This document shows, piece by piece, positions 1 through 64,000 of a stretch of DNA of 64,000 nucleotides (the stretch's first letter is position 1; each line of letters begins with the position of its first letter). The notes beneath the pieces were generated by a model. The model searched no databases. It saw only the letters and a program-made list of their open reading frames with translations, and had not been told where the DNA came from. The stretch lies in assembly GCF_900107775.1 (NCBI RefSeq), contig NZ_FNRF01000001.1, positions 1-64,000 on the forward strand, read 5' to 3'. The position numbers and the translations under genes were made by a program. The DNA is from Xylanibacter ruminicola. GTDB lineage: Bacteria; Bacteroidota; Bacteroidia; Bacteroidales; Bacteroidaceae.

Positions 1-34
1 GTGCTTGTCAGGTGGTGTTCCTGATTTGCGGGTG

Positions 35-65
35 CAAAGGTACGGCTTTTTTTGAAACTACCAAA
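35..65 (-). promoter_or_regulatory. Leftward Bacteroidetes-type promoter for a gene outside the window
   Basis: Read on the minus strand there is TTTG (65 to 62), exactly 19 bases, then TACCTTTG (42 to 35), matching the Bacteroidetes -33/-7 consensus. It must drive a leftward gene that begins beyond position 1. That gene is therefore divergent from tsaB. Confidence 0.75.
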
Positions 66-187
66 ACTTTTCGAGAGAAATTTTCATTTTTCATGCATTT
101 TTCTGGTCGCTCTTGATAGATATCAATCGCAAAAACAGCTTCACATTATTATATATTATATAGACGGCGACACCATGCGCCAAAAAC

Positions 188-246
188 CGTGAGTTAATTC
201 AAAACCCCTCGTGAATTAATTCATTGCCCTTTTTGAATTAACTCAC
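188..246. repeat. Nested inverted and tandem repeat cluster upstream of tsaB
   Basis: A perfect 16-base inverted repeat has arms at 189-204 (GTGAGTTAATTCAAAA) and 231-246. Its loop holds the 12-base palindrome TGAATTAATTCA (212-223). Viewed along the plus strand, 188-209 and 210-231 are imperfect 22-base direct repeats that share CGTGARTTAATTCA. So three copies of one half-site lie within 60 bases, between two divergent promoters. This could be an operator array or a cruciform. It is not followed by a T-run, so a simple terminator is less likely. Confidence 0.7.
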
Positions 247-274
247 ACGTTAATTTCTGATAAAACGATGGTGA

Positions 275-298
275 TTGGGAAAAATTTGCGTACCTTTG
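275..298 (+). promoter_or_regulatory. Promoter of the tsaB operon
   Basis: TACCTTTG at 291-298 is a consensus -7 box. A TTG at 275-277 lies 13 bases upstream, closer than the usual 19-20, so the -33 element is uncertain. The start codon at 329 leaves a leader of roughly 25 bases. Confidence 0.65.
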
Positions 299-328
299 CA
301 CTTTATTAGTATAGGTTAATTAAAAAGT

Positions 329-1018
329 ATGTCGACGATATTACATATTGAAACCAGTACGGATGTTTGTTCCGTTGCTGTTTCGGAGGATTCGCATGTT
401 ATCTTCCAGCAAGAAGATCATAGCGGACCTAACCACGCAGAAAGTTTAGGTACCATGGTTGACGAGGCTCTCTCGTTTACCGATAATCACGCCATCCCTT
501 TTGATGCGGTGGCTGTAAGTTGCGGTCCTGGCTCATATACCGGACTGCGTATTGGTGTATCGATGGCTAAGGGTATTTGCTACGGCAGAAACCTGAAGCT
601 GATAGCTGTTCCTACACTGGAGCTGCTTTGCGTACCTGTATTATTAAGAGAGATTCCAGAAGAGGATGCCCTACTCTGTCCCATGCTCGATGCCCGACGC
701 ATGGAGGTGTATGCCGGTATCTACGATCGCGCCTTGAAACCTGTTCGTGAGATTGGCGCCGATGTGGTAACGGCCGAGACTTACAAAGAGTATCTGGATA
801 AGCACCCTGTGTACTTCTTCGGTAACGGTGCCAAGAAGTGCATGGAGACCATCAATCATCCCAACGCCCACCTGATTGAGGGCATAGAGCCACTGGCCAA
901 ATGGATGCAGCCCCTGGCCGAGAAACGATTGTTGAACAACCAGACAGAGGATGTAGCCTACTTTGTGCCTTACTATCTGAAGGACTTTGTGGCCAAACTA
1001 CCCAAGAAGCTCCTTTAA
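329..1018 (+). CDS. tsaB: tRNA threonylcarbamoyladenosine biosynthesis protein TsaB
   Basis: The 229-residue product is a TsaB (YeaZ) protein, the non-catalytic ASKHA-fold partner of TsaD in forming t6A at position 37 of ANN-decoding tRNAs. Visible family signatures are the N-terminal ILHIETSTDVCSVAV strand-loop and the CGPGSYTGLRIG motif near residue 65. Length matches the family (about 230). It is the first gene of a collinear run with DUF4290, murA, rimM, dxr and rseP. The spacer to the next gene is 21 bases and carries an AT-rich TTAAGAATTTAGAATTTA stretch. The start ATG lies about 30 bases after the -7 box. Confidence 0.93.
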   Translation: MSTILHIETSTDVCSVAVSEDSHVIFQQEDHSGPNHAESLGTMVDEALSFTDNHAIPFDAVAVSCGPGSYTGLRIGVSMAKGICYGRNLKLIAVPTLELLCVPVLLREIPEEDALLCPMLDARRMEVYAGIYDRALKPVREIGADVVTAETYKEYLDKHPVYFFGNGAKKCMETINHPNAHLIEGIEPLAKWMQPLAEKRLLNNQTEDVAYFVPYYLKDFVAKLPKKLL

Positions 1019-1039
1019 TTAAGAATTTAGAATTTAAAG

Positions 1040-1630
1040 ATGGATATAAAAGGATTAGATTACAACACACAGCGCGAGAAGCTGGTGATGTCGGAATACG
1101 GACGTGAGATCCAGAAGATGATTGAGTTGGCCTGCGAGCTGCCCAACAGAGAGGAGCGCCTGCAGTGTGCCCAGACCATCGTGAAGCTGATGGAGACCAA
1201 AAACCCACAGCTGAAAGAGAACGATGACTACGAGCAAACACTCTGGAACCATCTGTACCTGATGAGTCACAGAGAGTTGGAGATTGACTGGCCTTACGAT
1301 ATCAGCGAAGCCGACAAGATTCTTTCGAAGCCCCAGCCTATGAAGCTGCCTCAGGAGAGCGTGCGACTGCGCCACTACGGCAGATTGGTTGAGGAGCTCT
1401 TTAAGAAACTGAAGACTATGCCCGATGGTGAAGAGCGCGATGCGTTGGTAAGATACACAGCCAACCAGATGAAGCGCGACCTGGCTCAGTTCGGACATGG
1501 TTCGATGGACGATGAGCGTGTGGCCAGCGACCTGGCTCGCTTTACCGACGGCGCCATCCAGATTGACCTGAATGCTTTCAGATTTGAGAAAGTGGCTCAG
1601 GCAGATGAGAAAAAGAAGAAAAAGAAGTAA
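1040..1630 (+). CDS. DUF4290 domain-containing protein
   Basis: The 196-residue protein matches the DUF4290 family as I recognise it (start MDIKGLDYNTQREKLVMSEYG), which is found in Bacteroidetes and has no established function. It is predicted to be cytoplasmic and largely helical, with many charged residues and no signal peptide or membrane span. It ends in a run of six lysines (KKKKKK), encoded by an A/G-rich tract that also precedes murA. The conserved position between tsaB and murA suggests an informational or envelope role, but no reaction can be assigned. Confidence 0.85.
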   Translation: MDIKGLDYNTQREKLVMSEYGREIQKMIELACELPNREERLQCAQTIVKLMETKNPQLKENDDYEQTLWNHLYLMSHRELEIDWPYDISEADKILSKPQPMKLPQESVRLRHYGRLVEELFKKLKTMPDGEERDALVRYTANQMKRDLAQFGHGSMDDERVASDLARFTDGAIQIDLNAFRFEKVAQADEKKKKKK

Positions 1631-1635
1631 CCTAT

Positions 1636-2940
1636 ATGGCATCATTTATCATTGAAGGCGGCCATCTGCTGCAAGGAACCATCACACCACAGGGTGCCAA
1701 GAACGAGGCCCTGCAGGTAATCTGTGCCACATTGTTGACAGAGGAAGAGGTGATTATCCGCAACATCCCGAACATTCGCGATGTGAACAACCTCATCCAG
1801 CTGCTACGTGATATTGGTGTGAAGGTAACCAAAAAGGAAGAGAATACCTATACCTTCAAAGCCGACGAGCTGAACCTGGATTACTTGCAGAGCGACGAGT
1901 TTGTGAAGAAGTGTGCTGCACTGCGAGGCAGCGTGATGATGATTGGTCCGCTTTTGGCCCGTATGGGTAAAGCCGTTATCACCAAACCTGGTGGCGATAA
2001 GATTGGTCGCCGTCGTTTGGACACCCACTTCTTAGGATTCGAGAAACTCGGTGCCACCTTTAACCGTGTGGAAGGACGCGACGTGTATGAGATCTCGGCC
2101 AAACAGCTGAAGGGCACCTACATGTTGCTCGACGAGGCATCGGTAACAGGTACAGCCAACATCATTATGGCCGCCGTATTTGCCAAAGGAACAACCACGA
2201 TATACAATGCAGCTTGTGAACCCTATCTGCAACAGCTTTGTAAGATGCTGAACAGTATGGGTGCCCGCATCAGCGGTATCGCCTCGAACCTGCTCACTAT
2301 CGAGGGGGTTGACAGTTTGCATGGCACCGACCACCAGATTCTGCCCGATATGATTGAGGTAGGCTCGTTTATCGGTATGGCAGCCATGTGCGGCAATGGC
2401 GTTCGCATCAAAGATGTAAGTGTTGAGAACTTAGGAATCATCCCTGATGCCTTCCGTAAGTTAGGTGTAGAAATCGAAGTTGAAGGCGATGACCTGTGGA
2501 TTCCCCGTCAGGATCATTACGAGATACAATCGTTCATGGATGGTACCATCATGACACTGGCCGATGCCCCTTGGCCCGGCTTGACTCCCGACCTGCTGAG
2601 TGTACTGATTGTGGTTGCCACCCAGGCTCGCGGTAGCGTGCTGTTCCACCAGAAGATGTTTGAAAGCAGACTGTTCTTTGTGGATAAGTTGATTGACATG
2701 GGTGCCCAGATTATACTTTGCGACCCACACCGTGCCGTAGTGGTTGGTCACGATAGAAAGATTACCCTGCGCGGCGGTCGTATGTCGAGTCCTGATATCC
2801 GTGCCGGTATTGCGCTGCTGATTGCAGCCATGAGTGCCAAAGGTACCAGTCGCATCGACAACATCGAGCAGATCGACCGCGGTTACGAGAATATCGAAGC
2901 CCGTCTGAATGCTCTGGGTGCGAATATTGTTAGAGGTTAG
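1636..2940 (+). CDS. murA: UDP-N-acetylglucosamine 1-carboxyvinyltransferase MurA
   Basis: The 434-residue enzyme transfers enolpyruvate from phosphoenolpyruvate to UDP-GlcNAc, the first committed step of peptidoglycan synthesis in the cytoplasm. The N-terminal GGHLLQGTITPQGAKNEAL matches the substrate-binding KNA(A/E) region. The active-site loop reads PGGDKIGRRRLDTH, so the usual catalytic Cys (Cys115 in E. coli) is Asp121. Asp at this position is known from naturally fosfomycin-insensitive MurA enzymes. The gene starts 5 bases after the DUF4290 stop and is followed at once by rimM. Confidence 0.95.
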   Translation: MASFIIEGGHLLQGTITPQGAKNEALQVICATLLTEEEVIIRNIPNIRDVNNLIQLLRDIGVKVTKKEENTYTFKADELNLDYLQSDEFVKKCAALRGSVMMIGPLLARMGKAVITKPGGDKIGRRRLDTHFLGFEKLGATFNRVEGRDVYEISAKQLKGTYMLLDEASVTGTANIIMAAVFAKGTTTIYNAACEPYLQQLCKMLNSMGARISGIASNLLTIEGVDSLHGTDHQILPDMIEVGSFIGMAAMCGNGVRIKDVSVENLGIIPDAFRKLGVEIEVEGDDLWIPRQDHYEIQSFMDGTIMTLADAPWPGLTPDLLSVLIVVATQARGSVLFHQKMFESRLFFVDKLIDMGAQIILCDPHRAVVVGHDRKITLRGGRMSSPDIRAGIALLIAAMSAKGTSRIDNIEQIDRGYENIEARLNALGANIVRG

Positions 2941-2944
2941 AAAT

Positions 2945-3454
2945 ATGATAAGACGCGAGGACGTATATAAGATAGGTAAGTTGGGTAAGGCGCACGGCGT
3001 GAAAGGAGAGATTAGTTTTCTCTTCGACGACGACGTGTTCGACCGTACCGATGCCGACTACCTGATACTTGATATGGATGGTATCCTGGTACCTTTCTTT
3101 ATAGAGGAGTATCGTTTTAAGACCGACGACAATGCCCTGATGAAGTTTGAGGGTATCGACACCCAAGAGCGTGCCAGAGAACTGACCGGCTGCGAGGTTT
3201 ACTTCCCCCGTGAGATGGCAGAAGACGACGAGGAGCAGCTTTCGTGGGCAGCCATCGTGGGCTTTGAACTCATCGATGCCAACACCGGCAAGGTTGCAGG
3301 AAAAATTGCCTCGGTGGATGATGCCACTATCAATATCCTCTTCGAACTGGAAGACGGCAAACTGATTCCAGCTTCAGAAGAGCTGATTACTAATGTAGAT
3401 ACAAAGAAACAACAAATAATAGTAAAACTGCCGGAAGGCATTTTAGAATTATGA
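2945..3454 (+). CDS. rimM: Ribosome maturation factor RimM
   Basis: RimM binds ribosomal protein S19 and assists assembly of the 30S head. The start was set at the ATG at 2945 (MIRREDVYKIGKLGKAHGVKGE), which gives 169 residues, the normal family length. An upstream in-frame non-ATG start inside murA would add 12 unrelated residues. The N-terminal RimM beta-barrel (GKAHGVKGEI) and the C-terminal PRC-barrel region (residues about 95-168, ending KLPEGILEL) are both present. The stop overlaps the dxr start by four bases (ATGA), suggesting translational coupling. Confidence 0.93.
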   Translation: MIRREDVYKIGKLGKAHGVKGEISFLFDDDVFDRTDADYLILDMDGILVPFFIEEYRFKTDDNALMKFEGIDTQERARELTGCEVYFPREMAEDDEEQLSWAAIVGFELIDANTGKVAGKIASVDDATINILFELEDGKLIPASEELITNVDTKKQQIIVKLPEGILEL

Positions 3455-4608
3455 AGAAACAAATAGCCATTCTCGGCTCTACGGGGTCGATAGGAACACA
3501 AGCACTCGAGGTCATCGAGGAACATAGCGACCTGTACGAGGTCTATTGTTTGACTGCTAATAATAAGATAGAGTTGCTGGCCGAGCAAGCTCATAAGTTC
3601 AAGCCCGCAGCCATCGTGATTGCCAACGAGGCACGTTACGACGAGCTGAAGAGCCTGATGAGCGACATGCCCGACGTAAAAGTATATGCCGGTGCCCAGG
3701 CACTGAACGAGATTGTAGAAGCAGGTCCCATCCATATGGTACTCACAGCGATGGTTGGTTTCGCAGGACTGAATCCCACCATCCATGCCATCAAGGCCGG
3801 TAAGACCATCTGCTTAGCCAATAAAGAGACGTTGGTGGTTGCCGGTGAGCTGATTCTTCAGCTGGCCCAGCAGTACCACACTCCTATCCTACCAGTAGAT
3901 AGCGAGCACTCAGCCATCTTCCAGAGTCTGGTTGGCGAGGATCAGAACCCTATAGAAAAAATTCTGCTCACCGCTTCTGGCGGTCCGTTCCGTCTGAAGT
4001 CGATGGAGGAGATTGCTCACGTAACCAAGGCCGACGCCCTGCGCCATCCAACATGGGACATGGGGGCTAAGATTACCATCGATTCAGCTTCGATGATGAA
4101 CAAGGGCTTTGAGGTGATCGAGGCCAAGTGGCTGTTTGGTGTGGACGCCAAGCAGATTCAGGTGTTGGTTCACCCCCAGAGTATTGTTCACAGTGCCGTT
4201 CAGTTCCAGGATGGTAGCGTAAAGGCCCAGTTGGGTGTGCCCGATATGCGTCTGCCCATCCAGTACGCCTTCTCGTTCCCACAGCGTTTGCACCTGAGTG
4301 GCGAGCGTCTCGACCTCTTTAAAACCCAGCATCTGGAGTTCTTCGAGCCTGACTTGGAGAAGTTCCGCTGCTTAGCTCTGGCTTTCGAAGCTATCGACAA
4401 GGGTGGAAACATGCCATGTATCGTGAATGCAGCTAACGAGATTGTGAACCGTGGATTCCTGGAGGACAAATGCGGATTCCTGCAGATGGGCGACATCATT
4501 GCCGAGACCATGCAGCGTGCTACCTTCGATAAGAACCCCAGCTACGACACCTACATCGCTACCGATGCCGAGGCCCGTCGTATTGCTACAGAACTCATGA
4601 ATAAATAA
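3451..4608 (+). CDS. dxr: 1-deoxy-D-xylulose 5-phosphate reductoisomerase
   Basis: The 385-residue DXR converts 1-deoxy-D-xylulose 5-phosphate to 2-C-methyl-D-erythritol 4-phosphate with NADPH, the committed step of the MEP isoprenoid pathway. Seen in the sequence are the N-terminal nucleotide-binding GSTGSIGTQALEV, LANKETLVVAG, the metal-binding PVDSEHSAIFQ, and HPTWDMGAKITIDSASMMNKG. Length is typical. It overlaps rimM by ATGA and lies 6 bases before rseP. This implies the organism uses the MEP pathway. Confidence 0.96.
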   Translation: MKKQIAILGSTGSIGTQALEVIEEHSDLYEVYCLTANNKIELLAEQAHKFKPAAIVIANEARYDELKSLMSDMPDVKVYAGAQALNEIVEAGPIHMVLTAMVGFAGLNPTIHAIKAGKTICLANKETLVVAGELILQLAQQYHTPILPVDSEHSAIFQSLVGEDQNPIEKILLTASGGPFRLKSMEEIAHVTKADALRHPTWDMGAKITIDSASMMNKGFEVIEAKWLFGVDAKQIQVLVHPQSIVHSAVQFQDGSVKAQLGVPDMRLPIQYAFSFPQRLHLSGERLDLFKTQHLEFFEPDLEKFRCLALAFEAIDKGGNMPCIVNAANEIVNRGFLEDKCGFLQMGDIIAETMQRATFDKNPSYDTYIATDAEARRIATELMNK

Positions 4609-4614
4609 TCAACA

Positions 4615-6015
4615 ATGGATATCTTTTTAATTAGACTTTTACAATTCATGCTGGCCATTGGCCTGCTGGTGCTGCTCCATGAGGGTGGCCACTTCTTCTT
4701 TGCCAAGCTCTTTGGCATCCGCGTAGAGAAGTTCTATCTCTTCTTCGACCCCTCCATCTGGAAGTGGGACGGCAGTCTGTTTAAGATCAAGCCTAAGAAC
4801 AGCGACACACAGTATGGTGTAGGTTGGTTGCCATTGGGCGGCTACTGTAAGATTGCCGGTATGATTGATGAGAGTTTTGATACCGAACAGATGAAACAGC
4901 CCGCACAGCCTTGGGAGTTCCGCAGCAAACCTGCCTGGCAGCGTCTGCTGGTGATGATTGGCGGTGTATTGGTAAACTTCCTGCTGGCCCTGTTCATCTA
5001 CTCAATGATACTGTTCTACTGGGGCGACACCTATATCCCCACCAAGAACATGACCTTGGGTATGAAGTTCAACACCGAGGCTAAGCAGTACGGCTTTAAG
5101 GATGGTGATATCCTGGTAGGTACCGAGAACGGCGAGTTCAAGGACTTCAGTGCTGATATGTACCGTGCCCTGAGCGAGGCTACCCGTGCCGACATTATTC
5201 GTGATGGTAAGGCCATGAGCATCAAGTTGCCTGGCGACATCAATCTGTTAGGTATGCTGAAGGCAGAGCCCTCATTCGTTCGTCCACTGATTCCTGCCGT
5301 GGTTGACAGTGTGATTGAGAACACCCCTGCTGCCAAGATGGGATTGCAGAAAGGTGATAAGATTGTAGGCATCAACGGCAAGCCTGTTGACAGCTACAAT
5401 GAGTTTACCGATCAACTCGGCATACTCGAGGATATGATGACAGCCGCCAAGACGCAGGCCGACAGCCTGAAGGTGCGCACTGCCACGATTGTAGTTTCGA
5501 GAAAGGAGATAGGAGGAATGAGTAAGGAGGATACGCTTGCTGTTACTCTGACACCTGATTTGAAACTCGGCTTCATGGTGCAGACCATCGCTGGCATCTA
5601 CCAGCCCATCACCAAGGAGTATGGATTCTTTGAGAGTTTCCCTGCCGGAATAGCATATGGCATCAACGTGCTGAAGGGTTACGTGGGCGACATGAAGTAT
5701 GTGTTCACAGCCGACGGTGCTAAATCGATTGGTGGTTTCGGCGCTATCGGCAGTCTGTTCCCACCCATGTGGGATTGGTATCTGTTCTGGAAGATGACCG
5801 CCTTCCTCTCAATCATCCTCGCCTTCATGAACATCCTGCCCATCCCAGCCTTGGATGGTGGACATGTACTGTTCCTGATTTATGAGATGATTACCCGCAG
5901 AAAGCCTTCAGAGACCTTCATGATCCGTGCCGAATACTTCGGATTCGGATTGCTCATCCTACTGATGGTATTTGCCAACCTCAACGACATTCTTCGTTGG
6001 TTAGGTTACATGTAG
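4615..6015 (+). CDS. rseP: RIP metalloprotease RseP (site-2 protease)
   Basis: The 466-residue inner-membrane zinc protease belongs to the M50 site-2 protease family, which cleaves anti-sigma factors or leftover signal peptides inside the membrane. The zinc motif HEGGH lies at residues 22-26 in the first membrane span. The third ligand motif NILPIPALDGGH lies near residue 410. Between them are one or two PDZ domains (for example VVDSVIENTPAAKMGLQKGDKIVGING). It is the last gene of the operon, and a hairpin terminator follows at 6083-6120. Confidence 0.94.
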   Translation: MDIFLIRLLQFMLAIGLLVLLHEGGHFFFAKLFGIRVEKFYLFFDPSIWKWDGSLFKIKPKNSDTQYGVGWLPLGGYCKIAGMIDESFDTEQMKQPAQPWEFRSKPAWQRLLVMIGGVLVNFLLALFIYSMILFYWGDTYIPTKNMTLGMKFNTEAKQYGFKDGDILVGTENGEFKDFSADMYRALSEATRADIIRDGKAMSIKLPGDINLLGMLKAEPSFVRPLIPAVVDSVIENTPAAKMGLQKGDKIVGINGKPVDSYNEFTDQLGILEDMMTAAKTQADSLKVRTATIVVSRKEIGGMSKEDTLAVTLTPDLKLGFMVQTIAGIYQPITKEYGFFESFPAGIAYGINVLKGYVGDMKYVFTADGAKSIGGFGAIGSLFPPMWDWYLFWKMTAFLSIILAFMNILPIPALDGGHVLFLIYEMITRRKPSETFMIRAEYFGFGLLILLMVFANLNDILRWLGYM

Positions 6016-6082
6016 ATTTTTTTAGCAAAAATATACAAAAGTATCACTTTTTGCTATAACATCCTATACATCAATAAGATAC

Positions 6083-6120
6083 GAGAGTGATAGGTAATAT
6101 CAAACCATCACTCTCTTTTT
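6083..6120 (+). terminator. Rho-independent terminator of the tsaB-rseP operon
   Basis: A 9-base-pair stem pairs GAGAGTGAT (6083-6091) with ATCACTCTC (6107-6115). It can be extended by GG/CC across a bulged A. A run of five T follows at 6116-6120. The U-tract is only on the plus-strand side, so it ends rseP transcription rather than the convergent glycosidase operon. Confidence 0.8.
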
Positions 6121-6136
6121 CTTATCATCTTTCACA

Positions 6137-6268
6137 ACAAAACAACTTGTTTTGCTATCTAAAATCTATTGTTTTACCTTGTAAGATGTATTGTTTTAGA
6201 GCACAAAACAAGTTGTTTTGTTATCAAAGATATATTAGATAGCCTTGCAAAGACTATTGTTTTACCCT
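6137..6268. repeat. Tandem 66-base palindrome-containing repeat, two units
   Basis: Units 6137-6202 and 6203-6268 are imperfect copies with a period of exactly 66 bases. Each opens with a palindrome (ACAAAACAACTTGTTTTG or its G variant) and ends with an ATTGTTTTA-type motif. Similar ATTGTTTTAC motifs sit at 6168-6177 and 6256-6265. The array covers the last 30 or so codons of the GH2 gene plus 37 bases beyond its stop. Because 66 is a multiple of three, a unit duplication keeps frame. Confidence 0.7.
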
Positions 6269-8393
6269 TGATATCCACACGAATGGCAGCTTTACCATTG
6301 GCAGCTTGGATGCGATAAGAACCAGTGTTGGTACCTTCGTTCTGGTGCATCAAACCATCGCCAACCATCGAAAACTCCACCCAATCCTTTGAATCCAAAC
6401 AAGGCACCCCATCTTGGTCGCATATCTGCGCTGTCACCAAACCATCCTGACAGGTCAGTTTAATCTGTGCAGGTGCGCCCCATTTGGCCGTTTGGTAGTC
6501 GCATGTGATCTCATCAGTCAGGCGCCCCGACACTGCACGGATGTGATTTTTCCCAGCCACAAACGGCACCATCCAATGAAAACCCTGTGCGGGATAATCG
6601 GTCAAAGAGCGCTGTTTCTTACCATACGACACGCCGTTGACAAAGAGTTCCACCTCGGGTTCGTTCGAATATACCAGCACCTCTTTCTGTTCGCCCTCAT
6701 TGCCCCAGCGGATAGGCCAGGTATGTCCATAGATATGCAGCATCGGTTTTTTCGACCAATAACTCTGAAACACATAATAGCTCTCCTTAGGTGTGCCATC
6801 GCGCTGGCAAACGCCCTTCTGATTTACATAGGGTATCGGGTTATTGGGGCGCAAGGGGGTACAAAAGTCCTTAAAAGTCCAGAAAGCCGACCCCGTCAGG
6901 TTGGGCATCTGTGCCTGTTCTTTCAGATGCCAGTCAAATAATCGCACCATATAACTCTCCGACCAATCGCCATTTCTGTCGCCAGCTTCTATGTCAAATC
7001 CGCTTTCTGCATGGCGCCCAGCATGACTGTCACCGCCCCATTCGGCATGTAAGAAACGCGGGAAACGGTTGATAGCCGTCTGTTCCATCTCGCGATAATC
7101 GGTAAACCTACGTGCATACCAACCAGCCCAGATGGAAGGCGAATATACATCCACGATGTCGGCACAGAAATCACAGCGCCGAATGGTGGTGAGGCGATTA
7201 GCATCCAACTGATGCGCCAGGGTATTCAGCGAGGTCATCAACAGTCGGATGCCCAGGGTGTCCACCTTCGTCCCGAAATCGCCCGGCCAGTCGTTCTCAT
7301 TACCTAAGCCCCAGAGAATCACCGAAGGGTGATGGCGATGTTGCTGAATCATATTGGTCAGCATGCGATGCGCCTGTGCCTGATAGCGCTCGCCCCCCAC
7401 TCCGCCTCGGCACCAGGGAATCTCTTCCCATACCAGTAAGCCCAGCGAGTCGCACAACTGTAGCACCAGATCATTCTGCTGATAATGCCCCAAACGGATA
7501 AAGTTTGCCCCCATATCCTTGATTTGTTGCATCTCACGACGAATCTGCTCGTCGGTCATGGCAGCCCCTACCCCAGCATGGTCTTCATGGCGGTGGGTAC
7601 CGTTAAGCAGCAGTCGGCGACCATTGAGATAGAACGGTCCATGCGTTTTAAACCCGAATGTACGCAATCCAAAATGTTTCTCTATCTGCTGCTCACCATA
7701 ACGGATGCGAGCCGTATAGAGTTGGGGATGATCCACATCCCAAAGCACAGGCTTCCTGATGGTAATCGGTCGACGGTTGGTACCCTTAAACACGCGTTTG
7801 CCATCAGGCGCCATGATTTCTACCTGGAGTGGGTACTGCTGATCGATGACCACCTGGTTTCCACACACATCGATACATACATCTTCGATATACTGCTTGG
7901 GCATATACAACAGATTGACGTGACGATAGAGGCCACCATAAAGACAGAAATCTGAGAGGTCCGAAGGTATCATCTGCACATCGCGACTGTTATCGCAGCG
8001 CACCACCACAGGCAGTCGGCCATTGCCATAACGTGTGATATCAACCGTCCAACGGTCGTAGCCACCCACATGTGTGCCAACAAGCATCGTATCCACATAC
8101 ACCTCGGTCTTCTGTCCTGCGCCTTCAAACTCCAGTAGCGTATGCCCTCCAGAATACGGATTCGCAACCTGTAACGTGGTACGATACCAACCGACACCCT
8201 GATAATACTTTATATCAGGGTTCACCCCATCGAGGGCATTATAGCAATGAGGCAGGTTTACCGACTGCCACGCATGAGCAGCATCCTGGCGTGCAAACTG
8301 CCAACCGGCATCAACACAAAGTTTAACCTGCGCGCTGGCAGAAGTCGCCAGCACACAGGCCGCAAGTATGAATCGAAAAGAATGTTTCAACAT
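6174..8393 (-). CDS. Secreted glycoside hydrolase family 2 protein (beta-glycosidase)
   Basis: The 739-residue protein has a cleavable signal peptide (MLKHSFRFILAACVLATSASAQ) and full GH2 architecture. It has a sugar-binding jelly roll (about 30-160, with GVGWYRTTL and GGYDRWTVDIT), an immunoglobulin-like domain, and a TIM barrel from about residue 250. Acid/base Glu366 is seen in WGLGNEND and nucleophile Glu451 in HAEWGG. C-terminal Ig-like modules follow (EVELFVNGVSYGKKQ). GH2 covers beta-galactosidase, beta-glucuronidase and others, so the exact sugar is unknown. The final ~30 residues are encoded by a tandem repeat and are probably not part of the fold. The start lies one base after the stop of the upstream multimodular enzyme, so the two are co-translated. 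Confidence 0.9.
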   Translation of the reverse strand: MLKHSFRFILAACVLATSASAQVKLCVDAGWQFARQDAAHAWQSVNLPHCYNALDGVNPDIKYYQGVGWYRTTLQVANPYSGGHTLLEFEGAGQKTEVYVDTMLVGTHVGGYDRWTVDITRYGNGRLPVVVRCDNSRDVQMIPSDLSDFCLYGGLYRHVNLLYMPKQYIEDVCIDVCGNQVVIDQQYPLQVEIMAPDGKRVFKGTNRRPITIRKPVLWDVDHPQLYTARIRYGEQQIEKHFGLRTFGFKTHGPFYLNGRRLLLNGTHRHEDHAGVGAAMTDEQIRREMQQIKDMGANFIRLGHYQQNDLVLQLCDSLGLLVWEEIPWCRGGVGGERYQAQAHRMLTNMIQQHRHHPSVILWGLGNENDWPGDFGTKVDTLGIRLLMTSLNTLAHQLDANRLTTIRRCDFCADIVDVYSPSIWAGWYARRFTDYREMEQTAINRFPRFLHAEWGGDSHAGRHAESGFDIEAGDRNGDWSESYMVRLFDWHLKEQAQMPNLTGSAFWTFKDFCTPLRPNNPIPYVNQKGVCQRDGTPKESYYVFQSYWSKKPMLHIYGHTWPIRWGNEGEQKEVLVYSNEPEVELFVNGVSYGKKQRSLTDYPAQGFHWMVPFVAGKNHIRAVSGRLTDEITCDYQTAKWGAPAQIKLTCQDGLVTAQICDQDGVPCLDSKDWVEFSMVGDGLMHQNEGTNTGSYRIQAANGKAAIRVDIKGKTIVFARLSNISLITKQLVLCSKTIHLTR

Positions 8394-8394
8394 A

Positions 8395-11300
8395 TTATAA
8401 TCTCCTTATTTTAATACCCGACAAAGCAGTAACCGATGCCATAGGAATCACCAGACGGCTACCGGTATGATTCACAAAAAGTCTGCGTCGTGTAGCCACA
8501 CCACCACCTCGTGCATCCTGTCGGCCTAGCAGATAAGCACTCGACGATTGGGACTTGCGAGGTTCTACCAGCAACAGTTCAACCTCATACCATCCTGTCG
8601 GCACGTCAAAGCAATAAGCCTCCATATTCTCGCGCATGGTCTGGTAGAGCGGGCCATCAGCCGTTAGCTGTATCTCCGTCTGCGTTTGAACAGCCTGACC
8701 ACCGATATACCCCCAGCTACCCTCGCGGTATGGCTGGTCGGGCAACCAAGTAAGTGCAGAGGCATCCGACTGGAAATAGCAGTTACTCCCCACATTCACA
8801 GCAATCTCACCAGAAGGCTGTGCATAATTTACGATGGTCATATCCTCCACACCGTCAGCAACGGCATGCAATGTATTCCTGCCACAGGCAAAAGCCACAT
8901 CAAACACGGTCTGATGGTTCTCAACCTTCTTTCTGCCTAACGAGCGGCCATTATGTATCAGCTCTACTTCCGACTGGTTTGAATATACTTTCACAGGCAT
9001 CACGCACTCAAACGAAGTACGTTCAGACCAGTCGCGTGTGGCAATGTGAACCACCGGTTTCGGCAACCATGAGGCTTGGAAGAAATAATAAATGTCCTTA
9101 GGCTTACGGTTGTTGGTTACCAGACCTTTATTGTTAATGCGGGGCATCGACTCATCACGATTGGCCGAAGCAAAATCGATGAAGTTCCAATAAGCAGCGC
9201 CACAAACATAGGGTGTTTGTTCTATCACAGGCAGGTAATGCTCGGCGTAACGCTGCTGGTATTCCATCGAGAAGTCGAACGCCACGGCATTGACAGGCTG
9301 ATGCAGTCGGCGGTCGCTACCTGCTCCATACTCGCTCACGATGATAGGATGCGACGGCTGCTGACGATGCTGGCGATCCAGGAAGCTCTCAAAATCATGC
9401 ATATCCGAACCATACCAACCCTGATAAAGGTTCCAACCCACCACCTGGGGGATATCACTCAAGCCCACCTTATTATAATCGTTGCTACCATGAAATGCCA
9501 TCACGCTCACACGTGTCGGGTCTTCTTCACGAACGATATCCTCCAGGCGACGTGCCAATTGCAGTGTGCGCTGAATGGTAGCATCCAGTTGTGCCCCCTG
9601 ATAACGGCGTTGCGTCTGCAACAGGATTTCATTCATATAGCCCCAGAGAATCACAGAGGTATGGTGCTTATGCTGACGAATCATCTCACGCAACTGACAT
9701 TCACAATTCTTGGCAAAGGCATCGCCTTCGGGTACGATATCCACCACAGGAATCTCCTCCCATACCAGCATACCCTCGCGGTCGCACATCTCCAACAGGG
9801 CCTCATCCTGCGGATAATGTGCCAGGCGCACAAAGTTGACGCCCATCTCCTTCATCAAACGGAAATCGCGGCGATGCTGATCGTCATCGAGTGCGATACC
9901 GAAAGGTTTCTGGTCCTGGTGAATACAAACACCATGTAGTTTATAGGGCTGACCATTCAGCAGAAAGCCCCGCTCGGCATCGAAAGCATACCAACGGATA
10001 CCTACATAACGCTCCACGCGGTCGAAAACCACCTTACCATCGCCACGTTGTAGCGTGGTAACTACCTTATATAAATAAGGTGATTCGGGCGACCACAGCC
10101 GGGGATGCTTGGGCAGGGGTAATTCCAGGCGGATACTATCTGCCGTCTGTTTTCTACTTTCCGATAGCAGATGTCCTTCGGCATCCAGCAATCTGGTCGT
10201 CACCTCACAGTCGGCAGCCCCAACCACCCTACAGTCAACAGTCACCTGACAAGTGTCGGCAGTCACGTTCACGCCATCCAACAGTTCAAAATGCTGTGGT
10301 GCCTTCTCTACCAGCCACACATCACGGTAGATGCCGCCCATAAAGGTAAAGTCAGCCGAGATGGGGGCAATGGTCTCATCCTGATTACCCACTTTTACCT
10401 GTAGCGTATTAGCACCTTCGTGCAGATAAGGCGTGAGGTTAAAGGCAAACGCCGTATAACCGCCCACGTGCTGGCCAACGGTATGTCCGTTAACCAGCAC
10501 CTCGGCATGTTTAAAGGCCGCATCTATCTTCAGCCACGTTTCATGGTCATTTCGCTCCCACATCAGTTGCCTCTCGTAAGTAAAAGTACCCTTTTGGTAG
10601 TCCTTCACCGTATAGGCATCGACATTCCACGTATGTGGCAGGTTAACGGGTGTTCCCTCGAATGTCCAACCATCGTTCAGGCTCCTCGTCGGCCAGTCAG
10701 CCGTCTGCCAGCCCGAGCGGTGCAGCGCCTCCAGAAAATAATAATCGGCATAGTTAATAGGCACATCAATCTCATCTTTGGCAGGATAGTTGCCTGTAGA
10801 ATGTAGAAGCAGGAAGCCTTGCATGGTATTAGGTTCAGACCGATATCCTGACAACAAAGACGAGATGATTTTATCAGCGATACGCCGATATTCCTGAGCT
10901 TGTTGGACATCAGAAAAAGTGGCCAGTTCATAGAGTCCCGACGCAAAGACAGCTGCCGCCGATGCGTCGCGAGGAGCATTGGGAATGGCAGGATCGCGCA
11001 TATCCCAATAAGGTATCAGGTCGGTCGGCATCTGCTGCTGGCCAAAGAAGAAACGGGCAATTTTCTGAGCTTGGCGCAGATAGGCCTCATCATGGGTATA
11101 TCGATAGCACATGGTGAAACCATACAAGCCCCATGCCTGACCACGACTCCACACCGACTCATCGAACAGTCCCTGATGGGTGATACGCTTGATGACCTTA
11201 CCATTCTCGGGATTGTAGTCAACCACGTGATACGACGAGCCGTCCTCACGGAAATGATTTCGCAGTGTGGTATTGGCATGACTCACTGCCATGTCGTAAT

Positions 11301-13017
11301 AGCGCCGGTCGTTGGTGAGTCGCGACGCCTCGAACAGCAGTTCCAGATTAATCATATTGTCGATAATCACAGCAAACTGCCAACGGTCGGGCGTGCCCCA
11401 ACTCCAGCTGCGGATACACCCCACCCGCTCGTTGAAACGCGTGGCAAGTGTCTTAGCCGACTGTATCACCACATCACGATAGGCCTGATCGCCAGTCAAG
11501 CGATAAGCCTGACCAAACGAGTTGTACATCATGAACCCCAAGTCGTGCGTACCGCCATGATACTTCACGTTCTCAATCAGCCACGTGTTCTCTGCTGCCT
11601 TTTCACGCCAGAAATCATCTTTCGAGTACTCATACATCTGCCATAGCGAGCCAGGGAAAAAGCCCGAGCACCAGTCGCGCATGCCAACCAGACGCAAAGA
11701 GCCGTCTTTCTCCACACAGCGTGGCATCATCCTACTTTTGTCGGTCGCATGCTGTCGAGCAGCCTCGGTATTCTCCAGCAGGTAGCGCAACTGTGTGTCG
11801 GCAGCCGCAAAGGCATGATCCATGCTACCTGGTTGGTAATACAGCAGGAAGAACCTATCGGCAAAATGCTTCACCACATGCTGCTGCGCCAAACGCAGAT
11901 AATCAGTGCGTTTCGAATCCAACAGATACAAGCGATACAAGTCTTTGGCAAACAGGTTCTGCTTATAGTCCCACTCGCTAATCTGCTGATAAGGCCACGC
12001 CTGCACCTGTTTTCCCAAATACTGGGCCAGGAAATCGGCGGCTTTCTCTAACAGCGGTAGCGCTTCGGGCTGCATGCTGAACGATGCAGCGCGCGCTATC
12101 TGAAACACATCGATGATATGACTCAGGTTATACTGCGAATAGCCGAAAGCCAACGTGCGACGCAGTTCACGGGGCTGTTTGCCATCAGGTGCTATCTGTG
12201 GCACCATTCGCTTGGTAAAGAATTCACTCAGATACTGTTTCAATACCTTCTGATGACCTACATATCTGGCATAGGCTATCACCTGAACATCGCGCGCCGT
12301 AGAATGATTATTCAACTGCTGCCCTTCCTCGATACCTTGTTTACTGGTCAGTATCCAATTCAAGAACTGGGCAAACCAGCGCTTCATGCTTTTAGAATCG
12401 TTGACCGTAAACGCTTTTGAATGCTCTAACAATTGCACCGCATCCAGCATCTCTACAAAAGAGTAGCCATCAATCACCCCATAGCAGCGCCCCATACCGT
12501 CAAACTTACCTGGGATGGTTTGGGCATAGTTCAGATGAGGATTCATACGGGTGTGCTTATTGATAAACCACACACGCAACTGCTCGGTAGCTTTCTGGGC
12601 ATAGCGCTCGTCGTTACTGAAGTACCATGCCAGCGCCAAGGTGGTGACACGTCCAGCCATCTCAGCCAGTTTGGGACGATCATAATGTTCGAGTTCGGGA
12701 TTCGACTCGCCATCACGCACCACATAAGGCAATCCATCCGGCTCGTTGGGATCAGGCCAGTAGTAGCGCGACAAACTCAGATAATCGTGTTTATTGCCAC
12801 TTACAGCTGCTTTCTCCTTCATCATCACCGACACCGGTTCGGCAGTCATCAACCTGTCGGCGCTGCTTATCAGCTGGTGATAGGCCGTAGCATAGGCCGG
12901 CTGCTCCAGGCAGGATTTCACCTGGGCCAGGTGCGCGCTGTCCCAAATAGACTGCGCACCTGCCTCGGCAACTAACAAAACCAACTGTATGAATACAACT
13001 AACCTATTCTTTATCAT
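8395..13017 (-). CDS. Multimodular enzyme: alginate-lyase-type domain + GH88 + GH2 + malectin-like domain
   Basis: The start was set at the ATG at 13017, just before the signal peptide MIKNRLVVFIQLVLLVAEAGAQ, giving 1540 residues. Residues ~25-400 resemble the PF05426 alginate-lyase fold, with NNH ending at His238 and a downstream Tyr296 in a GYSQYN context, the places of the catalytic His and Tyr in PL5-type enzymes. Residues ~430-770 are a GH88 unsaturated glucuronyl hydrolase, with Asp492 (THDLGF) and Asp553 (IIDNMINLE) as the expected catalytic pair. Residues ~775-1400 are GH2, with acid/base Glu1130 (WGYMNE) and nucleophile Glu1229 (VSEYG). Residues ~1405-1540 look like a malectin-type sugar-binding module (EIAVNVGSNCYF, GSWGYIGG). 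Cleavage by a lyase, removal of the unsaturated uronate and hydrolysis of the neighbouring sugar could thus occur on one secreted chain. Exact substrate is not known. Confidence 0.88.
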   Translation of the reverse strand: MIKNRLVVFIQLVLLVAEAGAQSIWDSAHLAQVKSCLEQPAYATAYHQLISSADRLMTAEPVSVMMKEKAAVSGNKHDYLSLSRYYWPDPNEPDGLPYVVRDGESNPELEHYDRPKLAEMAGRVTTLALAWYFSNDERYAQKATEQLRVWFINKHTRMNPHLNYAQTIPGKFDGMGRCYGVIDGYSFVEMLDAVQLLEHSKAFTVNDSKSMKRWFAQFLNWILTSKQGIEEGQQLNNHSTARDVQVIAYARYVGHQKVLKQYLSEFFTKRMVPQIAPDGKQPRELRRTLAFGYSQYNLSHIIDVFQIARAASFSMQPEALPLLEKAADFLAQYLGKQVQAWPYQQISEWDYKQNLFAKDLYRLYLLDSKRTDYLRLAQQHVVKHFADRFFLLYYQPGSMDHAFAAADTQLRYLLENTEAARQHATDKSRMMPRCVEKDGSLRLVGMRDWCSGFFPGSLWQMYEYSKDDFWREKAAENTWLIENVKYHGGTHDLGFMMYNSFGQAYRLTGDQAYRDVVIQSAKTLATRFNERVGCIRSWSWGTPDRWQFAVIIDNMINLELLFEASRLTNDRRYYDMAVSHANTTLRNHFREDGSSYHVVDYNPENGKVIKRITHQGLFDESVWSRGQAWGLYGFTMCYRYTHDEAYLRQAQKIARFFFGQQQMPTDLIPYWDMRDPAIPNAPRDASAAAVFASGLYELATFSDVQQAQEYRRIADKIISSLLSGYRSEPNTMQGFLLLHSTGNYPAKDEIDVPINYADYYFLEALHRSGWQTADWPTRSLNDGWTFEGTPVNLPHTWNVDAYTVKDYQKGTFTYERQLMWERNDHETWLKIDAAFKHAEVLVNGHTVGQHVGGYTAFAFNLTPYLHEGANTLQVKVGNQDETIAPISADFTFMGGIYRDVWLVEKAPQHFELLDGVNVTADTCQVTVDCRVVGAADCEVTTRLLDAEGHLLSESRKQTADSIRLELPLPKHPRLWSPESPYLYKVVTTLQRGDGKVVFDRVERYVGIRWYAFDAERGFLLNGQPYKLHGVCIHQDQKPFGIALDDDQHRRDFRLMKEMGVNFVRLAHYPQDEALLEMCDREGMLVWEEIPVVDIVPEGDAFAKNCECQLREMIRQHKHHTSVILWGYMNEILLQTQRRYQGAQLDATIQRTLQLARRLEDIVREEDPTRVSVMAFHGSNDYNKVGLSDIPQVVGWNLYQGWYGSDMHDFESFLDRQHRQQPSHPIIVSEYGAGSDRRLHQPVNAVAFDFSMEYQQRYAEHYLPVIEQTPYVCGAAYWNFIDFASANRDESMPRINNKGLVTNNRKPKDIYYFFQASWLPKPVVHIATRDWSERTSFECVMPVKVYSNQSEVELIHNGRSLGRKKVENHQTVFDVAFACGRNTLHAVADGVEDMTIVNYAQPSGEIAVNVGSNCYFQSDASALTWLPDQPYREGSWGYIGGQAVQTQTEIQLTADGPLYQTMRENMEAYCFDVPTGWYEVELLLVEPRKSQSSSAYLLGRQDARGGGVATRRRLFVNHTGSRLVIPMASVTALSGIKIRRL

Positions 13018-13026
13018 ACCAAGCAA

Positions 13027-13626
13027 TTACTGAATAGTGACTTTTACCTTGTAGTTTTGTGTAAAGCAATGTACCTCGTACTGACTATTGATGTTGTTAG
13101 GCGTATAGATCACGCCATCGGTCGAGCCATTCGAGATTCTCACCTTACCATCGGCATCTACATCCTTCGGGTCGAAAGTAGTGATTGTTACATCGCCCTT
13201 GGCACCGTTAAGCGCCTTCAGGTAGATGTGCTGCACACGATGGTTGTTGGTTGTATCCGTGCCCGTAAGCTGCCATGTCATGGCGAAAGCACCTTTGGCG
13301 TCCTGCTGCAGTTGATGGCCATCAGCATCAACAATCAGGAAATCGGTGCCCAACGTCAGGGAGTTATCTACATAATAGAAAGCCTCAGCATCGAAAGTAC
13401 GCGCCCCCGCACACCAGAACTGAACAGGTATCTCTACCGTCTGTCCCTGAGCTACGGTATAGCCCACACCATTGTTCAGTCGGCCCCAGTCTTCAAAGCC
13501 GAAGTAGAACACATTCTCTGTTTCGGGATTATCGTTTCCCCAGGCATCATCGCTACAGCTTGAGAGCGACATGCCCATTATCATTGTGCACAAGGCACAA
13601 GCAATTATATGATATATCTTTTTCAT
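13027..13626 (-). CDS. Locus-1 surface lipoprotein, putative glycan-binding
   Basis: The 199-residue protein has a lipoprotein signal (MKKIYHIIACALCTMIMGMS then LSSC, with acidic DD next). The mature part is predicted beta-rich; the stretch AFYYVDNSLTLGTDFLIVDADG recalls Calx-beta-like or DUF4843-like sandwich proteins. It sits directly after SusD and before the degradative enzymes, the usual place of a surface glycan-binding protein. No enzymatic motif is visible. Family assignment is uncertain and the function is inferred only from position and lipidation. Confidence 0.7.
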   Translation of the reverse strand: MKKIYHIIACALCTMIMGMSLSSCSDDAWGNDNPETENVFYFGFEDWGRLNNGVGYTVAQGQTVEIPVQFWCAGARTFDAEAFYYVDNSLTLGTDFLIVDADGHQLQQDAKGAFAMTWQLTGTDTTNNHRVQHIYLKALNGAKGDVTITTFDPKDVDADGKVRISNGSTDGVIYTPNNINSQYEVHCFTQNYKVKVTIQ

Positions 13627-13658
13627 AAATAAGCTTCTTTTGAGTTTGTTTTTATTGT

Positions 13659-15332
13659 TTACCAGCCGGGATTCTGTACCACATTGCCTTCGGATGTAGC
13701 AATCTCATAGGTTGGTATCGGGTAATAATAGTCTCTGCTGGTATCAAACGAGCGTGTTCCAGCCTCCTCTATCACATAGATATCGGCTTGATCGCACACT
13801 TTCTGGCCCTTATACATTCCGCCCTCGGTGGTCAGCCTGCTCTGCAAGTCCTCGCGCTGGGCACTGGTGTCGTCTTCATGATACTTCAGTCCGAGCATGG
13901 TTACTGGCAGCACCTTTTCGGCAATCTTCCAGCGGATGATATCGTTGTAGCGCAGACCTTCGTCGATAAACTCTACCAGGCGCTCACGACGAATCTCATC
14001 CAGGATGTTCAAACCATTCTGCTTGGCAAAGTCATTGGTGAGTTTAGCCTCAAAGCCACTACGGGCACGTACGGCATTCACCGTCTGGTTCAGCTGCTGG
14101 TCGGTGATGCTGCCATTCAGTTCATACAGCGCTTCGGCATACGACAGCAGCACCTCGGCATAACGGATAATCATCTTATCCACAGTCTCTTTGCTGTTGG
14201 TGGTCCACTCATCGAGCATAAAGCCCTTCTTGATGCCATAGCCATTGCCATGCTGATTGCTGAACGGGGTATAGCCGCCTTTGTAGGCCTCCTCATCCTT
14301 ATGATAGATAGTCATAGCCAGACGTGGATCGCGGTTCACGAACACATCATCGTAGCGGGTCTCAGGTATCATAGCCAATGTACTCTTTTCGCGAGGCAGA
14401 CCATCGGTATAAAGATACTGGTCGATGGCCTGACGGGTGATGCTCACACCATTCTCCAACTGTCGCGAGTTACCATGCATAATGGTGGCACCGGCGCCAT
14501 TAGGACCATACACCTTGACAAACACGTTCTCCTTGTTCTGACGCCCCTCGCCATCAAAGTAGAACAGCTTCTGATAGTCGGGATAAAGCGCATGCTTCCC
14601 GCTATTGATGATACGCTCAGCAGCGTCTACTGCCACCTTGAGATGTGCTTTCGGGTCGCTGGTCAAACCATGATACTTAGCAAATGTACCCTCGTAGAGG
14701 CCAATACGCATCATCAAGCCACGTGCAGCCGACTTCGATACGCGCCCCCAATCGGCATCACTGCTCACGGCATCAATCTCGGGCAACCACTCCTCGGCAA
14801 ACTTCAAGTCGCTATAGCACTGTTGGATAACCTCTTCGCGGGGTGTGCGTGGCATCTTGATATCAGGATCGCCGGTAGAGTCGAAAGCCTTCAGTATCAG
14901 GGGTACATCGCCATATTTCTTTACCAGATCGAAGAAGTGGAAAGCACGGAAGAAGTAAGCCTCGGCCATCCAGCGGTTCTTCTGGGCATCACTCAAAGGC
15001 GCCTGACTGCCCTTGGTGATGATGTTGTTACAGATACCTATCTTATTATAAGGGTTGGTCCAGTCGCCTGATGTCGAAGGCAGACTCCAGTTGCCGCTCG
15101 ATGTGCCGTTGGCTGCTGTGCCGATAATATCGTCGGCACGACGGTCGTGGTCGAAACCAGGCAGATCCACATATAGTTTATTACAAGCGCCACGCAGGTC
15201 GGTCTCACTCTGCCAGAAGGTATTATCGGCAAGTGTTGTTTCTGGCAGGCGGTCCAACTCACAGCTCGTCAGCAGCATGGCTCCACAAGCCATACCTACA
15301 GCACATATTGATTTAAATATATTTTGTTTCAT
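13659..15332 (-). CDS. SusD-like outer-membrane glycan-binding lipoprotein (locus 1)
   Basis: The 557-residue RagB/SusD-family lipoprotein has its lipobox at LLTSCELD. SusD proteins form the lid of the SusC transporter and capture oligosaccharides at the cell surface. Typical elements are FWQSETDLRGACNKLYVDL near the N-terminus, the TPR-like helical region (AEAYFFRAFHFFDLVKKYGDVPLI), the ARSGF and RRERLVEFIDEGLRYNDIIRWK stretches, and the terminal YPIPTYEI...NPGW. It lies 22 bases after the partner SusC. Confidence 0.93.
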   Translation of the reverse strand: MKQNIFKSICAVGMACGAMLLTSCELDRLPETTLADNTFWQSETDLRGACNKLYVDLPGFDHDRRADDIIGTAANGTSSGNWSLPSTSGDWTNPYNKIGICNNIITKGSQAPLSDAQKNRWMAEAYFFRAFHFFDLVKKYGDVPLILKAFDSTGDPDIKMPRTPREEVIQQCYSDLKFAEEWLPEIDAVSSDADWGRVSKSAARGLMMRIGLYEGTFAKYHGLTSDPKAHLKVAVDAAERIINSGKHALYPDYQKLFYFDGEGRQNKENVFVKVYGPNGAGATIMHGNSRQLENGVSITRQAIDQYLYTDGLPREKSTLAMIPETRYDDVFVNRDPRLAMTIYHKDEEAYKGGYTPFSNQHGNGYGIKKGFMLDEWTTNSKETVDKMIIRYAEVLLSYAEALYELNGSITDQQLNQTVNAVRARSGFEAKLTNDFAKQNGLNILDEIRRERLVEFIDEGLRYNDIIRWKIAEKVLPVTMLGLKYHEDDTSAQREDLQSRLTTEGGMYKGQKVCDQADIYVIEEAGTRSFDTSRDYYYPIPTYEIATSEGNVVQNPGW

Positions 15333-15354
15333 AATAACTTCAACTTTTCAATTC

Positions 15355-18300
15355 TTACAAAGTCACGTTTACGCCAAAAGCCCAGGTACGAAAGAAGGGA
15401 TAGTAGTTACGTCCCACATTGTTGCCCGACTCTGGATCGAACACCTTCAGGATGTCTGACTTCTCCCATACATCATTACCGCTGATATAGACACGCAGTT
15501 TCTGGATATAACGTTTAGATACAGGGATGGTATAGCCCAGCGTGATGTTCTTCAGTCGCAGATAAGCTGCATTCTGCACCCACTTATCTGATGGCTGGAA
15601 ATTGAACATATCGCCATTATAGTTGTAAAGACGTGGCCATGCAGCCTGCTGATTATCCTCAGTCCAATAGTCGCGATGGATGGTCCAAGGCATCTGGTAG
15701 GTGCGCCCAAAGGGGGCGATGGCTTCGGTATCTATCAGTAGTTTGCGTTTGCCCACGCCCTGGAACATCATCGAGAGGTCGAAACCCTTCCACTGAGCCG
15801 AGAGGTTCAGGCCGTAGAGATAACGTCCGTTGGCATCGCCCAGATATACCAGGTCGCCGTGGTTTTCCTTGGTTCCATCGCCAGCACCTACCTGATGACC
15901 TATGTTACCATCCTTATCAGGCAGCGCAAGATAGCGCACATCACCACCATTCACCTTACCATCGCTGAACGACTTGTAGCCAGGATGGTCCTGCTTGTAC
16001 TGTTTGTACTCATCAAGACTGCTCCAGTAGCCATCGGTTCTGTATCCCCAGATGGTGTTCATGGCATAGCCTTCGAGCAATCCTACTGTTCCGGCATAAA
16101 TCACATCGGCACCGTCGTATTCCATCAACTTGTTCTGAGCGTCAGAGATATTGAATGCCACCTGATAACTGAAGTCGCCAATACGGTCGTTCCACTTCAC
16201 TTCGAACTCCCATCCCCATGTCTTCAGCTTACCAACATTCACATTAGGAATGCCGATACCGATGGTGTGTGGCAACTGCAGTTTCGACAACATGTCGTTG
16301 TTGTACTTCCAATAATAATCGAAAGAAGCGTTCAATCGGCCGTTCAGCAAACCTAAGTCGATACCCACGTTAGTGGTCTCGATGGTCTCCCAAGTCTTAT
16401 CCTTCGAGGCCAGCTGACTCTGATAATACGATTTCTCACCCATATACACCGTGCTTTGAGCGATGGTAGGGATATAATCGTAGAGCCCCAGGATGGCACC
16501 GTTACCAAGTTGTCCCCACGAGGCACGCAGTTTCAGGTTGCTCACCCAGTCGAGTTTGAACCACTCTTCCTGACTGATACGCCAGGCAGCCGATACTGAT
16601 GGGAAAGCCTTCCAACGCTTCTCTGGAGCCAGGCGCGATGAACCATCGTAACGGATGTTGGCCTCGAACAGATAGCGATCGGCATAGTTGTAGTTCAGAC
16701 GACCGAAGTATGACATCATCGACCATGGAGCGATGTTATCCCCCAGCGTGGTGTTGGTAGCCTCGGCTGTGTCGTAATAGTTGAACGAATAGAAATCGTT
16801 AGAGTTCATGTTCCTGGCGGTAGCCGAGAACTCGTCCTTGCGGTAGTTCTCATACGAAGCACCAGCCAACAGTTTGAAGTTATGACGCTTCACGTCGAAC
16901 TCGTAGTTCGCGGTAGCCTCAAACAGATCGTGGAAATCGTTGTTTTTGATACGATACAGCGAGTTGGGATTATTATAAGTCTGACGAACATTATTGCCAG
17001 TCATGCCATACCATACCAGATAATGGCGCTCGGTACGACCGGTATAATAGCCAGCACGGCGACTGGCATTCAGGTTGATGCGCAGCCCCTTCACCAGATT
17101 TTTAATCGTCAGGTCGCCCTTACCAATAAAGGTTTCATAAAGTGTTTCCGACAGTCCGCCCTCCTTCATCACCTGGATGGGGTTGAACTGCAGGTCGCCG
17201 TTATAGGGGTTCACATCGTAGTTCACGTCGTCGGTTGGGTTGTACACCAGCTGTCGGGCACGCGAGCCATACAGGTTATTCAGAATAGCACCTGCACCCG
17301 CCGAAGGCACGTTGTTTTTCTTCGACTGGTACTGCATGTTCACCCCCACGGCAATGTACTTATTCAGTTCGGCATTCACCTTGGCATGCAGGTTCACACG
17401 GGTATTATCGTTTTTACCATACTTCAGCATACCATTCTTATAGAAGTAGTTGCCCGAAATCAGGTAGTTGATATTCTTTGAACCACCCGACACCGAGATG
17501 CTGTGATTGGTCTGGTCGGAGTGATTACGCGTACCCTCGTCCACCCAGTTAGTGGCCGAGAACTGATCCCAGCGACCATTGGTGTTGTTAGGACGATAGT
17601 TAAAATTGCGGTTGCCCACCCAGCTCGACTGCTCTGGGTTCCACTCAGGTTTACCACCCTGATTCTGGCGACCGATGTTGATCCACTCCTGCTCTTCCCA
17701 GGCAGTCAGGCGCTCAGGCATGTTACCAGGCAGGTTGGTGGCATAATAACCGCTATAACTGATTTTGGGTTTGCCCTCACCACCATTCTTAGTGGTAACC
17801 AGCACCACGCCTGCAGCAGCACGGGCACCATAGATGGCACAGGCCGAGGCATCTTTCAGCACCGAGATACTCTCGATATCATCAGCATTGAGCAGCGACA
17901 GGTCGCCCTCTACACCATCTATCAGCACGAGTGTTGAAGTAGAGTTGACCGATGAGAAACCACGAATACGCATGCCACTGGTCTCGTTACCTGGCTCACC
18001 ACTGCTACGCAGCACAGCCACACCAGGCAGTTCGCCCTGCATGGCATCCAGCACATTACTTGATGGTTTAGCAGCCAGTTTCTCGCCATCAACAGCCGAC
18101 ACCGCACCCGAGAGATTCACCTTCTTCTGTGTGCCATAGCCCACAACCACAATCTCACTCAGCGTCTTGTCGTCTTCGCTCATCAGAATCTCACCATGAG
18201 CCTTGGCTACCGGTAACGTCTGACTCTTGTAACCGATAAACGAAAACTGGATGGTGGCACTGGCTTTTACACCCGACAGTGTAAAATGACCATCGAAATC

Positions 18301-18492
18301 GGTAACGGTACCATTCGATGTTCCTTGCACCAGCACACTTACACCTATCATCGGCTCGTGCGTGTTCTTATCCAGCACGGTGCCTTTGATAGTCTGGGGG
18401 CTTTGTGCCCAAGCACCTACTCCCATGAGTAACAACATACAGCTCACCAGTAGCAGCTGTACGCTTCTTGTTGACAATGTTTTTTTTCTCAT
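15355..18492 (-). CDS. SusC-like TonB-dependent outer-membrane transporter (locus 1)
   Basis: The 1045-residue SusC/RagA protein imports oligosaccharides across the outer membrane using TonB energy. Order of parts: signal peptide ending in GAWAQ, CarboxypepD_reg-like domain (IKGTVLDKNTHEPMIGVSVLVQG), TonB-box region (SEIVVVGYGTQKK), plug domain (GMRIRGFSSVNSTSTLVLIDGVEGDL) and a beta-barrel ending in the aromatic-rich RTWAFGVNVTL. It is the first gene of locus 1, with its own promoter and a divergent regulator. Confidence 0.95.
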   Translation of the reverse strand: MRKKTLSTRSVQLLLVSCMLLLMGVGAWAQSPQTIKGTVLDKNTHEPMIGVSVLVQGTSNGTVTDFDGHFTLSGVKASATIQFSFIGYKSQTLPVAKAHGEILMSEDDKTLSEIVVVGYGTQKKVNLSGAVSAVDGEKLAAKPSSNVLDAMQGELPGVAVLRSSGEPGNETSGMRIRGFSSVNSTSTLVLIDGVEGDLSLLNADDIESISVLKDASACAIYGARAAAGVVLVTTKNGGEGKPKISYSGYYATNLPGNMPERLTAWEEQEWINIGRQNQGGKPEWNPEQSSWVGNRNFNYRPNNTNGRWDQFSATNWVDEGTRNHSDQTNHSISVSGGSKNINYLISGNYFYKNGMLKYGKNDNTRVNLHAKVNAELNKYIAVGVNMQYQSKKNNVPSAGAGAILNNLYGSRARQLVYNPTDDVNYDVNPYNGDLQFNPIQVMKEGGLSETLYETFIGKGDLTIKNLVKGLRINLNASRRAGYYTGRTERHYLVWYGMTGNNVRQTYNNPNSLYRIKNNDFHDLFEATANYEFDVKRHNFKLLAGASYENYRKDEFSATARNMNSNDFYSFNYYDTAEATNTTLGDNIAPWSMMSYFGRLNYNYADRYLFEANIRYDGSSRLAPEKRWKAFPSVSAAWRISQEEWFKLDWVSNLKLRASWGQLGNGAILGLYDYIPTIAQSTVYMGEKSYYQSQLASKDKTWETIETTNVGIDLGLLNGRLNASFDYYWKYNNDMLSKLQLPHTIGIGIPNVNVGKLKTWGWEFEVKWNDRIGDFSYQVAFNISDAQNKLMEYDGADVIYAGTVGLLEGYAMNTIWGYRTDGYWSSLDEYKQYKQDHPGYKSFSDGKVNGGDVRYLALPDKDGNIGHQVGAGDGTKENHGDLVYLGDANGRYLYGLNLSAQWKGFDLSMMFQGVGKRKLLIDTEAIAPFGRTYQMPWTIHRDYWTEDNQQAAWPRLYNYNGDMFNFQPSDKWVQNAAYLRLKNITLGYTIPVSKRYIQKLRVYISGNDVWEKSDILKVFDPESGNNVGRNYYPFFRTWAFGVNVTL

Positions 18493-18535
18493 ATAAAAAC
18501 AGGTATTTAGTTTGATAATAAAAAAATTGATGGTG

Positions 18536-18566
18536 CAAAATTACGTCTTATCTGCACTCGCCACAA
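18536..18566 (-). promoter_or_regulatory. Promoter of polysaccharide locus 1 (SusC)
   Basis: On the minus strand TTG (18566 to 18564), 20 bases, then TAATTTTG (18543 to 18536) fit the -33/-7 consensus. The leader to the SusC ATG is about 38 bases. The promoter is divergent from the regulator promoter. Confidence 0.7.
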
Positions 18567-18605
18567 ACTTTCGGCCACATCTTAATTACTACAAACCTGC
18601 AAAAG

Positions 18606-18681
18606 CACTACATCATCTATTTCTCAGCAAAATCCTATTCAACTATGAATCAAGCTGTTACAAAAGTAAATCACTACATCA
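18606..18681. promoter_or_regulatory. Direct decamer repeats between locus-1 promoters (candidate operator)
   Basis: CACTACATCA occurs at 18606-18615 and again at 18672-18681, 66 bases apart, each preceded by CAAAAG within a few bases. The copies lie upstream of both divergent promoters in a 250-base non-coding gap, a natural place for binding by the adjacent LuxR-type regulator. Operator function is inference. Confidence 0.4.
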
Positions 18682-18709
18682 GCCCCCATCATTATTTTCT
18701 CACATATTA

Positions 18710-18740
18710 TTGCACGATTCAATAATTATGCTTATCTTTG
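18710..18740 (+). promoter_or_regulatory. Promoter of the locus-1 regulator
   Basis: TTG (18710-18712), 20 bases, TATCTTTG (18733-18740). Only 9 bases separate the box from the first ATG at 18750, so the transcript has almost no leader unless a later ATG (18759 or 18762) is used. Confidence 0.65.
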
Positions 18741-18749
18741 CCGAAAAAT

Positions 18750-21482
18750 ATGATAGGTATGATGAAATGGTTATTAGCACTCATTGCCTTCGTTGCAATA
18801 CCAGTGATGGCCCAGACGCCTTGGCAGCGGGCTGTGGTTAACTATTCGCGCCAATCTTACCAGTCGGGCAACCAGAACTGGCAGATAGGTCAGAGTCCTG
18901 AAGGATGGATGTACTTTGCCAACAACAACGGTCTGCTGGAATACGATGGCACCAACTGGACCACCTACCCCCTACCGGGCAACACCAAGGTGCGTTCGGT
19001 GCTGCCTGTAGGCGACACCATCTATGTGGGTGCCTTAGGACAGTTCGGCAGATACATCCGTAATGCCAAAGGAAAAATGATATACCAGAATCTATCAGGA
19101 AAGGCCAACCAGAAAGAGCGTGTAAACATCTGGCATATCCACCGCATTGGCAACGACACATTTTTTCAGAGCGATGAGGCCTTTTATATCAACAATGATA
19201 AGATGCGGCTCGACTGCCGTCCTGGCGTACACTACTCGGCTGTGGTGTACAACCGACTTTACGTCACCTCTTACAAAGAGCTCTCGGTGCTTGTGGGCAA
19301 AAGGTTCGTACCACTGCCAGGCATCGACATCCGCAAAACGTCCGACATCGTGGCCATACTCCCCTGGCAACAGCAGTTGCTGATTGTGACAAGCCACAAG
19401 GGACTGTTTACCTACAGTCACCATCAACTACGACCTTTCGCCATTGCTACCGATATCGACAACCTGCAACTATCGTGCGCTGCATTGTCGGGATCAACGC
19501 TGGCCTTAGGAACCATGCAGGACGGGGTGATACTGATTGATATGAACCAGCATAAGGTGGAACGCCTGTCAACCAACAACGGCCTGCAAAACAAAACCGT
19601 GCTCTCGGCCACCTTCGACGCCGACAAGAATCTATGGCTGGCACTCGATAATGGTCTCGACTGCGTTCAGCTATGGTCGCCACTCCGCTTTCTCAACAGT
19701 CGCCAGTCGCCCATCGGTAGCGGCAACTGCAGTGTGAGCTATCAGGGCCAACTCTACCTGGGTACCAATCAAGGACTTTATGCCATGACCGATGGAAAGA
19801 TAAGATTCATTGAGGGCACTGGTAGTCAGGTACTGTGCCTCGACACCATCGGTGGTCAGCTCTTCTGCGGCGGGCGCCAGTTCTTTCTCAGCATCAACGA
19901 CCAGCACATCACCCACTACGGCAACCGCGGTGTGTGGGCCGTACGCCCATTGGCAGGCCATCCCGATGTGCTGTTAACCAGTTCGTATTGGGGCCTGCGC
20001 CTCATGCGTCGCTCATCACAAGGCTGGCGCATGGCCGAAGAGGTGAAGGGCGCCGGCATCTCGGCCAAGACGCTATATATAGAAGATATTACCAATGCTG
20101 TGTGGGTGGCCAATAAGGAGAAAGGCCTTTACCGACTGGTGCTCTCGCCCAATCTGCAGAACGTTGTCAGTAAGAAATGTTACAACTCAGCCACGCTGCC
20201 CAAGGGCGACAATGTTTTTATTGCCAAGGTGAATGGTGAGATGGTGATAGCCAGCCGACAAGGTTTGTTCCGCTATGATGCCAGCCACGACCAGCTGGTA
20301 CGCCACACATCGCTCGAGGAACAGTTAGAGGGGCATACCGCCTACACCTATATCTCTCAGACGCCCGACGGACATATCTGGTATGCCACCGATGGTGCCA
20401 TGCATGTGAGCAACGGCAAGTGGCACCGCAGCTATCTGAACAACTGTTTGATGGAGGACTTCGAGAGCGTGAGCTATACCAACCGACAGCAAGCCGTGAT
20501 AGGCACCGAAGACGGCTTTGCCCTACTCTACACCCAACAGGCACAGGACAGCACACGCGCCATCCTGCCCTACATACGTCGTATCATCATTGGCAATAAC
20601 GCCGACACACTCTACTATAAAGCCGAACAGCCACACATCAGTTGGAGGAATAACTCCATACGCTTTGAATACAGTGCCAACAGCTACGACCCTTCGCAAG
20701 CCGTGCGGTTCAGCTACTGGCTCGAAGGCTCTGACGAACAAGACTGGAGCCCATACACCCGTCGGCACGTCAAGGAATATACCAACCTGACCGAGGGGCA
20801 CTACACGTTCCACGTCAAAGTGATTAATCCCGACGGCAGCATTGGTAACGAAACCAGTTTTGAGTTTACCATCCTGCCACCCTGGTATCGCTCCTGGTGG
20901 GCCTATGCCCTTTATATCATCAGTATCATGGCAGCCATCTATGCATTGTATCATCGCATCATGAAGAGCAGGCAGCAACTGATTAAAGAGAAAGACGAAC
21001 AGATTGAGAATCTGGAGGAAGAGAAGCTGCAGATAGAACTGCGCGCCCGCCAGGACGAACTGGTACGTTCGCGCATGAATGTGGTACGTAAGAACGAGAT
21101 GCTGCAGGAGATTAAGAAGACTGCCGTGAGCATCAACAACGGACTGAGCGAGGAAAACCTGCCAGCCATCAAACGGCGTGTGGTGCGACTGATCGGACAG
21201 ATTGATACGAATATCGAACACGACGACGACCTGGAAGCCTTCCGCAACTCGTTCGACAACGTGCATCATCACTTTCTGAAGACCCTTGGCGAGCGCTATC
21301 CACAGCTGTCGCACAAAGAAAAAATGCTTTGCGCCTACATCCGTATGAACCTGATGTCGAAAGAGATTGCGCCGCTGCTCAATATTTCCATCCGTGGTGT
21401 AGAGATAGCCCGCTACCGCATTCGCCAGAAGTTAGATTTGGAGTCAAAAGCCAACCTCACAGAATTCCTGCAGAATTTGTAG
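18750..21482 (+). CDS. Membrane-bound sensor regulator: beta-propeller, Y_Y_Y domain, one membrane span, LuxR-type helix-turn-helix
   Basis: The ~910-residue protein starts with a signal/anchor (MMKWLLALIAFVAIPVMAQ). A long periplasmic part has propeller-like repeats (QSPEGWMYFANNNGLLEYDG, DADKNLWLALDNGLD, TPDGHIWYATDGAMH) and a Y_Y_Y domain (EYTNLTEGHYTFHVKVINPDGS). A single membrane helix (WWAYALYIISIMAAIYALYH) lies near residues 714-733. A coiled coil then leads to a C-terminal LuxR/GerE-like DNA-binding domain (LSHKEKMLCAYIRMNLMSKEIAPLLNIS). There is no histidine kinase or receiver domain, unlike the usual hybrid two-component regulators of such loci. It probably senses locus-1 oligosaccharides and acts directly on DNA. 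Start could be 18750, 18759 or 18762. Confidence 0.87.
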   Translation: MIGMMKWLLALIAFVAIPVMAQTPWQRAVVNYSRQSYQSGNQNWQIGQSPEGWMYFANNNGLLEYDGTNWTTYPLPGNTKVRSVLPVGDTIYVGALGQFGRYIRNAKGKMIYQNLSGKANQKERVNIWHIHRIGNDTFFQSDEAFYINNDKMRLDCRPGVHYSAVVYNRLYVTSYKELSVLVGKRFVPLPGIDIRKTSDIVAILPWQQQLLIVTSHKGLFTYSHHQLRPFAIATDIDNLQLSCAALSGSTLALGTMQDGVILIDMNQHKVERLSTNNGLQNKTVLSATFDADKNLWLALDNGLDCVQLWSPLRFLNSRQSPIGSGNCSVSYQGQLYLGTNQGLYAMTDGKIRFIEGTGSQVLCLDTIGGQLFCGGRQFFLSINDQHITHYGNRGVWAVRPLAGHPDVLLTSSYWGLRLMRRSSQGWRMAEEVKGAGISAKTLYIEDITNAVWVANKEKGLYRLVLSPNLQNVVSKKCYNSATLPKGDNVFIAKVNGEMVIASRQGLFRYDASHDQLVRHTSLEEQLEGHTAYTYISQTPDGHIWYATDGAMHVSNGKWHRSYLNNCLMEDFESVSYTNRQQAVIGTEDGFALLYTQQAQDSTRAILPYIRRIIIGNNADTLYYKAEQPHISWRNNSIRFEYSANSYDPSQAVRFSYWLEGSDEQDWSPYTRRHVKEYTNLTEGHYTFHVKVINPDGSIGNETSFEFTILPPWYRSWWAYALYIISIMAAIYALYHRIMKSRQQLIKEKDEQIENLEEEKLQIELRARQDELVRSRMNVVRKNEMLQEIKKTAVSINNGLSEENLPAIKRRVVRLIGQIDTNIEHDDDLEAFRNSFDNVHHHFLKTLGERYPQLSHKEKMLCAYIRMNLMSKEIAPLLNISIRGVEIARYRIRQKLDLESKANLTEFLQNL

Positions 21483-21510
21483 CATAACTAAAGAAAAAGT
21501 TGTACCTTTG
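21477..21510 (+). promoter_or_regulatory. Promoter of the AEC transporter gene
   Basis: TACCTTTG at 21503-21510, with TTTG at 21477-21480 (22-base spacer, slightly long). Only four bases lie between the box and the ATG at 21515, so the mRNA would be leaderless or would start translation at a later ATG (21527 or 21530). Confidence 0.6.
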
Positions 21511-21514
21511 CACC

Positions 21515-22426
21515 ATGTTTGTAGTGATGATGACACTGTTTGTCATAGTATTAGTGGGCTATGGCGCAGGCAAATTGGGATATTTAGGAGGTGATTTCGA
21601 CAGACAACTGTCGAGATTGGTAATCAACATGACGTGTCCGGCGCTGATTCTGTCGTCGGCTATGACGGGCGAACTGCCTGACCGCGAGTATATTCTGCCG
21701 TTATTACTCATCAGCGTTATTACCTATGCGGTGCTTACAGGTATTGCCTTTCTGTTGCCACGCTACCTTACCAAGAAGAAAGACGACGAAGGTGCAATCG
21801 GTTTTGCACTGATGTTTGGTAATGTGGGCTTTATGGGCTACCCTGTGGTGGCATCGATATTCGGACACGAGGCCGTGTTCTATGCAGCGGTGCTGAATGT
21901 AGTAAACACATTTGCAGTGTTTACAGTGGGAACTATTCTGATTACAGGTAAAAATGAAGTGGAAGAGAGTAGATTTGAAAAGAAAGTACTCTATTCTACG
22001 CCAATGCTAGCCTGCTACCTGACCATGCTGATAGTAGCATTGCGCATTGATAATATCCCCGAAGCCATCAGCGCACCACTCACCATGATCGGTAATATCA
22101 CCGTGCCTGCAGCACTGTTGATTATCGGTTCATCGATGTCGAACCTCCCCATCAAATCGCTATTAGGTAACACCAGCGTTTATGCTACCACACTTTTCCG
22201 ACTGGCCATACTTCCCATCGGCATCTACTATCTGTGCACGCTTTTAGGCTTCTCGCAGTTTGTAGTAAACATCAATACGGTGGTGATTGCCATGCCTGTT
22301 GCTACTTACGGCACCATTCTGTGTTTAAAATACGGCAAAGATACCACGATGATAACCGAGGTAACATTTATTACCACCCTTATCTCCATGGTGTCCATCC
22401 CATTATTGGTTTTATTCTTTCTATAA
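21515..22426 (+). CDS. AEC family (auxin efflux carrier-like) membrane transporter
   Basis: The ~303-residue inner-membrane protein has about ten hydrophobic segments and AEC features: FVIVLVGYGAGKLGYLG at the start, an N-x-x-x-P-type crossing (VINMTCPALILSSAM), and a second half beginning near NIPEAISAPLTMIGNITVPAALLIIGSSMS. AEC carriers in bacteria move organic anions or malate; the substrate here is unknown. The first ATG after the -7 box was chosen. Its last 47 bases overlap the convergent comEC-like gene tail to tail. Confidence 0.85.
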   Translation: MFVVMMTLFVIVLVGYGAGKLGYLGGDFDRQLSRLVINMTCPALILSSAMTGELPDREYILPLLLISVITYAVLTGIAFLLPRYLTKKKDDEGAIGFALMFGNVGFMGYPVVASIFGHEAVFYAAVLNVVNTFAVFTVGTILITGKNEVEESRFEKKVLYSTPMLACYLTMLIVALRIDNIPEAISAPLTMIGNITVPAALLIIGSSMSNLPIKSLLGNTSVYATTLFRLAILPIGIYYLCTLLGFSQFVVNINTVVIAMPVATYGTILCLKYGKDTTMITEVTFITTLISMVSIPLLVLFFL

Positions 22427-23564
22427 GCAGATAGCAACAAACAATCAGCACATAGATAAACACAACCTGAAGGATGGTTGGATGCAAGTTACCGATACTG
22501 GCACCCGGCAAGTTAGCGATGGCATCAAGTGCCGCATTCAATCCTTGCACTATATATAATAATAGGTACGCGAGGGACGGGAACAACAATACGACTACCG
22601 ACAAGCACAAAATAAGAAATGCCGCAGGCACCACCAGGAAGTTAGTGAGCAGGAAACAGGTGGAGAACTGCGCGAAGTAATAGGCAATTAATGGAGCTAC
22701 GCCCAACTGCGCCGCCATTGAGACAGCTACCATCCCCCAGCCTTTAGCCACCCACGGATGTTCCATATAGTATTTATCGGAAAAAACACCGGTGAATACT
22801 GGCACAAACAGCAGGATGGCCCATACCGCCATAAACGACATCTGAAATCCCACATCAAACAGCCAGGCAGGATTCCACAGCAACATCACCAAAGCCGTAA
22901 ACGCCAACACGTTGACCGACATTTTGTTTCGGTGCCCGATGGATAAGATACCATAGATGGTAAGCATCACAGCCGAACGCACGGCACTGACAGGCATGCC
23001 TACCAGCAATACAAACGCCCATACGACCAGGATGGAGAGCAACTGCGACACAGCCGGCCATCGCCGTCGAGGCAGCAACAACGACAACAGCATGTAGATG
23101 ATGCCTAAATGTAAGCCGCTGAGTGCCAATACATGTGAGGCACCACTCACAGAATACATACTTCTAACCTCACGCGTCAATGCCGTCTTATCGCCTAACG
23201 ACATAGCTGCCACCACCGCATAGGCGTCACCATCGAGTCCACCATCCTGATAACGCTGCAACAACTGTTCGCGCTGCTCGAGGAAGAAACTCCTGGAACG
23301 GTCGAAACGCGACTCTGTGGATGCATGTTCAGATGTTTGCTGATGATACTGCATCACACACATCCCCAGCAACAGGCAACATACCAGAATGGCCACCGAC
23401 TGTGCATGGGCCTGTTTATACAGCAACAAAGTCACGAACACCATGCCCACCAGCACAGGCAGAATGGGAACAGGCAGCCACACATAGTGAGCAATGACGA
23501 TTCCAATCATCATACTAACCGTTACTGGCGCCACCGGACAAGTATCAAATATTCGACTTTGCAT
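22380..23564 (-). CDS. ComEC/Rec2-family membrane protein, short form
   Basis: The 394-residue polytopic protein carries the Competence domain signature ALSGLHLGIIYMLLSLLLPRR, preceded by GDKTALTREVRSMYSVSGASH. ComEC forms the inner-membrane channel for single-stranded DNA in natural transformation. This version has only a reduced N-terminal region and stops after the last membrane helix, with no metallo-beta-lactamase domain; many full-length ComEC proteins are 650-800 residues. It could be a reduced but functional channel core or a paralogue. It overlaps the AEC gene by 47 bases at the 3' end. Confidence 0.83.
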   Translation of the reverse strand: MQSRIFDTCPVAPVTVSMMIGIVIAHYVWLPVPILPVLVGMVFVTLLLYKQAHAQSVAILVCCLLLGMCVMQYHQQTSEHASTESRFDRSRSFFLEQREQLLQRYQDGGLDGDAYAVVAAMSLGDKTALTREVRSMYSVSGASHVLALSGLHLGIIYMLLSLLLPRRRWPAVSQLLSILVVWAFVLLVGMPVSAVRSAVMLTIYGILSIGHRNKMSVNVLAFTALVMLLWNPAWLFDVGFQMSFMAVWAILLFVPVFTGVFSDKYYMEHPWVAKGWGMVAVSMAAQLGVAPLIAYYFAQFSTCFLLTNFLVVPAAFLILCLSVVVLLFPSLAYLLLYIVQGLNAALDAIANLPGASIGNLHPTILQVVFIYVLIVCCYLLIERIKPIMGWTPWR

Positions 23565-23573
23565 ACCAAGTTA

Positions 23574-23581
23574 CAAAAGTA
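23574..23581 (-). promoter_or_regulatory. -7 box of the comEC-like gene
   Basis: Minus-strand TACTTTTG (23581 to 23574). Nine bases separate it from the ATG at 23564, again leaving almost no leader. No convincing -33 element was seen. Confidence 0.5.
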
Positions 23582-23590
23582 CAACTATTT

Positions 23591-23621
23591 TTGGGAATAT
23601 AAGAAATATTTCGTAACTTTG
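23591..23621 (+). promoter_or_regulatory. Promoter of the terC gene
   Basis: TTG (23591-23593), 20 bases, TAACTTTG (23614-23621). A 28-base gap then leads to the ATG at 23650 with an AAGAAAGT purine stretch as ribosome-binding region. Confidence 0.7.
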
Positions 23622-23649
23622 TCGCCGCAAATATAATAAAAAAGAAAGT

Positions 23650-24645
23650 ATGGAAATGGTTCATATACCTATTTGGGCGTGGATATTATTCTACGTGTTA
23701 GTGTTTATCATGCTGCTCATCGACCTGAAGTCGTTTGGTAAGAAAGGGCAACACGAGGTGAGCGTATCCGAGGCGCTGAAGATGACTGCCGTATGGATTG
23801 GCGTATCGTTAATATTCTGTGGCGGCATCTATCTGTTTTACCCAGGCGACGCCCACGAGAAAGCGATGGAGTTTCTGGCGGGTTATCTGATTGAGAAATC
23901 ATTATCGATGGATAATCTGTTTGTATTCCTGATGCTGTTCTCGTTCTTCGGGGTGCAACGCAAGTACCAGCACGAGGTGTTGTTCTGGGGAATTTTTGGT
24001 GCCTTGGTACTGCGCAGCATCTTTATTTTTGCCGGTACCGCAATGATAGCCCAGTTTGAATGGATATTAGGCTTGTTTGGTTTGTTCCTGATTTATACAG
24101 GCATCAAGATGTTCGGACATAACGATGAACAGGTTGACCCATCGAATAATATCTTTGTGAAGCTTTTCAAGAAGTTCTTCCCTGTGACCGACCAGATGCA
24201 CGAGGGTAAGTTCTTTATCATCGAGAACGGCAAGCGACTGGCTACGCCCCTGTTTATTGCACTGTTGGTGATTGAGACTACCGATGTGGCCTTTGCCGTT
24301 GATTCAATCCCTGCCGTATTCTCAGTGAGCCGCGATCCGTTTATCGTGCTCACCTCCAACATCTTCGCCATTCTGGGTCTGCGTGCCCTGTACTTTGCAT
24401 TGGCAGCAGTCGCCAGGTATTTCACCTATCTTAAATATGGGTTAGGTATCATCCTGAGCTTTGTGGGTGTAAAAATGCTGTTGGCCATGAACGAATACGT
24501 GAATGCATTCGGCGAGATGATTGGATTAAGTATCAACATGCCACACATCGAGGTACCTACCACACTTTCGTTGGCCATCATCTTCGGCGTTTTGGTGTTA
24601 TCGATGCTACTATCCGTATGTGTATCAAAAGCAAAAACCAAATAA
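23650..24645 (+). CDS. TerC/Alx-family integral membrane protein
   Basis: The 331-residue TerC-family protein has about nine membrane spans. Characteristic pieces are LIDLKSFGKKGQHEVSVSEAL, the acidic membrane motif SLSMDNLFVFLMLFSFFGV, and VIETTDVAFAVDSIPAVFSVSRDPFIV with two conserved Asp residues within the membrane. Alx and related TerC proteins export manganese or load metal to secreted proteins; the tellurite name is historical. The next gene starts three bases after its stop, so the M20 gene is probably co-transcribed. The metal substrate here is inferred. Confidence 0.9.
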   Translation: MEMVHIPIWAWILFYVLVFIMLLIDLKSFGKKGQHEVSVSEALKMTAVWIGVSLIFCGGIYLFYPGDAHEKAMEFLAGYLIEKSLSMDNLFVFLMLFSFFGVQRKYQHEVLFWGIFGALVLRSIFIFAGTAMIAQFEWILGLFGLFLIYTGIKMFGHNDEQVDPSNNIFVKLFKKFFPVTDQMHEGKFFIIENGKRLATPLFIALLVIETTDVAFAVDSIPAVFSVSRDPFIVLTSNIFAILGLRALYFALAAVARYFTYLKYGLGIILSFVGVKMLLAMNEYVNAFGEMIGLSINMPHIEVPTTLSLAIIFGVLVLSMLLSVCVSKAKTK

Positions 24646-24648
24646 AAT

Positions 24649-25719
24649 ATGGAAAACAAAAACTATCTTTACGATGCCGTAGCCTTACTGAAGGAGCTTA
24701 TTGCCATTCCTTCGGTTAGTAGAGAAGAGACGAGAGCTGCCGATAAGCTGGCTGATTTCCTGAATATGTGGAATCTGCCATTCGGTCGCGAGGGTAACAA
24801 CCTCTGGGTGGGCTGTCCTGATTGGGACAACAATCGACCTACCGTGATGCTCAACGCCCATATCGACACCGTAAAACCCGTTAGCTCGTGGACACGCGAT
24901 CCATTTTCACCAGATCAGGAATACGACGTAATCTATGGTCTGGGCTCAAACGACTGTGGTGGCGGACTGGTTTCGTTATTGCAGGCTTATCGCATTATGC
25001 TCTATCACCCTCGCAACTATAATCTGTTATGGGTAGCCTCAGCCGAGGAAGAGATATCTGGACAGAACGGTTTGACCCGCGTGCTGCCCTTTCTGCCTAA
25101 GATAGATGTAGCCATTGTAGGCGAGCCTACAGGCATGCAACCCGCCATTGCCGAGAAAGGACTGATGGTGATTGATGGTTATGCTCACGGCAAATCGGGC
25201 CACGCTGCCCGTAACGAAGGTGTAAATGCTATCTACGAAGCACTCGATGATTTGGTTTGGCTTCGCGATTACAAATTCCGTAAGGTGAGTCCACTGTTAG
25301 GTCCTACGAAGATGACGGTGACCATTGTTGAAGGCGGTACCCAGCATAACGTGGTGCCCGATACGCTGCATTTTGTCATTGATGTACGCACCAACGAGTT
25401 CTATCAGAACGAATATCTGTTTAACTTCCTGTGCAAAAAGATGACCAAATGCGAGTTGCGCGCTCGTTCGTTCCGTCTGCACTCATCGGCCATCTCGCCC
25501 GAGCATCCGCTCATTAAGAGATGTATCGACAGAGGCATGCAGCCCTTCGGTTCGCCCACACTGAGCGATCAAGCGCTGATGCCATTCCCATCATTCAAGT
25601 TGGGCCCAGGCGAGTCGAGCCGCTCACACTCTGCCAACGAGTTCATAAAGATTTCGGAAATTGAGCAGGCTATTGATACCTATGTAGCCCTGCTAGAAGG
25701 GCTAGATTTACTAGGATAA
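24649..25719 (+). CDS. M20-family metallohydrolase (ArgE/DapE-like deacylase)
   Basis: The 356-residue cytoplasmic enzyme has the M20 di-zinc layout: NAHIDTVKP (first metal His and catalytic Asp), GLGSNDCGGG (bridging Asp), SAEEEISG (catalytic Glu-Glu), GEPTGMQP, and a dimerisation domain beginning near GYAHGKSGHAAR. Close Bacteroidetes relatives act on N-acyl-ornithine or N-acyl-citrulline in arginine synthesis, so that role is possible, but no arginine genes adjoin it. It ends 19 bases before the convergent EnvC-like gene. The short gap contains GGCTAGA/TCTAGCC complementarity without a clear T-run. Confidence 0.85.
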   Translation: MENKNYLYDAVALLKELIAIPSVSREETRAADKLADFLNMWNLPFGREGNNLWVGCPDWDNNRPTVMLNAHIDTVKPVSSWTRDPFSPDQEYDVIYGLGSNDCGGGLVSLLQAYRIMLYHPRNYNLLWVASAEEEISGQNGLTRVLPFLPKIDVAIVGEPTGMQPAIAEKGLMVIDGYAHGKSGHAARNEGVNAIYEALDDLVWLRDYKFRKVSPLLGPTKMTVTIVEGGTQHNVVPDTLHFVIDVRTNEFYQNEYLFNFLCKKMTKCELRARSFRLHSSAISPEHPLIKRCIDRGMQPFGSPTLSDQALMPFPSFKLGPGESSRSHSANEFIKISEIEQAIDTYVALLEGLDLLG

Positions 25720-25738
25720 CTAGCCGGGCAGGGCCAGG

Positions 25739-27370
25739 CTATCTAGCCAACCAGCCCTCAGGGTTCAGTTTTGCACTGCCTTTGCGTAACTGGAACTGCA
25801 TCAAACCCTCAGCACCCACACGACCAAGTGTCTGTCGGGTGCTTACTTTTTGTCCGCGGCTCACGTTCACCGAAGCCAAGTCGCAATAAACCGACAGATA
25901 GCTACCGTGACGTACAATGACTACAGTGGTGCCGGCATAGCTGAACACAGCACTCACCTCGCCATCAAACACACATCTCACAGCAGCCCCGGGCTGTCCC
26001 TTGATGTCGATACCTTTCTTATCGAGTGTTACATGTCCCTTCACATCGGTTACGTGATTGGTACCAAAGTGGTTCACGATGCGATAGCCGCCTGCAATAG
26101 GCATGGGTAATCTGCCGCGGTTGCTCTCAAAGTTACCACTCAGTCGGCGGTCTTCGCTTGAAACGGTATAAACCTCTGTTTCCGACTTACGCGCCTCGGC
26201 CACCTCTTTCTCATGCGCTTTGGCATCGGCAGCCGCCTTACGCTCGGCAGCCAGTCGGGCACGTTCTGCCTCAGCAGCAGCGCGCTCGGCAGCCGCCTTC
26301 TCTTCAGCATTCTTACGGGCAGCAGCCGCACGGGCTTCGGCCTTGGCTTTCTCCTCGCGAGCCTTCGCCTCAGCAATACGTCGCTCGTTCTCCTTACGAG
26401 CCGCTTCGGCTGCAGCCTGTTTGCGGGCCAGTTCCTCAGCCTTACGTTTAGCCTCAGCCTCAGCAGCCTTACGCTTAGCTTCAGCCTCAGCACGAGCTTT
26501 GGCACGCGCTATCTCTTGGGCAATCAAACGGTCGATCTGAGCATTCAACTCAGCATCGCGTTTTTTCTGTTGGTCAATGATTCCCTGAATAGTTTTCTGC
26601 TGTTTCTGCAACGAAGATACCATCTTCTGCTGCTCTTCCTGCTTACCCTCGAGCGAACGGCGTTCCTGTTCGTCTTTTACCAACAGGTTGTTCTTTTCTC
26701 TCTTGGTATCCGTCAGCTCACTATGCGCCTCAGCCACCTGCTCTTTCATCGACTTCACTGCCTCGGCCTGATTCTGCTGATAGGCAGCATACTCACGCAC
26801 AAAACGCAGTCGTCGGTACATCTGCGACAGGTTCTTAGCACTGAACACAAACATCAGGCGACTCTGCAGATTACGGTTGCGATGCATGTACTTCATCGAT
26901 TTGATGAAACGCAACTTACGCTCTTCGAGTTCCTTCTCGAGTGTTACCAGCTGTACCTCCAAAGTATGGATATTACCATCAAGACGATTGATATCATGAC
27001 GGATGGTATCAATCGACTTACGCTTATCGGCAATCTCGTTGTTGATAATCAGCAGGTTCTGCAAACGTTTCTTAACATCACGCTCGTTGGCTTTCAACTT
27101 GCGCTGCTGCTCCTCAATCTGCTTGCGTACCCTTTGCTGCTCGGTCTTCAGACTGTTAACCGTTACAGGCTGCTTGGATGCAGAACTCTTGGTGGTTGTC
27201 TTCTTACCTTTACCCGTAGATTTCTTGCTGCCCGACTTCTTAGTTGTGGTAGCCGTACGTTTTTGCACAGACTTTTTTTTCGCCTGCTGTGCAATAGCAG
27301 GCGAAGAAAACGAGATGAGTGCTATCAGCACCATCGCGATATATCGCATACGTAACACTCTATTCATCAT
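25739..27370 (-). CDS. EnvC-like coiled-coil protein with degenerate M23 (LytM) domain
   Basis: The 543-residue exported protein has a signal peptide ending in SSPAIAQ, a Lys/Ser/Thr-rich linker, and two long coiled-coil regions (about 60-290 and an Ala/Glu/Lys/Arg-rich helix about 290-410). The C-terminal LytM/M23 domain covers about 425-543. The zinc-ligand positions are altered: KKGIDIKG lacks the usual His before the Asp, YCDLAS stands in place of YAHLS, and MQFQLRKG in place of LHFEIR. Like E. coli EnvC, it should not cut peptidoglycan itself but activate amidases at division sites. It is the last gene of the dut operon and overlaps DUF4292 by four bases. Confidence 0.88.
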   Translation of the reverse strand: MMNRVLRMRYIAMVLIALISFSSPAIAQQAKKKSVQKRTATTTKKSGSKKSTGKGKKTTTKSSASKQPVTVNSLKTEQQRVRKQIEEQQRKLKANERDVKKRLQNLLIINNEIADKRKSIDTIRHDINRLDGNIHTLEVQLVTLEKELEERKLRFIKSMKYMHRNRNLQSRLMFVFSAKNLSQMYRRLRFVREYAAYQQNQAEAVKSMKEQVAEAHSELTDTKREKNNLLVKDEQERRSLEGKQEEQQKMVSSLQKQQKTIQGIIDQQKKRDAELNAQIDRLIAQEIARAKARAEAEAKRKAAEAEAKRKAEELARKQAAAEAARKENERRIAEAKAREEKAKAEARAAAARKNAEEKAAAERAAAEAERARLAAERKAAADAKAHEKEVAEARKSETEVYTVSSEDRRLSGNFESNRGRLPMPIAGGYRIVNHFGTNHVTDVKGHVTLDKKGIDIKGQPGAAVRCVFDGEVSAVFSYAGTTVVIVRHGSYLSVYCDLASVNVSRGQKVSTRQTLGRVGAEGLMQFQLRKGSAKLNPEGWLAR

Positions 27371-28230
27371 AGAGCCATGAAACGGCGGAGTATCTCGTCA
27401 ACTGTTACCTCGCGATACTTGTTAGAAACTTCGGTTCGTGCATCCCATTCGGTATCATTACCCAGATAATTCAAGGTCATCCCCAACTTCACTTCCTTAT
27501 CAGGAGTGGTGAGCGTAATAAGATGCTTCTTGGGGAACATCTTACGCCCAAACACATCGTATTCGGAATAGTCCCAGTTAAGCTGGGTATTACCATTAAA
27601 TCGGTCCTTATAGAGGATGTTGGCCATACGGATCAGTGCGGTATTCTTGCTGGCCAACCAACTATAATCCATTTTTCCCTCTTCGAGATTGATAATCATA
27701 TCGTCACCACTCTCGATGGTGGTAAACTTACCTTCGCCCTCCTTGTTATTCTTTGCAATCACAACGGCCTCGCTACCCTGATTGGGCTTGAAAAGCTCGT
27801 TCCAGAACAATGCCTGAATAGCCGAGAAGTTCAAACCGCTATTACGCAGGAAATCTACCTGGCGGTAAGGAGCCTTCAGGTACTGCTTATTGATACGGTC
27901 CATAATCAGCACGTAATCCTTGGTGAACTCAAGACGTCCGGCCTCAACAAATCCAAAGGCCATCAGCTGCAAACGGATTACATCGTTACGACGCATTTTC
28001 AGATTACCCGTCAGCGTAATCTTCTGCGGACCAACCTCAACCGAGAACTTCACCTTCGAGGTGATGAACTTGTTGGTTTGCTGGTTATCACGCACCTGAC
28101 TCACAAAGTCGGTAGTCTGACGCTGTTCAATGATTGGCTTCACCTCTTTCGATTTCTTGAATATACCACATGAACTAAACATCAATGGCAATGCCAATAC
28201 GGCAATTCTTACGATACTTTTCAGTTTCAT
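27367..28230 (-). CDS. DUF4292 lipoprotein
   Basis: The 287-residue protein has a lipoprotein signal (LALPLMFSSCGIFKKS). The mature part is a predicted curved beta-sheet with LolA/LolB-like character (VKFSVEVGPQKITLTGNLKMRRNDVIRLQLMAFGFVEAGRLEFTKDYVLIMDR). DUF4292 is common in Bacteroidetes and its resemblance to LolB-type folds suggests envelope lipid or lipoprotein handling; this is inference. It overlaps the upstream TPR gene stop by one base and the EnvC-like gene by four, pointing to tight co-translation. Confidence 0.85.
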   Translation of the reverse strand: MKLKSIVRIAVLALPLMFSSCGIFKKSKEVKPIIEQRQTTDFVSQVRDNQQTNKFITSKVKFSVEVGPQKITLTGNLKMRRNDVIRLQLMAFGFVEAGRLEFTKDYVLIMDRINKQYLKAPYRQVDFLRNSGLNFSAIQALFWNELFKPNQGSEAVVIAKNNKEGEGKFTTIESGDDMIINLEEGKMDYSWLASKNTALIRMANILYKDRFNGNTQLNWDYSEYDVFGRKMFPKKHLITLTTPDKEVKLGMTLNYLGNDTEWDARTEVSNKYREVTVDEILRRFMAL

Positions 28231-29831
28231 TATTGATTTGCTTTTTGTTTTATTTTTTCTGCATGTTCCTGAATCACAGAGTTGTCGATCGACTCATCCA
28301 GATTCTGCAACGCCTGGTCGATATATATCTTGGCCTCAGAGTAGCGACCCAGCATATACAGTATCCAAGCGTAGGTATCTAAGTAAGTAGCATTCTTGGG
28401 TTCAGCCTTTACGGTTTTAAAGCTCATCTGCTCGGCCTTAGCCAACTGTTCACCACTTTCGCTTAAGAAGTAGGCATAGTTATTTAAACAGCCCATGTTA
28501 TCATCTTTCCATTGCAAGCAACTATCATAAGCCTCGTAGGCCTCCTTCATCAAGCCCTTCTGATGCAGAATGTCGCCCATCACTGCATAGAAATCGGATA
28601 CGATAGCAGGATCACTGTCTTCCTTGATCACACCGATACCATTCTTGAAGGTAGAAAGGGCAGCATCAAGACTGTCGCGACGATAGTAGGCGATACCTTG
28701 ATAATAATAAAAAGCCATCTCGTCGGGGTTGTACTGTCGGGCATCCTGACAGAGCGCTATCACACGCTCCATATCATCAGCCTCCCAGGCATAACCAATC
28801 AGCTGCAAACGGGCCGAAGAATTATCGGGTGCCAGTTGCAAAGCCTTGGTCAGCACCGTAGCGATGGTATCCTTTGGCATTTTCTTTACATTCATATACG
28901 AGGCACAGAGGATGGCCATGTGCTCATCGGTCTGAGGCTGTTTCAGAATCTTGTCGAACAGCTGCAGTACACGGGTACTGTCGCCACCCGCATTCTCGCT
29001 GGCCGAAATCTCCTGTCGCAACAGCAGAATCTTCTCGTCGATGGTGGCATTGCGGTTCAGCAGCACACGCTCAGTGAGCGAGTCGGCTATCTCGTGATGG
29101 CCTAAAGCCTGATGATAGGTACGCAGCGACATCAGCACACGGTTGTTATCAGGTTCATCCTTCAGAATCTTGTCGTACACCTTCAGTGCCTTTTTCAACT
29201 GTCCGTTCATCATCAACGTCTCGCCATACAAAGCCTGATAGTTTCCATCGTTAGGGAACTTCTCGGCCAAAGCCTTTATCTCGGCAATCGCCGCTTTCTT
29301 GTTCCCCTGTCGGGTATATATCTCACTCTTGGCTACCGACAAGCGCTCGCTCTTGCCATCGATGGCTTCGATACGGTTCAACACCTCGACGGCTGAATCG
29401 AAATCGCCCACCTGCTGATACAGTTGGAACAGCATCTCCAACAAATCTTCGCGCTCTTTGTCGCGCTCATAGATTTTCTCCACTACAGGGATGGCAGCCT
29501 CGTAATCCTGCTGACGGATGTACGCCTGCGCCAATGTTTCCATATAGGTGGCGTTATCCGGATCAAGTGCAGCCGCCTTCTGGATATAAGCCAGACTTTT
29601 CTCGCCATCCTTCAGGGCGTTATAGTACTGTGCAAGAAAGTAGTACGCTTCGGGGGCATCGGGATTAATCTCCAGACAATGACGCAGCAAATCAAAGGCT
29701 GCATCATTGTTTCCTTTCTGGCGCTGCATCATGGCTTCAAGAAAAAACTGATCGTACTCACGCTGTCCGTAACCAGTGGTTACAGAAAGCAGCAACAATA
29801 ACGACAGTCCGATTTTCTTCATTCGCATCAT
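28230..29831 (-). CDS. Tetratricopeptide-repeat protein, exported
   Basis: The 533-residue protein has an N-terminal signal sequence (MKKIGLSLLLLLSVTTGYGQ). Tandem TPR units cover nearly its whole length (for example NPDAPEAYYFLAQYYNALKD, DPDNATYMETLAQAYIRQQDYEAAI, EPKNATYLDTYAWILYMLGRYSEAKIYIDQAL). TPR stacks mediate protein contacts, so it may scaffold the DUF4292 lipoprotein and EnvC-like partner encoded next to it. No catalytic motif is seen. It lies four bases after dut. Confidence 0.9.
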   Translation of the reverse strand: MMRMKKIGLSLLLLLSVTTGYGQREYDQFFLEAMMQRQKGNNDAAFDLLRHCLEINPDAPEAYYFLAQYYNALKDGEKSLAYIQKAAALDPDNATYMETLAQAYIRQQDYEAAIPVVEKIYERDKEREDLLEMLFQLYQQVGDFDSAVEVLNRIEAIDGKSERLSVAKSEIYTRQGNKKAAIAEIKALAEKFPNDGNYQALYGETLMMNGQLKKALKVYDKILKDEPDNNRVLMSLRTYHQALGHHEIADSLTERVLLNRNATIDEKILLLRQEISASENAGGDSTRVLQLFDKILKQPQTDEHMAILCASYMNVKKMPKDTIATVLTKALQLAPDNSSARLQLIGYAWEADDMERVIALCQDARQYNPDEMAFYYYQGIAYYRRDSLDAALSTFKNGIGVIKEDSDPAIVSDFYAVMGDILHQKGLMKEAYEAYDSCLQWKDDNMGCLNNYAYFLSESGEQLAKAEQMSFKTVKAEPKNATYLDTYAWILYMLGRYSEAKIYIDQALQNLDESIDNSVIQEHAEKIKQKANQ

Positions 29832-29835
29832 GATT

Positions 29836-30273
29836 CTACTTTACACCAGTATGACCATATCCACCTTCGCCACGCTCGGTTTCATCCAATACCTCTACCG
29901 ATACAAACTCACCCTGCTCGTGACGTGCAATCACCATCTGGGCAATACGCTCACCATCCTCGACAACAAAGTCCTCGTTCGACAGGTTGATGAGCACCAC
30001 ACCAATCTCGCCACGATAGTCGGCATCGATGGTGCCCGGTGTGTTCAGAACGGTGATACCCTTCTTCAGAGCCAGACCGCTGCGCGGACGCACCTGTGCC
30101 TCATAGCCTGCAGGCAGGGCGATATGCAAGCCTGTTGGGATGAGTCGGCGCTCCAGCGGTTTCAGTGTAACGGGTTCATCTATATTAGCTCTCAGATCCA
30201 TACCGGCACTCAGCGCAGTAGCATACTGCGGCAAGGGCTGGTGACCTTTGTTTACAACTTTAATTTTCAGCAT
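29836..30273 (-). CDS. dut: dUTP diphosphatase
   Basis: The 145-residue trimeric dUTPase hydrolyses dUTP to dUMP and pyrophosphate, limiting uracil in DNA and feeding dTMP synthesis. All five motifs are visible: [41 protein letters not shown] and the C-terminal arm [10 protein letters not shown]. Length is standard. It leads a four-gene minus operon and is divergent from the dGTPase gene, so two dNTP-control enzymes share one intergenic region. Confidence 0.97.
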
Positions 30274-30301
30274 CTTTTAAAATAGTATTTTAATCCACGT
30301 G

Positions 30302-30309
30302 CAAAGGTA
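30302..30309 (-). promoter_or_regulatory. -7 box of the dut operon
   Basis: Minus-strand TACCTTTG (30309 to 30302), 28 bases before the dut ATG at 30273. No clear -33 element at the usual distance. Confidence 0.65.
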
Positions 30310-30403
30310 GTGCTTTTAGCTTAGAAATCACCCTTTCGTAGCCTATTTTTTTGATTTTTTCGTTAATTTCTGCGAAATATGCCGCTACTGCGCTTATTTT
30401 TCG

Positions 30404-30411
30404 TACCTTTG
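30404..30411 (+). promoter_or_regulatory. -7 box of the dGTPase gene
   Basis: TACCTTTG at 30404-30411, followed after only 10 bases by the first ATG (30422). No clear -33 element. Confidence 0.6.
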
Positions 30412-30421
30412 CACCCTGATT

Positions 30422-31762
30422 ATGATGAATTGGCAACAACTGATATCTAACAAGCGTCTCGGTCAGGAGCATCGTCATCCTGAGCGCCACGACGACCGAA
30501 CAGAGTTCAAGCGCGATTACGACCGCTTGATTTTCTCTGCTCCATTCCGTCGTTTGCAGAACAAAACCCAGGTGTTTCCACTCCCGGGAAGTATCTTTGT
30601 GCACAACCGCTTGACCCATTCGCTCGAGGTGGCCAGCGTGGGTATGTCGCTGGGCAACGATGTAGCTGCACAGCTTACGAAGAAACATCCTGAGCTGAAG
30701 GATCAGCTGTTTCAGGAGATCGGTCAGATTGTAGCCACCGCCTGCTTGGCACACGATTTAGGCAACCCGCCTTTTGGGCATAGCGGCGAGAAAGCCATAC
30801 AATCGTTCTTTACCGAAGGTGCCGGTTACGATCTGCAGCGTCAGGTAAGTGCCAACTTCTGGAACGACCTTACCCATTTTGAGGGTAACGCCAATGCATT
30901 CCGTTTGTTAACACATCAGTTTAAAGGTCGTCGTCCAGGTGGATTTGTCATGACTTATTCTACGCTTGCCAGCATTGTAAAATACCCATTCTCATCGAGT
31001 GCTGCCGGCAAGAAGGGTAAGTTTGGATTCTTTGATTCCGAAAAGGTGTATTATCGCCGCATTGCCGACGAACTTGGCATCCCTTGTCAATCTGAAGTGG
31101 GCGAGCCACTGCGCTACGCCCGTCATCCGCTGGTTTATCTTGTCGAGGCAGCCGATGATATCTGTTACGAGATTATGGACCTTGAGGATGCCCACAAACT
31201 TAAAATTATTTCGCATGCCGACACCATGCAGTTGATGCTGGGTTTCTTCGACGAAGATACCCAGCACCACATTCTGAACCGCATTGCTGAAGAAGGTGTG
31301 GATGACAACAACGAGAAGATTGTTTACCTGCGTGCCTGCGTGATTGGCAAACTCGAGAACGAGTGTGTACGCGTGTTTGTGGAGCACGAGGACGAGATAC
31401 TGAGCGGAGCCTTCCAAGGCAGTTTGATCGACCATATCAGCGAACTGCCCCAACAAGCCTATAAGCATTGTTGCGAGCTCTCGGTTCAGCACATCTACAA
31501 GAGTCGTCCTGTACTCGATGTAGAGTTGTCGGGTTATCAGATTATCCAGACGCTGATGGAGAAGTTTATCAATGCCGCCGTTCACCCCGAGCGTTTTTAC
31601 TCTAAGCACCTTATCAGTCGTGTGTCGAGTCAGTATGATATTGATGCGCCCGACCTTGAAACGCGTATCATGGCGATTATCGATTATATCAGCGGAATGA
31701 CCGATGTGTATGCACTCGACGTATTCCAGAAGATCAACGGCATCTCACTGCCTATTATTTAA
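30422..31762 (+). CDS. dgt: Deoxyguanosinetriphosphate triphosphohydrolase-like protein
   Basis: The 446-residue HD-superfamily enzyme removes tripolyphosphate from dGTP or other dNTPs. The metal-binding residues are in RLTHSLEV (His66), CLAHDLGNPPFGH (His111-Asp112), and a later Asp in VYLVEAADDICYEIMD. An N-terminal RTEFKRDYDRLIFSAPFRRLQNKTQV block is diagnostic of dGTPases. Translation may begin at 30422 or the adjacent ATG at 30425. The last eight bases overlap the convergent GH18 gene. Confidence 0.93.
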   Translation: MMNWQQLISNKRLGQEHRHPERHDDRTEFKRDYDRLIFSAPFRRLQNKTQVFPLPGSIFVHNRLTHSLEVASVGMSLGNDVAAQLTKKHPELKDQLFQEIGQIVATACLAHDLGNPPFGHSGEKAIQSFFTEGAGYDLQRQVSANFWNDLTHFEGNANAFRLLTHQFKGRRPGGFVMTYSTLASIVKYPFSSSAAGKKGKFGFFDSEKVYYRRIADELGIPCQSEVGEPLRYARHPLVYLVEAADDICYEIMDLEDAHKLKIISHADTMQLMLGFFDEDTQHHILNRIAEEGVDDNNEKIVYLRACVIGKLENECVRVFVEHEDEILSGAFQGSLIDHISELPQQAYKHCCELSVQHIYKSRPVLDVELSGYQIIQTLMEKFINAAVHPERFYSKHLISRVSSQYDIDAPDLETRIMAIIDYISGMTDVYALDVFQKINGISLPII

Positions 31763-32906
31763 AATTCTGATAATACTTTCGCCCGTTCTTGATATATAAG
31801 CCTCCAGATTTAGGTGAAGTAATGCGATGTCCCAGAAGGTCGTACAATCCCGTATTGCGGTCGTCAGTCTCATCTAAAGTAAGTACTTCGGCTATACTTT
31901 CAGTGAGAGCACTACCTACCAGTTTTTGGTAAACAGTAGTGCGCTCAGTACCTTGATTATCATCATTACAATACTCCCAGTACATACCGCCAGCAAGATG
32001 GTTATCTAAGATATACTGACACTTGATGGCAAGCGAACGGTCGTCATCATAGCCATAGGCAAACTTACCTTTGGAATCCGTTACATAGGGAACTTTCGCA
32101 ACATCATCCCAATGATCGGTCCATTTTCCGGTCTCAATGCCCCTCTTAATCTCCTCCAGCGAAATCTGGCTACCAGCACCGCTGTTACCATAGAAAGGCA
32201 TTCCCATGACCAGTTTGTCGGCAGGGATACCAGCTTTCAGATGGTGCTGAATACTCTCATGAGCTACCAACCAGCCATTGCCTACAGTACCACCACGATA
32301 CAGCGCCGAATGATGGTTGGGAGGGCCCGACATATCGTAAGTCATCACATTCACGAAATCCAGATATTCTATACATCCCTTGAAATCGTAGTAACCAGGA
32401 TCGGCCGAAGAAGCCATTGTCAGCAGATATTTCTCACCTAAAGCCTCACGCAAGTCACGCATCAGAAGAGTGTAGTTCTTTTTCTCATCGCCAGGAGATT
32501 TCTCCCCACTAGAGTTGTTACCAGGAAATTCCCAATCGATATCAATCCCGTCGAGATGATTATTCTCACAGAACTTGACACACGACTCTGCAAAAATCTT
32601 ACGCCGTTGAGCACTGGATGCCATCGGTGTAAAATTACCACGTCCCCAGCCTCCAACAGAAATCAAAACCTTCAACTGCGGATTCTTTTCCTTGAGTTTC
32701 ACGATCTTCTGCAAGCGACTTGTGTTATCACAATATACTTTGAAGTTATCACCCACACCGCCAAAGGCATAGTTGATATGCGTCATCACCATCGGGTCAG
32801 GAATAGTCTGCGTCCATGACGTCACATAGGCAACCACAATTTTACCAGCAGCCTCTGTTGTAATCCAGTAATTCAGACACAACAATAAAAATAAAAGTTT
32901 TCTCAT
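31755..32906 (-). CDS. Glycoside hydrolase family 18 (chitinase or endo-beta-N-acetylglucosaminidase)
   Basis: The 383-residue secreted enzyme has a signal peptide (MRKLLFLLLCLNYWITTEAA) and a single GH18 barrel. The catalytic DxxDxDxE motif is DGIDIDWE, residues 119-126, with Glu126 as proton donor. SVGGWG (about 83-88) and the barrel end MYWEYCNDD are also typical. GH18 enzymes cleave beta-1,4 bonds next to N-acetylglucosamine by substrate-assisted catalysis. It is the last gene of the SusCD-TIG operon, which points to chitin-, peptidoglycan- or N-glycan-derived substrates. A short C-terminal tail (TGLYDLLGHRI...GLYIKNGRKYYQ) resembles a sorting-type domain. Confidence 0.9.
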   Translation of the reverse strand: MRKLLFLLLCLNYWITTEAAGKIVVAYVTSWTQTIPDPMVMTHINYAFGGVGDNFKVYCDNTSRLQKIVKLKEKNPQLKVLISVGGWGRGNFTPMASSAQRRKIFAESCVKFCENNHLDGIDIDWEFPGNNSSGEKSPGDEKKNYTLLMRDLREALGEKYLLTMASSADPGYYDFKGCIEYLDFVNVMTYDMSGPPNHHSALYRGGTVGNGWLVAHESIQHHLKAGIPADKLVMGMPFYGNSGAGSQISLEEIKRGIETGKWTDHWDDVAKVPYVTDSKGKFAYGYDDDRSLAIKCQYILDNHLAGGMYWEYCNDDNQGTERTTVYQKLVGSALTESIAEVLTLDETDDRNTGLYDLLGHRITSPKSGGLYIKNGRKYYQNFK

Positions 32907-32920
32907 TTCTAACAGGATGT

Positions 32921-34276
32921 TTAATCAGTTTTTATCTGAATCTTAGTGATGGTGATATCGCCACCAATGATAAGCGCTGTATCTGAACCACCATTCATGG
33001 TAGCTGCCATACCTTCTGAAATTTCAAATTCCAAGAAATCTTCACCTGCAGAAAGTACAATATTATTATCGCTTTCGCCACCATCGCGAATATAAGGAGC
33101 TCCCCACCATCCGTCGCACAAACAGAAAGTCTGCGGTGCATCATGGTGAGCAAAAGTAAACCTTATGATCTGCCCAGCCTCGGGTGTGATGCCCGAAAGA
33201 TCGAGCTCGGAAGCAGGAAGATACCACCACCAGCCCGTCGTGTACTCACCCGACCAGAGTGTGGGATACTCACGAAACAGTTCAATTTTCTTCAGCGTGT
33301 AGTTACCACCACCAATGATGATGCCACCACCAGCAGTCAACGTTTCAACCATGCCCTGTGATATAGGAAATTCCAGTTCGGTGGTGCCTGCTGCTACCCA
33401 CACGGTGTTATTACCCTGCCCATCAACATTAGGTGTACCCCAATTGGCATCACAGACACACACGCTGGCACCATCCGGATTATCAAAGGTTAGACGCATC
33501 ATCAGTCCTTCGCGAAGCTGAATACCTTCAAGATTCAACTGATCTGAGCTCAGATACTGCCAATTAGCCCAATCATAAATATAGACATCATCTTGCCAGA
33601 TGGGGACATATCTCTCACCGCCAGTCTCTTCGGTACCTCCTGACACCTCGTCAGACAATGTGACCTCTGGCAGACTGTACTTCTTCCCGCTACAATCTTC
33701 GAGAACCACCTGGGCTAGTCCGGCCTTAACGCCCATGGGAGAATAGATTGAAAGAGCCCCTGTTGCCTTACGTCTAAACAGGTTGGCATTAACCACAACC
33801 TCATGCCCATCAGCACCAGGGAAATAGGCTTTAGTCATAAACTCGAGGTCCTTTCCATAGACTTCAACACACTCGTTGATTTTGATGGGTTGATCGAGTG
33901 GTGCTACGCGCAAAGGAGCTGGGGCGCCGACAGTCAGGCGCATAGGAGCTTCGGCCGATTCACCATTGGCTTCGACGATGATGGCTCCACCCCCTGCTGC
34001 AATACCAGCAGGGGTGGTTACTGTCATATAGTCGTTGCCCAACTTATTGATGTTGTTCACAGCGACATTGCCTGGGAACACAACTGACGTGGCACCATCA
34101 AGTCCCGTTCCTGTGATGGTGACAACCTGACCTTCCATGACTTTCGTGGGTAAGACAGACTTCACTTCAAGTAGCTGGTTGGCATCAACAGCATCGTCAT
34201 GACTGCATGAGGACATCACCAGAACTGCCAGCGCTGTAAGACATGTGGCCAGAAGGCCTGTAATATATTTCTTCAT
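32921..34276 (-). CDS. TIG-domain surface lipoprotein with two tandem binding modules
   Basis: The 451-residue lipoprotein has its lipobox at VMSSC (Cys24). An IPT/TIG domain follows (about 35-115, VLPTKVMEGQVVTITGTGLDGATSVVF), then a second TIG-like stretch (about 118-215). The C-terminal half is an internal duplication: residues 226-339 and 340-451 align, each with a WxxL start, a Cys-x-Cys-Asp-x-x-Trp-Gly-x-Pro motif (VCVCDANWGTP, FCLCDGWWGAP) and an LEFxIS-x-GM segment. Exposed Trp residues fit carbohydrate binding. Between SusD and GH18, it is most likely the surface glycan-binding protein of the locus. Confidence 0.82.
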   Translation of the reverse strand: MKKYITGLLATCLTALAVLVMSSCSHDDAVDANQLLEVKSVLPTKVMEGQVVTITGTGLDGATSVVFPGNVAVNNINKLGNDYMTVTTPAGIAAGGGAIIVEANGESAEAPMRLTVGAPAPLRVAPLDQPIKINECVEVYGKDLEFMTKAYFPGADGHEVVVNANLFRRKATGALSIYSPMGVKAGLAQVVLEDCSGKKYSLPEVTLSDEVSGGTEETGGERYVPIWQDDVYIYDWANWQYLSSDQLNLEGIQLREGLMMRLTFDNPDGASVCVCDANWGTPNVDGQGNNTVWVAAGTTELEFPISQGMVETLTAGGGIIIGGGNYTLKKIELFREYPTLWSGEYTTGWWWYLPASELDLSGITPEAGQIIRFTFAHHDAPQTFCLCDGWWGAPYIRDGGESDNNIVLSAGEDFLEFEISEGMAATMNGGSDTALIIGGDITITKIQIKTD

Positions 34277-34310
34277 CTTTTACTTATTTATTGATGTGAT
34301 TGATTGAATT

Positions 34311-36014
34311 TTACCAATTGGGGGTCTGATTCAGACGACTGTTTTTCTGAATCTCAGACTGCGGGATGGGATAGAGATTGTATTTCTCGTCCCACTGGCG
34401 ACTCTTAGTAATCCTATTAAGAATCAAGTGACCATTGTTGTCCAACTTGAATGAGGCCACGTCCACATTCTTAAAGAAAGCTGCACCTTTCTTCCAGCGG
34501 CGCACATCCCAAAAGCGCTGACCTTCGAAAGCAAGTTCCACCATGCGTTCACGCATATAACGCTCTTCGAAACCTTTGTTGCCATGAAATTCCGGCATCA
34601 TAATATCAGGACGGTTGCGGAGCACATTAACAGCCTCATTAGCCGACAAGCCGAATTCTCCCTTTTCATCGGCATTACCATAGTAGTTGTACATCGCCTC
34701 TGCATAGTTAAGATAAACTTCGGCCAGACGCATCACAATCCAATTGTGGCGTGTGGAAGTCTGGTTATTAGCGGTGGTGATACAGTTACCATCAACAAAC
34801 TTCTTCAAATAGTAGCCAGTAGGGGTAGCACCATATTTGGGCGCACCATTGAAACCATTCTGATAAGTCTCTATAGCGATTTGCTGAGCCGTATTGGCTG
34901 GCCATAGGTCGCCATTCTTTACAATTGTCAGTGCAAAACGCGGGTCAAGACCATCGTATGGTGTCTCGGTAGTCACATCAACATCACCTGGATGTTTCTC
35001 TTTGAACGTCCTGCCATCGGTCTGATATTCGTAAGCATCGACCAATGCCTGTGTGGGACAATTGCCCGAGTTTCCGTTCTCCACGCCGACAGGATAATTG
35101 TTGCACTCGAAGGTATTGCTGGCCTGAGTACCAAGGACAAAGATAAATTCGGGGTTCGTAAAAGTATCATGCCCCCAAAGGTTGGCATAGCTACTGAGTT
35201 TGTAGCCCCAACGTTGTGCATTATCAATAATCACCTTGCTGGCAGCAGCAGCCTCTTTCCACAGTTCTTTATTACTATTTGGATTAAACAGAGGCGAGGC
35301 CTGATAAAGCAATACGCGGGCCTTCAGAGCAAGTGCTGCGCCACGTGTTGCACGACCTATCTCCTGTCCTGGAATATCTTTGTACGAAACAGGCAGATAT
35401 TCTGCCACAGCATCTAACTCATCAATAATAAACTTAAACACCTCGCTGGCTGGTGTGCGTTCCACGCTGTTGGCTTGTTCATTGGTCAGACTTGTAGTCA
35501 CCAAGGGGACATCCCCATAGGCTCGTACCAGCTCAAAATAAAAATAGGCACGAAGGAAACGCAACTCGTAAGGAAACAGTTCGAATTGCTGCACCATATT
35601 CTGATAGTCGGGGGCATACTCATAATCCGACAGATCAATCTGATGGATGCGCTCAAGATACATATGTATCTGCGTGATGGCACGATAGGACCTATCCCAT
35701 GTATCACGGAAGGGGTTAGATGGGTTCCATCCACCATTGTAATAGTTGTGAATGGCAGAGTATGAAAGCGAGAACTCAGCCTCATCCGTAGCACTGGCTG
35801 TCATTGCCCCCATACCATAGAAGTCATCCTTAAACTCACTTGGCATTTGTGCATAGACATCATAGACCAGAGCCTTAACGCCATTAAGAGGACTATTATA
35901 AGTCCACGCCTCATCACGACTTGAAGCCTCGTTGTAATCCAAGTCTGCACAACCGGCAAAAAACATTGTTGCCAAAGCCCAAAAAGACAATTTTATCTTA
36001 TTCATAATCATCAT
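34311..36014 (-). CDS. SusD-like lipoprotein, second pair of locus 2
   Basis: The 567-residue RagB/SusD protein has its lipobox at MFFAGCADL; translation may start at 36014 or at the internal ATG three codons later. Family stretches include LRFLRAYFYFELVRAYGDVPLVT, MRLAEVYLNYAEAMYN, RMVELAFEGQRFWDVRRWKKG and the terminal YPIPQSEIQKNSRLNQTPNW. It binds glycans at the outer surface with the SusC encoded one base upstream. Confidence 0.93.
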   Translation of the reverse strand: MMIMNKIKLSFWALATMFFAGCADLDYNEASSRDEAWTYNSPLNGVKALVYDVYAQMPSEFKDDFYGMGAMTASATDEAEFSLSYSAIHNYYNGGWNPSNPFRDTWDRSYRAITQIHMYLERIHQIDLSDYEYAPDYQNMVQQFELFPYELRFLRAYFYFELVRAYGDVPLVTTSLTNEQANSVERTPASEVFKFIIDELDAVAEYLPVSYKDIPGQEIGRATRGAALALKARVLLYQASPLFNPNSNKELWKEAAAASKVIIDNAQRWGYKLSSYANLWGHDTFTNPEFIFVLGTQASNTFECNNYPVGVENGNSGNCPTQALVDAYEYQTDGRTFKEKHPGDVDVTTETPYDGLDPRFALTIVKNGDLWPANTAQQIAIETYQNGFNGAPKYGATPTGYYLKKFVDGNCITTANNQTSTRHNWIVMRLAEVYLNYAEAMYNYYGNADEKGEFGLSANEAVNVLRNRPDIMMPEFHGNKGFEERYMRERMVELAFEGQRFWDVRRWKKGAAFFKNVDVASFKLDNNGHLILNRITKSRQWDEKYNLYPIPQSEIQKNSRLNQTPNW

Positions 36015-36015
36015 A

Positions 36016-38793
36016 TTAGAAAGTTAATGTAACACCAATGTTGACACCTTTGAACATAGGATAAGCGGTAGAAAGCACCTCAGCATCCATGGCATCGACA
36101 TTATCGAAAGAAAGGAGGTTCTCGCCCTGCACAAACACCTTGGCACCTGTCAGTGAGAGTTTTGAGAGCACCTTGGCAGGAACTTTATAGTAAACCTCCA
36201 CATTGCGCATTTTCAAGAAATGAACAGGCTTTATCCACACATCGCTTGCTTGATTGTTATTACTGCTATTCAGGGTTGTCAAACGTGGGTAGAGCGCTTT
36301 GTCGCCAACCACATCCCAGCAGTTATTGAAGTAGTCAACAGACAGATTACCGTTATTGGCCATACCACCCCATATGGCAGAAGGGAGTGTCTTCATATAA
36401 TTACCCGTACCTTGGAACCAAGCATTCAGACCAAGTCCTTTATACTCTACCCCCACATTGAATGCATAGTTAAGTTCCGGGATGCCAGTAGGACCATCCA
36501 GACTGGTTTCATCGAAGGCATTGATAACCTGGTCGCCATTCAGGTCTTGGTATTTAATATCACCAGGTGTTACTACAGAATATTCCTGACGGTGGCTGGT
36601 GTTAACATCATCCTGGTTCATAAAGAAACCTGCCGACTTGAGTCCCCAAGCCTCGTTCACACGATGCCCCACAGGATCGAGCAAAGGATAAGTAGGTGTG
36701 CCGATATATCTGGTTACCTCATTGCGTGCCCATGATAAGTTGGCTCCAATATGAAGATGGAGGTCGCGCACAATCTGCTTGGCATATTTGGCCGCAACCT
36801 CAAAACCATAGCTCTTAACCTTTCCCACATCATTATATGACGACTGTATGCCTACTACCGAAGAGTTTTCATTGCTTGCAGAGAGCATGATATGACTGCG
36901 AAGCTGATAGAAAGCATCAAACGAGAGGTCGAGGGCATTTGCCAGACGCAGATCGGTGCCCAAATTGAAGTTTGTTGATGTCTCCTGTGAGAAATCGGTG
37001 GTAGGAAAAGAGCCAAGCGAGGCGCCCCATGTCGCGCTATAGTCATTACCAATAATCACATATCCATGCGAAGCATCCCAAGTGGGGAGCCACATGCCAT
37101 AGGTAGGCATATAGTCGGTATGCTGTATGCCTGCCGAGGCGCGCAACTTGCCATAACTGAGCAGATGTTCATGGTCATTGGCATAGATCCAACCGAGCGA
37201 TAAGGTGGGTGAGAATGCCCATTTTGTAGGATAGGTGCGATTGGAGCCATTACCAGCAAGTACAAGGTCGGCTATATAGCGATTCAGAAAGTCGTAGTGG
37301 AAGACACCCATGATATTCCGACGATAGATGGTGTTTCCCCGTCCGTCGGCACTGGAACCGCTATTGGTATAGATGGCTGTGGCACTGAAATGGTCATCGC
37401 CAAAGAACGACTGCTTATAGTGGAGTCCTATGCTGGATTTGGCTTTCCACCACTGACCGGCATTCCAATTACTGAAGGTAAGGTTAGTCTCCTTATTGCC
37501 GAATGTGGTCAGGGCAACATGACTGATATCACCGATAGCACCAGTGTAGCGTTCGTAACCATATTCATGCGCCTTGTGCATGTTCTCTGCATAGATCGAA
37601 GAGTTGGCATAGCCAGCACTGACAAACAGGTTCAAACCTTTGAGTAGGAAATCCAGACTCTGAGTCAGCTTAGCATCTACCCACAGTTGGCGCTGGTGAG
37701 TCTTATAGAAGCCTGACTCCTGAATTTTAGCAATGGGGTTAGCATCGCCAAAGGTCTCGTTACCACCCCACACACCTGTTGTTGTCATCAGGGGAAAGGC
37801 ACTTGCCGGCAGACTATAGATAGCATAGACAGCATCGTCAGCCCCTAAATCAGAAGGGCGTTTGGTTTCCTGGAACATTCCAAAGAGGTTCACCGACATG
37901 AGCGTTGTCTTAGAGAGATTGAAGTCGAGATTAGTACGGATGTTTGCCTTCGATTGTCGCAGCTGCGCATTATAGTCGGTCAGTTTAGTATCCCTCAAAG
38001 CCCCTCGCGCATCGGTATAATCAATATGTGTATAGTATTTCACCTTAGCCGTTCCTCCATAGACAGAAAGATACGCATGATCTTCCTCTGCTTTGTTTTT
38101 GAAAGTCAGATTACGCCAGTTGATGTTGGGATAGAAGTATGGATCAGAACCATCCTTGAAGAGGTTCAGTTCCTGTTCAGTATATGCTGGTGCAAGTCCG
38201 TCGTTGATGCGTGCACGATTGAGTGCAGTAACATACTGGTAGCCATTCACCATATCCGCAAATTCCGGACTGAACAAGAACTTATGTCCATAGCCAGCCT
38301 TCACATGCGTTTTACCTTCAGCACCGCGTTTCGTCTTCACAAGTATGGCGCCATTGATTCCCTCGTGACCAAGAAGAGCAGTTGCCGCAGCATCTTTGAG
38401 CACAGTAACACTCTCTACCTCCTCTACGGTCAGGCGGTTGATAGGTCGCTCATAACCATCCACGAGTATCAGGATACTTTTGTCATTGAGTGTATGATAG
38501 CCTCGGATATTAAATGAAGCCCCCTTATCTTCGTCACCAGAGAAGCCACCTGTAGAAAGAGCCGTGAGACCAGGAAATCGCCCATAGAGCGCCTGAGCAA
38601 GGTTGGCTGCTGAAGTTTGCTGCAATTCTTCGCCTGTGACTGTGGTTGCGGAAGCCGTGCTAAAAAAATCGCTGATTTCCACACCATATCCCAAATCATA
38701 GGCATTTGCATTCTTATCGTTGAGTCTCACCTGTGCATTTGCCGTCAGAGAGAAAGCCACCGCTGCAACGATCAACATTCTATTTGTTTTCAT
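36016..38793 (-). CDS. SusC-like TonB-dependent transporter without N-terminal carboxypeptidase-regulatory domain
   Basis: The 925-residue outer-membrane transporter is about 120 residues shorter than the other two SusC proteins here. After a signal peptide (FSLTANAQ) it goes almost directly to the plug (SATTVTGEELQQTSAANLAQALYG, FNIRGYHTLNDKSILILVDGYE), lacking the CarboxypepD_reg-like domain and a clear TonB box. The barrel and C-terminal strand (KGVNIGVTLTF) are complete, so the gene does not look broken. It is the second SusC of a SusC-SusD-SusC-SusD operon and may import a distinct oligosaccharide. Confidence 0.9.
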   Translation of the reverse strand: MKTNRMLIVAAVAFSLTANAQVRLNDKNANAYDLGYGVEISDFFSTASATTVTGEELQQTSAANLAQALYGRFPGLTALSTGGFSGDEDKGASFNIRGYHTLNDKSILILVDGYERPINRLTVEEVESVTVLKDAAATALLGHEGINGAILVKTKRGAEGKTHVKAGYGHKFLFSPEFADMVNGYQYVTALNRARINDGLAPAYTEQELNLFKDGSDPYFYPNINWRNLTFKNKAEEDHAYLSVYGGTAKVKYYTHIDYTDARGALRDTKLTDYNAQLRQSKANIRTNLDFNLSKTTLMSVNLFGMFQETKRPSDLGADDAVYAIYSLPASAFPLMTTTGVWGGNETFGDANPIAKIQESGFYKTHQRQLWVDAKLTQSLDFLLKGLNLFVSAGYANSSIYAENMHKAHEYGYERYTGAIGDISHVALTTFGNKETNLTFSNWNAGQWWKAKSSIGLHYKQSFFGDDHFSATAIYTNSGSSADGRGNTIYRRNIMGVFHYDFLNRYIADLVLAGNGSNRTYPTKWAFSPTLSLGWIYANDHEHLLSYGKLRASAGIQHTDYMPTYGMWLPTWDASHGYVIIGNDYSATWGASLGSFPTTDFSQETSTNFNLGTDLRLANALDLSFDAFYQLRSHIMLSASNENSSVVGIQSSYNDVGKVKSYGFEVAAKYAKQIVRDLHLHIGANLSWARNEVTRYIGTPTYPLLDPVGHRVNEAWGLKSAGFFMNQDDVNTSHRQEYSVVTPGDIKYQDLNGDQVINAFDETSLDGPTGIPELNYAFNVGVEYKGLGLNAWFQGTGNYMKTLPSAIWGGMANNGNLSVDYFNNCWDVVGDKALYPRLTTLNSSNNNQASDVWIKPVHFLKMRNVEVYYKVPAKVLSKLSLTGAKVFVQGENLLSFDNVDAMDAEVLSTAYPMFKGVNIGVTLTF

Positions 38794-38827
38794 ATTCTTT
38801 AAGTCTTATTGATATTTTTATTCCGAA

Positions 38828-40783
38828 TTACCAACCGGGGTTCTGGTTCAGACCATAGCCCTTATTGATTTCATCTCGTGAGATAGGTGAAAGATACCAT
38901 TTATCGTTCCACTTGCTGGTCTGGCTATTGGTATCCCACCATACACGGATATTATTGGTACAAGGCACCTTTTCATAGATACAGTCAGGCCATGGTTCGC
39001 CAGGCTGAAGGCTCGTATCGCCATGATAGTCAGCAGGTTCCATCTTCTTACCATTGGCATCCTTACGCCATACACGTAATTGGTGCACCTGCTTCTTAAA
39101 GATATCTGATCTCTTGTAACGTATCAGGTCATACCAACGAGAGTCTTCATATCCAAATTCGCAAGCACGCTCTTTGAAAAGTTGCTCGATAAAGTTATCT
39201 TTGTTGGATGTGAGGTTGAGTTTTGGATTCATCACCTCTACCTTACCTAATCCTACACGTGCACGTACCTTATTCATTTCGTCGCAGGCTTTCTGCAAGT
39301 TACCTGTCTGTGCCAATGCCTCAGCATAGCAAAGGTGAATATCAGCCATACGCAGATAAGCATAATTGGTGGGATAGTAAGCAGCATAACCGTTGTCACG
39401 GAGATATTTAAATAGTTTCAGTCGTGTTGACCAAGGGTTATCGGTGACTTGGGGATTGAAGTTCTGATCGACATTACCACCCTGCCAGATTTCTGTGCTC
39501 GACAGTCCGTTATACTGTTCAACCAGATTATTGCGATTCACCACCATCGTCTCATAGAGACGTGGATCGCGATTGGCAAAAATATCCACATTATCGGAGT
39601 TATCAGTATTGAACACATCGTCGTAAGGGAAGTTACGTCCATCAGCCATACCAAACATCTCCATGTACTCTAGGGTGAAGAGGGCCATACCAAACTCATC
39701 CATACCTTCTACGTTCCAGTCACCATTCCAGGCATTGTTACCAGGACCAGCATGCACTTCAATCACCTTCTCGCTGTTGCCACGGAACCAGTAGGCTGCA
39801 CGGAAAGCATTACAATAGTCTTGTTCAGTATTACCTTCAGGCTGAACAAGAGCGAAATAATTGCCATTCGCACTATTGGCCTGGAAGAAATCCTCGCAAG
39901 CCTTGAGCGCCTTCTGCCACAAATCCGCCTGATAGCCACCTGTCCATATCTGGTGAAGGTCCTGATTCTCTTCATGACGCGTAAACTGCAGATAAGGCTG
40001 GTCGCTATTGAACAAAGGAGAAGCCACGAAATTCCAGAGTTTCACACGCAGACCATAAGCCGAGCCCTTAGTCAGTCGACCAGAATTCGAAGCCTGGTCC
40101 TGAACATAGAAGGGCAGTCCTGGTTCATCGATGGCCGCCTGAAGGAGCTGGTCGATAAATTCGGCAGTTTCGATAACGCTCATACGTTTGCCATCTACGA
40201 TATCAGCAGCTTGGTAAGAACGATCTACTTTGGGAAGACCACCGAAATTACGGAAGGCATCGAAATAGCGCGAGGCCATGATAACATAGACCTCACCACG
40301 CAACTGACTCTTCTCTGATTCGCTCAAGTCGGGAACACGATCGATATTCTCCATAAAGATCCACCCTTCACGAATCGTACGCCAGATGCCAGCACGACTA
40401 TTACCATCACCATTAGCAATAAAAGGGAATTTAACAAAACCGCCATTATCCTGATCTGTTTCAGTTAGGTCGCCACCATAGTATTTTCCCAAATTATGCC
40501 ATCCACAGTATGACTGACAGATATCAGTAAGCGCATCGGGATGCGAGTACCATACTGCACCAGTATAGGTGAAGGGGTTATGCATGGCACCATACATGTG
40601 CCAGAGAAAGCGTTTGGCACTCTCTCCTTTGACAAAAATGGTGTCCATGGTCACATCGACGCCCGGCTGCTTATCGAGAAAGCCATTTCCAATATTTATA
40701 TCATCTACACACGAAGCCAGTGAGCTCGCAGCAACACAGAGCATGGCAGCGGTCTTCATTTTGAGTTTTTGGATATAATTCAT
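38828..40783 (-). CDS. SusD-like lipoprotein, first pair of locus 2
   Basis: The 651-residue SusD-family protein has its lipobox at SLASCVDD (Cys24). It shows NMENIDRVPDLSESEKSQL-type helices, YLRMADIHLCYAEALAQTGN, KERACEFGYEDSRWYDLIRYKR, and a terminal LSPISRDEINKGYGLNQNPGW. It is larger than its neighbours (557 and 567 residues), suggesting extra loops around the binding face. It is located 11 bases after the large SusC. Confidence 0.93.
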   Translation of the reverse strand: MNYIQKLKMKTAAMLCVAASSLASCVDDINIGNGFLDKQPGVDVTMDTIFVKGESAKRFLWHMYGAMHNPFTYTGAVWYSHPDALTDICQSYCGWHNLGKYYGGDLTETDQDNGGFVKFPFIANGDGNSRAGIWRTIREGWIFMENIDRVPDLSESEKSQLRGEVYVIMASRYFDAFRNFGGLPKVDRSYQAADIVDGKRMSVIETAEFIDQLLQAAIDEPGLPFYVQDQASNSGRLTKGSAYGLRVKLWNFVASPLFNSDQPYLQFTRHEENQDLHQIWTGGYQADLWQKALKACEDFFQANSANGNYFALVQPEGNTEQDYCNAFRAAYWFRGNSEKVIEVHAGPGNNAWNGDWNVEGMDEFGMALFTLEYMEMFGMADGRNFPYDDVFNTDNSDNVDIFANRDPRLYETMVVNRNNLVEQYNGLSSTEIWQGGNVDQNFNPQVTDNPWSTRLKLFKYLRDNGYAAYYPTNYAYLRMADIHLCYAEALAQTGNLQKACDEMNKVRARVGLGKVEVMNPKLNLTSNKDNFIEQLFKERACEFGYEDSRWYDLIRYKRSDIFKKQVHQLRVWRKDANGKKMEPADYHGDTSLQPGEPWPDCIYEKVPCTNNIRVWWDTNSQTSKWNDKWYLSPISRDEINKGYGLNQNPGW

Positions 40784-40794
40784 TGTCTTGATTG

Positions 40795-43700
40795 TTAGAA
40801 GTTAAAGTTAATTCCGAAGTTATAGACGCGAGTCATGGGGTAACGCGTGCTACCATAACCGGCTTGCGCCTCTGGGTCATTAGCCTTGAAACTTGTGAAA
40901 GTAAGAAGGTTGTAGCCATTGGCATAAACACGGATATTATTGATGGGTATTCCTGGTATGCGGAACGAATAGCCAATTTCCATGTTCTTCAGACGGATAT
41001 ATGATGCATCAACCATCCATGGAGACGAAAGGGCGCCATTATGCTCACGTGCCGATTTCTCAAGAGAGATGCGAGGCAGTATAGCATTCAGATTGTCTGC
41101 CGTCCACGAGTTATCATACACCCACTTGTTCAGCATCGACTGGTTGCCAGTACCAAAAGCTGGTGTATAGAATGAGCTCAGCTGACGGTTGACGTGGGTA
41201 GCCCCCACCCAGGTCATGGAAAAATCGAAACCTTTCCAGTTGAGTGTTGCGTTAATGCTACCAGTATATTCTGGAATGTCGCTATAGCCGATGGCATGCA
41301 CATCATTGGCATCCACTTTTCCATCACCAGTATAATCGACAAACACACTATCACCAGGACGCAGCGTTATCTGTTGGTCAGGCATGTCAACACCATAAAC
41401 ATCCTTGTAATGCTGTTCGGTTTGACCAGGCACATAGAATTCAAAGAATTCATAGCCGAAAGGCTGTCCTACAGGATGTCCTGTATGATACATATGGGGG
41501 AACTCCTTCTTCACTTCGGCCATCTCAACAATCTCATTACGAGCAAAAGCAAAAGTTGGCGCTATAGAATAGCTCACCTCACCAATCTTATCAGCCCAGC
41601 GCAACGTAATCTCATAACCATGGTTCTTCACACGACCGAAATTAATCGAGTTGGGTTTCAAAGCAGAGATACTGGCAATGGTGGTCTCATTAGAAACGAG
41701 GATGTTCTTACGATCTTCCCAAAAGAGGTCTAAACCAAAACTCAAACGGTCGTCGAAGAAATGAATGTCGAAACCATAGTTCTGTTTGGTGGCAGTCTCC
41801 CAAGTCACATCGGGATTACCATTGGTAGATTCGCGTGCACCCGGCATGAATGAGCCATTATTGACACCGAAGTTACCTGTACGGTCGTTGGTCCACCAGG
41901 CACCACCATTATTATTGTAGAATTGCCAAGTACCAGGCAGATAGAGGAAACGTCCTATTCCCTGGTCATTACCAACCTTACCGACTGAGCCACGAATCTT
42001 AAAATAAGAAATGACTTTGCGGATAGGTTCCCAGAACTTTTCAGACGAGGCTATCCAACCAAGAGAAGCTGATGGGAAGAAGCCGAAACGCTTACCTCGG
42101 GCAAAGTTCTCTGAGCCATTGTAACCCATATTAAAGTCAACCATATACTTTGTCTGATAGTCGTAAGTCAAACGTCCCACCATACCTACGTAGCCACGAG
42201 GGATAGAATTATACTGACCGCCAGGATAGTAGTTTTTGGATTCATTATAAAGGACGAGGGCTCCAAAATTATGGTCACCAAACTTACGAGCATAGTTCAG
42301 GCTCGCCTCAGCATACCAGTTTCTACCACCCCATTTCGATTCGCTGTAGCCAAGCGGCCACGAGTCACCTTGACGGACATACGCAATCTTTGGCGAGCCA
42401 TCATCATCATATTCGCCTTTGACGATAGTAGCCTTATAGTTGATACCACCACCCGTGGTACGAGCCTTTTGCTGCGTATAATCAGAGTTATAGGAGCCCT
42501 TGATACGGAAATCAAGACCCTTGGTAATAAAATCGAGTTTGAGCTTATACTGCAGGTCGAGATTCACTACACTCTGACGCTGTGTGGTATAACCATGCTC
42601 GTAGATGAGTCCTAGACCATCTGAGCCTACAGCACCCACCAGATCGGGATCGGAGACAATACGTCGCCCTCTGTTGTCAAGACCATAGCCCGACATAGGT
42701 GTACCGTTATTAAGCAGTCCCTCTACGCCAAAGACTCCCGACTGGCCGTTATACTCGCCATTACCGATAGAGTTACGACGCCCAATACGTCCACCGATGC
42801 CAATAGAGAGCGTGCTCCGTTGGGATAAATCAACATCCAGATTAGCACGGAAATTATAACGACGGTATTTGAAGTTGGCATCATCACTCTGCCCGAAAGT
42901 CTTGAACAGTCCATTTTGGTTGAGCATTCCTGCAGAAACAAAATATCTGGCACGTTCTGTGCCACCCGACACATTAATATTATATTGGTCTTGCCAGGCA
43001 TGATCATTCATCAGGTATTTGAACCAGTTGGTGCTTGGATAGACCGTAGGCATATCCATATCCTTCCAGTGTTGGATAGCTTCCTTCGAGAATTTCCATC
43101 CATCTTCGGCCACCCCTTCCACCTCTTGGGCATGGTTATAGGCAGTAGCATATTCATAAGAGCTGGCAGGTTCGAGAAATCGGGATATCTGTTGCAGTCC
43201 GAATGAGGTTGTCAGTGAGATGGTTGGTTTCCCCACGGCACCACGACGGGTAGTTACAAGGATAACACCATTAGCACCACGCACACCAAAAACAGCCGTT
43301 GCAGAAGCATCTTTGAGGATTGAAATATCCTGCACCTCGTTCGGGTCAATCTGACTGAACTCACGCTCTACCCCATCTACCAACACGAGCGGTTCGGCAC
43401 TATTGAAAGAGCCTATACCACGGATGCGGATGACAGGATCATCGCCACCAGGAACACCAGTGTACTGCACCGACTGCAGGCCAGGCAACTTACCAGTAAG
43501 GGCATTACCCAGAGAGGCAGCAGGTGACTTCAGGAGTTCCTTTCCACTCACGTTTGACACGGAGCCTGTCAGTGTGACCTTACTCTGCTGACCATAGCCA
43601 ATTACCACTAATTCGTTGAGCATCTCATTACTTGCCACAAGAACCACATTCATTGGTCTCGTTGTCGCTTTCATTTCCACAGATTTGCAACCAACGTAAG

Positions 43701-43926
43701 AGAAGACCAAGGTCGTACCCTTGGGAACTCTCGACAAAAGATAATTGCCTCCGACATCGGTGACTGTGCCCTTCGACTTGTCTTTGATTTGCACAGTGGC
43801 ACCAATAATCGGTTCGTTCTGCTCGTCAGTAACACAACCTCGCACATCAATCAAGCCTTGTGCAAGGCACACTCCTTGTAGCAACAAGGCCAACAAGAGG
43901 AGACTCATTTTGCATAACTTTCCCAT
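40795..43926 (-). CDS. SusC-like TonB-dependent transporter, first pair of locus 2
   Basis: The 1043-residue outer-membrane transporter has a signal peptide ending in GVCLAQ, a CarboxypepD_reg-like domain (IDVRGCVTDEQNEPIIGATVQIKD), a TonB-box region (NELVVIGYGQQSKVTLTGSV), a plug (VIRIRGIGSFNSAEPLVLVDGVE) and a full barrel ending RVYNFGINFNF. It leads the SusC-SusD-SusC-SusD-TIG-GH18 operon, whose promoter carries the same operator-like element as the second locus-2 operon. Confidence 0.95.
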   Translation of the reverse strand: MGKLCKMSLLLLALLLQGVCLAQGLIDVRGCVTDEQNEPIIGATVQIKDKSKGTVTDVGGNYLLSRVPKGTTLVFSYVGCKSVEMKATTRPMNVVLVASNEMLNELVVIGYGQQSKVTLTGSVSNVSGKELLKSPAASLGNALTGKLPGLQSVQYTGVPGGDDPVIRIRGIGSFNSAEPLVLVDGVEREFSQIDPNEVQDISILKDASATAVFGVRGANGVILVTTRRGAVGKPTISLTTSFGLQQISRFLEPASSYEYATAYNHAQEVEGVAEDGWKFSKEAIQHWKDMDMPTVYPSTNWFKYLMNDHAWQDQYNINVSGGTERARYFVSAGMLNQNGLFKTFGQSDDANFKYRRYNFRANLDVDLSQRSTLSIGIGGRIGRRNSIGNGEYNGQSGVFGVEGLLNNGTPMSGYGLDNRGRRIVSDPDLVGAVGSDGLGLIYEHGYTTQRQSVVNLDLQYKLKLDFITKGLDFRIKGSYNSDYTQQKARTTGGGINYKATIVKGEYDDDGSPKIAYVRQGDSWPLGYSESKWGGRNWYAEASLNYARKFGDHNFGALVLYNESKNYYPGGQYNSIPRGYVGMVGRLTYDYQTKYMVDFNMGYNGSENFARGKRFGFFPSASLGWIASSEKFWEPIRKVISYFKIRGSVGKVGNDQGIGRFLYLPGTWQFYNNNGGAWWTNDRTGNFGVNNGSFMPGARESTNGNPDVTWETATKQNYGFDIHFFDDRLSFGLDLFWEDRKNILVSNETTIASISALKPNSINFGRVKNHGYEITLRWADKIGEVSYSIAPTFAFARNEIVEMAEVKKEFPHMYHTGHPVGQPFGYEFFEFYVPGQTEQHYKDVYGVDMPDQQITLRPGDSVFVDYTGDGKVDANDVHAIGYSDIPEYTGSINATLNWKGFDFSMTWVGATHVNRQLSSFYTPAFGTGNQSMLNKWVYDNSWTADNLNAILPRISLEKSAREHNGALSSPWMVDASYIRLKNMEIGYSFRIPGIPINNIRVYANGYNLLTFTSFKANDPEAQAGYGSTRYPMTRVYNFGINFNF

Positions 43927-43989
43927 TCAAAATAACATTAGAGTTAATAATAATTGTTTGCTTCGACTTTTTAGTTTTATTACGGGGAG

Positions 43990-43997
43990 CAAAATTA
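43990..43997 (-). promoter_or_regulatory. -7 box of the locus-2 SusC operon
   Basis: Minus-strand TAATTTTG (43997 to 43990), the same box as at the locus-1 SusC promoter. No -33 element is present at 19-20 bases, consistent with an activator-dependent promoter. The SusC ATG lies 63 bases downstream. Confidence 0.6.
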
Positions 43998-44019
43998 GGC
44001 CTTATACACAAAAAAGAGG

Positions 44020-44081
44020 TTAACAAAATGACAAATAGTGTAGAAAAACTATCATGCTACACATATTTGTCATTTTATTAA
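44020..44081. promoter_or_regulatory. Long inverted repeat containing the locus-2 operator-like element
   Basis: Arms 44020-44043 and 44057-44081 are complementary except for one mismatch and one bulged base, around a 13-base loop. The promoter-proximal part (44029-44055: TGACAAAT, GTAG, then CTATCAT) matches 22 of 27 bases at 51687-51713. In both, the element begins exactly 32 bases upstream of the first base of the -7 box. The hairpin also lies after the MFS gene and could stop its transcription, but there is no adjacent T-run. Confidence 0.65.
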
Positions 44082-44106
44082 CCTTCACTATCAGAAAGTA
44101 AGCCCC

Positions 44107-45387
44107 TTAAAGAGCTGATTGCCGGACTTTAGAACCTATGAGTGCATAGAAAAGCATGACCAACTCGCCGAAAAGAACGATGGACCACGACCAACGCCAA
44201 TGGCCCATCCAGTCAGCCAGTAGGCCTTGGAGAAGTGGCAACAGGGCACCGCCAACCACTCCAATCATGAATACACCAGAAGCTACAGAAGTATATTTTC
44301 CGAGTTTTGATACAGCCAAAGTAAAAATGGCTCCCCACATGATGCTGTGACATAGACCTACCGCCACCAATATCCATGGGTTATTAGTCAGCATAGCCAT
44401 TATAACCAATAAACAGGCCATCGTTGTGGTAAATATCAATTGGACACGAGGATGGATGGTGCTGAGTGTGCTTCCCAACAATCTTCCTACCAACAGGCCA
44501 CCCCAATAGAGTGTTGCCATCAACGTGCATACAGAAATGTCTAATCCAAGATCCTCGCTGACATAGAGGTTGATGTTTGTACCAATACACACCTCACATC
44601 CCACATAGAAAAAGATAGCCACCACGCCATACGCCAGATGACTGAAAGACCACACGCTTCTCTCCAGCTTCTCACCCATTTCGTGATGTGTCCCCTTTAT
44701 ATCTGGAAGAGAGAGGCGAAGCAGAATAAAAATGATGATGAATACAACAGCCGCCAATACCAGGAAAGGCACCATCAACTGTTGGATTTTCACTTCTTCC
44801 AACGCAAGACCACCAAACACAATGCCCGACACAAAATAGGGGGCTATCGTAGTACCTACCGAATTTGCTGTACCACCAATAGCCAGGCGTTGCACTGCCT
44901 GAGTGCTTTTAACGTTACAGGCTGTAAGGTAAGGATTGATCACCACTTGCAGAATAGTAGCCGAAGCTCCGACAACAAAGGATCCTAACAGGAAAATAAA
45001 GAATCCGCCAGGAATGCTATGATCATTCAACTGTAATGCAGCATCAGGCAGATGCATTGTAAACCATGAGGAGAGGAAAAACAATAGCAATCCAATGGTC
45101 ATCACCATGAGCCCACGTATGAGTGTGCCCTTGTAGCCATAACACTCAATCCACTTTGATCCCAATCGGCCACAAACGGGATAAGCCAGAAACCAAGAGA
45201 AGGTTACCAGTGTGGTTAGAGTGTTTTTAAGGCTACCTGCATCTGAAAGGAAAGCCGCCTTGAGAGGCCCTTGGAACTGTCCGTTGGCTGTAGTTAGGAA
45301 TCCTACAATCAAAAAAAGAAAGACCATTGTGAGGAATGGTCCAAAATAGTTTGTCTGCGGTTGCAATTTTGAATTCATATCAATCAT
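44107..45387 (-). CDS. MFS sugar transporter (FHS/NagP-like)
   Basis: The 426-residue protein has about twelve membrane spans and resembles the FucP/NagP branch of the major facilitator superfamily (NYFGPFLTMVFLFLIVGFLTTANGQFQGPLK). In Bacteroidetes these carry sugars or amino sugars from periplasm to cytoplasm by proton symport. Location after a ROK kinase and an amino-sugar-phosphate deaminase suggests uptake of GlcNAc, GalNAc or a related monosaccharide. It is the last gene of its unit; start may be 45387 or 45378. Confidence 0.87.
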   Translation of the reverse strand: MIDMNSKLQPQTNYFGPFLTMVFLFLIVGFLTTANGQFQGPLKAAFLSDAGSLKNTLTTLVTFSWFLAYPVCGRLGSKWIECYGYKGTLIRGLMVMTIGLLLFFLSSWFTMHLPDAALQLNDHSIPGGFFIFLLGSFVVGASATILQVVINPYLTACNVKSTQAVQRLAIGGTANSVGTTIAPYFVSGIVFGGLALEEVKIQQLMVPFLVLAAVVFIIIFILLRLSLPDIKGTHHEMGEKLERSVWSFSHLAYGVVAIFFYVGCEVCIGTNINLYVSEDLGLDISVCTLMATLYWGGLLVGRLLGSTLSTIHPRVQLIFTTTMACLLVIMAMLTNNPWILVAVGLCHSIMWGAIFTLAVSKLGKYTSVASGVFMIGVVGGALLPLLQGLLADWMGHWRWSWSIVLFGELVMLFYALIGSKVRQSAL

Positions 45388-45391
45388 CTTC

Positions 45392-46126
45392 TTAACGTTT
45401 CACAAATTTAGCAGCAGCAGCATCCAACAAAAACTCGCATTGAGGATGAAGTTGAAGTACTGAGGCTGGCACTGCTCTTGATACAGGACCATATAACATT
45501 CTGCGCACCATATCGGCCTTATGCGCCCCCTTAGCCACCAAAACGATTTTCCTGGCATGCATGATATCCTTGATACCCAGTGTGACACCACCCAAAGAGA
45601 GACTTAGAGGAGTCTGTGTTTCCTGGCGAATGCGCACCTCCAGCTCGTCATTCATCCTCGTCGTCCAAGCCACACTCTCAAATGGTGTACCTGGTTGATT
45701 GAATCCCAGATGTCCATTCTCCCCTAATCCAAGCATCAGGAGATCGATTCCCCCACGCGCTTCTATACTATCAACAAATGTTTTACAGTCTTTTTCCCAG
45801 TCAGAACTCATGGTGGGCAGCATCAGAAAATGGGCATTATCGATGCCCAAGTCGTCTATCAACTCCGTCTTCAACATCGTATAACAAGCACCAGCATAAG
45901 TTCGGGGCACATTCATCACCTCGTCCAATCCGAAAAACGTAACGTGACTGACATCAAAAGGCGTTCTGTGATGTTGTTCCACAATTTTGCGGTGCATATT
46001 CTTAGTCGTCCTGCCTGTTGACAAACCGATAACGCTATCTGGTTTTAATAGTATCTGCCTGATGACACGTTGTGAGGCAGTCAGATCGAAGACCGACTCA
46101 TTCTCTACGATAGTAATACTCATCAT
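45392..46126 (-). CDS. NagB/AgaI-family amino-sugar-6-phosphate deaminase
   Basis: The 244-residue cytoplasmic enzyme has the NagB fold: LSTGRTT (phosphate loop, about 35-41), FFGLDEV with Asp68, GLGENGHLGFNQP (133-145), and VPASVLQLHP. NagB-type enzymes turn amino-sugar 6-phosphate into a keto-sugar phosphate plus ammonia. Compared with E. coli NagB (ND-G-H...NEP), the Asp141 position is Asn137 and the Glu148 position is Gln144, while His139 is kept. The Asn is shared with galactosamine-6-phosphate deaminases (AgaI), so GalN-6-P or another amino sugar is possible. Confidence 0.82.
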   Translation of the reverse strand: MMSITIVENESVFDLTASQRVIRQILLKPDSVIGLSTGRTTKNMHRKIVEQHHRTPFDVSHVTFFGLDEVMNVPRTYAGACYTMLKTELIDDLGIDNAHFLMLPTMSSDWEKDCKTFVDSIEARGGIDLLMLGLGENGHLGFNQPGTPFESVAWTTRMNDELEVRIRQETQTPLSLSLGGVTLGIKDIMHARKIVLVAKGAHKADMVRRMLYGPVSRAVPASVLQLHPQCEFLLDAAAAKFVKR

Positions 46127-46135
46127 ACCTATGGA

Positions 46136-47080
46136 TTATTTAGAATTCATGGATATAGCCGCAGCACCTAAGAGACCTGCAAATTGCGGGTCAAGTTTGG
46201 TAAGTACAACACCATTAGATACGAATCGCATGGTAACAGGATGCAGATAGTGCTCAATATGTTCAAGCATGAAGCCATCTGCAACTACGCCACCTCCTAA
46301 AACCACCGTGTCGGGATCGGTCATTCGCACCAAGTTCATAATCAGATTGGCTAAGGCCTCAGCAGCATTGTCAACCAGCACTCTGCATAAGGGGTCATTC
46401 TGTCCATAGAGGGCAAAGATATCTCTCACGTCAACGCGTTCACCATTCACTGTAGGAATCTGCAATGCAGTAGGATATTGTTTCTGGAGTAAACGGGCAC
46501 AACGGTCGAAGCCCATACCGGAAGCAATAGCCTCCACACAGTCAACTCGACCACATGGACATTTCACGCCCACCTGAACTCCCACTCTCACATGCCCCAC
46601 TTCGCCAGCATTAAAATGACTACCACGAACTTGTTGCCCATTGATAACGAGACCAGCAGCGATGCCCGTACCAACGTTGACATATAAGAAGTTACGTGAC
46701 ACCCTACCATGCCCCCACATCATCTCTGCACGCGTGGCACTCTTCACATCGTTGTCAATAAAGCAAGGCATACCGTACGTTTCAGACAGTTGCTGTGCCA
46801 GAGGCATTGGGTAGGTTCGCTCGGGATCAATCTGCTGCCAGATACCCTGCTCATAGTCAACACGTCCTATCAATCCAACCCCCATTGCTACGGGCGGCTG
46901 CTTGTACCAACCCACCTGATGGATATAATCATCCAAAGAATGACGGATAATATCAAAAGCCACCTGCTGATTGAAATAGCCAGAGTCATAACGCTTGTGA
47001 TTGTAAATGTTCCCTTGGCCATCAACCTCGCCTATCAGGAGTTTAGTGCCGCCTAAATCTAAACCTAAATAAGTTTCCAT
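46136..47080 (-). CDS. ROK-family sugar kinase
   Basis: The 314-residue protein has the ATP-binding LGLDLGGTKLLIGEVD at the N-terminus, the sugar-binding DNDVKSATRAEMMWGHG with catalytic Asp (about 109), GTGIAAGLVINGQ, GEVGHVRV, and the ROK zinc site CPCGRVDCVEA. ROK kinases phosphorylate glucose, GlcNAc, ManNAc or similar at O6. It has no N-terminal helix-turn-helix and so is an enzyme, not a repressor. Between NagB/AgaI and the regulator, it likely makes the deaminase substrate after deacetylation or a hexosamine phosphate. Confidence 0.88.
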   Translation of the reverse strand: METYLGLDLGGTKLLIGEVDGQGNIYNHKRYDSGYFNQQVAFDIIRHSLDDYIHQVGWYKQPPVAMGVGLIGRVDYEQGIWQQIDPERTYPMPLAQQLSETYGMPCFIDNDVKSATRAEMMWGHGRVSRNFLYVNVGTGIAAGLVINGQQVRGSHFNAGEVGHVRVGVQVGVKCPCGRVDCVEAIASGMGFDRCARLLQKQYPTALQIPTVNGERVDVRDIFALYGQNDPLCRVLVDNAAEALANLIMNLVRMTDPDTVVLGGGVVADGFMLEHIEHYLHPVTMRFVSNGVVLTKLDPQFAGLLGAAAISMNSK

Positions 47081-47099
47081 ATTTGTTTTATTTTATTGT

Positions 47100-47960
47100 T
47101 TATTTCATCATCTTACTTGGAGAAAAGCCAAATTGTTTCTTAAAACAGGTGCTGAAGTACTTGGGATCATTATATCCCACTTTTACTGCTACTTCTGCTA
47201 TCGTCCATAGTTTCGCTTCCAATAACCTTTTCGATTCATTCAGTCTGAATATTCGCAAATAGTCATTTGGACAGTGCCCTGTTGTGGCTTTGATTTTGGT
47301 AAACATAGCCGTACGGCTCATCCCCATTTCCTGGCAGATATCATTAATCTGCAACTCGCTGTTGGACAATTGCGCCCTGATAACCTTATCAAGTCTTTGC
47401 AGAAATTCCAAATCACTCGTTTCCTTGACAGCGCCAGACTTGCTCAGATCCGGAAGTCCTTTTGTTGGTTCTTCGAGTACAATTCCTATTCTGGCTTTCA
47501 GTATCGACATGTCGCAGGGTTTGGTGATAAAGTCTTTTGCACCAGCCTCCAAACCATAAACGATATCGGTACTATAGGATAGCGACGAGAGGAATACGAC
47601 TGGTAGCATACAGGTTTCTGCATCTTCTCTGATGGCATGACAGAGTTCATCGCCACCCATATCCTGCATCAGGTATTCGGATATGACAAGGTCGGCTTTG
47701 ATATCCTCAATCATATGGATAGCCTGCTGTCCACTCTTCACGAACACCAAGTCATAGTCAGACTGCAAACCTGCTTTCAGATTCGTCTCTGTATCCTCAT
47801 CCATACCCACCACTAGAATTTTTTTCTTGATATGGGTAACTACTGTTTCTGGACGCGACGCCTTACAGTCAACTTCATCCATCTGCCGTCTCCTATGAAG
47901 GAGCCAGACGACAACTGCCAACAGCAGTATATTGAAAAAAATACTTATCCAAGTAATCAT
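47100..47960 (-). CDS. Membrane-anchored receiver/AraC regulator with Glu at the phosphoacceptor position
   Basis: The 286-residue protein has one N-terminal membrane helix (about 4-21, ISIFFNILLLAVVVWLL), then a receiver domain (about 46-165) and an AraC-type helix-turn-helix domain (about 185-286, ending FKKQFGFSPSKMMK). Layout equals the C-terminal half of hybrid two-component regulators, but no sensor or kinase is encoded nearby. In the receiver, DLVISEYLMQDMGGDE places Glu95 where the phosphorylated Asp normally is; acidic-pocket residues (Asp54, Glu55, Asp56) and Lys147 are kept. Glu can mimic phosphorylation, so it may be permanently active or tuned by another cue. The start overlaps the GH9 stop (ATGA). 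Confidence 0.87.
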   Translation of the reverse strand: MITWISIFFNILLLAVVVWLLHRRRQMDEVDCKASRPETVVTHIKKKILVVGMDEDTETNLKAGLQSDYDLVFVKSGQQAIHMIEDIKADLVISEYLMQDMGGDELCHAIREDAETCMLPVVFLSSLSYSTDIVYGLEAGAKDFITKPCDMSILKARIGIVLEEPTKGLPDLSKSGAVKETSDLEFLQRLDKVIRAQLSNSELQINDICQEMGMSRTAMFTKIKATTGHCPNDYLRIFRLNESKRLLEAKLWTIAEVAVKVGYNDPKYFSTCFKKQFGFSPSKMMK

Positions 47961-50812
47961 AGCTTCATCAGTTCAGCTAACAGAGATAACCACTTGCCTG
48001 CCGAAGTAAGCCACACCTCTTTATAACAGGCATTATTCGTCATCGGGAAATAGGGCATATCCTTATCCACGATAGCACGAATGCCTACGGGCATCTCACC
48101 TACGATTTCTCCTGACGAGAAACTGTCTTGAGAGGGATAGCGATGACCTTCGCCATACATGAGCGACTGGCAGAATGGATTCTTGCCAAGTGTCCAATAG
48201 AGTTGCTCTATAGCAATATCACTCAGTTCCTGATCATCCAGGAATCTGCCACAAAGTGCAGCAGCCTTACCCGAAGCAAGTATCAATGCCTCGTTGCCAT
48301 CAAAGATATCTGTCCACAGAGGGAAGCGACGCACACTCTGATCCTGATAGATACCACTAGGAATCATCCCATAAGGCAGAGTTACCTTCATGATTTTTTT
48401 GAGATACTGACCGTATAATGTTAAGGCATACTGCCAATGGTGGAAATCCTGATGTTGACGCTGACTCTCACAAAGAGCGACAAGCGCCTGGATAGGCAGT
48501 TGTTCTCTCGACTGGTGCATAAAATGCACTATAGACTGGTGCGTACTGTCACGATAGAAGTAGCCAGCCATCTCACCTGACTGCTCTTGACACATCAATG
48601 TATAGTGAATGTATTGCGCGGCCTTGTCAGCATAAATTTTTTCACCTGTCAGCTGGTAGAGCATGGATGCCGACCACGAGGCAGCAGCCATCCATATGCT
48701 CTCAGGCATGCCATAAGTATGCTCCATTTTAATTTTAAAGGTGTCGAGACCATGAACCAAGAACTGACTATCTGCAAAGCCAAAGTCCTCAATGGCCACC
48801 TGTTTCAACTGCTCATCGTTTAGCTGCAAGGATGCATAAGCCTCATAAGCAGCATAAAGATAGTTGTCGAAGGCATGATGCTGTTTACGTACAGTATGGA
48901 TATCATCCTCTGTACCAGCGATACCATCAGTCCAGTGAAGCAGTCCTATACTACTGGCTCGCCATCCATCACCCATGCGGGTGTTCATAAGTTGCCGAAG
49001 CCCGTGCTGGGCCTCGTCGAGTAAACGTTCGGCCAATTGTGGATGGAGTTGTTTGCACACCTGGTATGCTTCAAGCAATGCAAATGTCACATCACCAGTC
49101 TGAAGTGTTTGCTGCGACAAGTCGCCTGCATCATGCCAGCCACCGCCGTAGCTGAATGGCTGTCCATTGTGATCACAGAACACATCCGTGTGGCATCTGG
49201 CATGGATACCATCAACGACATCGCCACAACGCTGACAACGGATAAAATTCAGCGTTTTCCACATGGTACCGTCCAATGCATGCCGACTGATAGGAAATGG
49301 TGCCGAATGTAAATCGTCTAATACCAGACTATAGATACCCTCTCGCTGAAAATCGGAGAAATCGATGACAGCCAACTGACTGTTGAGAGTAGATGGCACC
49401 ACTTGCGTTGTTCCCTGAAACACTACCCGATGTGTCTGTTCATCGATGAGTTTGAAATTTCCGCCCTGACCAGCCACCAATGCTGTCTTAGGCCCCATTG
49501 TAAAATAGCCAGACATTGAATAAGCCATCTTTCCTGGTGCCACCTGCCAACCTGCAGTCTGCTCTGGCTGTGCCACACGTTCCAGTTGCATGTTACGGAT
49601 TTCGTAATGAATAGAGTCCTGTTTAGAGAGATTTCTGCCCTTGATGTCCGTATAAAGTCGTATGTCGGTGACCTCTTTACGAGGCATCTCTTCTATCTGA
49701 TAGATTACATGCTGCCAAACCTTTTTCTCCACATTCACCAAATGAGCTCCCCCCCCACTGTAAGGATGGCTATCTACAGCCACATTTACATTAGCGATAC
49801 CAGCATCCAAATCTGTACGGATATCAAAGGAGATACGATTCCAGTCCTCCAGGTTATGGTTATTCAGAGGAATGGTGATACTCGATGTACCATAAATGGC
49901 ATAATCTGGATCATCTTTCGGACCTATGGCTCGCTTTCCAGTGCTGACAGGCAGTGCCAACACCCATTTTCCATTGATCATTTTTGAGGCAACGATGGGC
50001 TGAGCCTTCATTTCGCTTTCTAGTGATGCTTCTGCATAGCACTTCATGGGACGGTTCAGCACCCAGAGAAGTGCGTTGGTAAACATTCTGACGAAATCAG
50101 GATTATCAAAAAGTGAGGCACTATGCCCTATTTGGAAATATACATTACGAGCAGGTTTACTGAGGTTAGTCCAGATAACAGGGTGATCGCCCATCTTCAC
50201 ACCAGAAGCTGGATGATAGGTATTTTCATCCACACTTGCCAGCACATGCACATGTCGCCGAGGCGTCTGATCATAAGTGTACCATTCGTCTTCCTTTATC
50301 AGAAACTTTGGATTGACACCCGACATCACAGGATGCCCTGGATCTTCCACTATCACTTGTCCATCGGCCTTCTCTGCAATGTAATTCTGGAATCGGATGC
50401 TTCCAAGAAAGTCACTGAACCACAGCCACATAGGATAGCCGTCGAACTCACCTAACAGCGATGCATGATGGAAACCAATCCATGCTACAGTCCCCTTATC
50501 AATAGCCTGTTCGAACTCTTTCATGGCCACCTGACTCCATACATAGGGCGGATAATTCAGTTGCACCACCAGATCGTATTGAGCGATGTCACCAGCTTGC
50601 AATTTGTTACAGTCATCAAGTTCTGTGATGCTGAAATTCATTTCTTCTGCCTGCTGGTGCAGCCAGCGCAGTCCCGTTTGGGTAAAAGCATCATGCTGCC
50701 CTCCCAATTCGGCCAGCACCAGCACGCGCTTTTGTGCAGCCATCAGGTCTATCATATGGCACAGTAGCACAAGTACTATCCATGCCCATCGTCTCACCAA
50801 TATCGTTTTCAT
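47957..50812 (-). CDS. ThuA-like domain fused to glycoside hydrolase family 9
   Basis: The start was set at the ATG at 50812 (MKTILVRRWAW, signal peptide ending LMAAQ), one base after the ThuA gene stop, giving 951 residues. Residues ~25-265 are a ThuA/glutamine-amidotransferase-like domain (WIGFHHASLLGEFDG, NVYFQIGHSASLFDNPDFVRMFTNALLW). A beta-rich linker follows, then a CelD_N immunoglobulin-like domain (~425-505) and a GH9 (alpha/alpha)6 barrel (~510-945). The GH9 catalytic base region is GGGWHDAGD near 560, and a Glu in CYKEVWL lies near the C-terminus. GH9 includes cellulases and exo-glucosaminidases. With amino-sugar genes beside it, exo-glucosaminidase-like activity is a reasonable but unproven guess. 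Confidence 0.87.
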   Translation of the reverse strand: MKTILVRRWAWIVLVLLCHMIDLMAAQKRVLVLAELGGQHDAFTQTGLRWLHQQAEEMNFSITELDDCNKLQAGDIAQYDLVVQLNYPPYVWSQVAMKEFEQAIDKGTVAWIGFHHASLLGEFDGYPMWLWFSDFLGSIRFQNYIAEKADGQVIVEDPGHPVMSGVNPKFLIKEDEWYTYDQTPRRHVHVLASVDENTYHPASGVKMGDHPVIWTNLSKPARNVYFQIGHSASLFDNPDFVRMFTNALLWVLNRPMKCYAEASLESEMKAQPIVASKMINGKWVLALPVSTGKRAIGPKDDPDYAIYGTSSITIPLNNHNLEDWNRISFDIRTDLDAGIANVNVAVDSHPYSGGGAHLVNVEKKVWQHVIYQIEEMPRKEVTDIRLYTDIKGRNLSKQDSIHYEIRNMQLERVAQPEQTAGWQVAPGKMAYSMSGYFTMGPKTALVAGQGGNFKLIDEQTHRVVFQGTTQVVPSTLNSQLAVIDFSDFQREGIYSLVLDDLHSAPFPISRHALDGTMWKTLNFIRCQRCGDVVDGIHARCHTDVFCDHNGQPFSYGGGWHDAGDLSQQTLQTGDVTFALLEAYQVCKQLHPQLAERLLDEAQHGLRQLMNTRMGDGWRASSIGLLHWTDGIAGTEDDIHTVRKQHHAFDNYLYAAYEAYASLQLNDEQLKQVAIEDFGFADSQFLVHGLDTFKIKMEHTYGMPESIWMAAASWSASMLYQLTGEKIYADKAAQYIHYTLMCQEQSGEMAGYFYRDSTHQSIVHFMHQSREQLPIQALVALCESQRQHQDFHHWQYALTLYGQYLKKIMKVTLPYGMIPSGIYQDQSVRRFPLWTDIFDGNEALILASGKAAALCGRFLDDQELSDIAIEQLYWTLGKNPFCQSLMYGEGHRYPSQDSFSSGEIVGEMPVGIRAIVDKDMPYFPMTNNACYKEVWLTSAGKWLSLLAELMKL

Positions 50813-50813
50813 A

Positions 50814-51620
50814 CTATTTCTCAAAAGGATTGCCTTTAGGGTCACAGCTTACCACCCACCTGAACGCATTCGTATAAAGCATATTCTGCGTGGCCTCCAT
50901 GAAACTCTCGTCACCATGTCCCATATTCAGATAAATCATTCGATATCTTTTGTTTGTCCACACAATAGGAAAATCGCCTGACTTCACCACATCCTTAATA
51001 CCAAAAGGATACATCTTAGATGATATCGACACCAGAATTTCTACATCTTTATCCTGACGAGGCGATGTGGTCCATTGATAATATTCTGAGGCAGGCGCCA
51101 CATACTGTTCAGGTAGCGTGCGTGTAACAGGATGCTCAGATGTTTCCACTCTGACCAAAGCAGACTGTGGTGGCCATTGATTACAGAGGAATGAGCCACA
51201 ACCCAAGAACTCGGTCATCCAGGGCCATTCGGCCTCGTTAGCCCTAAACGCAGAGGCGTGGAACCCCATCCATCCACCTCCATTCTCCATATAGGTCTGA
51301 AAAGCTTCACGTGTCTTCTTGTCAGCTATTCCATAGTTACACATAATGATGATACTATAGTTTTGCAGACTATCACGATAATCACCCAGATTGGTGGTCA
51401 CATCCAACAGATAGCCTTCTCCATACGTCAGTTTATGAAAAAACTGAATAGCCTGTTTATCAAACTGCACATGAGCCTCTTCGGCTGTAGGTTCATAACA
51501 CAATAGTGCCTTGAATCGAGGCCCTTTGGCATAGTTAGCCGGATAGTCTTCAGTCTGAGCATTCAAGTTCAAACCATTAACGAATAGCAATGCTGTTAAA
51601 ATTAGTTTTAGAATCTTCAT
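50814..51620 (-). CDS. Secreted ThuA-domain protein
   Basis: The 268-residue protein has a signal peptide (MKILKLILTALLFVNGLNLNAQ) and a single ThuA domain: LLCYEPTAEEAHVQFDKQAI, the GGGWMGFHASAFRANEAEWPWMTEFLGC block, YEYYQWT-like region and IVWTNKRYRMIYLNMGHGDESF. It is related to the N-terminal domain of the GH9 fusion that follows it, so two ThuA modules are made together. ThuA domains are widespread in sugar loci but their activity is poorly defined (roles with trehalose or as oxidoreductase or hydrolase partners have been proposed). It leads the second locus-2 operon. Confidence 0.88.
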   Translation of the reverse strand: MKILKLILTALLFVNGLNLNAQTEDYPANYAKGPRFKALLCYEPTAEEAHVQFDKQAIQFFHKLTYGEGYLLDVTTNLGDYRDSLQNYSIIIMCNYGIADKKTREAFQTYMENGGGWMGFHASAFRANEAEWPWMTEFLGCGSFLCNQWPPQSALVRVETSEHPVTRTLPEQYVAPASEYYQWTTSPRQDKDVEILVSISSKMYPFGIKDVVKSGDFPIVWTNKRYRMIYLNMGHGDESFMEATQNMLYTNAFRWVVSCDPKGNPFEK

Positions 51621-51647
51621 TTTTTATCTTGTTTATTAGTCGCGCTG

Positions 51648-51655
51648 CAAAAGTA
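51648..51655 (-). promoter_or_regulatory. -7 box of the ThuA-GH9 operon
   Basis: Minus-strand TACTTTTG (51655 to 51648). As at the locus-2 SusC promoter, no -33 element is found at 19-20 bases. The leader to the ATG at 51620 is about 22 bases. Confidence 0.55.
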
Positions 51656-51686
51656 TCACATTCCCGTGACATAGAAGTTTAATAAT

Positions 51687-51713
51687 TGACAAATCGAGTA
51701 GAGAATCTGTCAT
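51687..51713. promoter_or_regulatory. Operator-like element upstream of ThuA-GH9 operon
   Basis: TGACAAAT (51687-51694), GAGTAGA, then CTGTCAT (51707-51713) match the element at 44029-44055 in 22 of 27 positions. It starts 32 bases from the -7 box, the same distance as there. It also contains an imperfect inverted repeat, TGACAAAT against ATCTGTCA. It is probably bound by the regulator encoded at 47100-47960. Confidence 0.6.
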
Positions 51714-51984
51714 TACTTACAAAAAAAGTCAGTTATTCATCTTTCTATCGGTACAAAGTTACAAAAAATAATCCATCCTGTTCATTCACAAAATAAAGAT
51801 GTGGATAAAAACAAAACTGCCAAAACGTAACGATTTGTATTTAAACCATTTACGTATCTGCACCAGCTATGACAATATAGATTCAGTATGGATAAATGGA
51901 TGGCATTATAGAGTTTGCGAACAACTCTGTTCACGACATTAACATCTTTTTTGCATAAAATACACATATCTCGCAAAAGTTTTG
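51714..51984. other. Non-coding gap between locus 2 and miaB
   Basis: This is AT-rich DNA between two divergent promoters. A small hairpin, GAACA-ACTC-TGTTC, lies near 51920. No convincing gene, RNA or repeat was found. Confidence 0.5.
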
Positions 51985-51992
51985 TACCTTTG
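51985..51992 (+). promoter_or_regulatory. -7 box of miaB
   Basis: TACCTTTG at 51985-51992; only eight bases separate it from the miaB ATG at 52001. No consensus -33 element is seen at the normal distance. Confidence 0.6.
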
Positions 51993-52000
51993 CAGGCGAA

Positions 52001-53335
52001 ATGAAGAAGTTATATATTGAAACCTATGGCTGCCAGATGAATGTGGCAGACTCTGAAGTAGTTGCATCGGTGATGCAGATGGCTGGTTACGAAACCACAG
52101 AGACCATCGACGAGGCCGATGCTGTATTCTTGAATACCTGTTCTGTTCGTGATAATGCCGAACAGAAGATTTTTCACCGTCTGGATGCGCTGGATGCTGA
52201 GCGCCGTCGCCGCCAGAAGGCAGATCCTGAAGCCAATCGCATGCTGATTGGCGTGTTGGGTTGTATGGCCGAGAGGGCTCAGAACGACCTGCTCGACAAC
52301 CACCACTGCGACTTGGTGGCTGGTCCTGATGCTTATCTCTCACTGCCCGACCTGATTGCGCAGGCCGAGTTGGGACATAAGGCCATGAATACCGAACTCT
52401 CTACCAGCGAGACTTATAAGGATGTGGTACCCCAGCGTATCGGCATCGGTCATAAGATTGGTGGTTTTGTGAGCATTATGCGTGGTTGCAACAATTTCTG
52501 CCACTACTGTATTGTGCCTTACACCCGTGGTCGTGAGCGCAGTCGCGATATCGAGAGTATCCTGCGCGAGGTGCGCGACCTGCGCGATAAAGGCTATAAG
52601 GAGGTTACCCTGTTGGGGCAGAATGTCAACTCGTATAAGTTCGAGGACATTGATTTCCCCACGTTATTAAGAAAGGTGGCCGAAGAGGTGCCCACCATGC
52701 GCGTGCGCTTTACCACATCGCACCCCAAGGACATGAGCGACGAAACCCTGAAGGTGATCGCCGAGGTGCCTAACGTTTGCAAGCACATCCACCTGCCCGT
52801 ACAGAGTGGTAGCGACCGCATTCTGAAGTTAATGAACCGCAAATACACCCGCGAGTGGTATATGGATCGCGTACATGCCATCCGTCGTATCATCCCCGAT
52901 TGCGGTCTTTCTACCGATATCTTTGTAGGTTATCACTCCGAGACAGAGGAAGACCACCAGCTGTCGCTCGACCTGATGCGCGAGGTGGGTTACGATTCTG
53001 CCTTTATGTTCAAATACTCCGAGCGCCCAGGCACTTATGCCTCAAAACACCTACCCGATAATGTATCTGAGGAAGAGAAGATCCGTCGACTGAACGAGCT
53101 CATCGCGCTACAGACCGAGATGAGTGCTATCCAGAACAAGAAGGACGAGGGTAAGGAGTTCGACGTGCTGGTTGAGGGCTTCTCAAAGCGCAGCAGAGAG
53201 CAGCTCTGCGGTCGTACCGAACAGAATAAAATGGTGGTCTTCGATAAGGCCGGTCACCATATTGGTGAAACTGTTCGTGTGCGCATCACCGGTAGTACCA
53301 GTGCCACCTTATTAGGAGAGGCGGTGGAAAAGTAA
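52001..53335 (+). CDS. miaB: tRNA-2-methylthio-N6-dimethylallyladenosine synthase MiaB
   Basis: The 444-residue radical-SAM methylthiotransferase adds the 2-methylthio group to i6A37 of tRNAs. The N-terminal UPF0004 domain has cluster cysteines (ETYGCQMNVADSE, LNTCSVRDNAE, VLGCMAERA). The radical-SAM motif is CNNFCHYC within MRGCNNFCHYCIVPYTRGRERSR. The TRAM domain occupies the C-terminus (FDVLVEGFSKRSREQLCGRTEQNKMVVF). The QNVNSY and TSHPKDMSDE blocks favour MiaB over MtaB or RimO. A purine-rich AAAAGTA-type repeated spacer (53332-53362) follows. Confidence 0.95.
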   Translation: MKKLYIETYGCQMNVADSEVVASVMQMAGYETTETIDEADAVFLNTCSVRDNAEQKIFHRLDALDAERRRRQKADPEANRMLIGVLGCMAERAQNDLLDNHHCDLVAGPDAYLSLPDLIAQAELGHKAMNTELSTSETYKDVVPQRIGIGHKIGGFVSIMRGCNNFCHYCIVPYTRGRERSRDIESILREVRDLRDKGYKEVTLLGQNVNSYKFEDIDFPTLLRKVAEEVPTMRVRFTTSHPKDMSDETLKVIAEVPNVCKHIHLPVQSGSDRILKLMNRKYTREWYMDRVHAIRRIIPDCGLSTDIFVGYHSETEEDHQLSLDLMREVGYDSAFMFKYSERPGTYASKHLPDNVSEEEKIRRLNELIALQTEMSAIQNKKDEGKEFDVLVEGFSKRSREQLCGRTEQNKMVVFDKAGHHIGETVRVRITGSTSATLLGEAVEK

Positions 53336-53362
53336 AAGGGTAAAAAAGTAAAAAGTAGAAAA

Positions 53363-55189
53363 GTGAAAGAGTTCCTGAACGTACTTAGGCGGTTTGTTCC
53401 TCCATACAAGAAATACCTGGTGGCATCGGTAGTGTTCAATATTCTATCGGTTATCCTGAATGTCTTTTCGTTTGCAGCCCTGATACCTATCTTGCAGATT
53501 ATCTTCAAGACTGGCGATGGCGATACAGCAACCGCCCTGATGGCATGGGATTGGGCCAACGCGCAGGAGGTGTTGATGAACAACATGAACTACTATGTCA
53601 ACCAGCTCATTGCCGATCTCGGTCCTACCACCACGCTTCTCATCATCGGTCTCTTCCTGGCCTTTATGACCTTCCTGAAGACTGGTGCCTACTTTCTGTC
53701 GTCGGCTACCATCGTGCCCATCCGTACAGGTGTGGTTCGCGATATCCGCAACCAGCTTTATCAGAAAATCAACACCCTGCCGTTAGGTTTCTTCAGCGAG
53801 GAGCGCAAGGGCGACATCATTGCCCGTATGAGTGGTGATGTGCAAGAGATTGAAAACTCGATTATGTCGAGTCTCGAGATGCTGTTCAAGAACCCCATTC
53901 TGATAGTAGGCTATTTCACCATGCTGCTGTTTATCTCATGGCAGCTCACCGTGTTCACCTTGGTTATCGTTCCCATCATGGGTTGGTTCATGGGTTGGGT
54001 AGGCCGAAAGCTCAAAGCCCAATCGGTAAAGGCTCAGGGCCTTTGGAGCGACACAATGAGTCAGGTTGAGGAGACGTTGGGTGGTTTACGCATCATCAAG
54101 GCCTTCTGTGCCGAAGAGAAGATGAACAAGCGTTTCGACGCCATCAACTCGGCCTATCGCAATGATATCATGCGTGTCAACATCCGTCAGTCGTCGGCCC
54201 ATCCCATGTCAGAGTTTCTGGGCACTGTGATGATTGTGATTGTATTGTGGTTCGGTGGTGTGCTGGTGCTCAACAACCACACGCTCTCAGGACCTATCTT
54301 TATTTATTATATGGTGATGCTCTACTCGATTATCAACCCACTGAAGGATTTCTCGAAAGCCGGCTATAACATCCCCAAGGGACTGGCTTCGATGGAGCGT
54401 GTGGATAAGATTCTGATGGCCGAGAATACCATTCAGGAGCCTGCGTCTCCTAAACATATTGCCAGTTTCGAGCACCAGATTGAGTTCCGCCACGTATCAT
54501 TCAAATATGGCGAACAATGGGTATTGAAGGATATCAACCTGGTAATCCCCAAGGGTAAGACCATCGCTTTGGTTGGTCAGAGTGGTAGCGGAAAATCAAC
54601 AATGGTAGATCTCATCCCCCGTTACTATGATGTTCAGGAGGGCGAGGTACTCATCGATGGCATCAACGTTAAAGAGTTGGGTATTCACGATCTGCGCCAG
54701 TTGATTGGTAATGTAAACCAGGAGGCTATCCTCTTTAACGATTCGTTCCGCAACAACATCTCGTTCGGTGTGGATAACGCCACCCAGCAGCAGATTGAGG
54801 AAGCTGCCAAGATTGCCAATGCCTACGATTTCATCATGGCATCCGAGAACGGTTTCGATACCAACATCGGTGATCGCGGCGGCCGCTTGTCTGGTGGTCA
54901 GCGCCAGCGTGTGAGCATCGCTCGTGCCATCCTGAAGAATCCACCAATCCTGATTCTCGACGAGGCCACATCGGCCCTCGACACCGAGAGCGAGCGCCTG
55001 GTTCAGGATGCTCTAGAGCGCCTGATGAAGACCCGCACTACCGTAGCCATCGCACACCGTTTGAGCACCATTAAGAATGCCGACGAGATTTGCGTGCTAC
55101 ACGAGGGAAAGATAGTAGAACGTGGCACCCACGATGAACTGCTGAACATCGACGGTTATTACAAGAAGCTACATGAAATGCAGAGTTAG
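53363..55189 (+). CDS. ABC exporter, MsbA-like (fused permease and ATPase)
   Basis: The 608-residue half-transporter has six membrane helices in its N-terminal half and a nucleotide-binding domain after about residue 360. Visible motifs are Walker A GQSGSGKST, LSGGQRQRVSIARAIL, Walker B ILILDEATSALD and the H-loop AIAHRLSTI. It resembles MsbA-type lipid flippases. The start is a GTG at 53363 preceded by a purine-rich repeated spacer after miaB. The neighbouring genes for phospho-head-group transferases, an acyltransferase and glycosyltransferases make export of lipid A or another glycolipid plausible. Its 3' end overlaps the next gene by 17 bases. Confidence 0.88.
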   Translation: MKEFLNVLRRFVPPYKKYLVASVVFNILSVILNVFSFAALIPILQIIFKTGDGDTATALMAWDWANAQEVLMNNMNYYVNQLIADLGPTTTLLIIGLFLAFMTFLKTGAYFLSSATIVPIRTGVVRDIRNQLYQKINTLPLGFFSEERKGDIIARMSGDVQEIENSIMSSLEMLFKNPILIVGYFTMLLFISWQLTVFTLVIVPIMGWFMGWVGRKLKAQSVKAQGLWSDTMSQVEETLGGLRIIKAFCAEEKMNKRFDAINSAYRNDIMRVNIRQSSAHPMSEFLGTVMIVIVLWFGGVLVLNNHTLSGPIFIYYMVMLYSIINPLKDFSKAGYNIPKGLASMERVDKILMAENTIQEPASPKHIASFEHQIEFRHVSFKYGEQWVLKDINLVIPKGKTIALVGQSGSGKSTMVDLIPRYYDVQEGEVLIDGINVKELGIHDLRQLIGNVNQEAILFNDSFRNNISFGVDNATQQQIEEAAKIANAYDFIMASENGFDTNIGDRGGRLSGGQRQRVSIARAILKNPPILILDEATSALDTESERLVQDALERLMKTRTTVAIAHRLSTIKNADEICVLHEGKIVERGTHDELLNIDGYYKKLHEMQS

Positions 55190-56987
55190 TTATCTGATAA
55201 AGACGTACCTCTGGACGGCTCTTGTGTTCGTCTTGGCCAAGTTGGCATTTATGCTTTTCTGCCGAGAGGGACACGAGTTCGTGTATAGCGATATATGGCA
55301 GGTGGTACAGCACGGACTGTCGCTCGACTTATCAACAGCCCTGTATTTCTTTATTGTACCTTTTCTCGCCACCATTGTCAGCATGTGGTACACAGGCCAA
55401 TGGCTGTTCCGCATCCTGAAAGGGTATTACGCCTTGATAGCCATCGCTTTTGCTTTAGCTTTTGTGGCCGACACCAGTCTTTATCCCTTCTGGGCATTCA
55501 AGCTCGATGCCTCGTGCCTGCAGTACCTCGAAACACCCAACGAGGCTACAGCCAGCGTCTCTGTCGTCTATCTCATCTGGCGATTCACAGCGTTAGTGGT
55601 AGCAGCTGTTGTTATCTATAAGGGCTACGCTAACGCCCTATGTAGTCTGAATGGCGCTAACCGACCGAAGAGATCACTCAAAACAGCACTTATCAGCTTG
55701 GTTACATTCCTGATCATGGCACCATTGATAGTCATCGGTATTCGTGGTGGCTTAGACGAATCTACCACCAATATCGGTCAGGTATACTATTCGCAGAATC
55801 AGTTCCTCAACCACTCGGCTGTTAATCCTGTTTTCAGTTTTTTGGCTTCGTTAGAGAGGACCGCCAGCAACAATGAGAGTTACAACTATATGAGCGACGA
55901 GGTCTGTCAGCAGATTATCGATCAGCTTTATAACACTGAGAGTGTGGATAGTGACACCCTGCTGAACACACCAACGCCCAACATCATCGTGATACTGATG
56001 GAGAGCCTCGGCGGCGAGTTTACCGAACTCAGTGGTCGCAAGGACATCACCCCCAATCTCAACAAGTTGGCTGCTGAAGGTGTTTACTTTACCAACTGCT
56101 ACGCTAACTCATGGCGCACCGATCGCGGCACCCTGTGTACCTATAGCGGTTATCCCTCGTTCCCCAACACATCCGTAATGAAGATGCCCGCAAAATCGCG
56201 CACACTACCTTGTATTGCCCGTTCGCTACGTGACGAGAAGCAGTACAACACCCATTATCTATATGGTGGCGACATCAATTTCACCAACATGCGCAGCTAC
56301 CTGATTAGCGGCGGGTTCGACCAGCTTACCTGGAAGGCCGACTATACAACAGCCGAACAAAAATCAGCCGAATGGGGTGTACGCGATGACATCACCTTCG
56401 GCACCCTGTATGATATGGCCACCACTCTCCCATCGCCTTATCTCATCGGCTACTCTTCGCTGAGCAGTCACGAGCCGTGGGATGTGCCCATCAAGCATTT
56501 CGACGATGAGATTCTGAATGCTTTCTATTATCTCGACCAGTGTATTGGCGATTTCGTGACCAAACTGCGCCGCACAGAGGCTTGGAAGAATACGCTGATT
56601 GTGCTGCTGCCCGATCACGGCATCAACTACAAAGAGTACGACGAGCAGCATCCGCTACGCAACCGTATCCCGATGATTTGGGTTGGCGGCGCCGTAAAAG
56701 CTCCCCGCCGTATCGATACCATCTGCAACCAGACCGACCTGCCCGCTACGCTGTTAGCCCAGTTAGGTCTGTCGCATAGCGATTATACATTTAGTCGCGA
56801 TGTGCTCAGTCGCACTTATACCCACCCTGTGGCCATGCATACCTTTACCGAAGGTTATTCGATGGTAGATAGCACTGGTCTCACGGTATTCGACCTGAAT
56901 AGTCAGCGGGTTACCATTGGTAAGGGCGATATTACCATTGCTCAAGCCATTCTGCAAGCCGCTACAAAAGATTTAAATCAACGATGA
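55173..56987 (+). CDS. LtaS-type sulfatase-fold membrane transferase, first copy
   Basis: The 604-residue protein has about five N-terminal membrane helices followed by an extracytoplasmic alkaline phosphatase-like domain (from about residue 270). Motifs: NIIVILMESLGGEF (metal-binding Glu), Thr316 in WRTDRGTLC as likely nucleophile, and LLPDHG with the C-terminal metal residues. The family (LTA synthase, phosphoethanolamine and phosphoglycerol transferases) moves phospho-head groups from phospholipids to glycans or lipid A. In a Gram-negative organism the acceptor is probably an envelope glycan or lipid A. It overlaps the ABC gene by 17 bases and the next copy by four. Confidence 0.87.
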   Translation: MKCRVSYLIKTYLWTALVFVLAKLAFMLFCREGHEFVYSDIWQVVQHGLSLDLSTALYFFIVPFLATIVSMWYTGQWLFRILKGYYALIAIAFALAFVADTSLYPFWAFKLDASCLQYLETPNEATASVSVVYLIWRFTALVVAAVVIYKGYANALCSLNGANRPKRSLKTALISLVTFLIMAPLIVIGIRGGLDESTTNIGQVYYSQNQFLNHSAVNPVFSFLASLERTASNNESYNYMSDEVCQQIIDQLYNTESVDSDTLLNTPTPNIIVILMESLGGEFTELSGRKDITPNLNKLAAEGVYFTNCYANSWRTDRGTLCTYSGYPSFPNTSVMKMPAKSRTLPCIARSLRDEKQYNTHYLYGGDINFTNMRSYLISGGFDQLTWKADYTTAEQKSAEWGVRDDITFGTLYDMATTLPSPYLIGYSSLSSHEPWDVPIKHFDDEILNAFYYLDQCIGDFVTKLRRTEAWKNTLIVLLPDHGINYKEYDEQHPLRNRIPMIWVGGAVKAPRRIDTICNQTDLPATLLAQLGLSHSDYTFSRDVLSRTYTHPVAMHTFTEGYSMVDSTGLTVFDLNSQRVTIGKGDITIAQAILQAATKDLNQR

Positions 56988-58864
56988 AACATCTTCTCAG
57001 CAAGCCCTATGCCCCTATCGTGGCAGTTATCTGGAACATCCTGTTAGTCTATGTAGTTTACCAGATAGCACGATTGGCGTATTTCTTTGAAAACACCCAA
57101 CTGCTGCATTATAACAGCGATGTATTTCGTGGCGGACTCCTGTTCGACACCTCGGCTATTGTTTATACAAACGCCCTTTATGTGGTGCTGATGATTACCG
57201 TTGGGGCATTTACGTTGAAAGGTCAGAAAGCCCTTAAGTGGCTGTATCTCATCATCAACGGTCTTGCTTTAACCATCAACTTAGGCGATGCGGTTTATTT
57301 CCAATACACTATGCGCCGCACCACCACGACGGTATTCGGTGAGTTCTCGAACGAGGGCAACTTGGGTAGCATTTTCGGCACCGAGTTTATCAACCACTGG
57401 TACCTGGTGCTGCTGTTTGTAGTAGTAATGCTAGGCCTTTACAAGCTGTATGCCCTGCCCCGACGCAAGCATGCAGCCAACTTAGCAAGCTTGCTGCTCA
57501 TCGCGCCTCTGAGTATTGCCGGCATGCGCGGCGGTTTTACCACAGCCGTTCGCCCCATCACTGTATCAAACGCCAACCAATACGCCCAGCATCCTACCGA
57601 TGCCGCTTTGGTACTCAATACTCCATTCTCGCTCATCCGCACCATCGGCAAAAGCGTATTCACCGTGCCCAACTATTATGAGAGCGAGACTGAGTTAGAG
57701 GCCATCTACACCCCGCAGCATAAGGCCCAGAGCGATACGTTGGTTAAAAAGAACGTTGTGGTTCTGATTATCGAAAGCTTCGGTCGCGAGTATATCGGTG
57801 CGCTCAACAGCGATTTAGAGGGCGGCAAGTACAAGGGATACACACCTCGTATCGATTCGCTCATTGCCCATAGCACCACTTTCCGATATAGTTTTTGTAA
57901 CGGCCGAAAGAGCATCGATGGCATGCCGAGTATCCTCTCCAGCATCCCTATGTTTGTTGAGCCGTTCTTCCTCACCCCAGCCTCGATGAACGATTATACC
58001 GGTCTGGCCGGCATCTTAGGTAACGAGGGTTACCAGACAGCTTTCTTCCATGGAGCCCAGAATGGCTCAATGGGCTTTGAGGCCTTTGCCAAGAAGACGG
58101 GCTTCCAACGTTATTACGGTCGTACCGAATACGAGGCTGCGCGTGGCACAAACGATTTCGATGGAACCTGGGCCATCTGGGACGAGCCCTTCTTCCAGTA
58201 TTATGCTGAGGAGATGAGTAAGATGCAGCAGCCGTTTATGACGGCTATCTTCTCGGCCTCCAGTCACCATCCATTCGCCATCCCCGAGCAGTATAAGGCG
58301 CAGTACCCCGAGGAACATCTGCCCATCCAGAAATGCATCCGCTATACCGATATGGCTCTTGGCAAGTTCTTTGCCACCGCTCGTAAGCAACCTTGGTTTT
58401 CTAACACCATCTTTGTACTTACCAGCGACCATACCAACCAGAGCGACCATGCTGAATATCAGAGTGATCTGGGCGGTTTCTGTTCGCCCATCATCATCTA
58501 CGACCCGTCGCACGCCGAAGGTCGGATGGAAGACAAGGTGGCACAGCAGATAGATATCCTGCCCACCGTCTTGGGTATGTTGGGTTACTCTAAGCCCTAT
58601 GTGGCTTTTGGTATCGACGTGCTCAACACGCCCGCCAACGATACGTGGGCGGTCAACTACCTCAACGGTATCTATCAGTACGTGAAATATGGTTATGTGC
58701 TTCAGTTCGACGGAAAAGAAACCAAGGGTGTTTATCAGTTAACCGACCGTCTGATGCGCCACAACCTGAAGGGCAAGGTACCTCAGCAGGCACAGATGGA
58801 GCGCGAGCTGAAAGCCATCATCCAGCAATATATGATGCGCATGACCAAAAACAAGCTGCTTTAA
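56984..58864 (+). CDS. LtaS-type sulfatase-fold membrane transferase, second copy
   Basis: The 626-residue paralogue of the preceding gene has N-terminal membrane helices and a sulfatase-fold domain from about residue 255 (NVVVLIIESFGREYIGAL). The nucleophile position is Ser310 in NGRKSIDGMPS, in contrast to Thr316 in the first copy. LTSDHTNQSDHAEY supplies the later metal ligands. The different nucleophile and loops suggest another donor or acceptor. Translation is coupled by ATGA to the first copy. The 3' end overlaps the convergent acyltransferase gene by four bases. Confidence 0.87.
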   Translation: MKHLLSKPYAPIVAVIWNILLVYVVYQIARLAYFFENTQLLHYNSDVFRGGLLFDTSAIVYTNALYVVLMITVGAFTLKGQKALKWLYLIINGLALTINLGDAVYFQYTMRRTTTTVFGEFSNEGNLGSIFGTEFINHWYLVLLFVVVMLGLYKLYALPRRKHAANLASLLLIAPLSIAGMRGGFTTAVRPITVSNANQYAQHPTDAALVLNTPFSLIRTIGKSVFTVPNYYESETELEAIYTPQHKAQSDTLVKKNVVVLIIESFGREYIGALNSDLEGGKYKGYTPRIDSLIAHSTTFRYSFCNGRKSIDGMPSILSSIPMFVEPFFLTPASMNDYTGLAGILGNEGYQTAFFHGAQNGSMGFEAFAKKTGFQRYYGRTEYEAARGTNDFDGTWAIWDEPFFQYYAEEMSKMQQPFMTAIFSASSHHPFAIPEQYKAQYPEEHLPIQKCIRYTDMALGKFFATARKQPWFSNTIFVLTSDHTNQSDHAEYQSDLGGFCSPIIIYDPSHAEGRMEDKVAQQIDILPTVLGMLGYSKPYVAFGIDVLNTPANDTWAVNYLNGIYQYVKYGYVLQFDGKETKGVYQLTDRLMRHNLKGKVPQQAQMERELKAIIQQYMMRMTKNKLL

Positions 58865-59835
58865 AACTTATACCAAGGTTTTTTAGGGGGCGCAGGCTTA
58901 TTGTCGGGATGATCCTTGGCAATTACCTTACCGTCTATGACCTCATAACGCTCGTTAAACTCAGCACGTGTACGCTTCCAGCGGTCGTGACTCCACAACC
59001 AGAACTCGGGCGCACGCTTGATACTCTTCTCCAACAAATCGAAGTACATATCTGTGAGTTCATAATCCTTCAGCTGCTGTGGCTCGCACGTCATCGGGAT
59101 GAATTCGGCCTCATAGTAGCCACGCTTTACACGGCGCACATCCAGAAAGAACACCGCATAATTCATTTTCTTGGCGATACGCTCTGTACCAGTGAGCACA
59201 GGTGTATCGTGATGCAGAAAATCTATCCAGTGGTGGATGTTCACCCAATGGGGTTTCTGATCCGAGATAAATCCAATCACTACAGGCTGCTTAGCGCGGC
59301 GGAACTCCACCATTTTTCGCAAAGTATCCTGCATGGGGATACAAACAGCCCCCATACGCTGGCGCGACTTCAGGAACAAGCGGTCGAAGTCCTTGTTCTC
59401 GATAGGATGATAAATCTGTCCGCATTGCGCCTTGGGCGAAAGCCAGAGCGGCAACGATGTCACCCACTCCCAGTTACACAGGTGCCCCAGATACACAACA
59501 CACGACTGTCCCGACTCGATGACCTTATCTACCTGTTCTGCACCCTTAAACACCATACGGCGCTTCAGGTTTTCGGGTGTCATCGTCATCAGTTTCACAC
59601 TCTCCACGATATAATCGCAGAAAAAGTGGTAGAATCCACGTTCTATCCTGTATCTTTCGTCATCAGTTTTCTCGGGGAACGACTCTTTGATGTTTCTCCT
59701 TATCACTTTTTTACGATAGCCCAACACGCCATACAGCAACCAAAACAGCAGGTCGCTGATGAGGTAATGTACACGTAATGGCAGTAATGAGAACACATAC
59801 CAAACGGCTAAAACAATAAAGTAGAGTACCTTCAT
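58861..59835 (-). CDS. Lipid A biosynthesis acyltransferase (LpxL/HtrB family)
   Basis: The 324-residue inner-membrane enzyme has a hydrophobic N-terminus and the H-x4-E catalytic motif GHLCNWEW (about residues 117-124), plus VIGFISDQKP and PVLTGTERIAKK blocks typical of LpxL/LpxM late acyltransferases. These add secondary acyl chains to Kdo-lipid A. Bacteroidetes members often make penta-acyl lipid A. Placement beside an MsbA-like exporter fits lipid A maturation. The start ATG is only five bases beyond the -7 box on the minus strand. Confidence 0.87.
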   Translation of the reverse strand: MKVLYFIVLAVWYVFSLLPLRVHYLISDLLFWLLYGVLGYRKKVIRRNIKESFPEKTDDERYRIERGFYHFFCDYIVESVKLMTMTPENLKRRMVFKGAEQVDKVIESGQSCVVYLGHLCNWEWVTSLPLWLSPKAQCGQIYHPIENKDFDRLFLKSRQRMGAVCIPMQDTLRKMVEFRRAKQPVVIGFISDQKPHWVNIHHWIDFLHHDTPVLTGTERIAKKMNYAVFFLDVRRVKRGYYEAEFIPMTCEPQQLKDYELTDMYFDLLEKSIKRAPEFWLWSHDRWKRTRAEFNERYEVIDGKVIAKDHPDNKPAPPKKPWYKF

Positions 59836-59840
59836 GGATG

Positions 59841-59871
59841 CAAAATTATATAATTATTTGCAATCTCACAA
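59841..59871 (-). promoter_or_regulatory. Promoter of the LpxL-family acyltransferase
   Basis: Minus-strand TTG (59871 to 59869), 20 bases, TAATTTTG (59848 to 59841). With five bases to the ATG at 59835, the transcript should begin at or next to the start codon. Confidence 0.65.
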
Positions 59872-59880
59872 GCGTTTTTA

Positions 59881-59910
59881 TTGAAATATGCAGTTTTTTG
59901 CGTACCTTTG
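59881..59910 (+). promoter_or_regulatory. Promoter of the licD-GT8 pair
   Basis: TTG (59881-59883), exactly 19 bases, TACCTTTG (59903-59910). A 31-base gap then leads to the ATG at 59942. Confidence 0.75.
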
Positions 59911-59941
59911 CCACGAAATATAAATAAATAACAATAGTTTT

Positions 59942-60769
59942 ATGGCAAGTTACGATATCCGTCCCCTTCAACTTCACATCCTGAAAATTCTTCAGGCCAT
60001 CGATAAAGTTTGTCAGGAACACCACCTGCGCTATTATCTCTGGGCAGGCACCATGCTGGGTGCAGTGCGTCACAAGGGTTTTATTCCTTGGGATGATGAT
60101 CTTGATATCGCCATGCCCCGCCCTGATTACGATTTGCTGATGCAACATGCACATGAGTGGCTACCAAACCAGTTTGAGGTCATCAGCTTCGAGACAGACA
60201 AGAACTACCCCTTGCCATTCGCTAAAATACAAGATGCCAACACCACACTCATTGAGCGTCGCCACATGAAGTATCTTGGGGGTGTTTATCTTGATGTATT
60301 CCCTCTTGATGGCATGACCAGTAATCCATTGATTCAACGCATTCATTTTGCACATTACTTTTATTGGAAGAAAGTGCAATATTTCTTGTTTCGCGATCCA
60401 TATCGCCATGGCCATGGTCCTTCGAGTTGGATTCCACTTCTATGTCGCAAATTCTATACACTCGACAAGGTTCAGCAGAAGATGAAGAACCTACAGACCA
60501 AGTACGACTATGACTCATCAGAGTATGTAGTTGATCACGACGATGGGCGACATGGAGTTTTGAAGCGTAGCATCCTTGGCACACCTACCCCAACCGTCTT
60601 TGAGGAGTGTCGTTTTGTGGGACTCCAACACGCCGATGAATATCTAAGCAATAAGTATGGTGACTATATGACCATTCCTCCTGGCCCCAAACAGCGTCAG
60701 CATAATTTTTATCTGATGGATCTTAACAAACCATACAAGTCCTGCAAACACCTTCTTGAACATGAATAA
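59942..60769 (+). CDS. LicD-family phosphotransferase
   Basis: The 275-residue cytoplasmic protein has the LicD core WAGTMLGAVRHKGFIPWDDDLDIAMPR, a nucleotidyltransferase-fold motif with the DDDLD metal site. LicD proteins transfer phosphocholine or similar phospho-groups from a CDP-activated donor to surface glycans. A LicC-like nucleotidyltransferase is encoded 2.4 kb away on the other strand, so a donor may be made locally. GT8 follows with an 8-base overlap. The head group is not known. Confidence 0.9.
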   Translation: MASYDIRPLQLHILKILQAIDKVCQEHHLRYYLWAGTMLGAVRHKGFIPWDDDLDIAMPRPDYDLLMQHAHEWLPNQFEVISFETDKNYPLPFAKIQDANTTLIERRHMKYLGGVYLDVFPLDGMTSNPLIQRIHFAHYFYWKKVQYFLFRDPYRHGHGPSSWIPLLCRKFYTLDKVQQKMKNLQTKYDYDSSEYVVDHDDGRHGVLKRSILGTPTPTVFEECRFVGLQHADEYLSNKYGDYMTIPPGPKQRQHNFYLMDLNKPYKSCKHLLEHE

Positions 60770-61658
60770 TATCATAACAATAGTTTGCGCATCCAGTGAT
60801 AGCTATGCGCCATACTGCGGCGTAATGCTCACTTCGCTTTTCAGCAACAACCTTACTCATCAGATTGAATGCTTCATTCTTTCTGGTGATATGGGTAATG
60901 ACAATCGACAGCGTCTCTCACTTTTGGCCGAACAGTTCGGACAAAAGATTACGGTATTGGATATCAACAAAGAGCTTTTCAAAAAACTCCCCATTGGCGA
61001 ACGTTTCACCAACATTTCATACGAAGCCTATTTCCGACTGTTAATGCCTTCGCTTCTCAGCGATCGCGATAGAGCACTATATCTTGATTGCGACATGATT
61101 ATCAAGACTGATCTAGCAGAACTATGGAACACGAACTTAGAAGGATATGCATTAGCTGCAGTGCAAGACACATTGCGAATGAGGAAGAAATGCATCTCCC
61201 GATTAGGTTTTGGCACTAACGATGGTTATTTTAATAGTGGGATGGGACTATATAACCTTCAATTCCTGCGACAATTCGAGTTCGAGAAAAAGGTATGGGA
61301 CTTTGTTGACAAGCAATATCACCTTATTCTCTATCACGACCAAGATATTATCAATTGCGTATGCAAGGGGCTGATACATGAAGTATCTCCGAAATGGAAC
61401 ATGCTGGAGAGTTTTCTTGAGAAAACCCCTCCAATAGTACCATGGCAACGTGAAGAATTAGAAGAGTGGCGTAAAAAACCTTGTATTATTCATTACGCTT
61501 CACTTCGCAAACCTTGGTTTAAGGAATGTCTTCATCCTTATAAAGATGAATTCTGGCATTACGCTGCAATCAGCCCTTGGAATGAACTAAAACCAGTATT
61601 CAAATATCACGGATTTAAGCGGTTTACCAAGTACTATCTTAAGCGATTGTTTATTTAG
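60762..61658 (+). CDS. Glycosyltransferase family 8 protein
   Basis: The ~298-residue protein was started at the ATG at 60762 (MNNIITIVCASSDSYAPYCGVMLTSL), which overlaps licD by 8 bases; an upstream TTG is less likely. GT8 features: the DxD motif ALYLDCDMIIKTDL, GYFNSGMGLYNLQFLR, DQDIIN, and HYASLRKPW near the C-terminus. GT8 enzymes of lipopolysaccharide synthesis transfer galactose or glucose with retention of configuration. It probably extends a surface or lipid A-linked glycan. The last eight bases overlap the convergent GT2 gene. Confidence 0.9.
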   Translation: MNNIITIVCASSDSYAPYCGVMLTSLFSNNLTHQIECFILSGDMGNDNRQRLSLLAEQFGQKITVLDINKELFKKLPIGERFTNISYEAYFRLLMPSLLSDRDRALYLDCDMIIKTDLAELWNTNLEGYALAAVQDTLRMRKKCISRLGFGTNDGYFNSGMGLYNLQFLRQFEFEKKVWDFVDKQYHLILYHDQDIINCVCKGLIHEVSPKWNMLESFLEKTPPIVPWQREELEEWRKKPCIIHYASLRKPWFKECLHPYKDEFWHYAAISPWNELKPVFKYHGFKRFTKYYLKRLFI

Positions 61659-62415
61659 CCGCTCTTATCTTACGCTCAATCACTTTGGCAACTATCATAA
61701 ATTGGTAAACCGCGTCGAGCATGGCGCGAATAAGGCCTCGTGTACCCATACGATAACCACCATCCATCACATATTTCTTAAAAAATCGCCAAAGGGGACG
61801 CCACAACAGAGCGCCAATCCCATAACGCTTCCCAAGTTTCTTCTCCACCTCGTTGTCAGTATAGAGATTCATCTTATGGATATACTCATGCATGGTTTCG
61901 TCCATCAGATGTAATAGTCTGGCATCCTTAGAGGCATTGAGTTTTTCTACCTTGCCGGGCACCTTAGGCAGCGAGTGAATGGTAGCAGGCCAATCCGTAC
62001 CTTCACGCACCAAAAAACGTAACTGATAATCATAATGGAAATCGCGCACAAACATGTTCATAAACATATTCTGTCGTGGAATGAAATAGCCTGCAGCCAC
62101 ATCAGGTTGTTGTATCAGCAGATAGAGCACCTCGCGCAGTTCTGGCGTCACAATCTCATCAGCATCGACCACCAACACCCAATGGTTAGAAGCCGACTGA
62201 ATGGCACAGTTACGAGCAGGTTCGCAACAAGTATGGTCAGCCTTGGGAAATGTCACCACCTTACAGCCATAGCTATTGGCAATCTCTACCGTATGGTCTG
62301 TGCTTTCCATATCACAAACCACAATCTCGTCGAAACTCTTCACAGCCTCCAGACATGCTTTCAGATGCCGTTCAGCATTATACGTATTAATTACAACAGA
62401 TATTTGCTGTTTCAT
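61651..62415 (-). CDS. Glycosyltransferase family 2 (WaaE/KdtX-like)
   Basis: The 254-residue GT-A enzyme has ISVVINTYNAERHLKACLEAV, DEIVVCDMESTDHT and the DxD-type VLVVDADEIVTPEL. A C-terminal part (RDFHYDYQLRFLVREG, LLHLMDETMHEYIHKMN) resembles LPS-core beta-1,4-glucosyltransferases of the WaaE/KdtX group. It likely adds a core sugar. It is third in a minus-strand run after the aminotransferase and nucleotidyltransferase genes, 14 bases behind the latter. Confidence 0.87.
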   Translation of the reverse strand: MKQQISVVINTYNAERHLKACLEAVKSFDEIVVCDMESTDHTVEIANSYGCKVVTFPKADHTCCEPARNCAIQSASNHWVLVVDADEIVTPELREVLYLLIQQPDVAAGYFIPRQNMFMNMFVRDFHYDYQLRFLVREGTDWPATIHSLPKVPGKVEKLNASKDARLLHLMDETMHEYIHKMNLYTDNEVEKKLGKRYGIGALLWRPLWRFFKKYVMDGGYRMGTRGLIRAMLDAVYQFMIVAKVIERKIRAAK

Positions 62416-62429
62416 TGCTTGTTTTTATT

Positions 62430-63158
62430 CTAATATAATTCTTTTGGTAATGCAGCCGAAGCTTTTTTCAAGTCCTCGGGGGTGTCGAGCTCGTAACTGA
62501 ACAGGTCGGTGGTATCTACCACTTCAAACGTATGTCCCTGTGGAATCAGTCGCTCAAAGGCGCGCTCGTAGAAGATATCAATCTGGCCCTCGTCTAATAT
62601 CATCTTGCGCAGTTCCTGATAGATGGCCTCGGTATAGGCGGGTGTCATCTTCTCGATACCCACACTCTCGCCAATGGCATCGGCAGGACTGCAGGTCTTG
62701 CTTATCTCGGTAATACGTCCGGCCTCGTCAACCACAATCTTCATCTCTTCCTCGCCCAGCTCGTGCTGCTGCATGGCCAAGGCGGGGTTGGTTTTACGGG
62801 CCACACGGCGCACAGCCTCAGGATCGCACAGTATGTCGCTATCCATCAGCAGCACCTCTTGTCCGTGCAGTTTCTGCATGGCCAGCCACAACGAGAAAAT
62901 GTTGTTGTTATGCTCGTAATCGGGGTTGTCGATGAAGTTGATAGTGGATAGTGGATAGTTGACAGTTAGGAATTCCCTTATCATCTCTGCACGATAGCCT
63001 GTTACTACCACAAACTCCTTTACGCCGGCGCTTATCATCGCGTCAACGGTACGCTGCAACAGCGTTTTACCACCTACCTCCAGCAGGCATTTGGGTTTCT
63101 CGTCTGTAAGCGGGCGCAGTCTCTTGGCCATTCCCGCAGCCAATATCACACCTATCAT
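62430..63158 (-). CDS. LicC-like nucleotidyltransferase
   Basis: The 242-residue protein begins with the NTP-transferase signature ILAAGMAKRLRPLTDEKPKCLLEV and has VLLMDSDILCD as metal-binding region, resembling phosphocholine cytidylyltransferases (LicC) and sugar-1-phosphate nucleotidyltransferases. It would activate a small phosphorylated alcohol or sugar. Its gene overlaps the aminotransferase by four bases, so both may feed one product, perhaps used by LicD. A simple repeat (62941-62966) encodes part of the loop TVNYPLSTI without changing apparent length. Confidence 0.83.
   Translation of the reverse strand: MIGVILAAGMAKRLRPLTDEKPKCLLEVGGKTLLQRTVDAMISAGVKEFVVVTGYRAEMIREFLTVNYPLSTINFIDNPDYEHNNNIFSLWLAMQKLHGQEVLLMDSDILCDPEAVRRVARKTNPALAMQQHELGEEEMKIVVDEAGRITEISKTCSPADAIGESVGIEKMTPAYTEAIYQELRKMILDEGQIDIFYERAFERLIPQGHTFEVVDTTDLFSYELDTPEDLKKASAALPKELY
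62938..62968. repeat. Short GATAGTG-type simple repeat inside the nucleotidyltransferase gene
   Basis: GATAGTGGATAGTGGATAGTTGACAGTT-like sequence (two tandem 7-base units plus variants). Such strings are more often seen between genes in this group of bacteria. Here it lies in a variable loop of the protein and keeps the frame. Confidence 0.5.
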
Positions 63159-64000
63159 CCCAACACTTTTAAGATGGTATCCACTACAGCCTGTGTCTGC
63201 TCCTTACGTCCTAAGGTAATGCGCACGCACTCCTCCAGACCCTTATCGGTCATAAACTTAATCTTGTAGTTCTGGTCGGCCAGAGCCTTCTGCAGGGCCT
63301 CCTTAATAGCTACAGGATATTTTATCAGGATAAAGTTGGCCACACTCTTATACACCTTAAAGCCAGGCTTGTCACCCAATGCTTTCTTGTACAGCTGGCG
63401 ACCCCACTCCATATCGTCGGCCACCTTGCGGTAGTGCTCATCACTGTCGAGCGCAGCCAAAGCCACAGCCTCCGAGAATCGATTATAGCCTAAGTACTTG
63501 TTGATATAGCTTACAAAGTGGTCGTGTCCGGCACCGATAAAGCCAAAGCCACAACGCAGTCCGGGCAGTCCATAGAACTTACTTAGTGTACGCGAGATAA
63601 TCAAGTTGCGATATTTGTTTACCAATGGGGCGATATAATCTGTATCGCTGGTAATAAAGCTGGCATAAGCCTCATCTATCAGCACCATCGTGTCGTTGGG
63701 GATATTCTCCATGATACGTCCAATCTCCTCGGGTGTCAAGCAGTTACCCGTAGGGTTGTTAGGCGATGCCAACAGCAGCATACGGGGATGAATGCGATTG
63801 GTATATTCTATCACCTCATCTACATCATAGGCAAAGGTATCCTCCTGCTCGTGCAGAGGGTACATCTCAAAGGTACCATAGCACTCGCTGGCCACCTTGT
63901 TGTAGTACCACCATGAGTATTCTGGTATCAGTATTTTCTTGTTGTCGCCTTTCATCAGGTAGTAGTGAATGGCATTCTTCAGAATGTCCTCACCACCATA
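63155..64000 (-). CDS. Class I/II PLP-dependent aminotransferase (HisC/CobD-like), partial
   Basis: The reading frame stays open to the right edge, so the N-terminus is missing; the ATG at 63955 is internal (preceding in-frame residues read YGGEDILKNAIHYYL). Seen are LASPNNPTGN, VLIDEAYASF (Asp and Tyr of the PLP site), and SRTLSKFYGLPGLRCGFGF with the PLP lysine. The family includes histidinol-phosphate aminotransferase and threonine-phosphate decarboxylase. Because it overlaps the LicC-like gene by ATGA, it may make an amino-alcohol phosphate or amino-containing head group rather than histidine; this is inference. Confidence 0.85.
   Translation of the reverse strand, partial: YGGEDILKNAIHYYLMKGDNKKILIPEYSWWYYNKVASECYGTFEMYPLHEQEDTFAYDVDEVIEYTNRIHPRMLLLASPNNPTGNCLTPEEIGRIMENIPNDTMVLIDEAYASFITSDTDYIAPLVNKYRNLIISRTLSKFYGLPGLRCGFGFIGAGHDHFVSYINKYLGYNRFSEAVALAALDSDEHYRKVADDMEWGRQLYKKALGDKPGFKVYKSVANFILIKYPVAIKEALQKALADQNYKIKFMTDKGLEECVRITLGRKEQTQAVVDTILKVLG

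Follow-up and report, generated by a model that had tools for sequence, protein, structure and literature searches.

Paired predicted operators upstream of two operons in Xylanibacter ruminicola, assigned to a kinase-less regulator of HTCS lineage

Two similar elements upstream of two minus-strand operons of a putative chitin/GlcNAc-type locus appear to serve as operators for a single regulator of HTCS descent, encoded at 47100-47960 within operon 2, which lacks a kinase, presumably controls itself and probably works without phosphorylation. Judged from sequence, the probability of this reading was put at about 0.7. The mechanism that we infer is that the regulator would bind P1, the promoter of operon 1, and P2, the promoter of operon 2, at two direct half-sites on the same face of the DNA, would occupy the place of the -33 contact and would recruit polymerase (class II activation), thereby also driving its own operon. 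It would not need phosphorylation: it may be fixed in an active-like state, or some other input may tune it. The coordinates of the features in the window (the whole stretch of 64,000 nucleotides that was analysed) are given in Table 1.

Table 1. Predicted regulatory sites and genes of the two operons, in window coordinates
Feature	Position	Strand	Remark
P1 operator upstream of SusC1	44018..44054	-	21-bp period; ortholog matrix rank 1-3 of 127,850
P1 half-site 1, TGATA-GTTTTT-CTACA	44054-44039	-	5-bp spacer before half-site 2
P1 half-site 2, TGTCA-TTTTGT-TAACC	44033-44018	-	
P1 inverted third half-site, TGTCA-TTTTAT-TAACC	44068-44083	+	zero-mismatch core
P1 -7 box, TAATTTTG	43990..43997	-	sequence inspection
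P2 operator upstream of ThuA1	51676..51712	-	21-bp period; ortholog matrix rank 2
P2 half-site 1, TGACA-GATTCT-CTACT	51712-51697	-	5-bp spacer before half-site 2
P2 half-site 2, TGTCA-ATTATT-AAACT	51691-51676	-	
P2 -7 box, TACTTTTG	51648..51655	-	sequence inspection
SusC1, first gene of operon 1	40795..43926	-	
SusD1, operon 1	38828-40783	-	
SusC2, operon 1	36016-38793	-	
SusD2, operon 1	34311-36014	-	
TIG-domain protein, operon 1	32921-34276	-	
GH18, operon 1	31755-32906	-	
ThuA1, first gene of operon 2	50814..51620	-	
ThuA fused to CelD_N/GH9, operon 2	47957..50845	-	true start probably ATG at 50812
Short AraC-type regulator, operon 2	47100..47960	-	Pfam receiver + AraC HTH
ROK-family sugar kinase, operon 2	46136..47080	-	
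NagB-like glucosamine-6-phosphate deaminase, operon 2	45392..46126	-	
MFS sugar transporter (GluP/NagP-like), last gene of operon 2	44107..45387	-	

The element upstream of operon 1 (TGACAAATAGTGTAGAAAAACTATCAT, plus strand, 44029-44055) and that upstream of operon 2 (TGACAAATCGAGTAGAGAATCTGTCAT, plus strand, 51687-51713) were identical at 22 of 27 positions, and each 27-mer lies 32 bases upstream of its own TAnnTTTG box, counted from start to first base (TAATTTTG, 43997, and TACTTTTG, 51655, respectively). The primary-sigma consensus of Bacteroides is composed of TAnnTTTG (-7) and TTTG (-33) (PMC7366714); by inspection, TTTG was absent ~19-21 bp upstream of the -7 box in both P1 and P2. An earlier note on this DNA had reported the identity with its coordinates and the spacing to both boxes, which were exact when the letters were read again, and the missing -33 element, which was likewise found to be so. 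Its statement that the flanking DNA is not similar fails for ~11 bp on the promoter side, over which the likeness runs on (TGTCA-N6-TAACC in P1, TGTCA-N6-AAACT in P2), the best conserved part being the core TGTCA-N6-WAACY. The 27-mer that it described is a real element but was cut too short, the natural unit being a 37-bp direct repeat.

Both regions are AT-rich and short repeats in two copies are frequently due to chance, but a chance likeness between the two promoters is hardly credible here. When the two 110-bp upstream regions were shuffled by dinucleotides, 22 of 27 identities at equal offset arose in 0 of 200,000 shuffles (and at any offset in 1 of 4,000), and conservation of the site in orthologs, described below, already refutes chance. 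The 27-bp pattern with 0 mismatches was present in the 3.77-Mb genome as the P1 and P2 copies only, and a genome-wide search at 0 mismatches for the core joined to its box, TGTCA-N6-WAACY-N20-TAnnTTTG, gave exactly two matches, again P1 and P2.

On the coding (minus) strand the operator reads as a pair of half-sites of 16 bp each, TGWCA-N6-(A)AAC(C), recurring with a 21-bp period; the earlier 27-mer takes in half-site 1 with the spacer that follows it, together with the TGTCA that opens half-site 2. A period scan had its maximum at 21 bp in each of the two clades. The HTCS motifs described in the literature are direct repeats of 21 bp on average, and one type is formed by two sites of 16 bp separated by a 5-bp spacer (PMC3878776); the predicted operators at P1 and P2 match this geometry. 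A simple palindrome (TGACA...TGTCA) was considered as the main unit of the 27-mer and set aside, as period analysis and the orthologs favour a direct repeat with a 21-bp period; the real inverted copy of P1 sits farther out. Half-site 1 in the window has lost most of its AAACC part (CTACA in P1, CTACT in P2), and within the window clade this part has diverged (CTACA, CTACT, CCACC, AGATG, AGACG) with TGTCA-N6-WAACY kept. The promoter-proximal half-site ends ~20 bp upstream of the -7 box in both P1 and P2, where a -33 element would lie, and this fits the suggestion that the bound protein replaces the -33 contact. The predicted site is positioned as that of a class II activator of the AraC family would be, with its core ending ~20 bp before the -7 box of a promoter that has no -33 element.

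The earlier note had named absence of the element from orthologous promoters as a refutation; the element was present at the same spacing in close orthologs and in more distant ones that have a full-length HTCS, L174 P2 being an exception in which no convincing site was found. Seven orthologous promoters upstream of ROK read approximately TGWCA-N6-AAACC-N5-TGTYA-N6-AAACC, followed after 20 bp by the -7 box. In all seven and in the window, 31 bp separate the end of the second TGTCA from the -7 box; this gap recurs ahead of the L153 regulator gene, at L173 P2 and, where the boxes have the form CAnTTTTG, at L173 P1 and L174 P1. Among the close orthologs, the site stands at equal spacing before both operons in L173 and before one operon in L174. 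More distant orthologous chitin/GlcNAc-type loci with a full-length HTCS also carry the site at the same spacing, and in L154, L155, L159 and L160 it stands before the HTCS gene itself; at SusC1 of L160 the spacing is off by one base.

A matrix was constructed from the seven ortholog promoters (from loci with the full-length HTCS or a near relative) and contained no window sequence. It is small, being derived from seven related promoters that were chosen once the repeat had been seen. With all columns in use it placed P1 at the top of the 127,850 window positions and P2 next; when the columns of the -7 box were left out, P1 came third and P2 stayed second. In other loci its top-ranked positions were L173 P2, L174 P1 and, for L153, the promoter that precedes the regulator, and its two best matches in L177 lay upstream of SusC and of NagB; it gave no convincing site in L161, L162, L165, L175, L152 or L158. 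A relaxed TGWYA repeat pattern matched only inside annotated reading frames in L037, because the half-sites of this locus read TAAACC. The near-identical loci L035 (Prevotella sp. MA2016) and L036 (Xylanibacter ruminicola SIG140) were uninformative for footprinting because they are 97-99% identical.

P1 carries a third, inverted half-site, located 33 nt from half-site 2 and forming an arm of an inverted repeat of 20+ bp (44018-44083), which lies just after the MFS stop codon and overlaps the operator. The whole window contains three exact cores: the P1 operator, the P2 operator and this inverted half-site, whose core spans 44067-44083. Inverted cores at the same 33-nt offset were detected at L173 P1, L174 P1 and L173 P2, and none was detected at that offset from window P2. 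The P1 element could be read as the terminator hairpin of the upstream operon, with an incidental likeness to P2. Its place after a stop codon within a long inverted repeat agrees with this, as does the RNA, whose fold is much more stable than that of shuffled sequences in each of three species (z of -5.8 in the window, -10.3 and -10.3 in the others) and whose arms differ between the species yet remain complementary, having changed together. However, P2 in the window does not follow a same-strand gene, and even so it has the letters and the -7 spacing of P1; at L173 P2 the inverted copy keeps the 33-nt offset but lacks a U-run; and the arms at P1 hold complete operator cores. A mere terminator is thus very improbable, with an added hairpin role at P1 being possible. 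The U-run of the P1 hairpin is weak or within the stem. The repeat may represent a symmetric operator, the terminator of operon 2, or both, and a template-switch mutation between its arms is a possibility.

The regulator encoded at 47100-47960 is a protein of 286 aa with an N-terminal hydrophobic helix, a receiver and an AraC HTH. Pfam identified the receiver (Response_reg, 2e-15) and the AraC HTH only; neither a Reg_prop/Y_Y_Y sensor nor a histidine kinase was found in the 286-aa chain. The helix (hydropathy maximum of 2.44 at residues 2-20) is predicted to span the membrane, which would place a membrane helix and a DNA-binding domain in one chain, the topology being a prediction from hydropathy. 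In the receiver, VISEYLMQD and VGMDED stand where ISD and DD are expected; Glu replaces the phospho-Asp in the window, L173 and L174, and the acidic pair is changed too, making this an aspartate-less receiver fold. Glu is the commonest replacement in such receivers and can, but does not always, confer phosphate-independent activity (PMC4395418). The S/CHIP contact between receiver and DNA-binding domain holds the HTH inactive in HTCSs, and substitutions in it relieved this inhibition in the HTCSs tested (PMC11253607); the corresponding residues are CMLP (window), CTIP (L173) and STIP (L174). Because of the Glu at the phosphorylation site and the altered contact motif, phosphorylation-independent action of the regulator is likely.

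A full-length HTCS of ~1300 aa precedes ROK-NagB-MFS in L037 (Muribaculaceae) and in L154, L155, L156, L159 and L160, which are genomes of the family to which the window belongs. Short regulators without sensor or kinase were found with the helix in the window, L173, L174, L176 and L177, and without the helix in L152, L153, L158 and L164. All short forms nested inside the locus HTCS clade of the tree, on which the label changes three times, two of these changes being forced by well-supported branches. Phylogenetically, the regulator at 47100-47960 descends from the full-length HTCS of the locus, with sensor and kinase lost. The phospho-Asp position is Gly in L152 and L176, and the Asp is kept in L153, L158, L164 and L177, although in L177 the receiver pocket is altered and the conserved Lys is missing. 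With regard to a split HTCS with a separate kinase, no kinase was present among the inspected neighbours of the short regulators in the window, L152 and L153. A literature search for truncated or orphan HTCSs returned no papers.

The proposal that the AraC-type regulator of operon 2 controls both operons is supported by its being the only regulator in the locus and by its descent from the locus HTCS of the relatives. The description as AraC-type holds for the DNA-binding domain; the protein as a whole appears to be no ordinary AraC protein but a truncated HTCS, whose receiver is degenerate and which has a membrane helix. Self-control, which had also been proposed, agrees with the relatives, whose HTCS genes carry the site before themselves, and is probably ancestral because the genes so preceded in L154, L155, L159 and L160 are of full length. 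Similar sites with the same -7 spacing also lie beside other HTCS genes (L010, L019 and L032) and beside L127 elsewhere in the window's own genome. As this geometry recurs beside other HTCS genes, the motif alone cannot single out the regulator at 47100-47960, and the assignment of the sites to it is based on co-location and co-inheritance and not on a unique motif.

A different HTCS or HTCS-like regulator of this genome might instead bind P1 and P2 in trans, the truncated protein being a modulator, for example a competitor, or in decay. The genome encodes approximately eleven further proteins that have both a receiver and an AraC part, and also several that have only the AraC part; one of these, L127, adjoins the similar site mentioned above, and the receiver of the locus regulator is degenerate. 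We regard this as unlikely. The truncated gene and its Glu have been kept in three species-level lineages (window, L173 and L174) at ~68% identity, so the gene is not decaying; its AraC domain shares no more than 41% identity with any other in the genome, the site co-occurs in the locus with the regulator gene and with its full-length orthologs, and the zero-mismatch core with its box is otherwise absent from the genome. A role as repressor or dual regulator, in which the protein would be bound constitutively and keep polymerase out until freed by some other input, is also unlikely. Repression of the locus is known for some HTCSs whose motif differs from S/CHIP-DK (BT2391, PMC11253607), and the inverted third half-site at P1 and L173 P2 could aid looping or blocking; the site, however, lies upstream of the -33 region and not over the -7 box or the start, and the want of a -33 element at both promoters is as expected if they depend on an activator. 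Activation of both operons by the locus regulator is the reading that we prefer.

The presence of GH18, a ROK kinase and NagB suggests that the locus is used for chitin, chitooligosaccharide or N-glycan GlcNAc. The ROK protein was considered as a NagC-type repressor and rejected, as the ROK domain fills the protein and there is no HTH. The partner of ThuA is swapped within the same locus, being GH9 in the window (47957-50845) and a GH18 chitinase in several of L037 and L152-L160. SusC1 and SusD1 of L160 (373-5483), from a different genus, are 89% and 87% identical to those of the window, far above the rest of the locus, and a recent transfer is possible. Elsewhere in the window, a 914-aa protein (18738-21482, plus strand) combines Reg_prop/Y_Y_Y sensor repeats with a terminal LuxR-type HTH and no kinase, and adjoins a locus with GH2 and alginate-lyase genes; a 1543-aa protein (8395-13026, minus strand) is a fusion of alginate lyase, GH88-like and GH2 domains. 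In L127 (G000:C10:709113-712433) a sensor-propeller is fused straight to an AraC domain, and the protein has neither kinase nor receiver; it is followed by the site of the same geometry and -7 spacing.

Glycan use in gut Bacteroidota is switched mainly by HTCSs, which are regarded as sensor-kinase proteins. A conserved relic in which the operator and apparent autoregulation persist although sensing and phosphotransfer were dropped constitutes a natural experiment on an HTCS without its kinase, and it predicts two target operons and one defined candidate operator. The fixed spacing from half-site to -7 box across genera offers a practical rule for predicting HTCS-controlled promoters. What is new, from comparison of the sequences, is that kinase loss recurs in a chitin/GlcNAc-type locus and that a third half-site, inverted and always equally far away, occurs at several promoters of the clade. 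A broader scheme, to which we would give slightly less than even odds, is that HTCSs of this locus shed sensor and kinase more than once, yielding short, often membrane-tethered, phosphorylation-independent activators on the ancestral operator, and that in Prevotella/Xylanibacter this operator was partly rebuilt from a direct repeat towards outward-facing inverted half-sites at a fixed 33-nt offset.

The predicted operators resemble those of the AraC-type HTCSs of Bacteroides (PMC3878776; PMC11253607) in their 16-bp half-sites, 5-bp spacer and 21-bp period, and differ in the diverged half-site 1 of the window and the extra inverted half-site at P1. The regulator shares with HTCSs a homologous receiver and AraC-type HTH, a place within a SusC/SusD locus and presumed self-control; unlike them it has no periplasmic sensor or histidine kinase, and it has Glu for the phospho-Asp and CMLP for CHIP. 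A receiver without phospho-Asp joined to a DNA-binding domain is also found in the ALR regulators ChxR and RitR (PMC4395418), from which the regulator is distinguished by its AraC-type output, membrane helix and HTCS descent. As a DNA-binding protein predicted to be membrane-tethered it is comparable to the transmembrane transcription regulators (ToxR-like or 'hybrid TTRs'), a survey of which counted receiver-containing members (PMC10269533). It differs from TTRs in having almost no periplasmic part and an eroded receiver pocket. RhaS and RhaR, AraC-family activators of Proteobacteria, act beside the upstream element of the promoter and use inverted half-sites; the regulator of the window is unlike them in sensing domain, phylum and promoter type.
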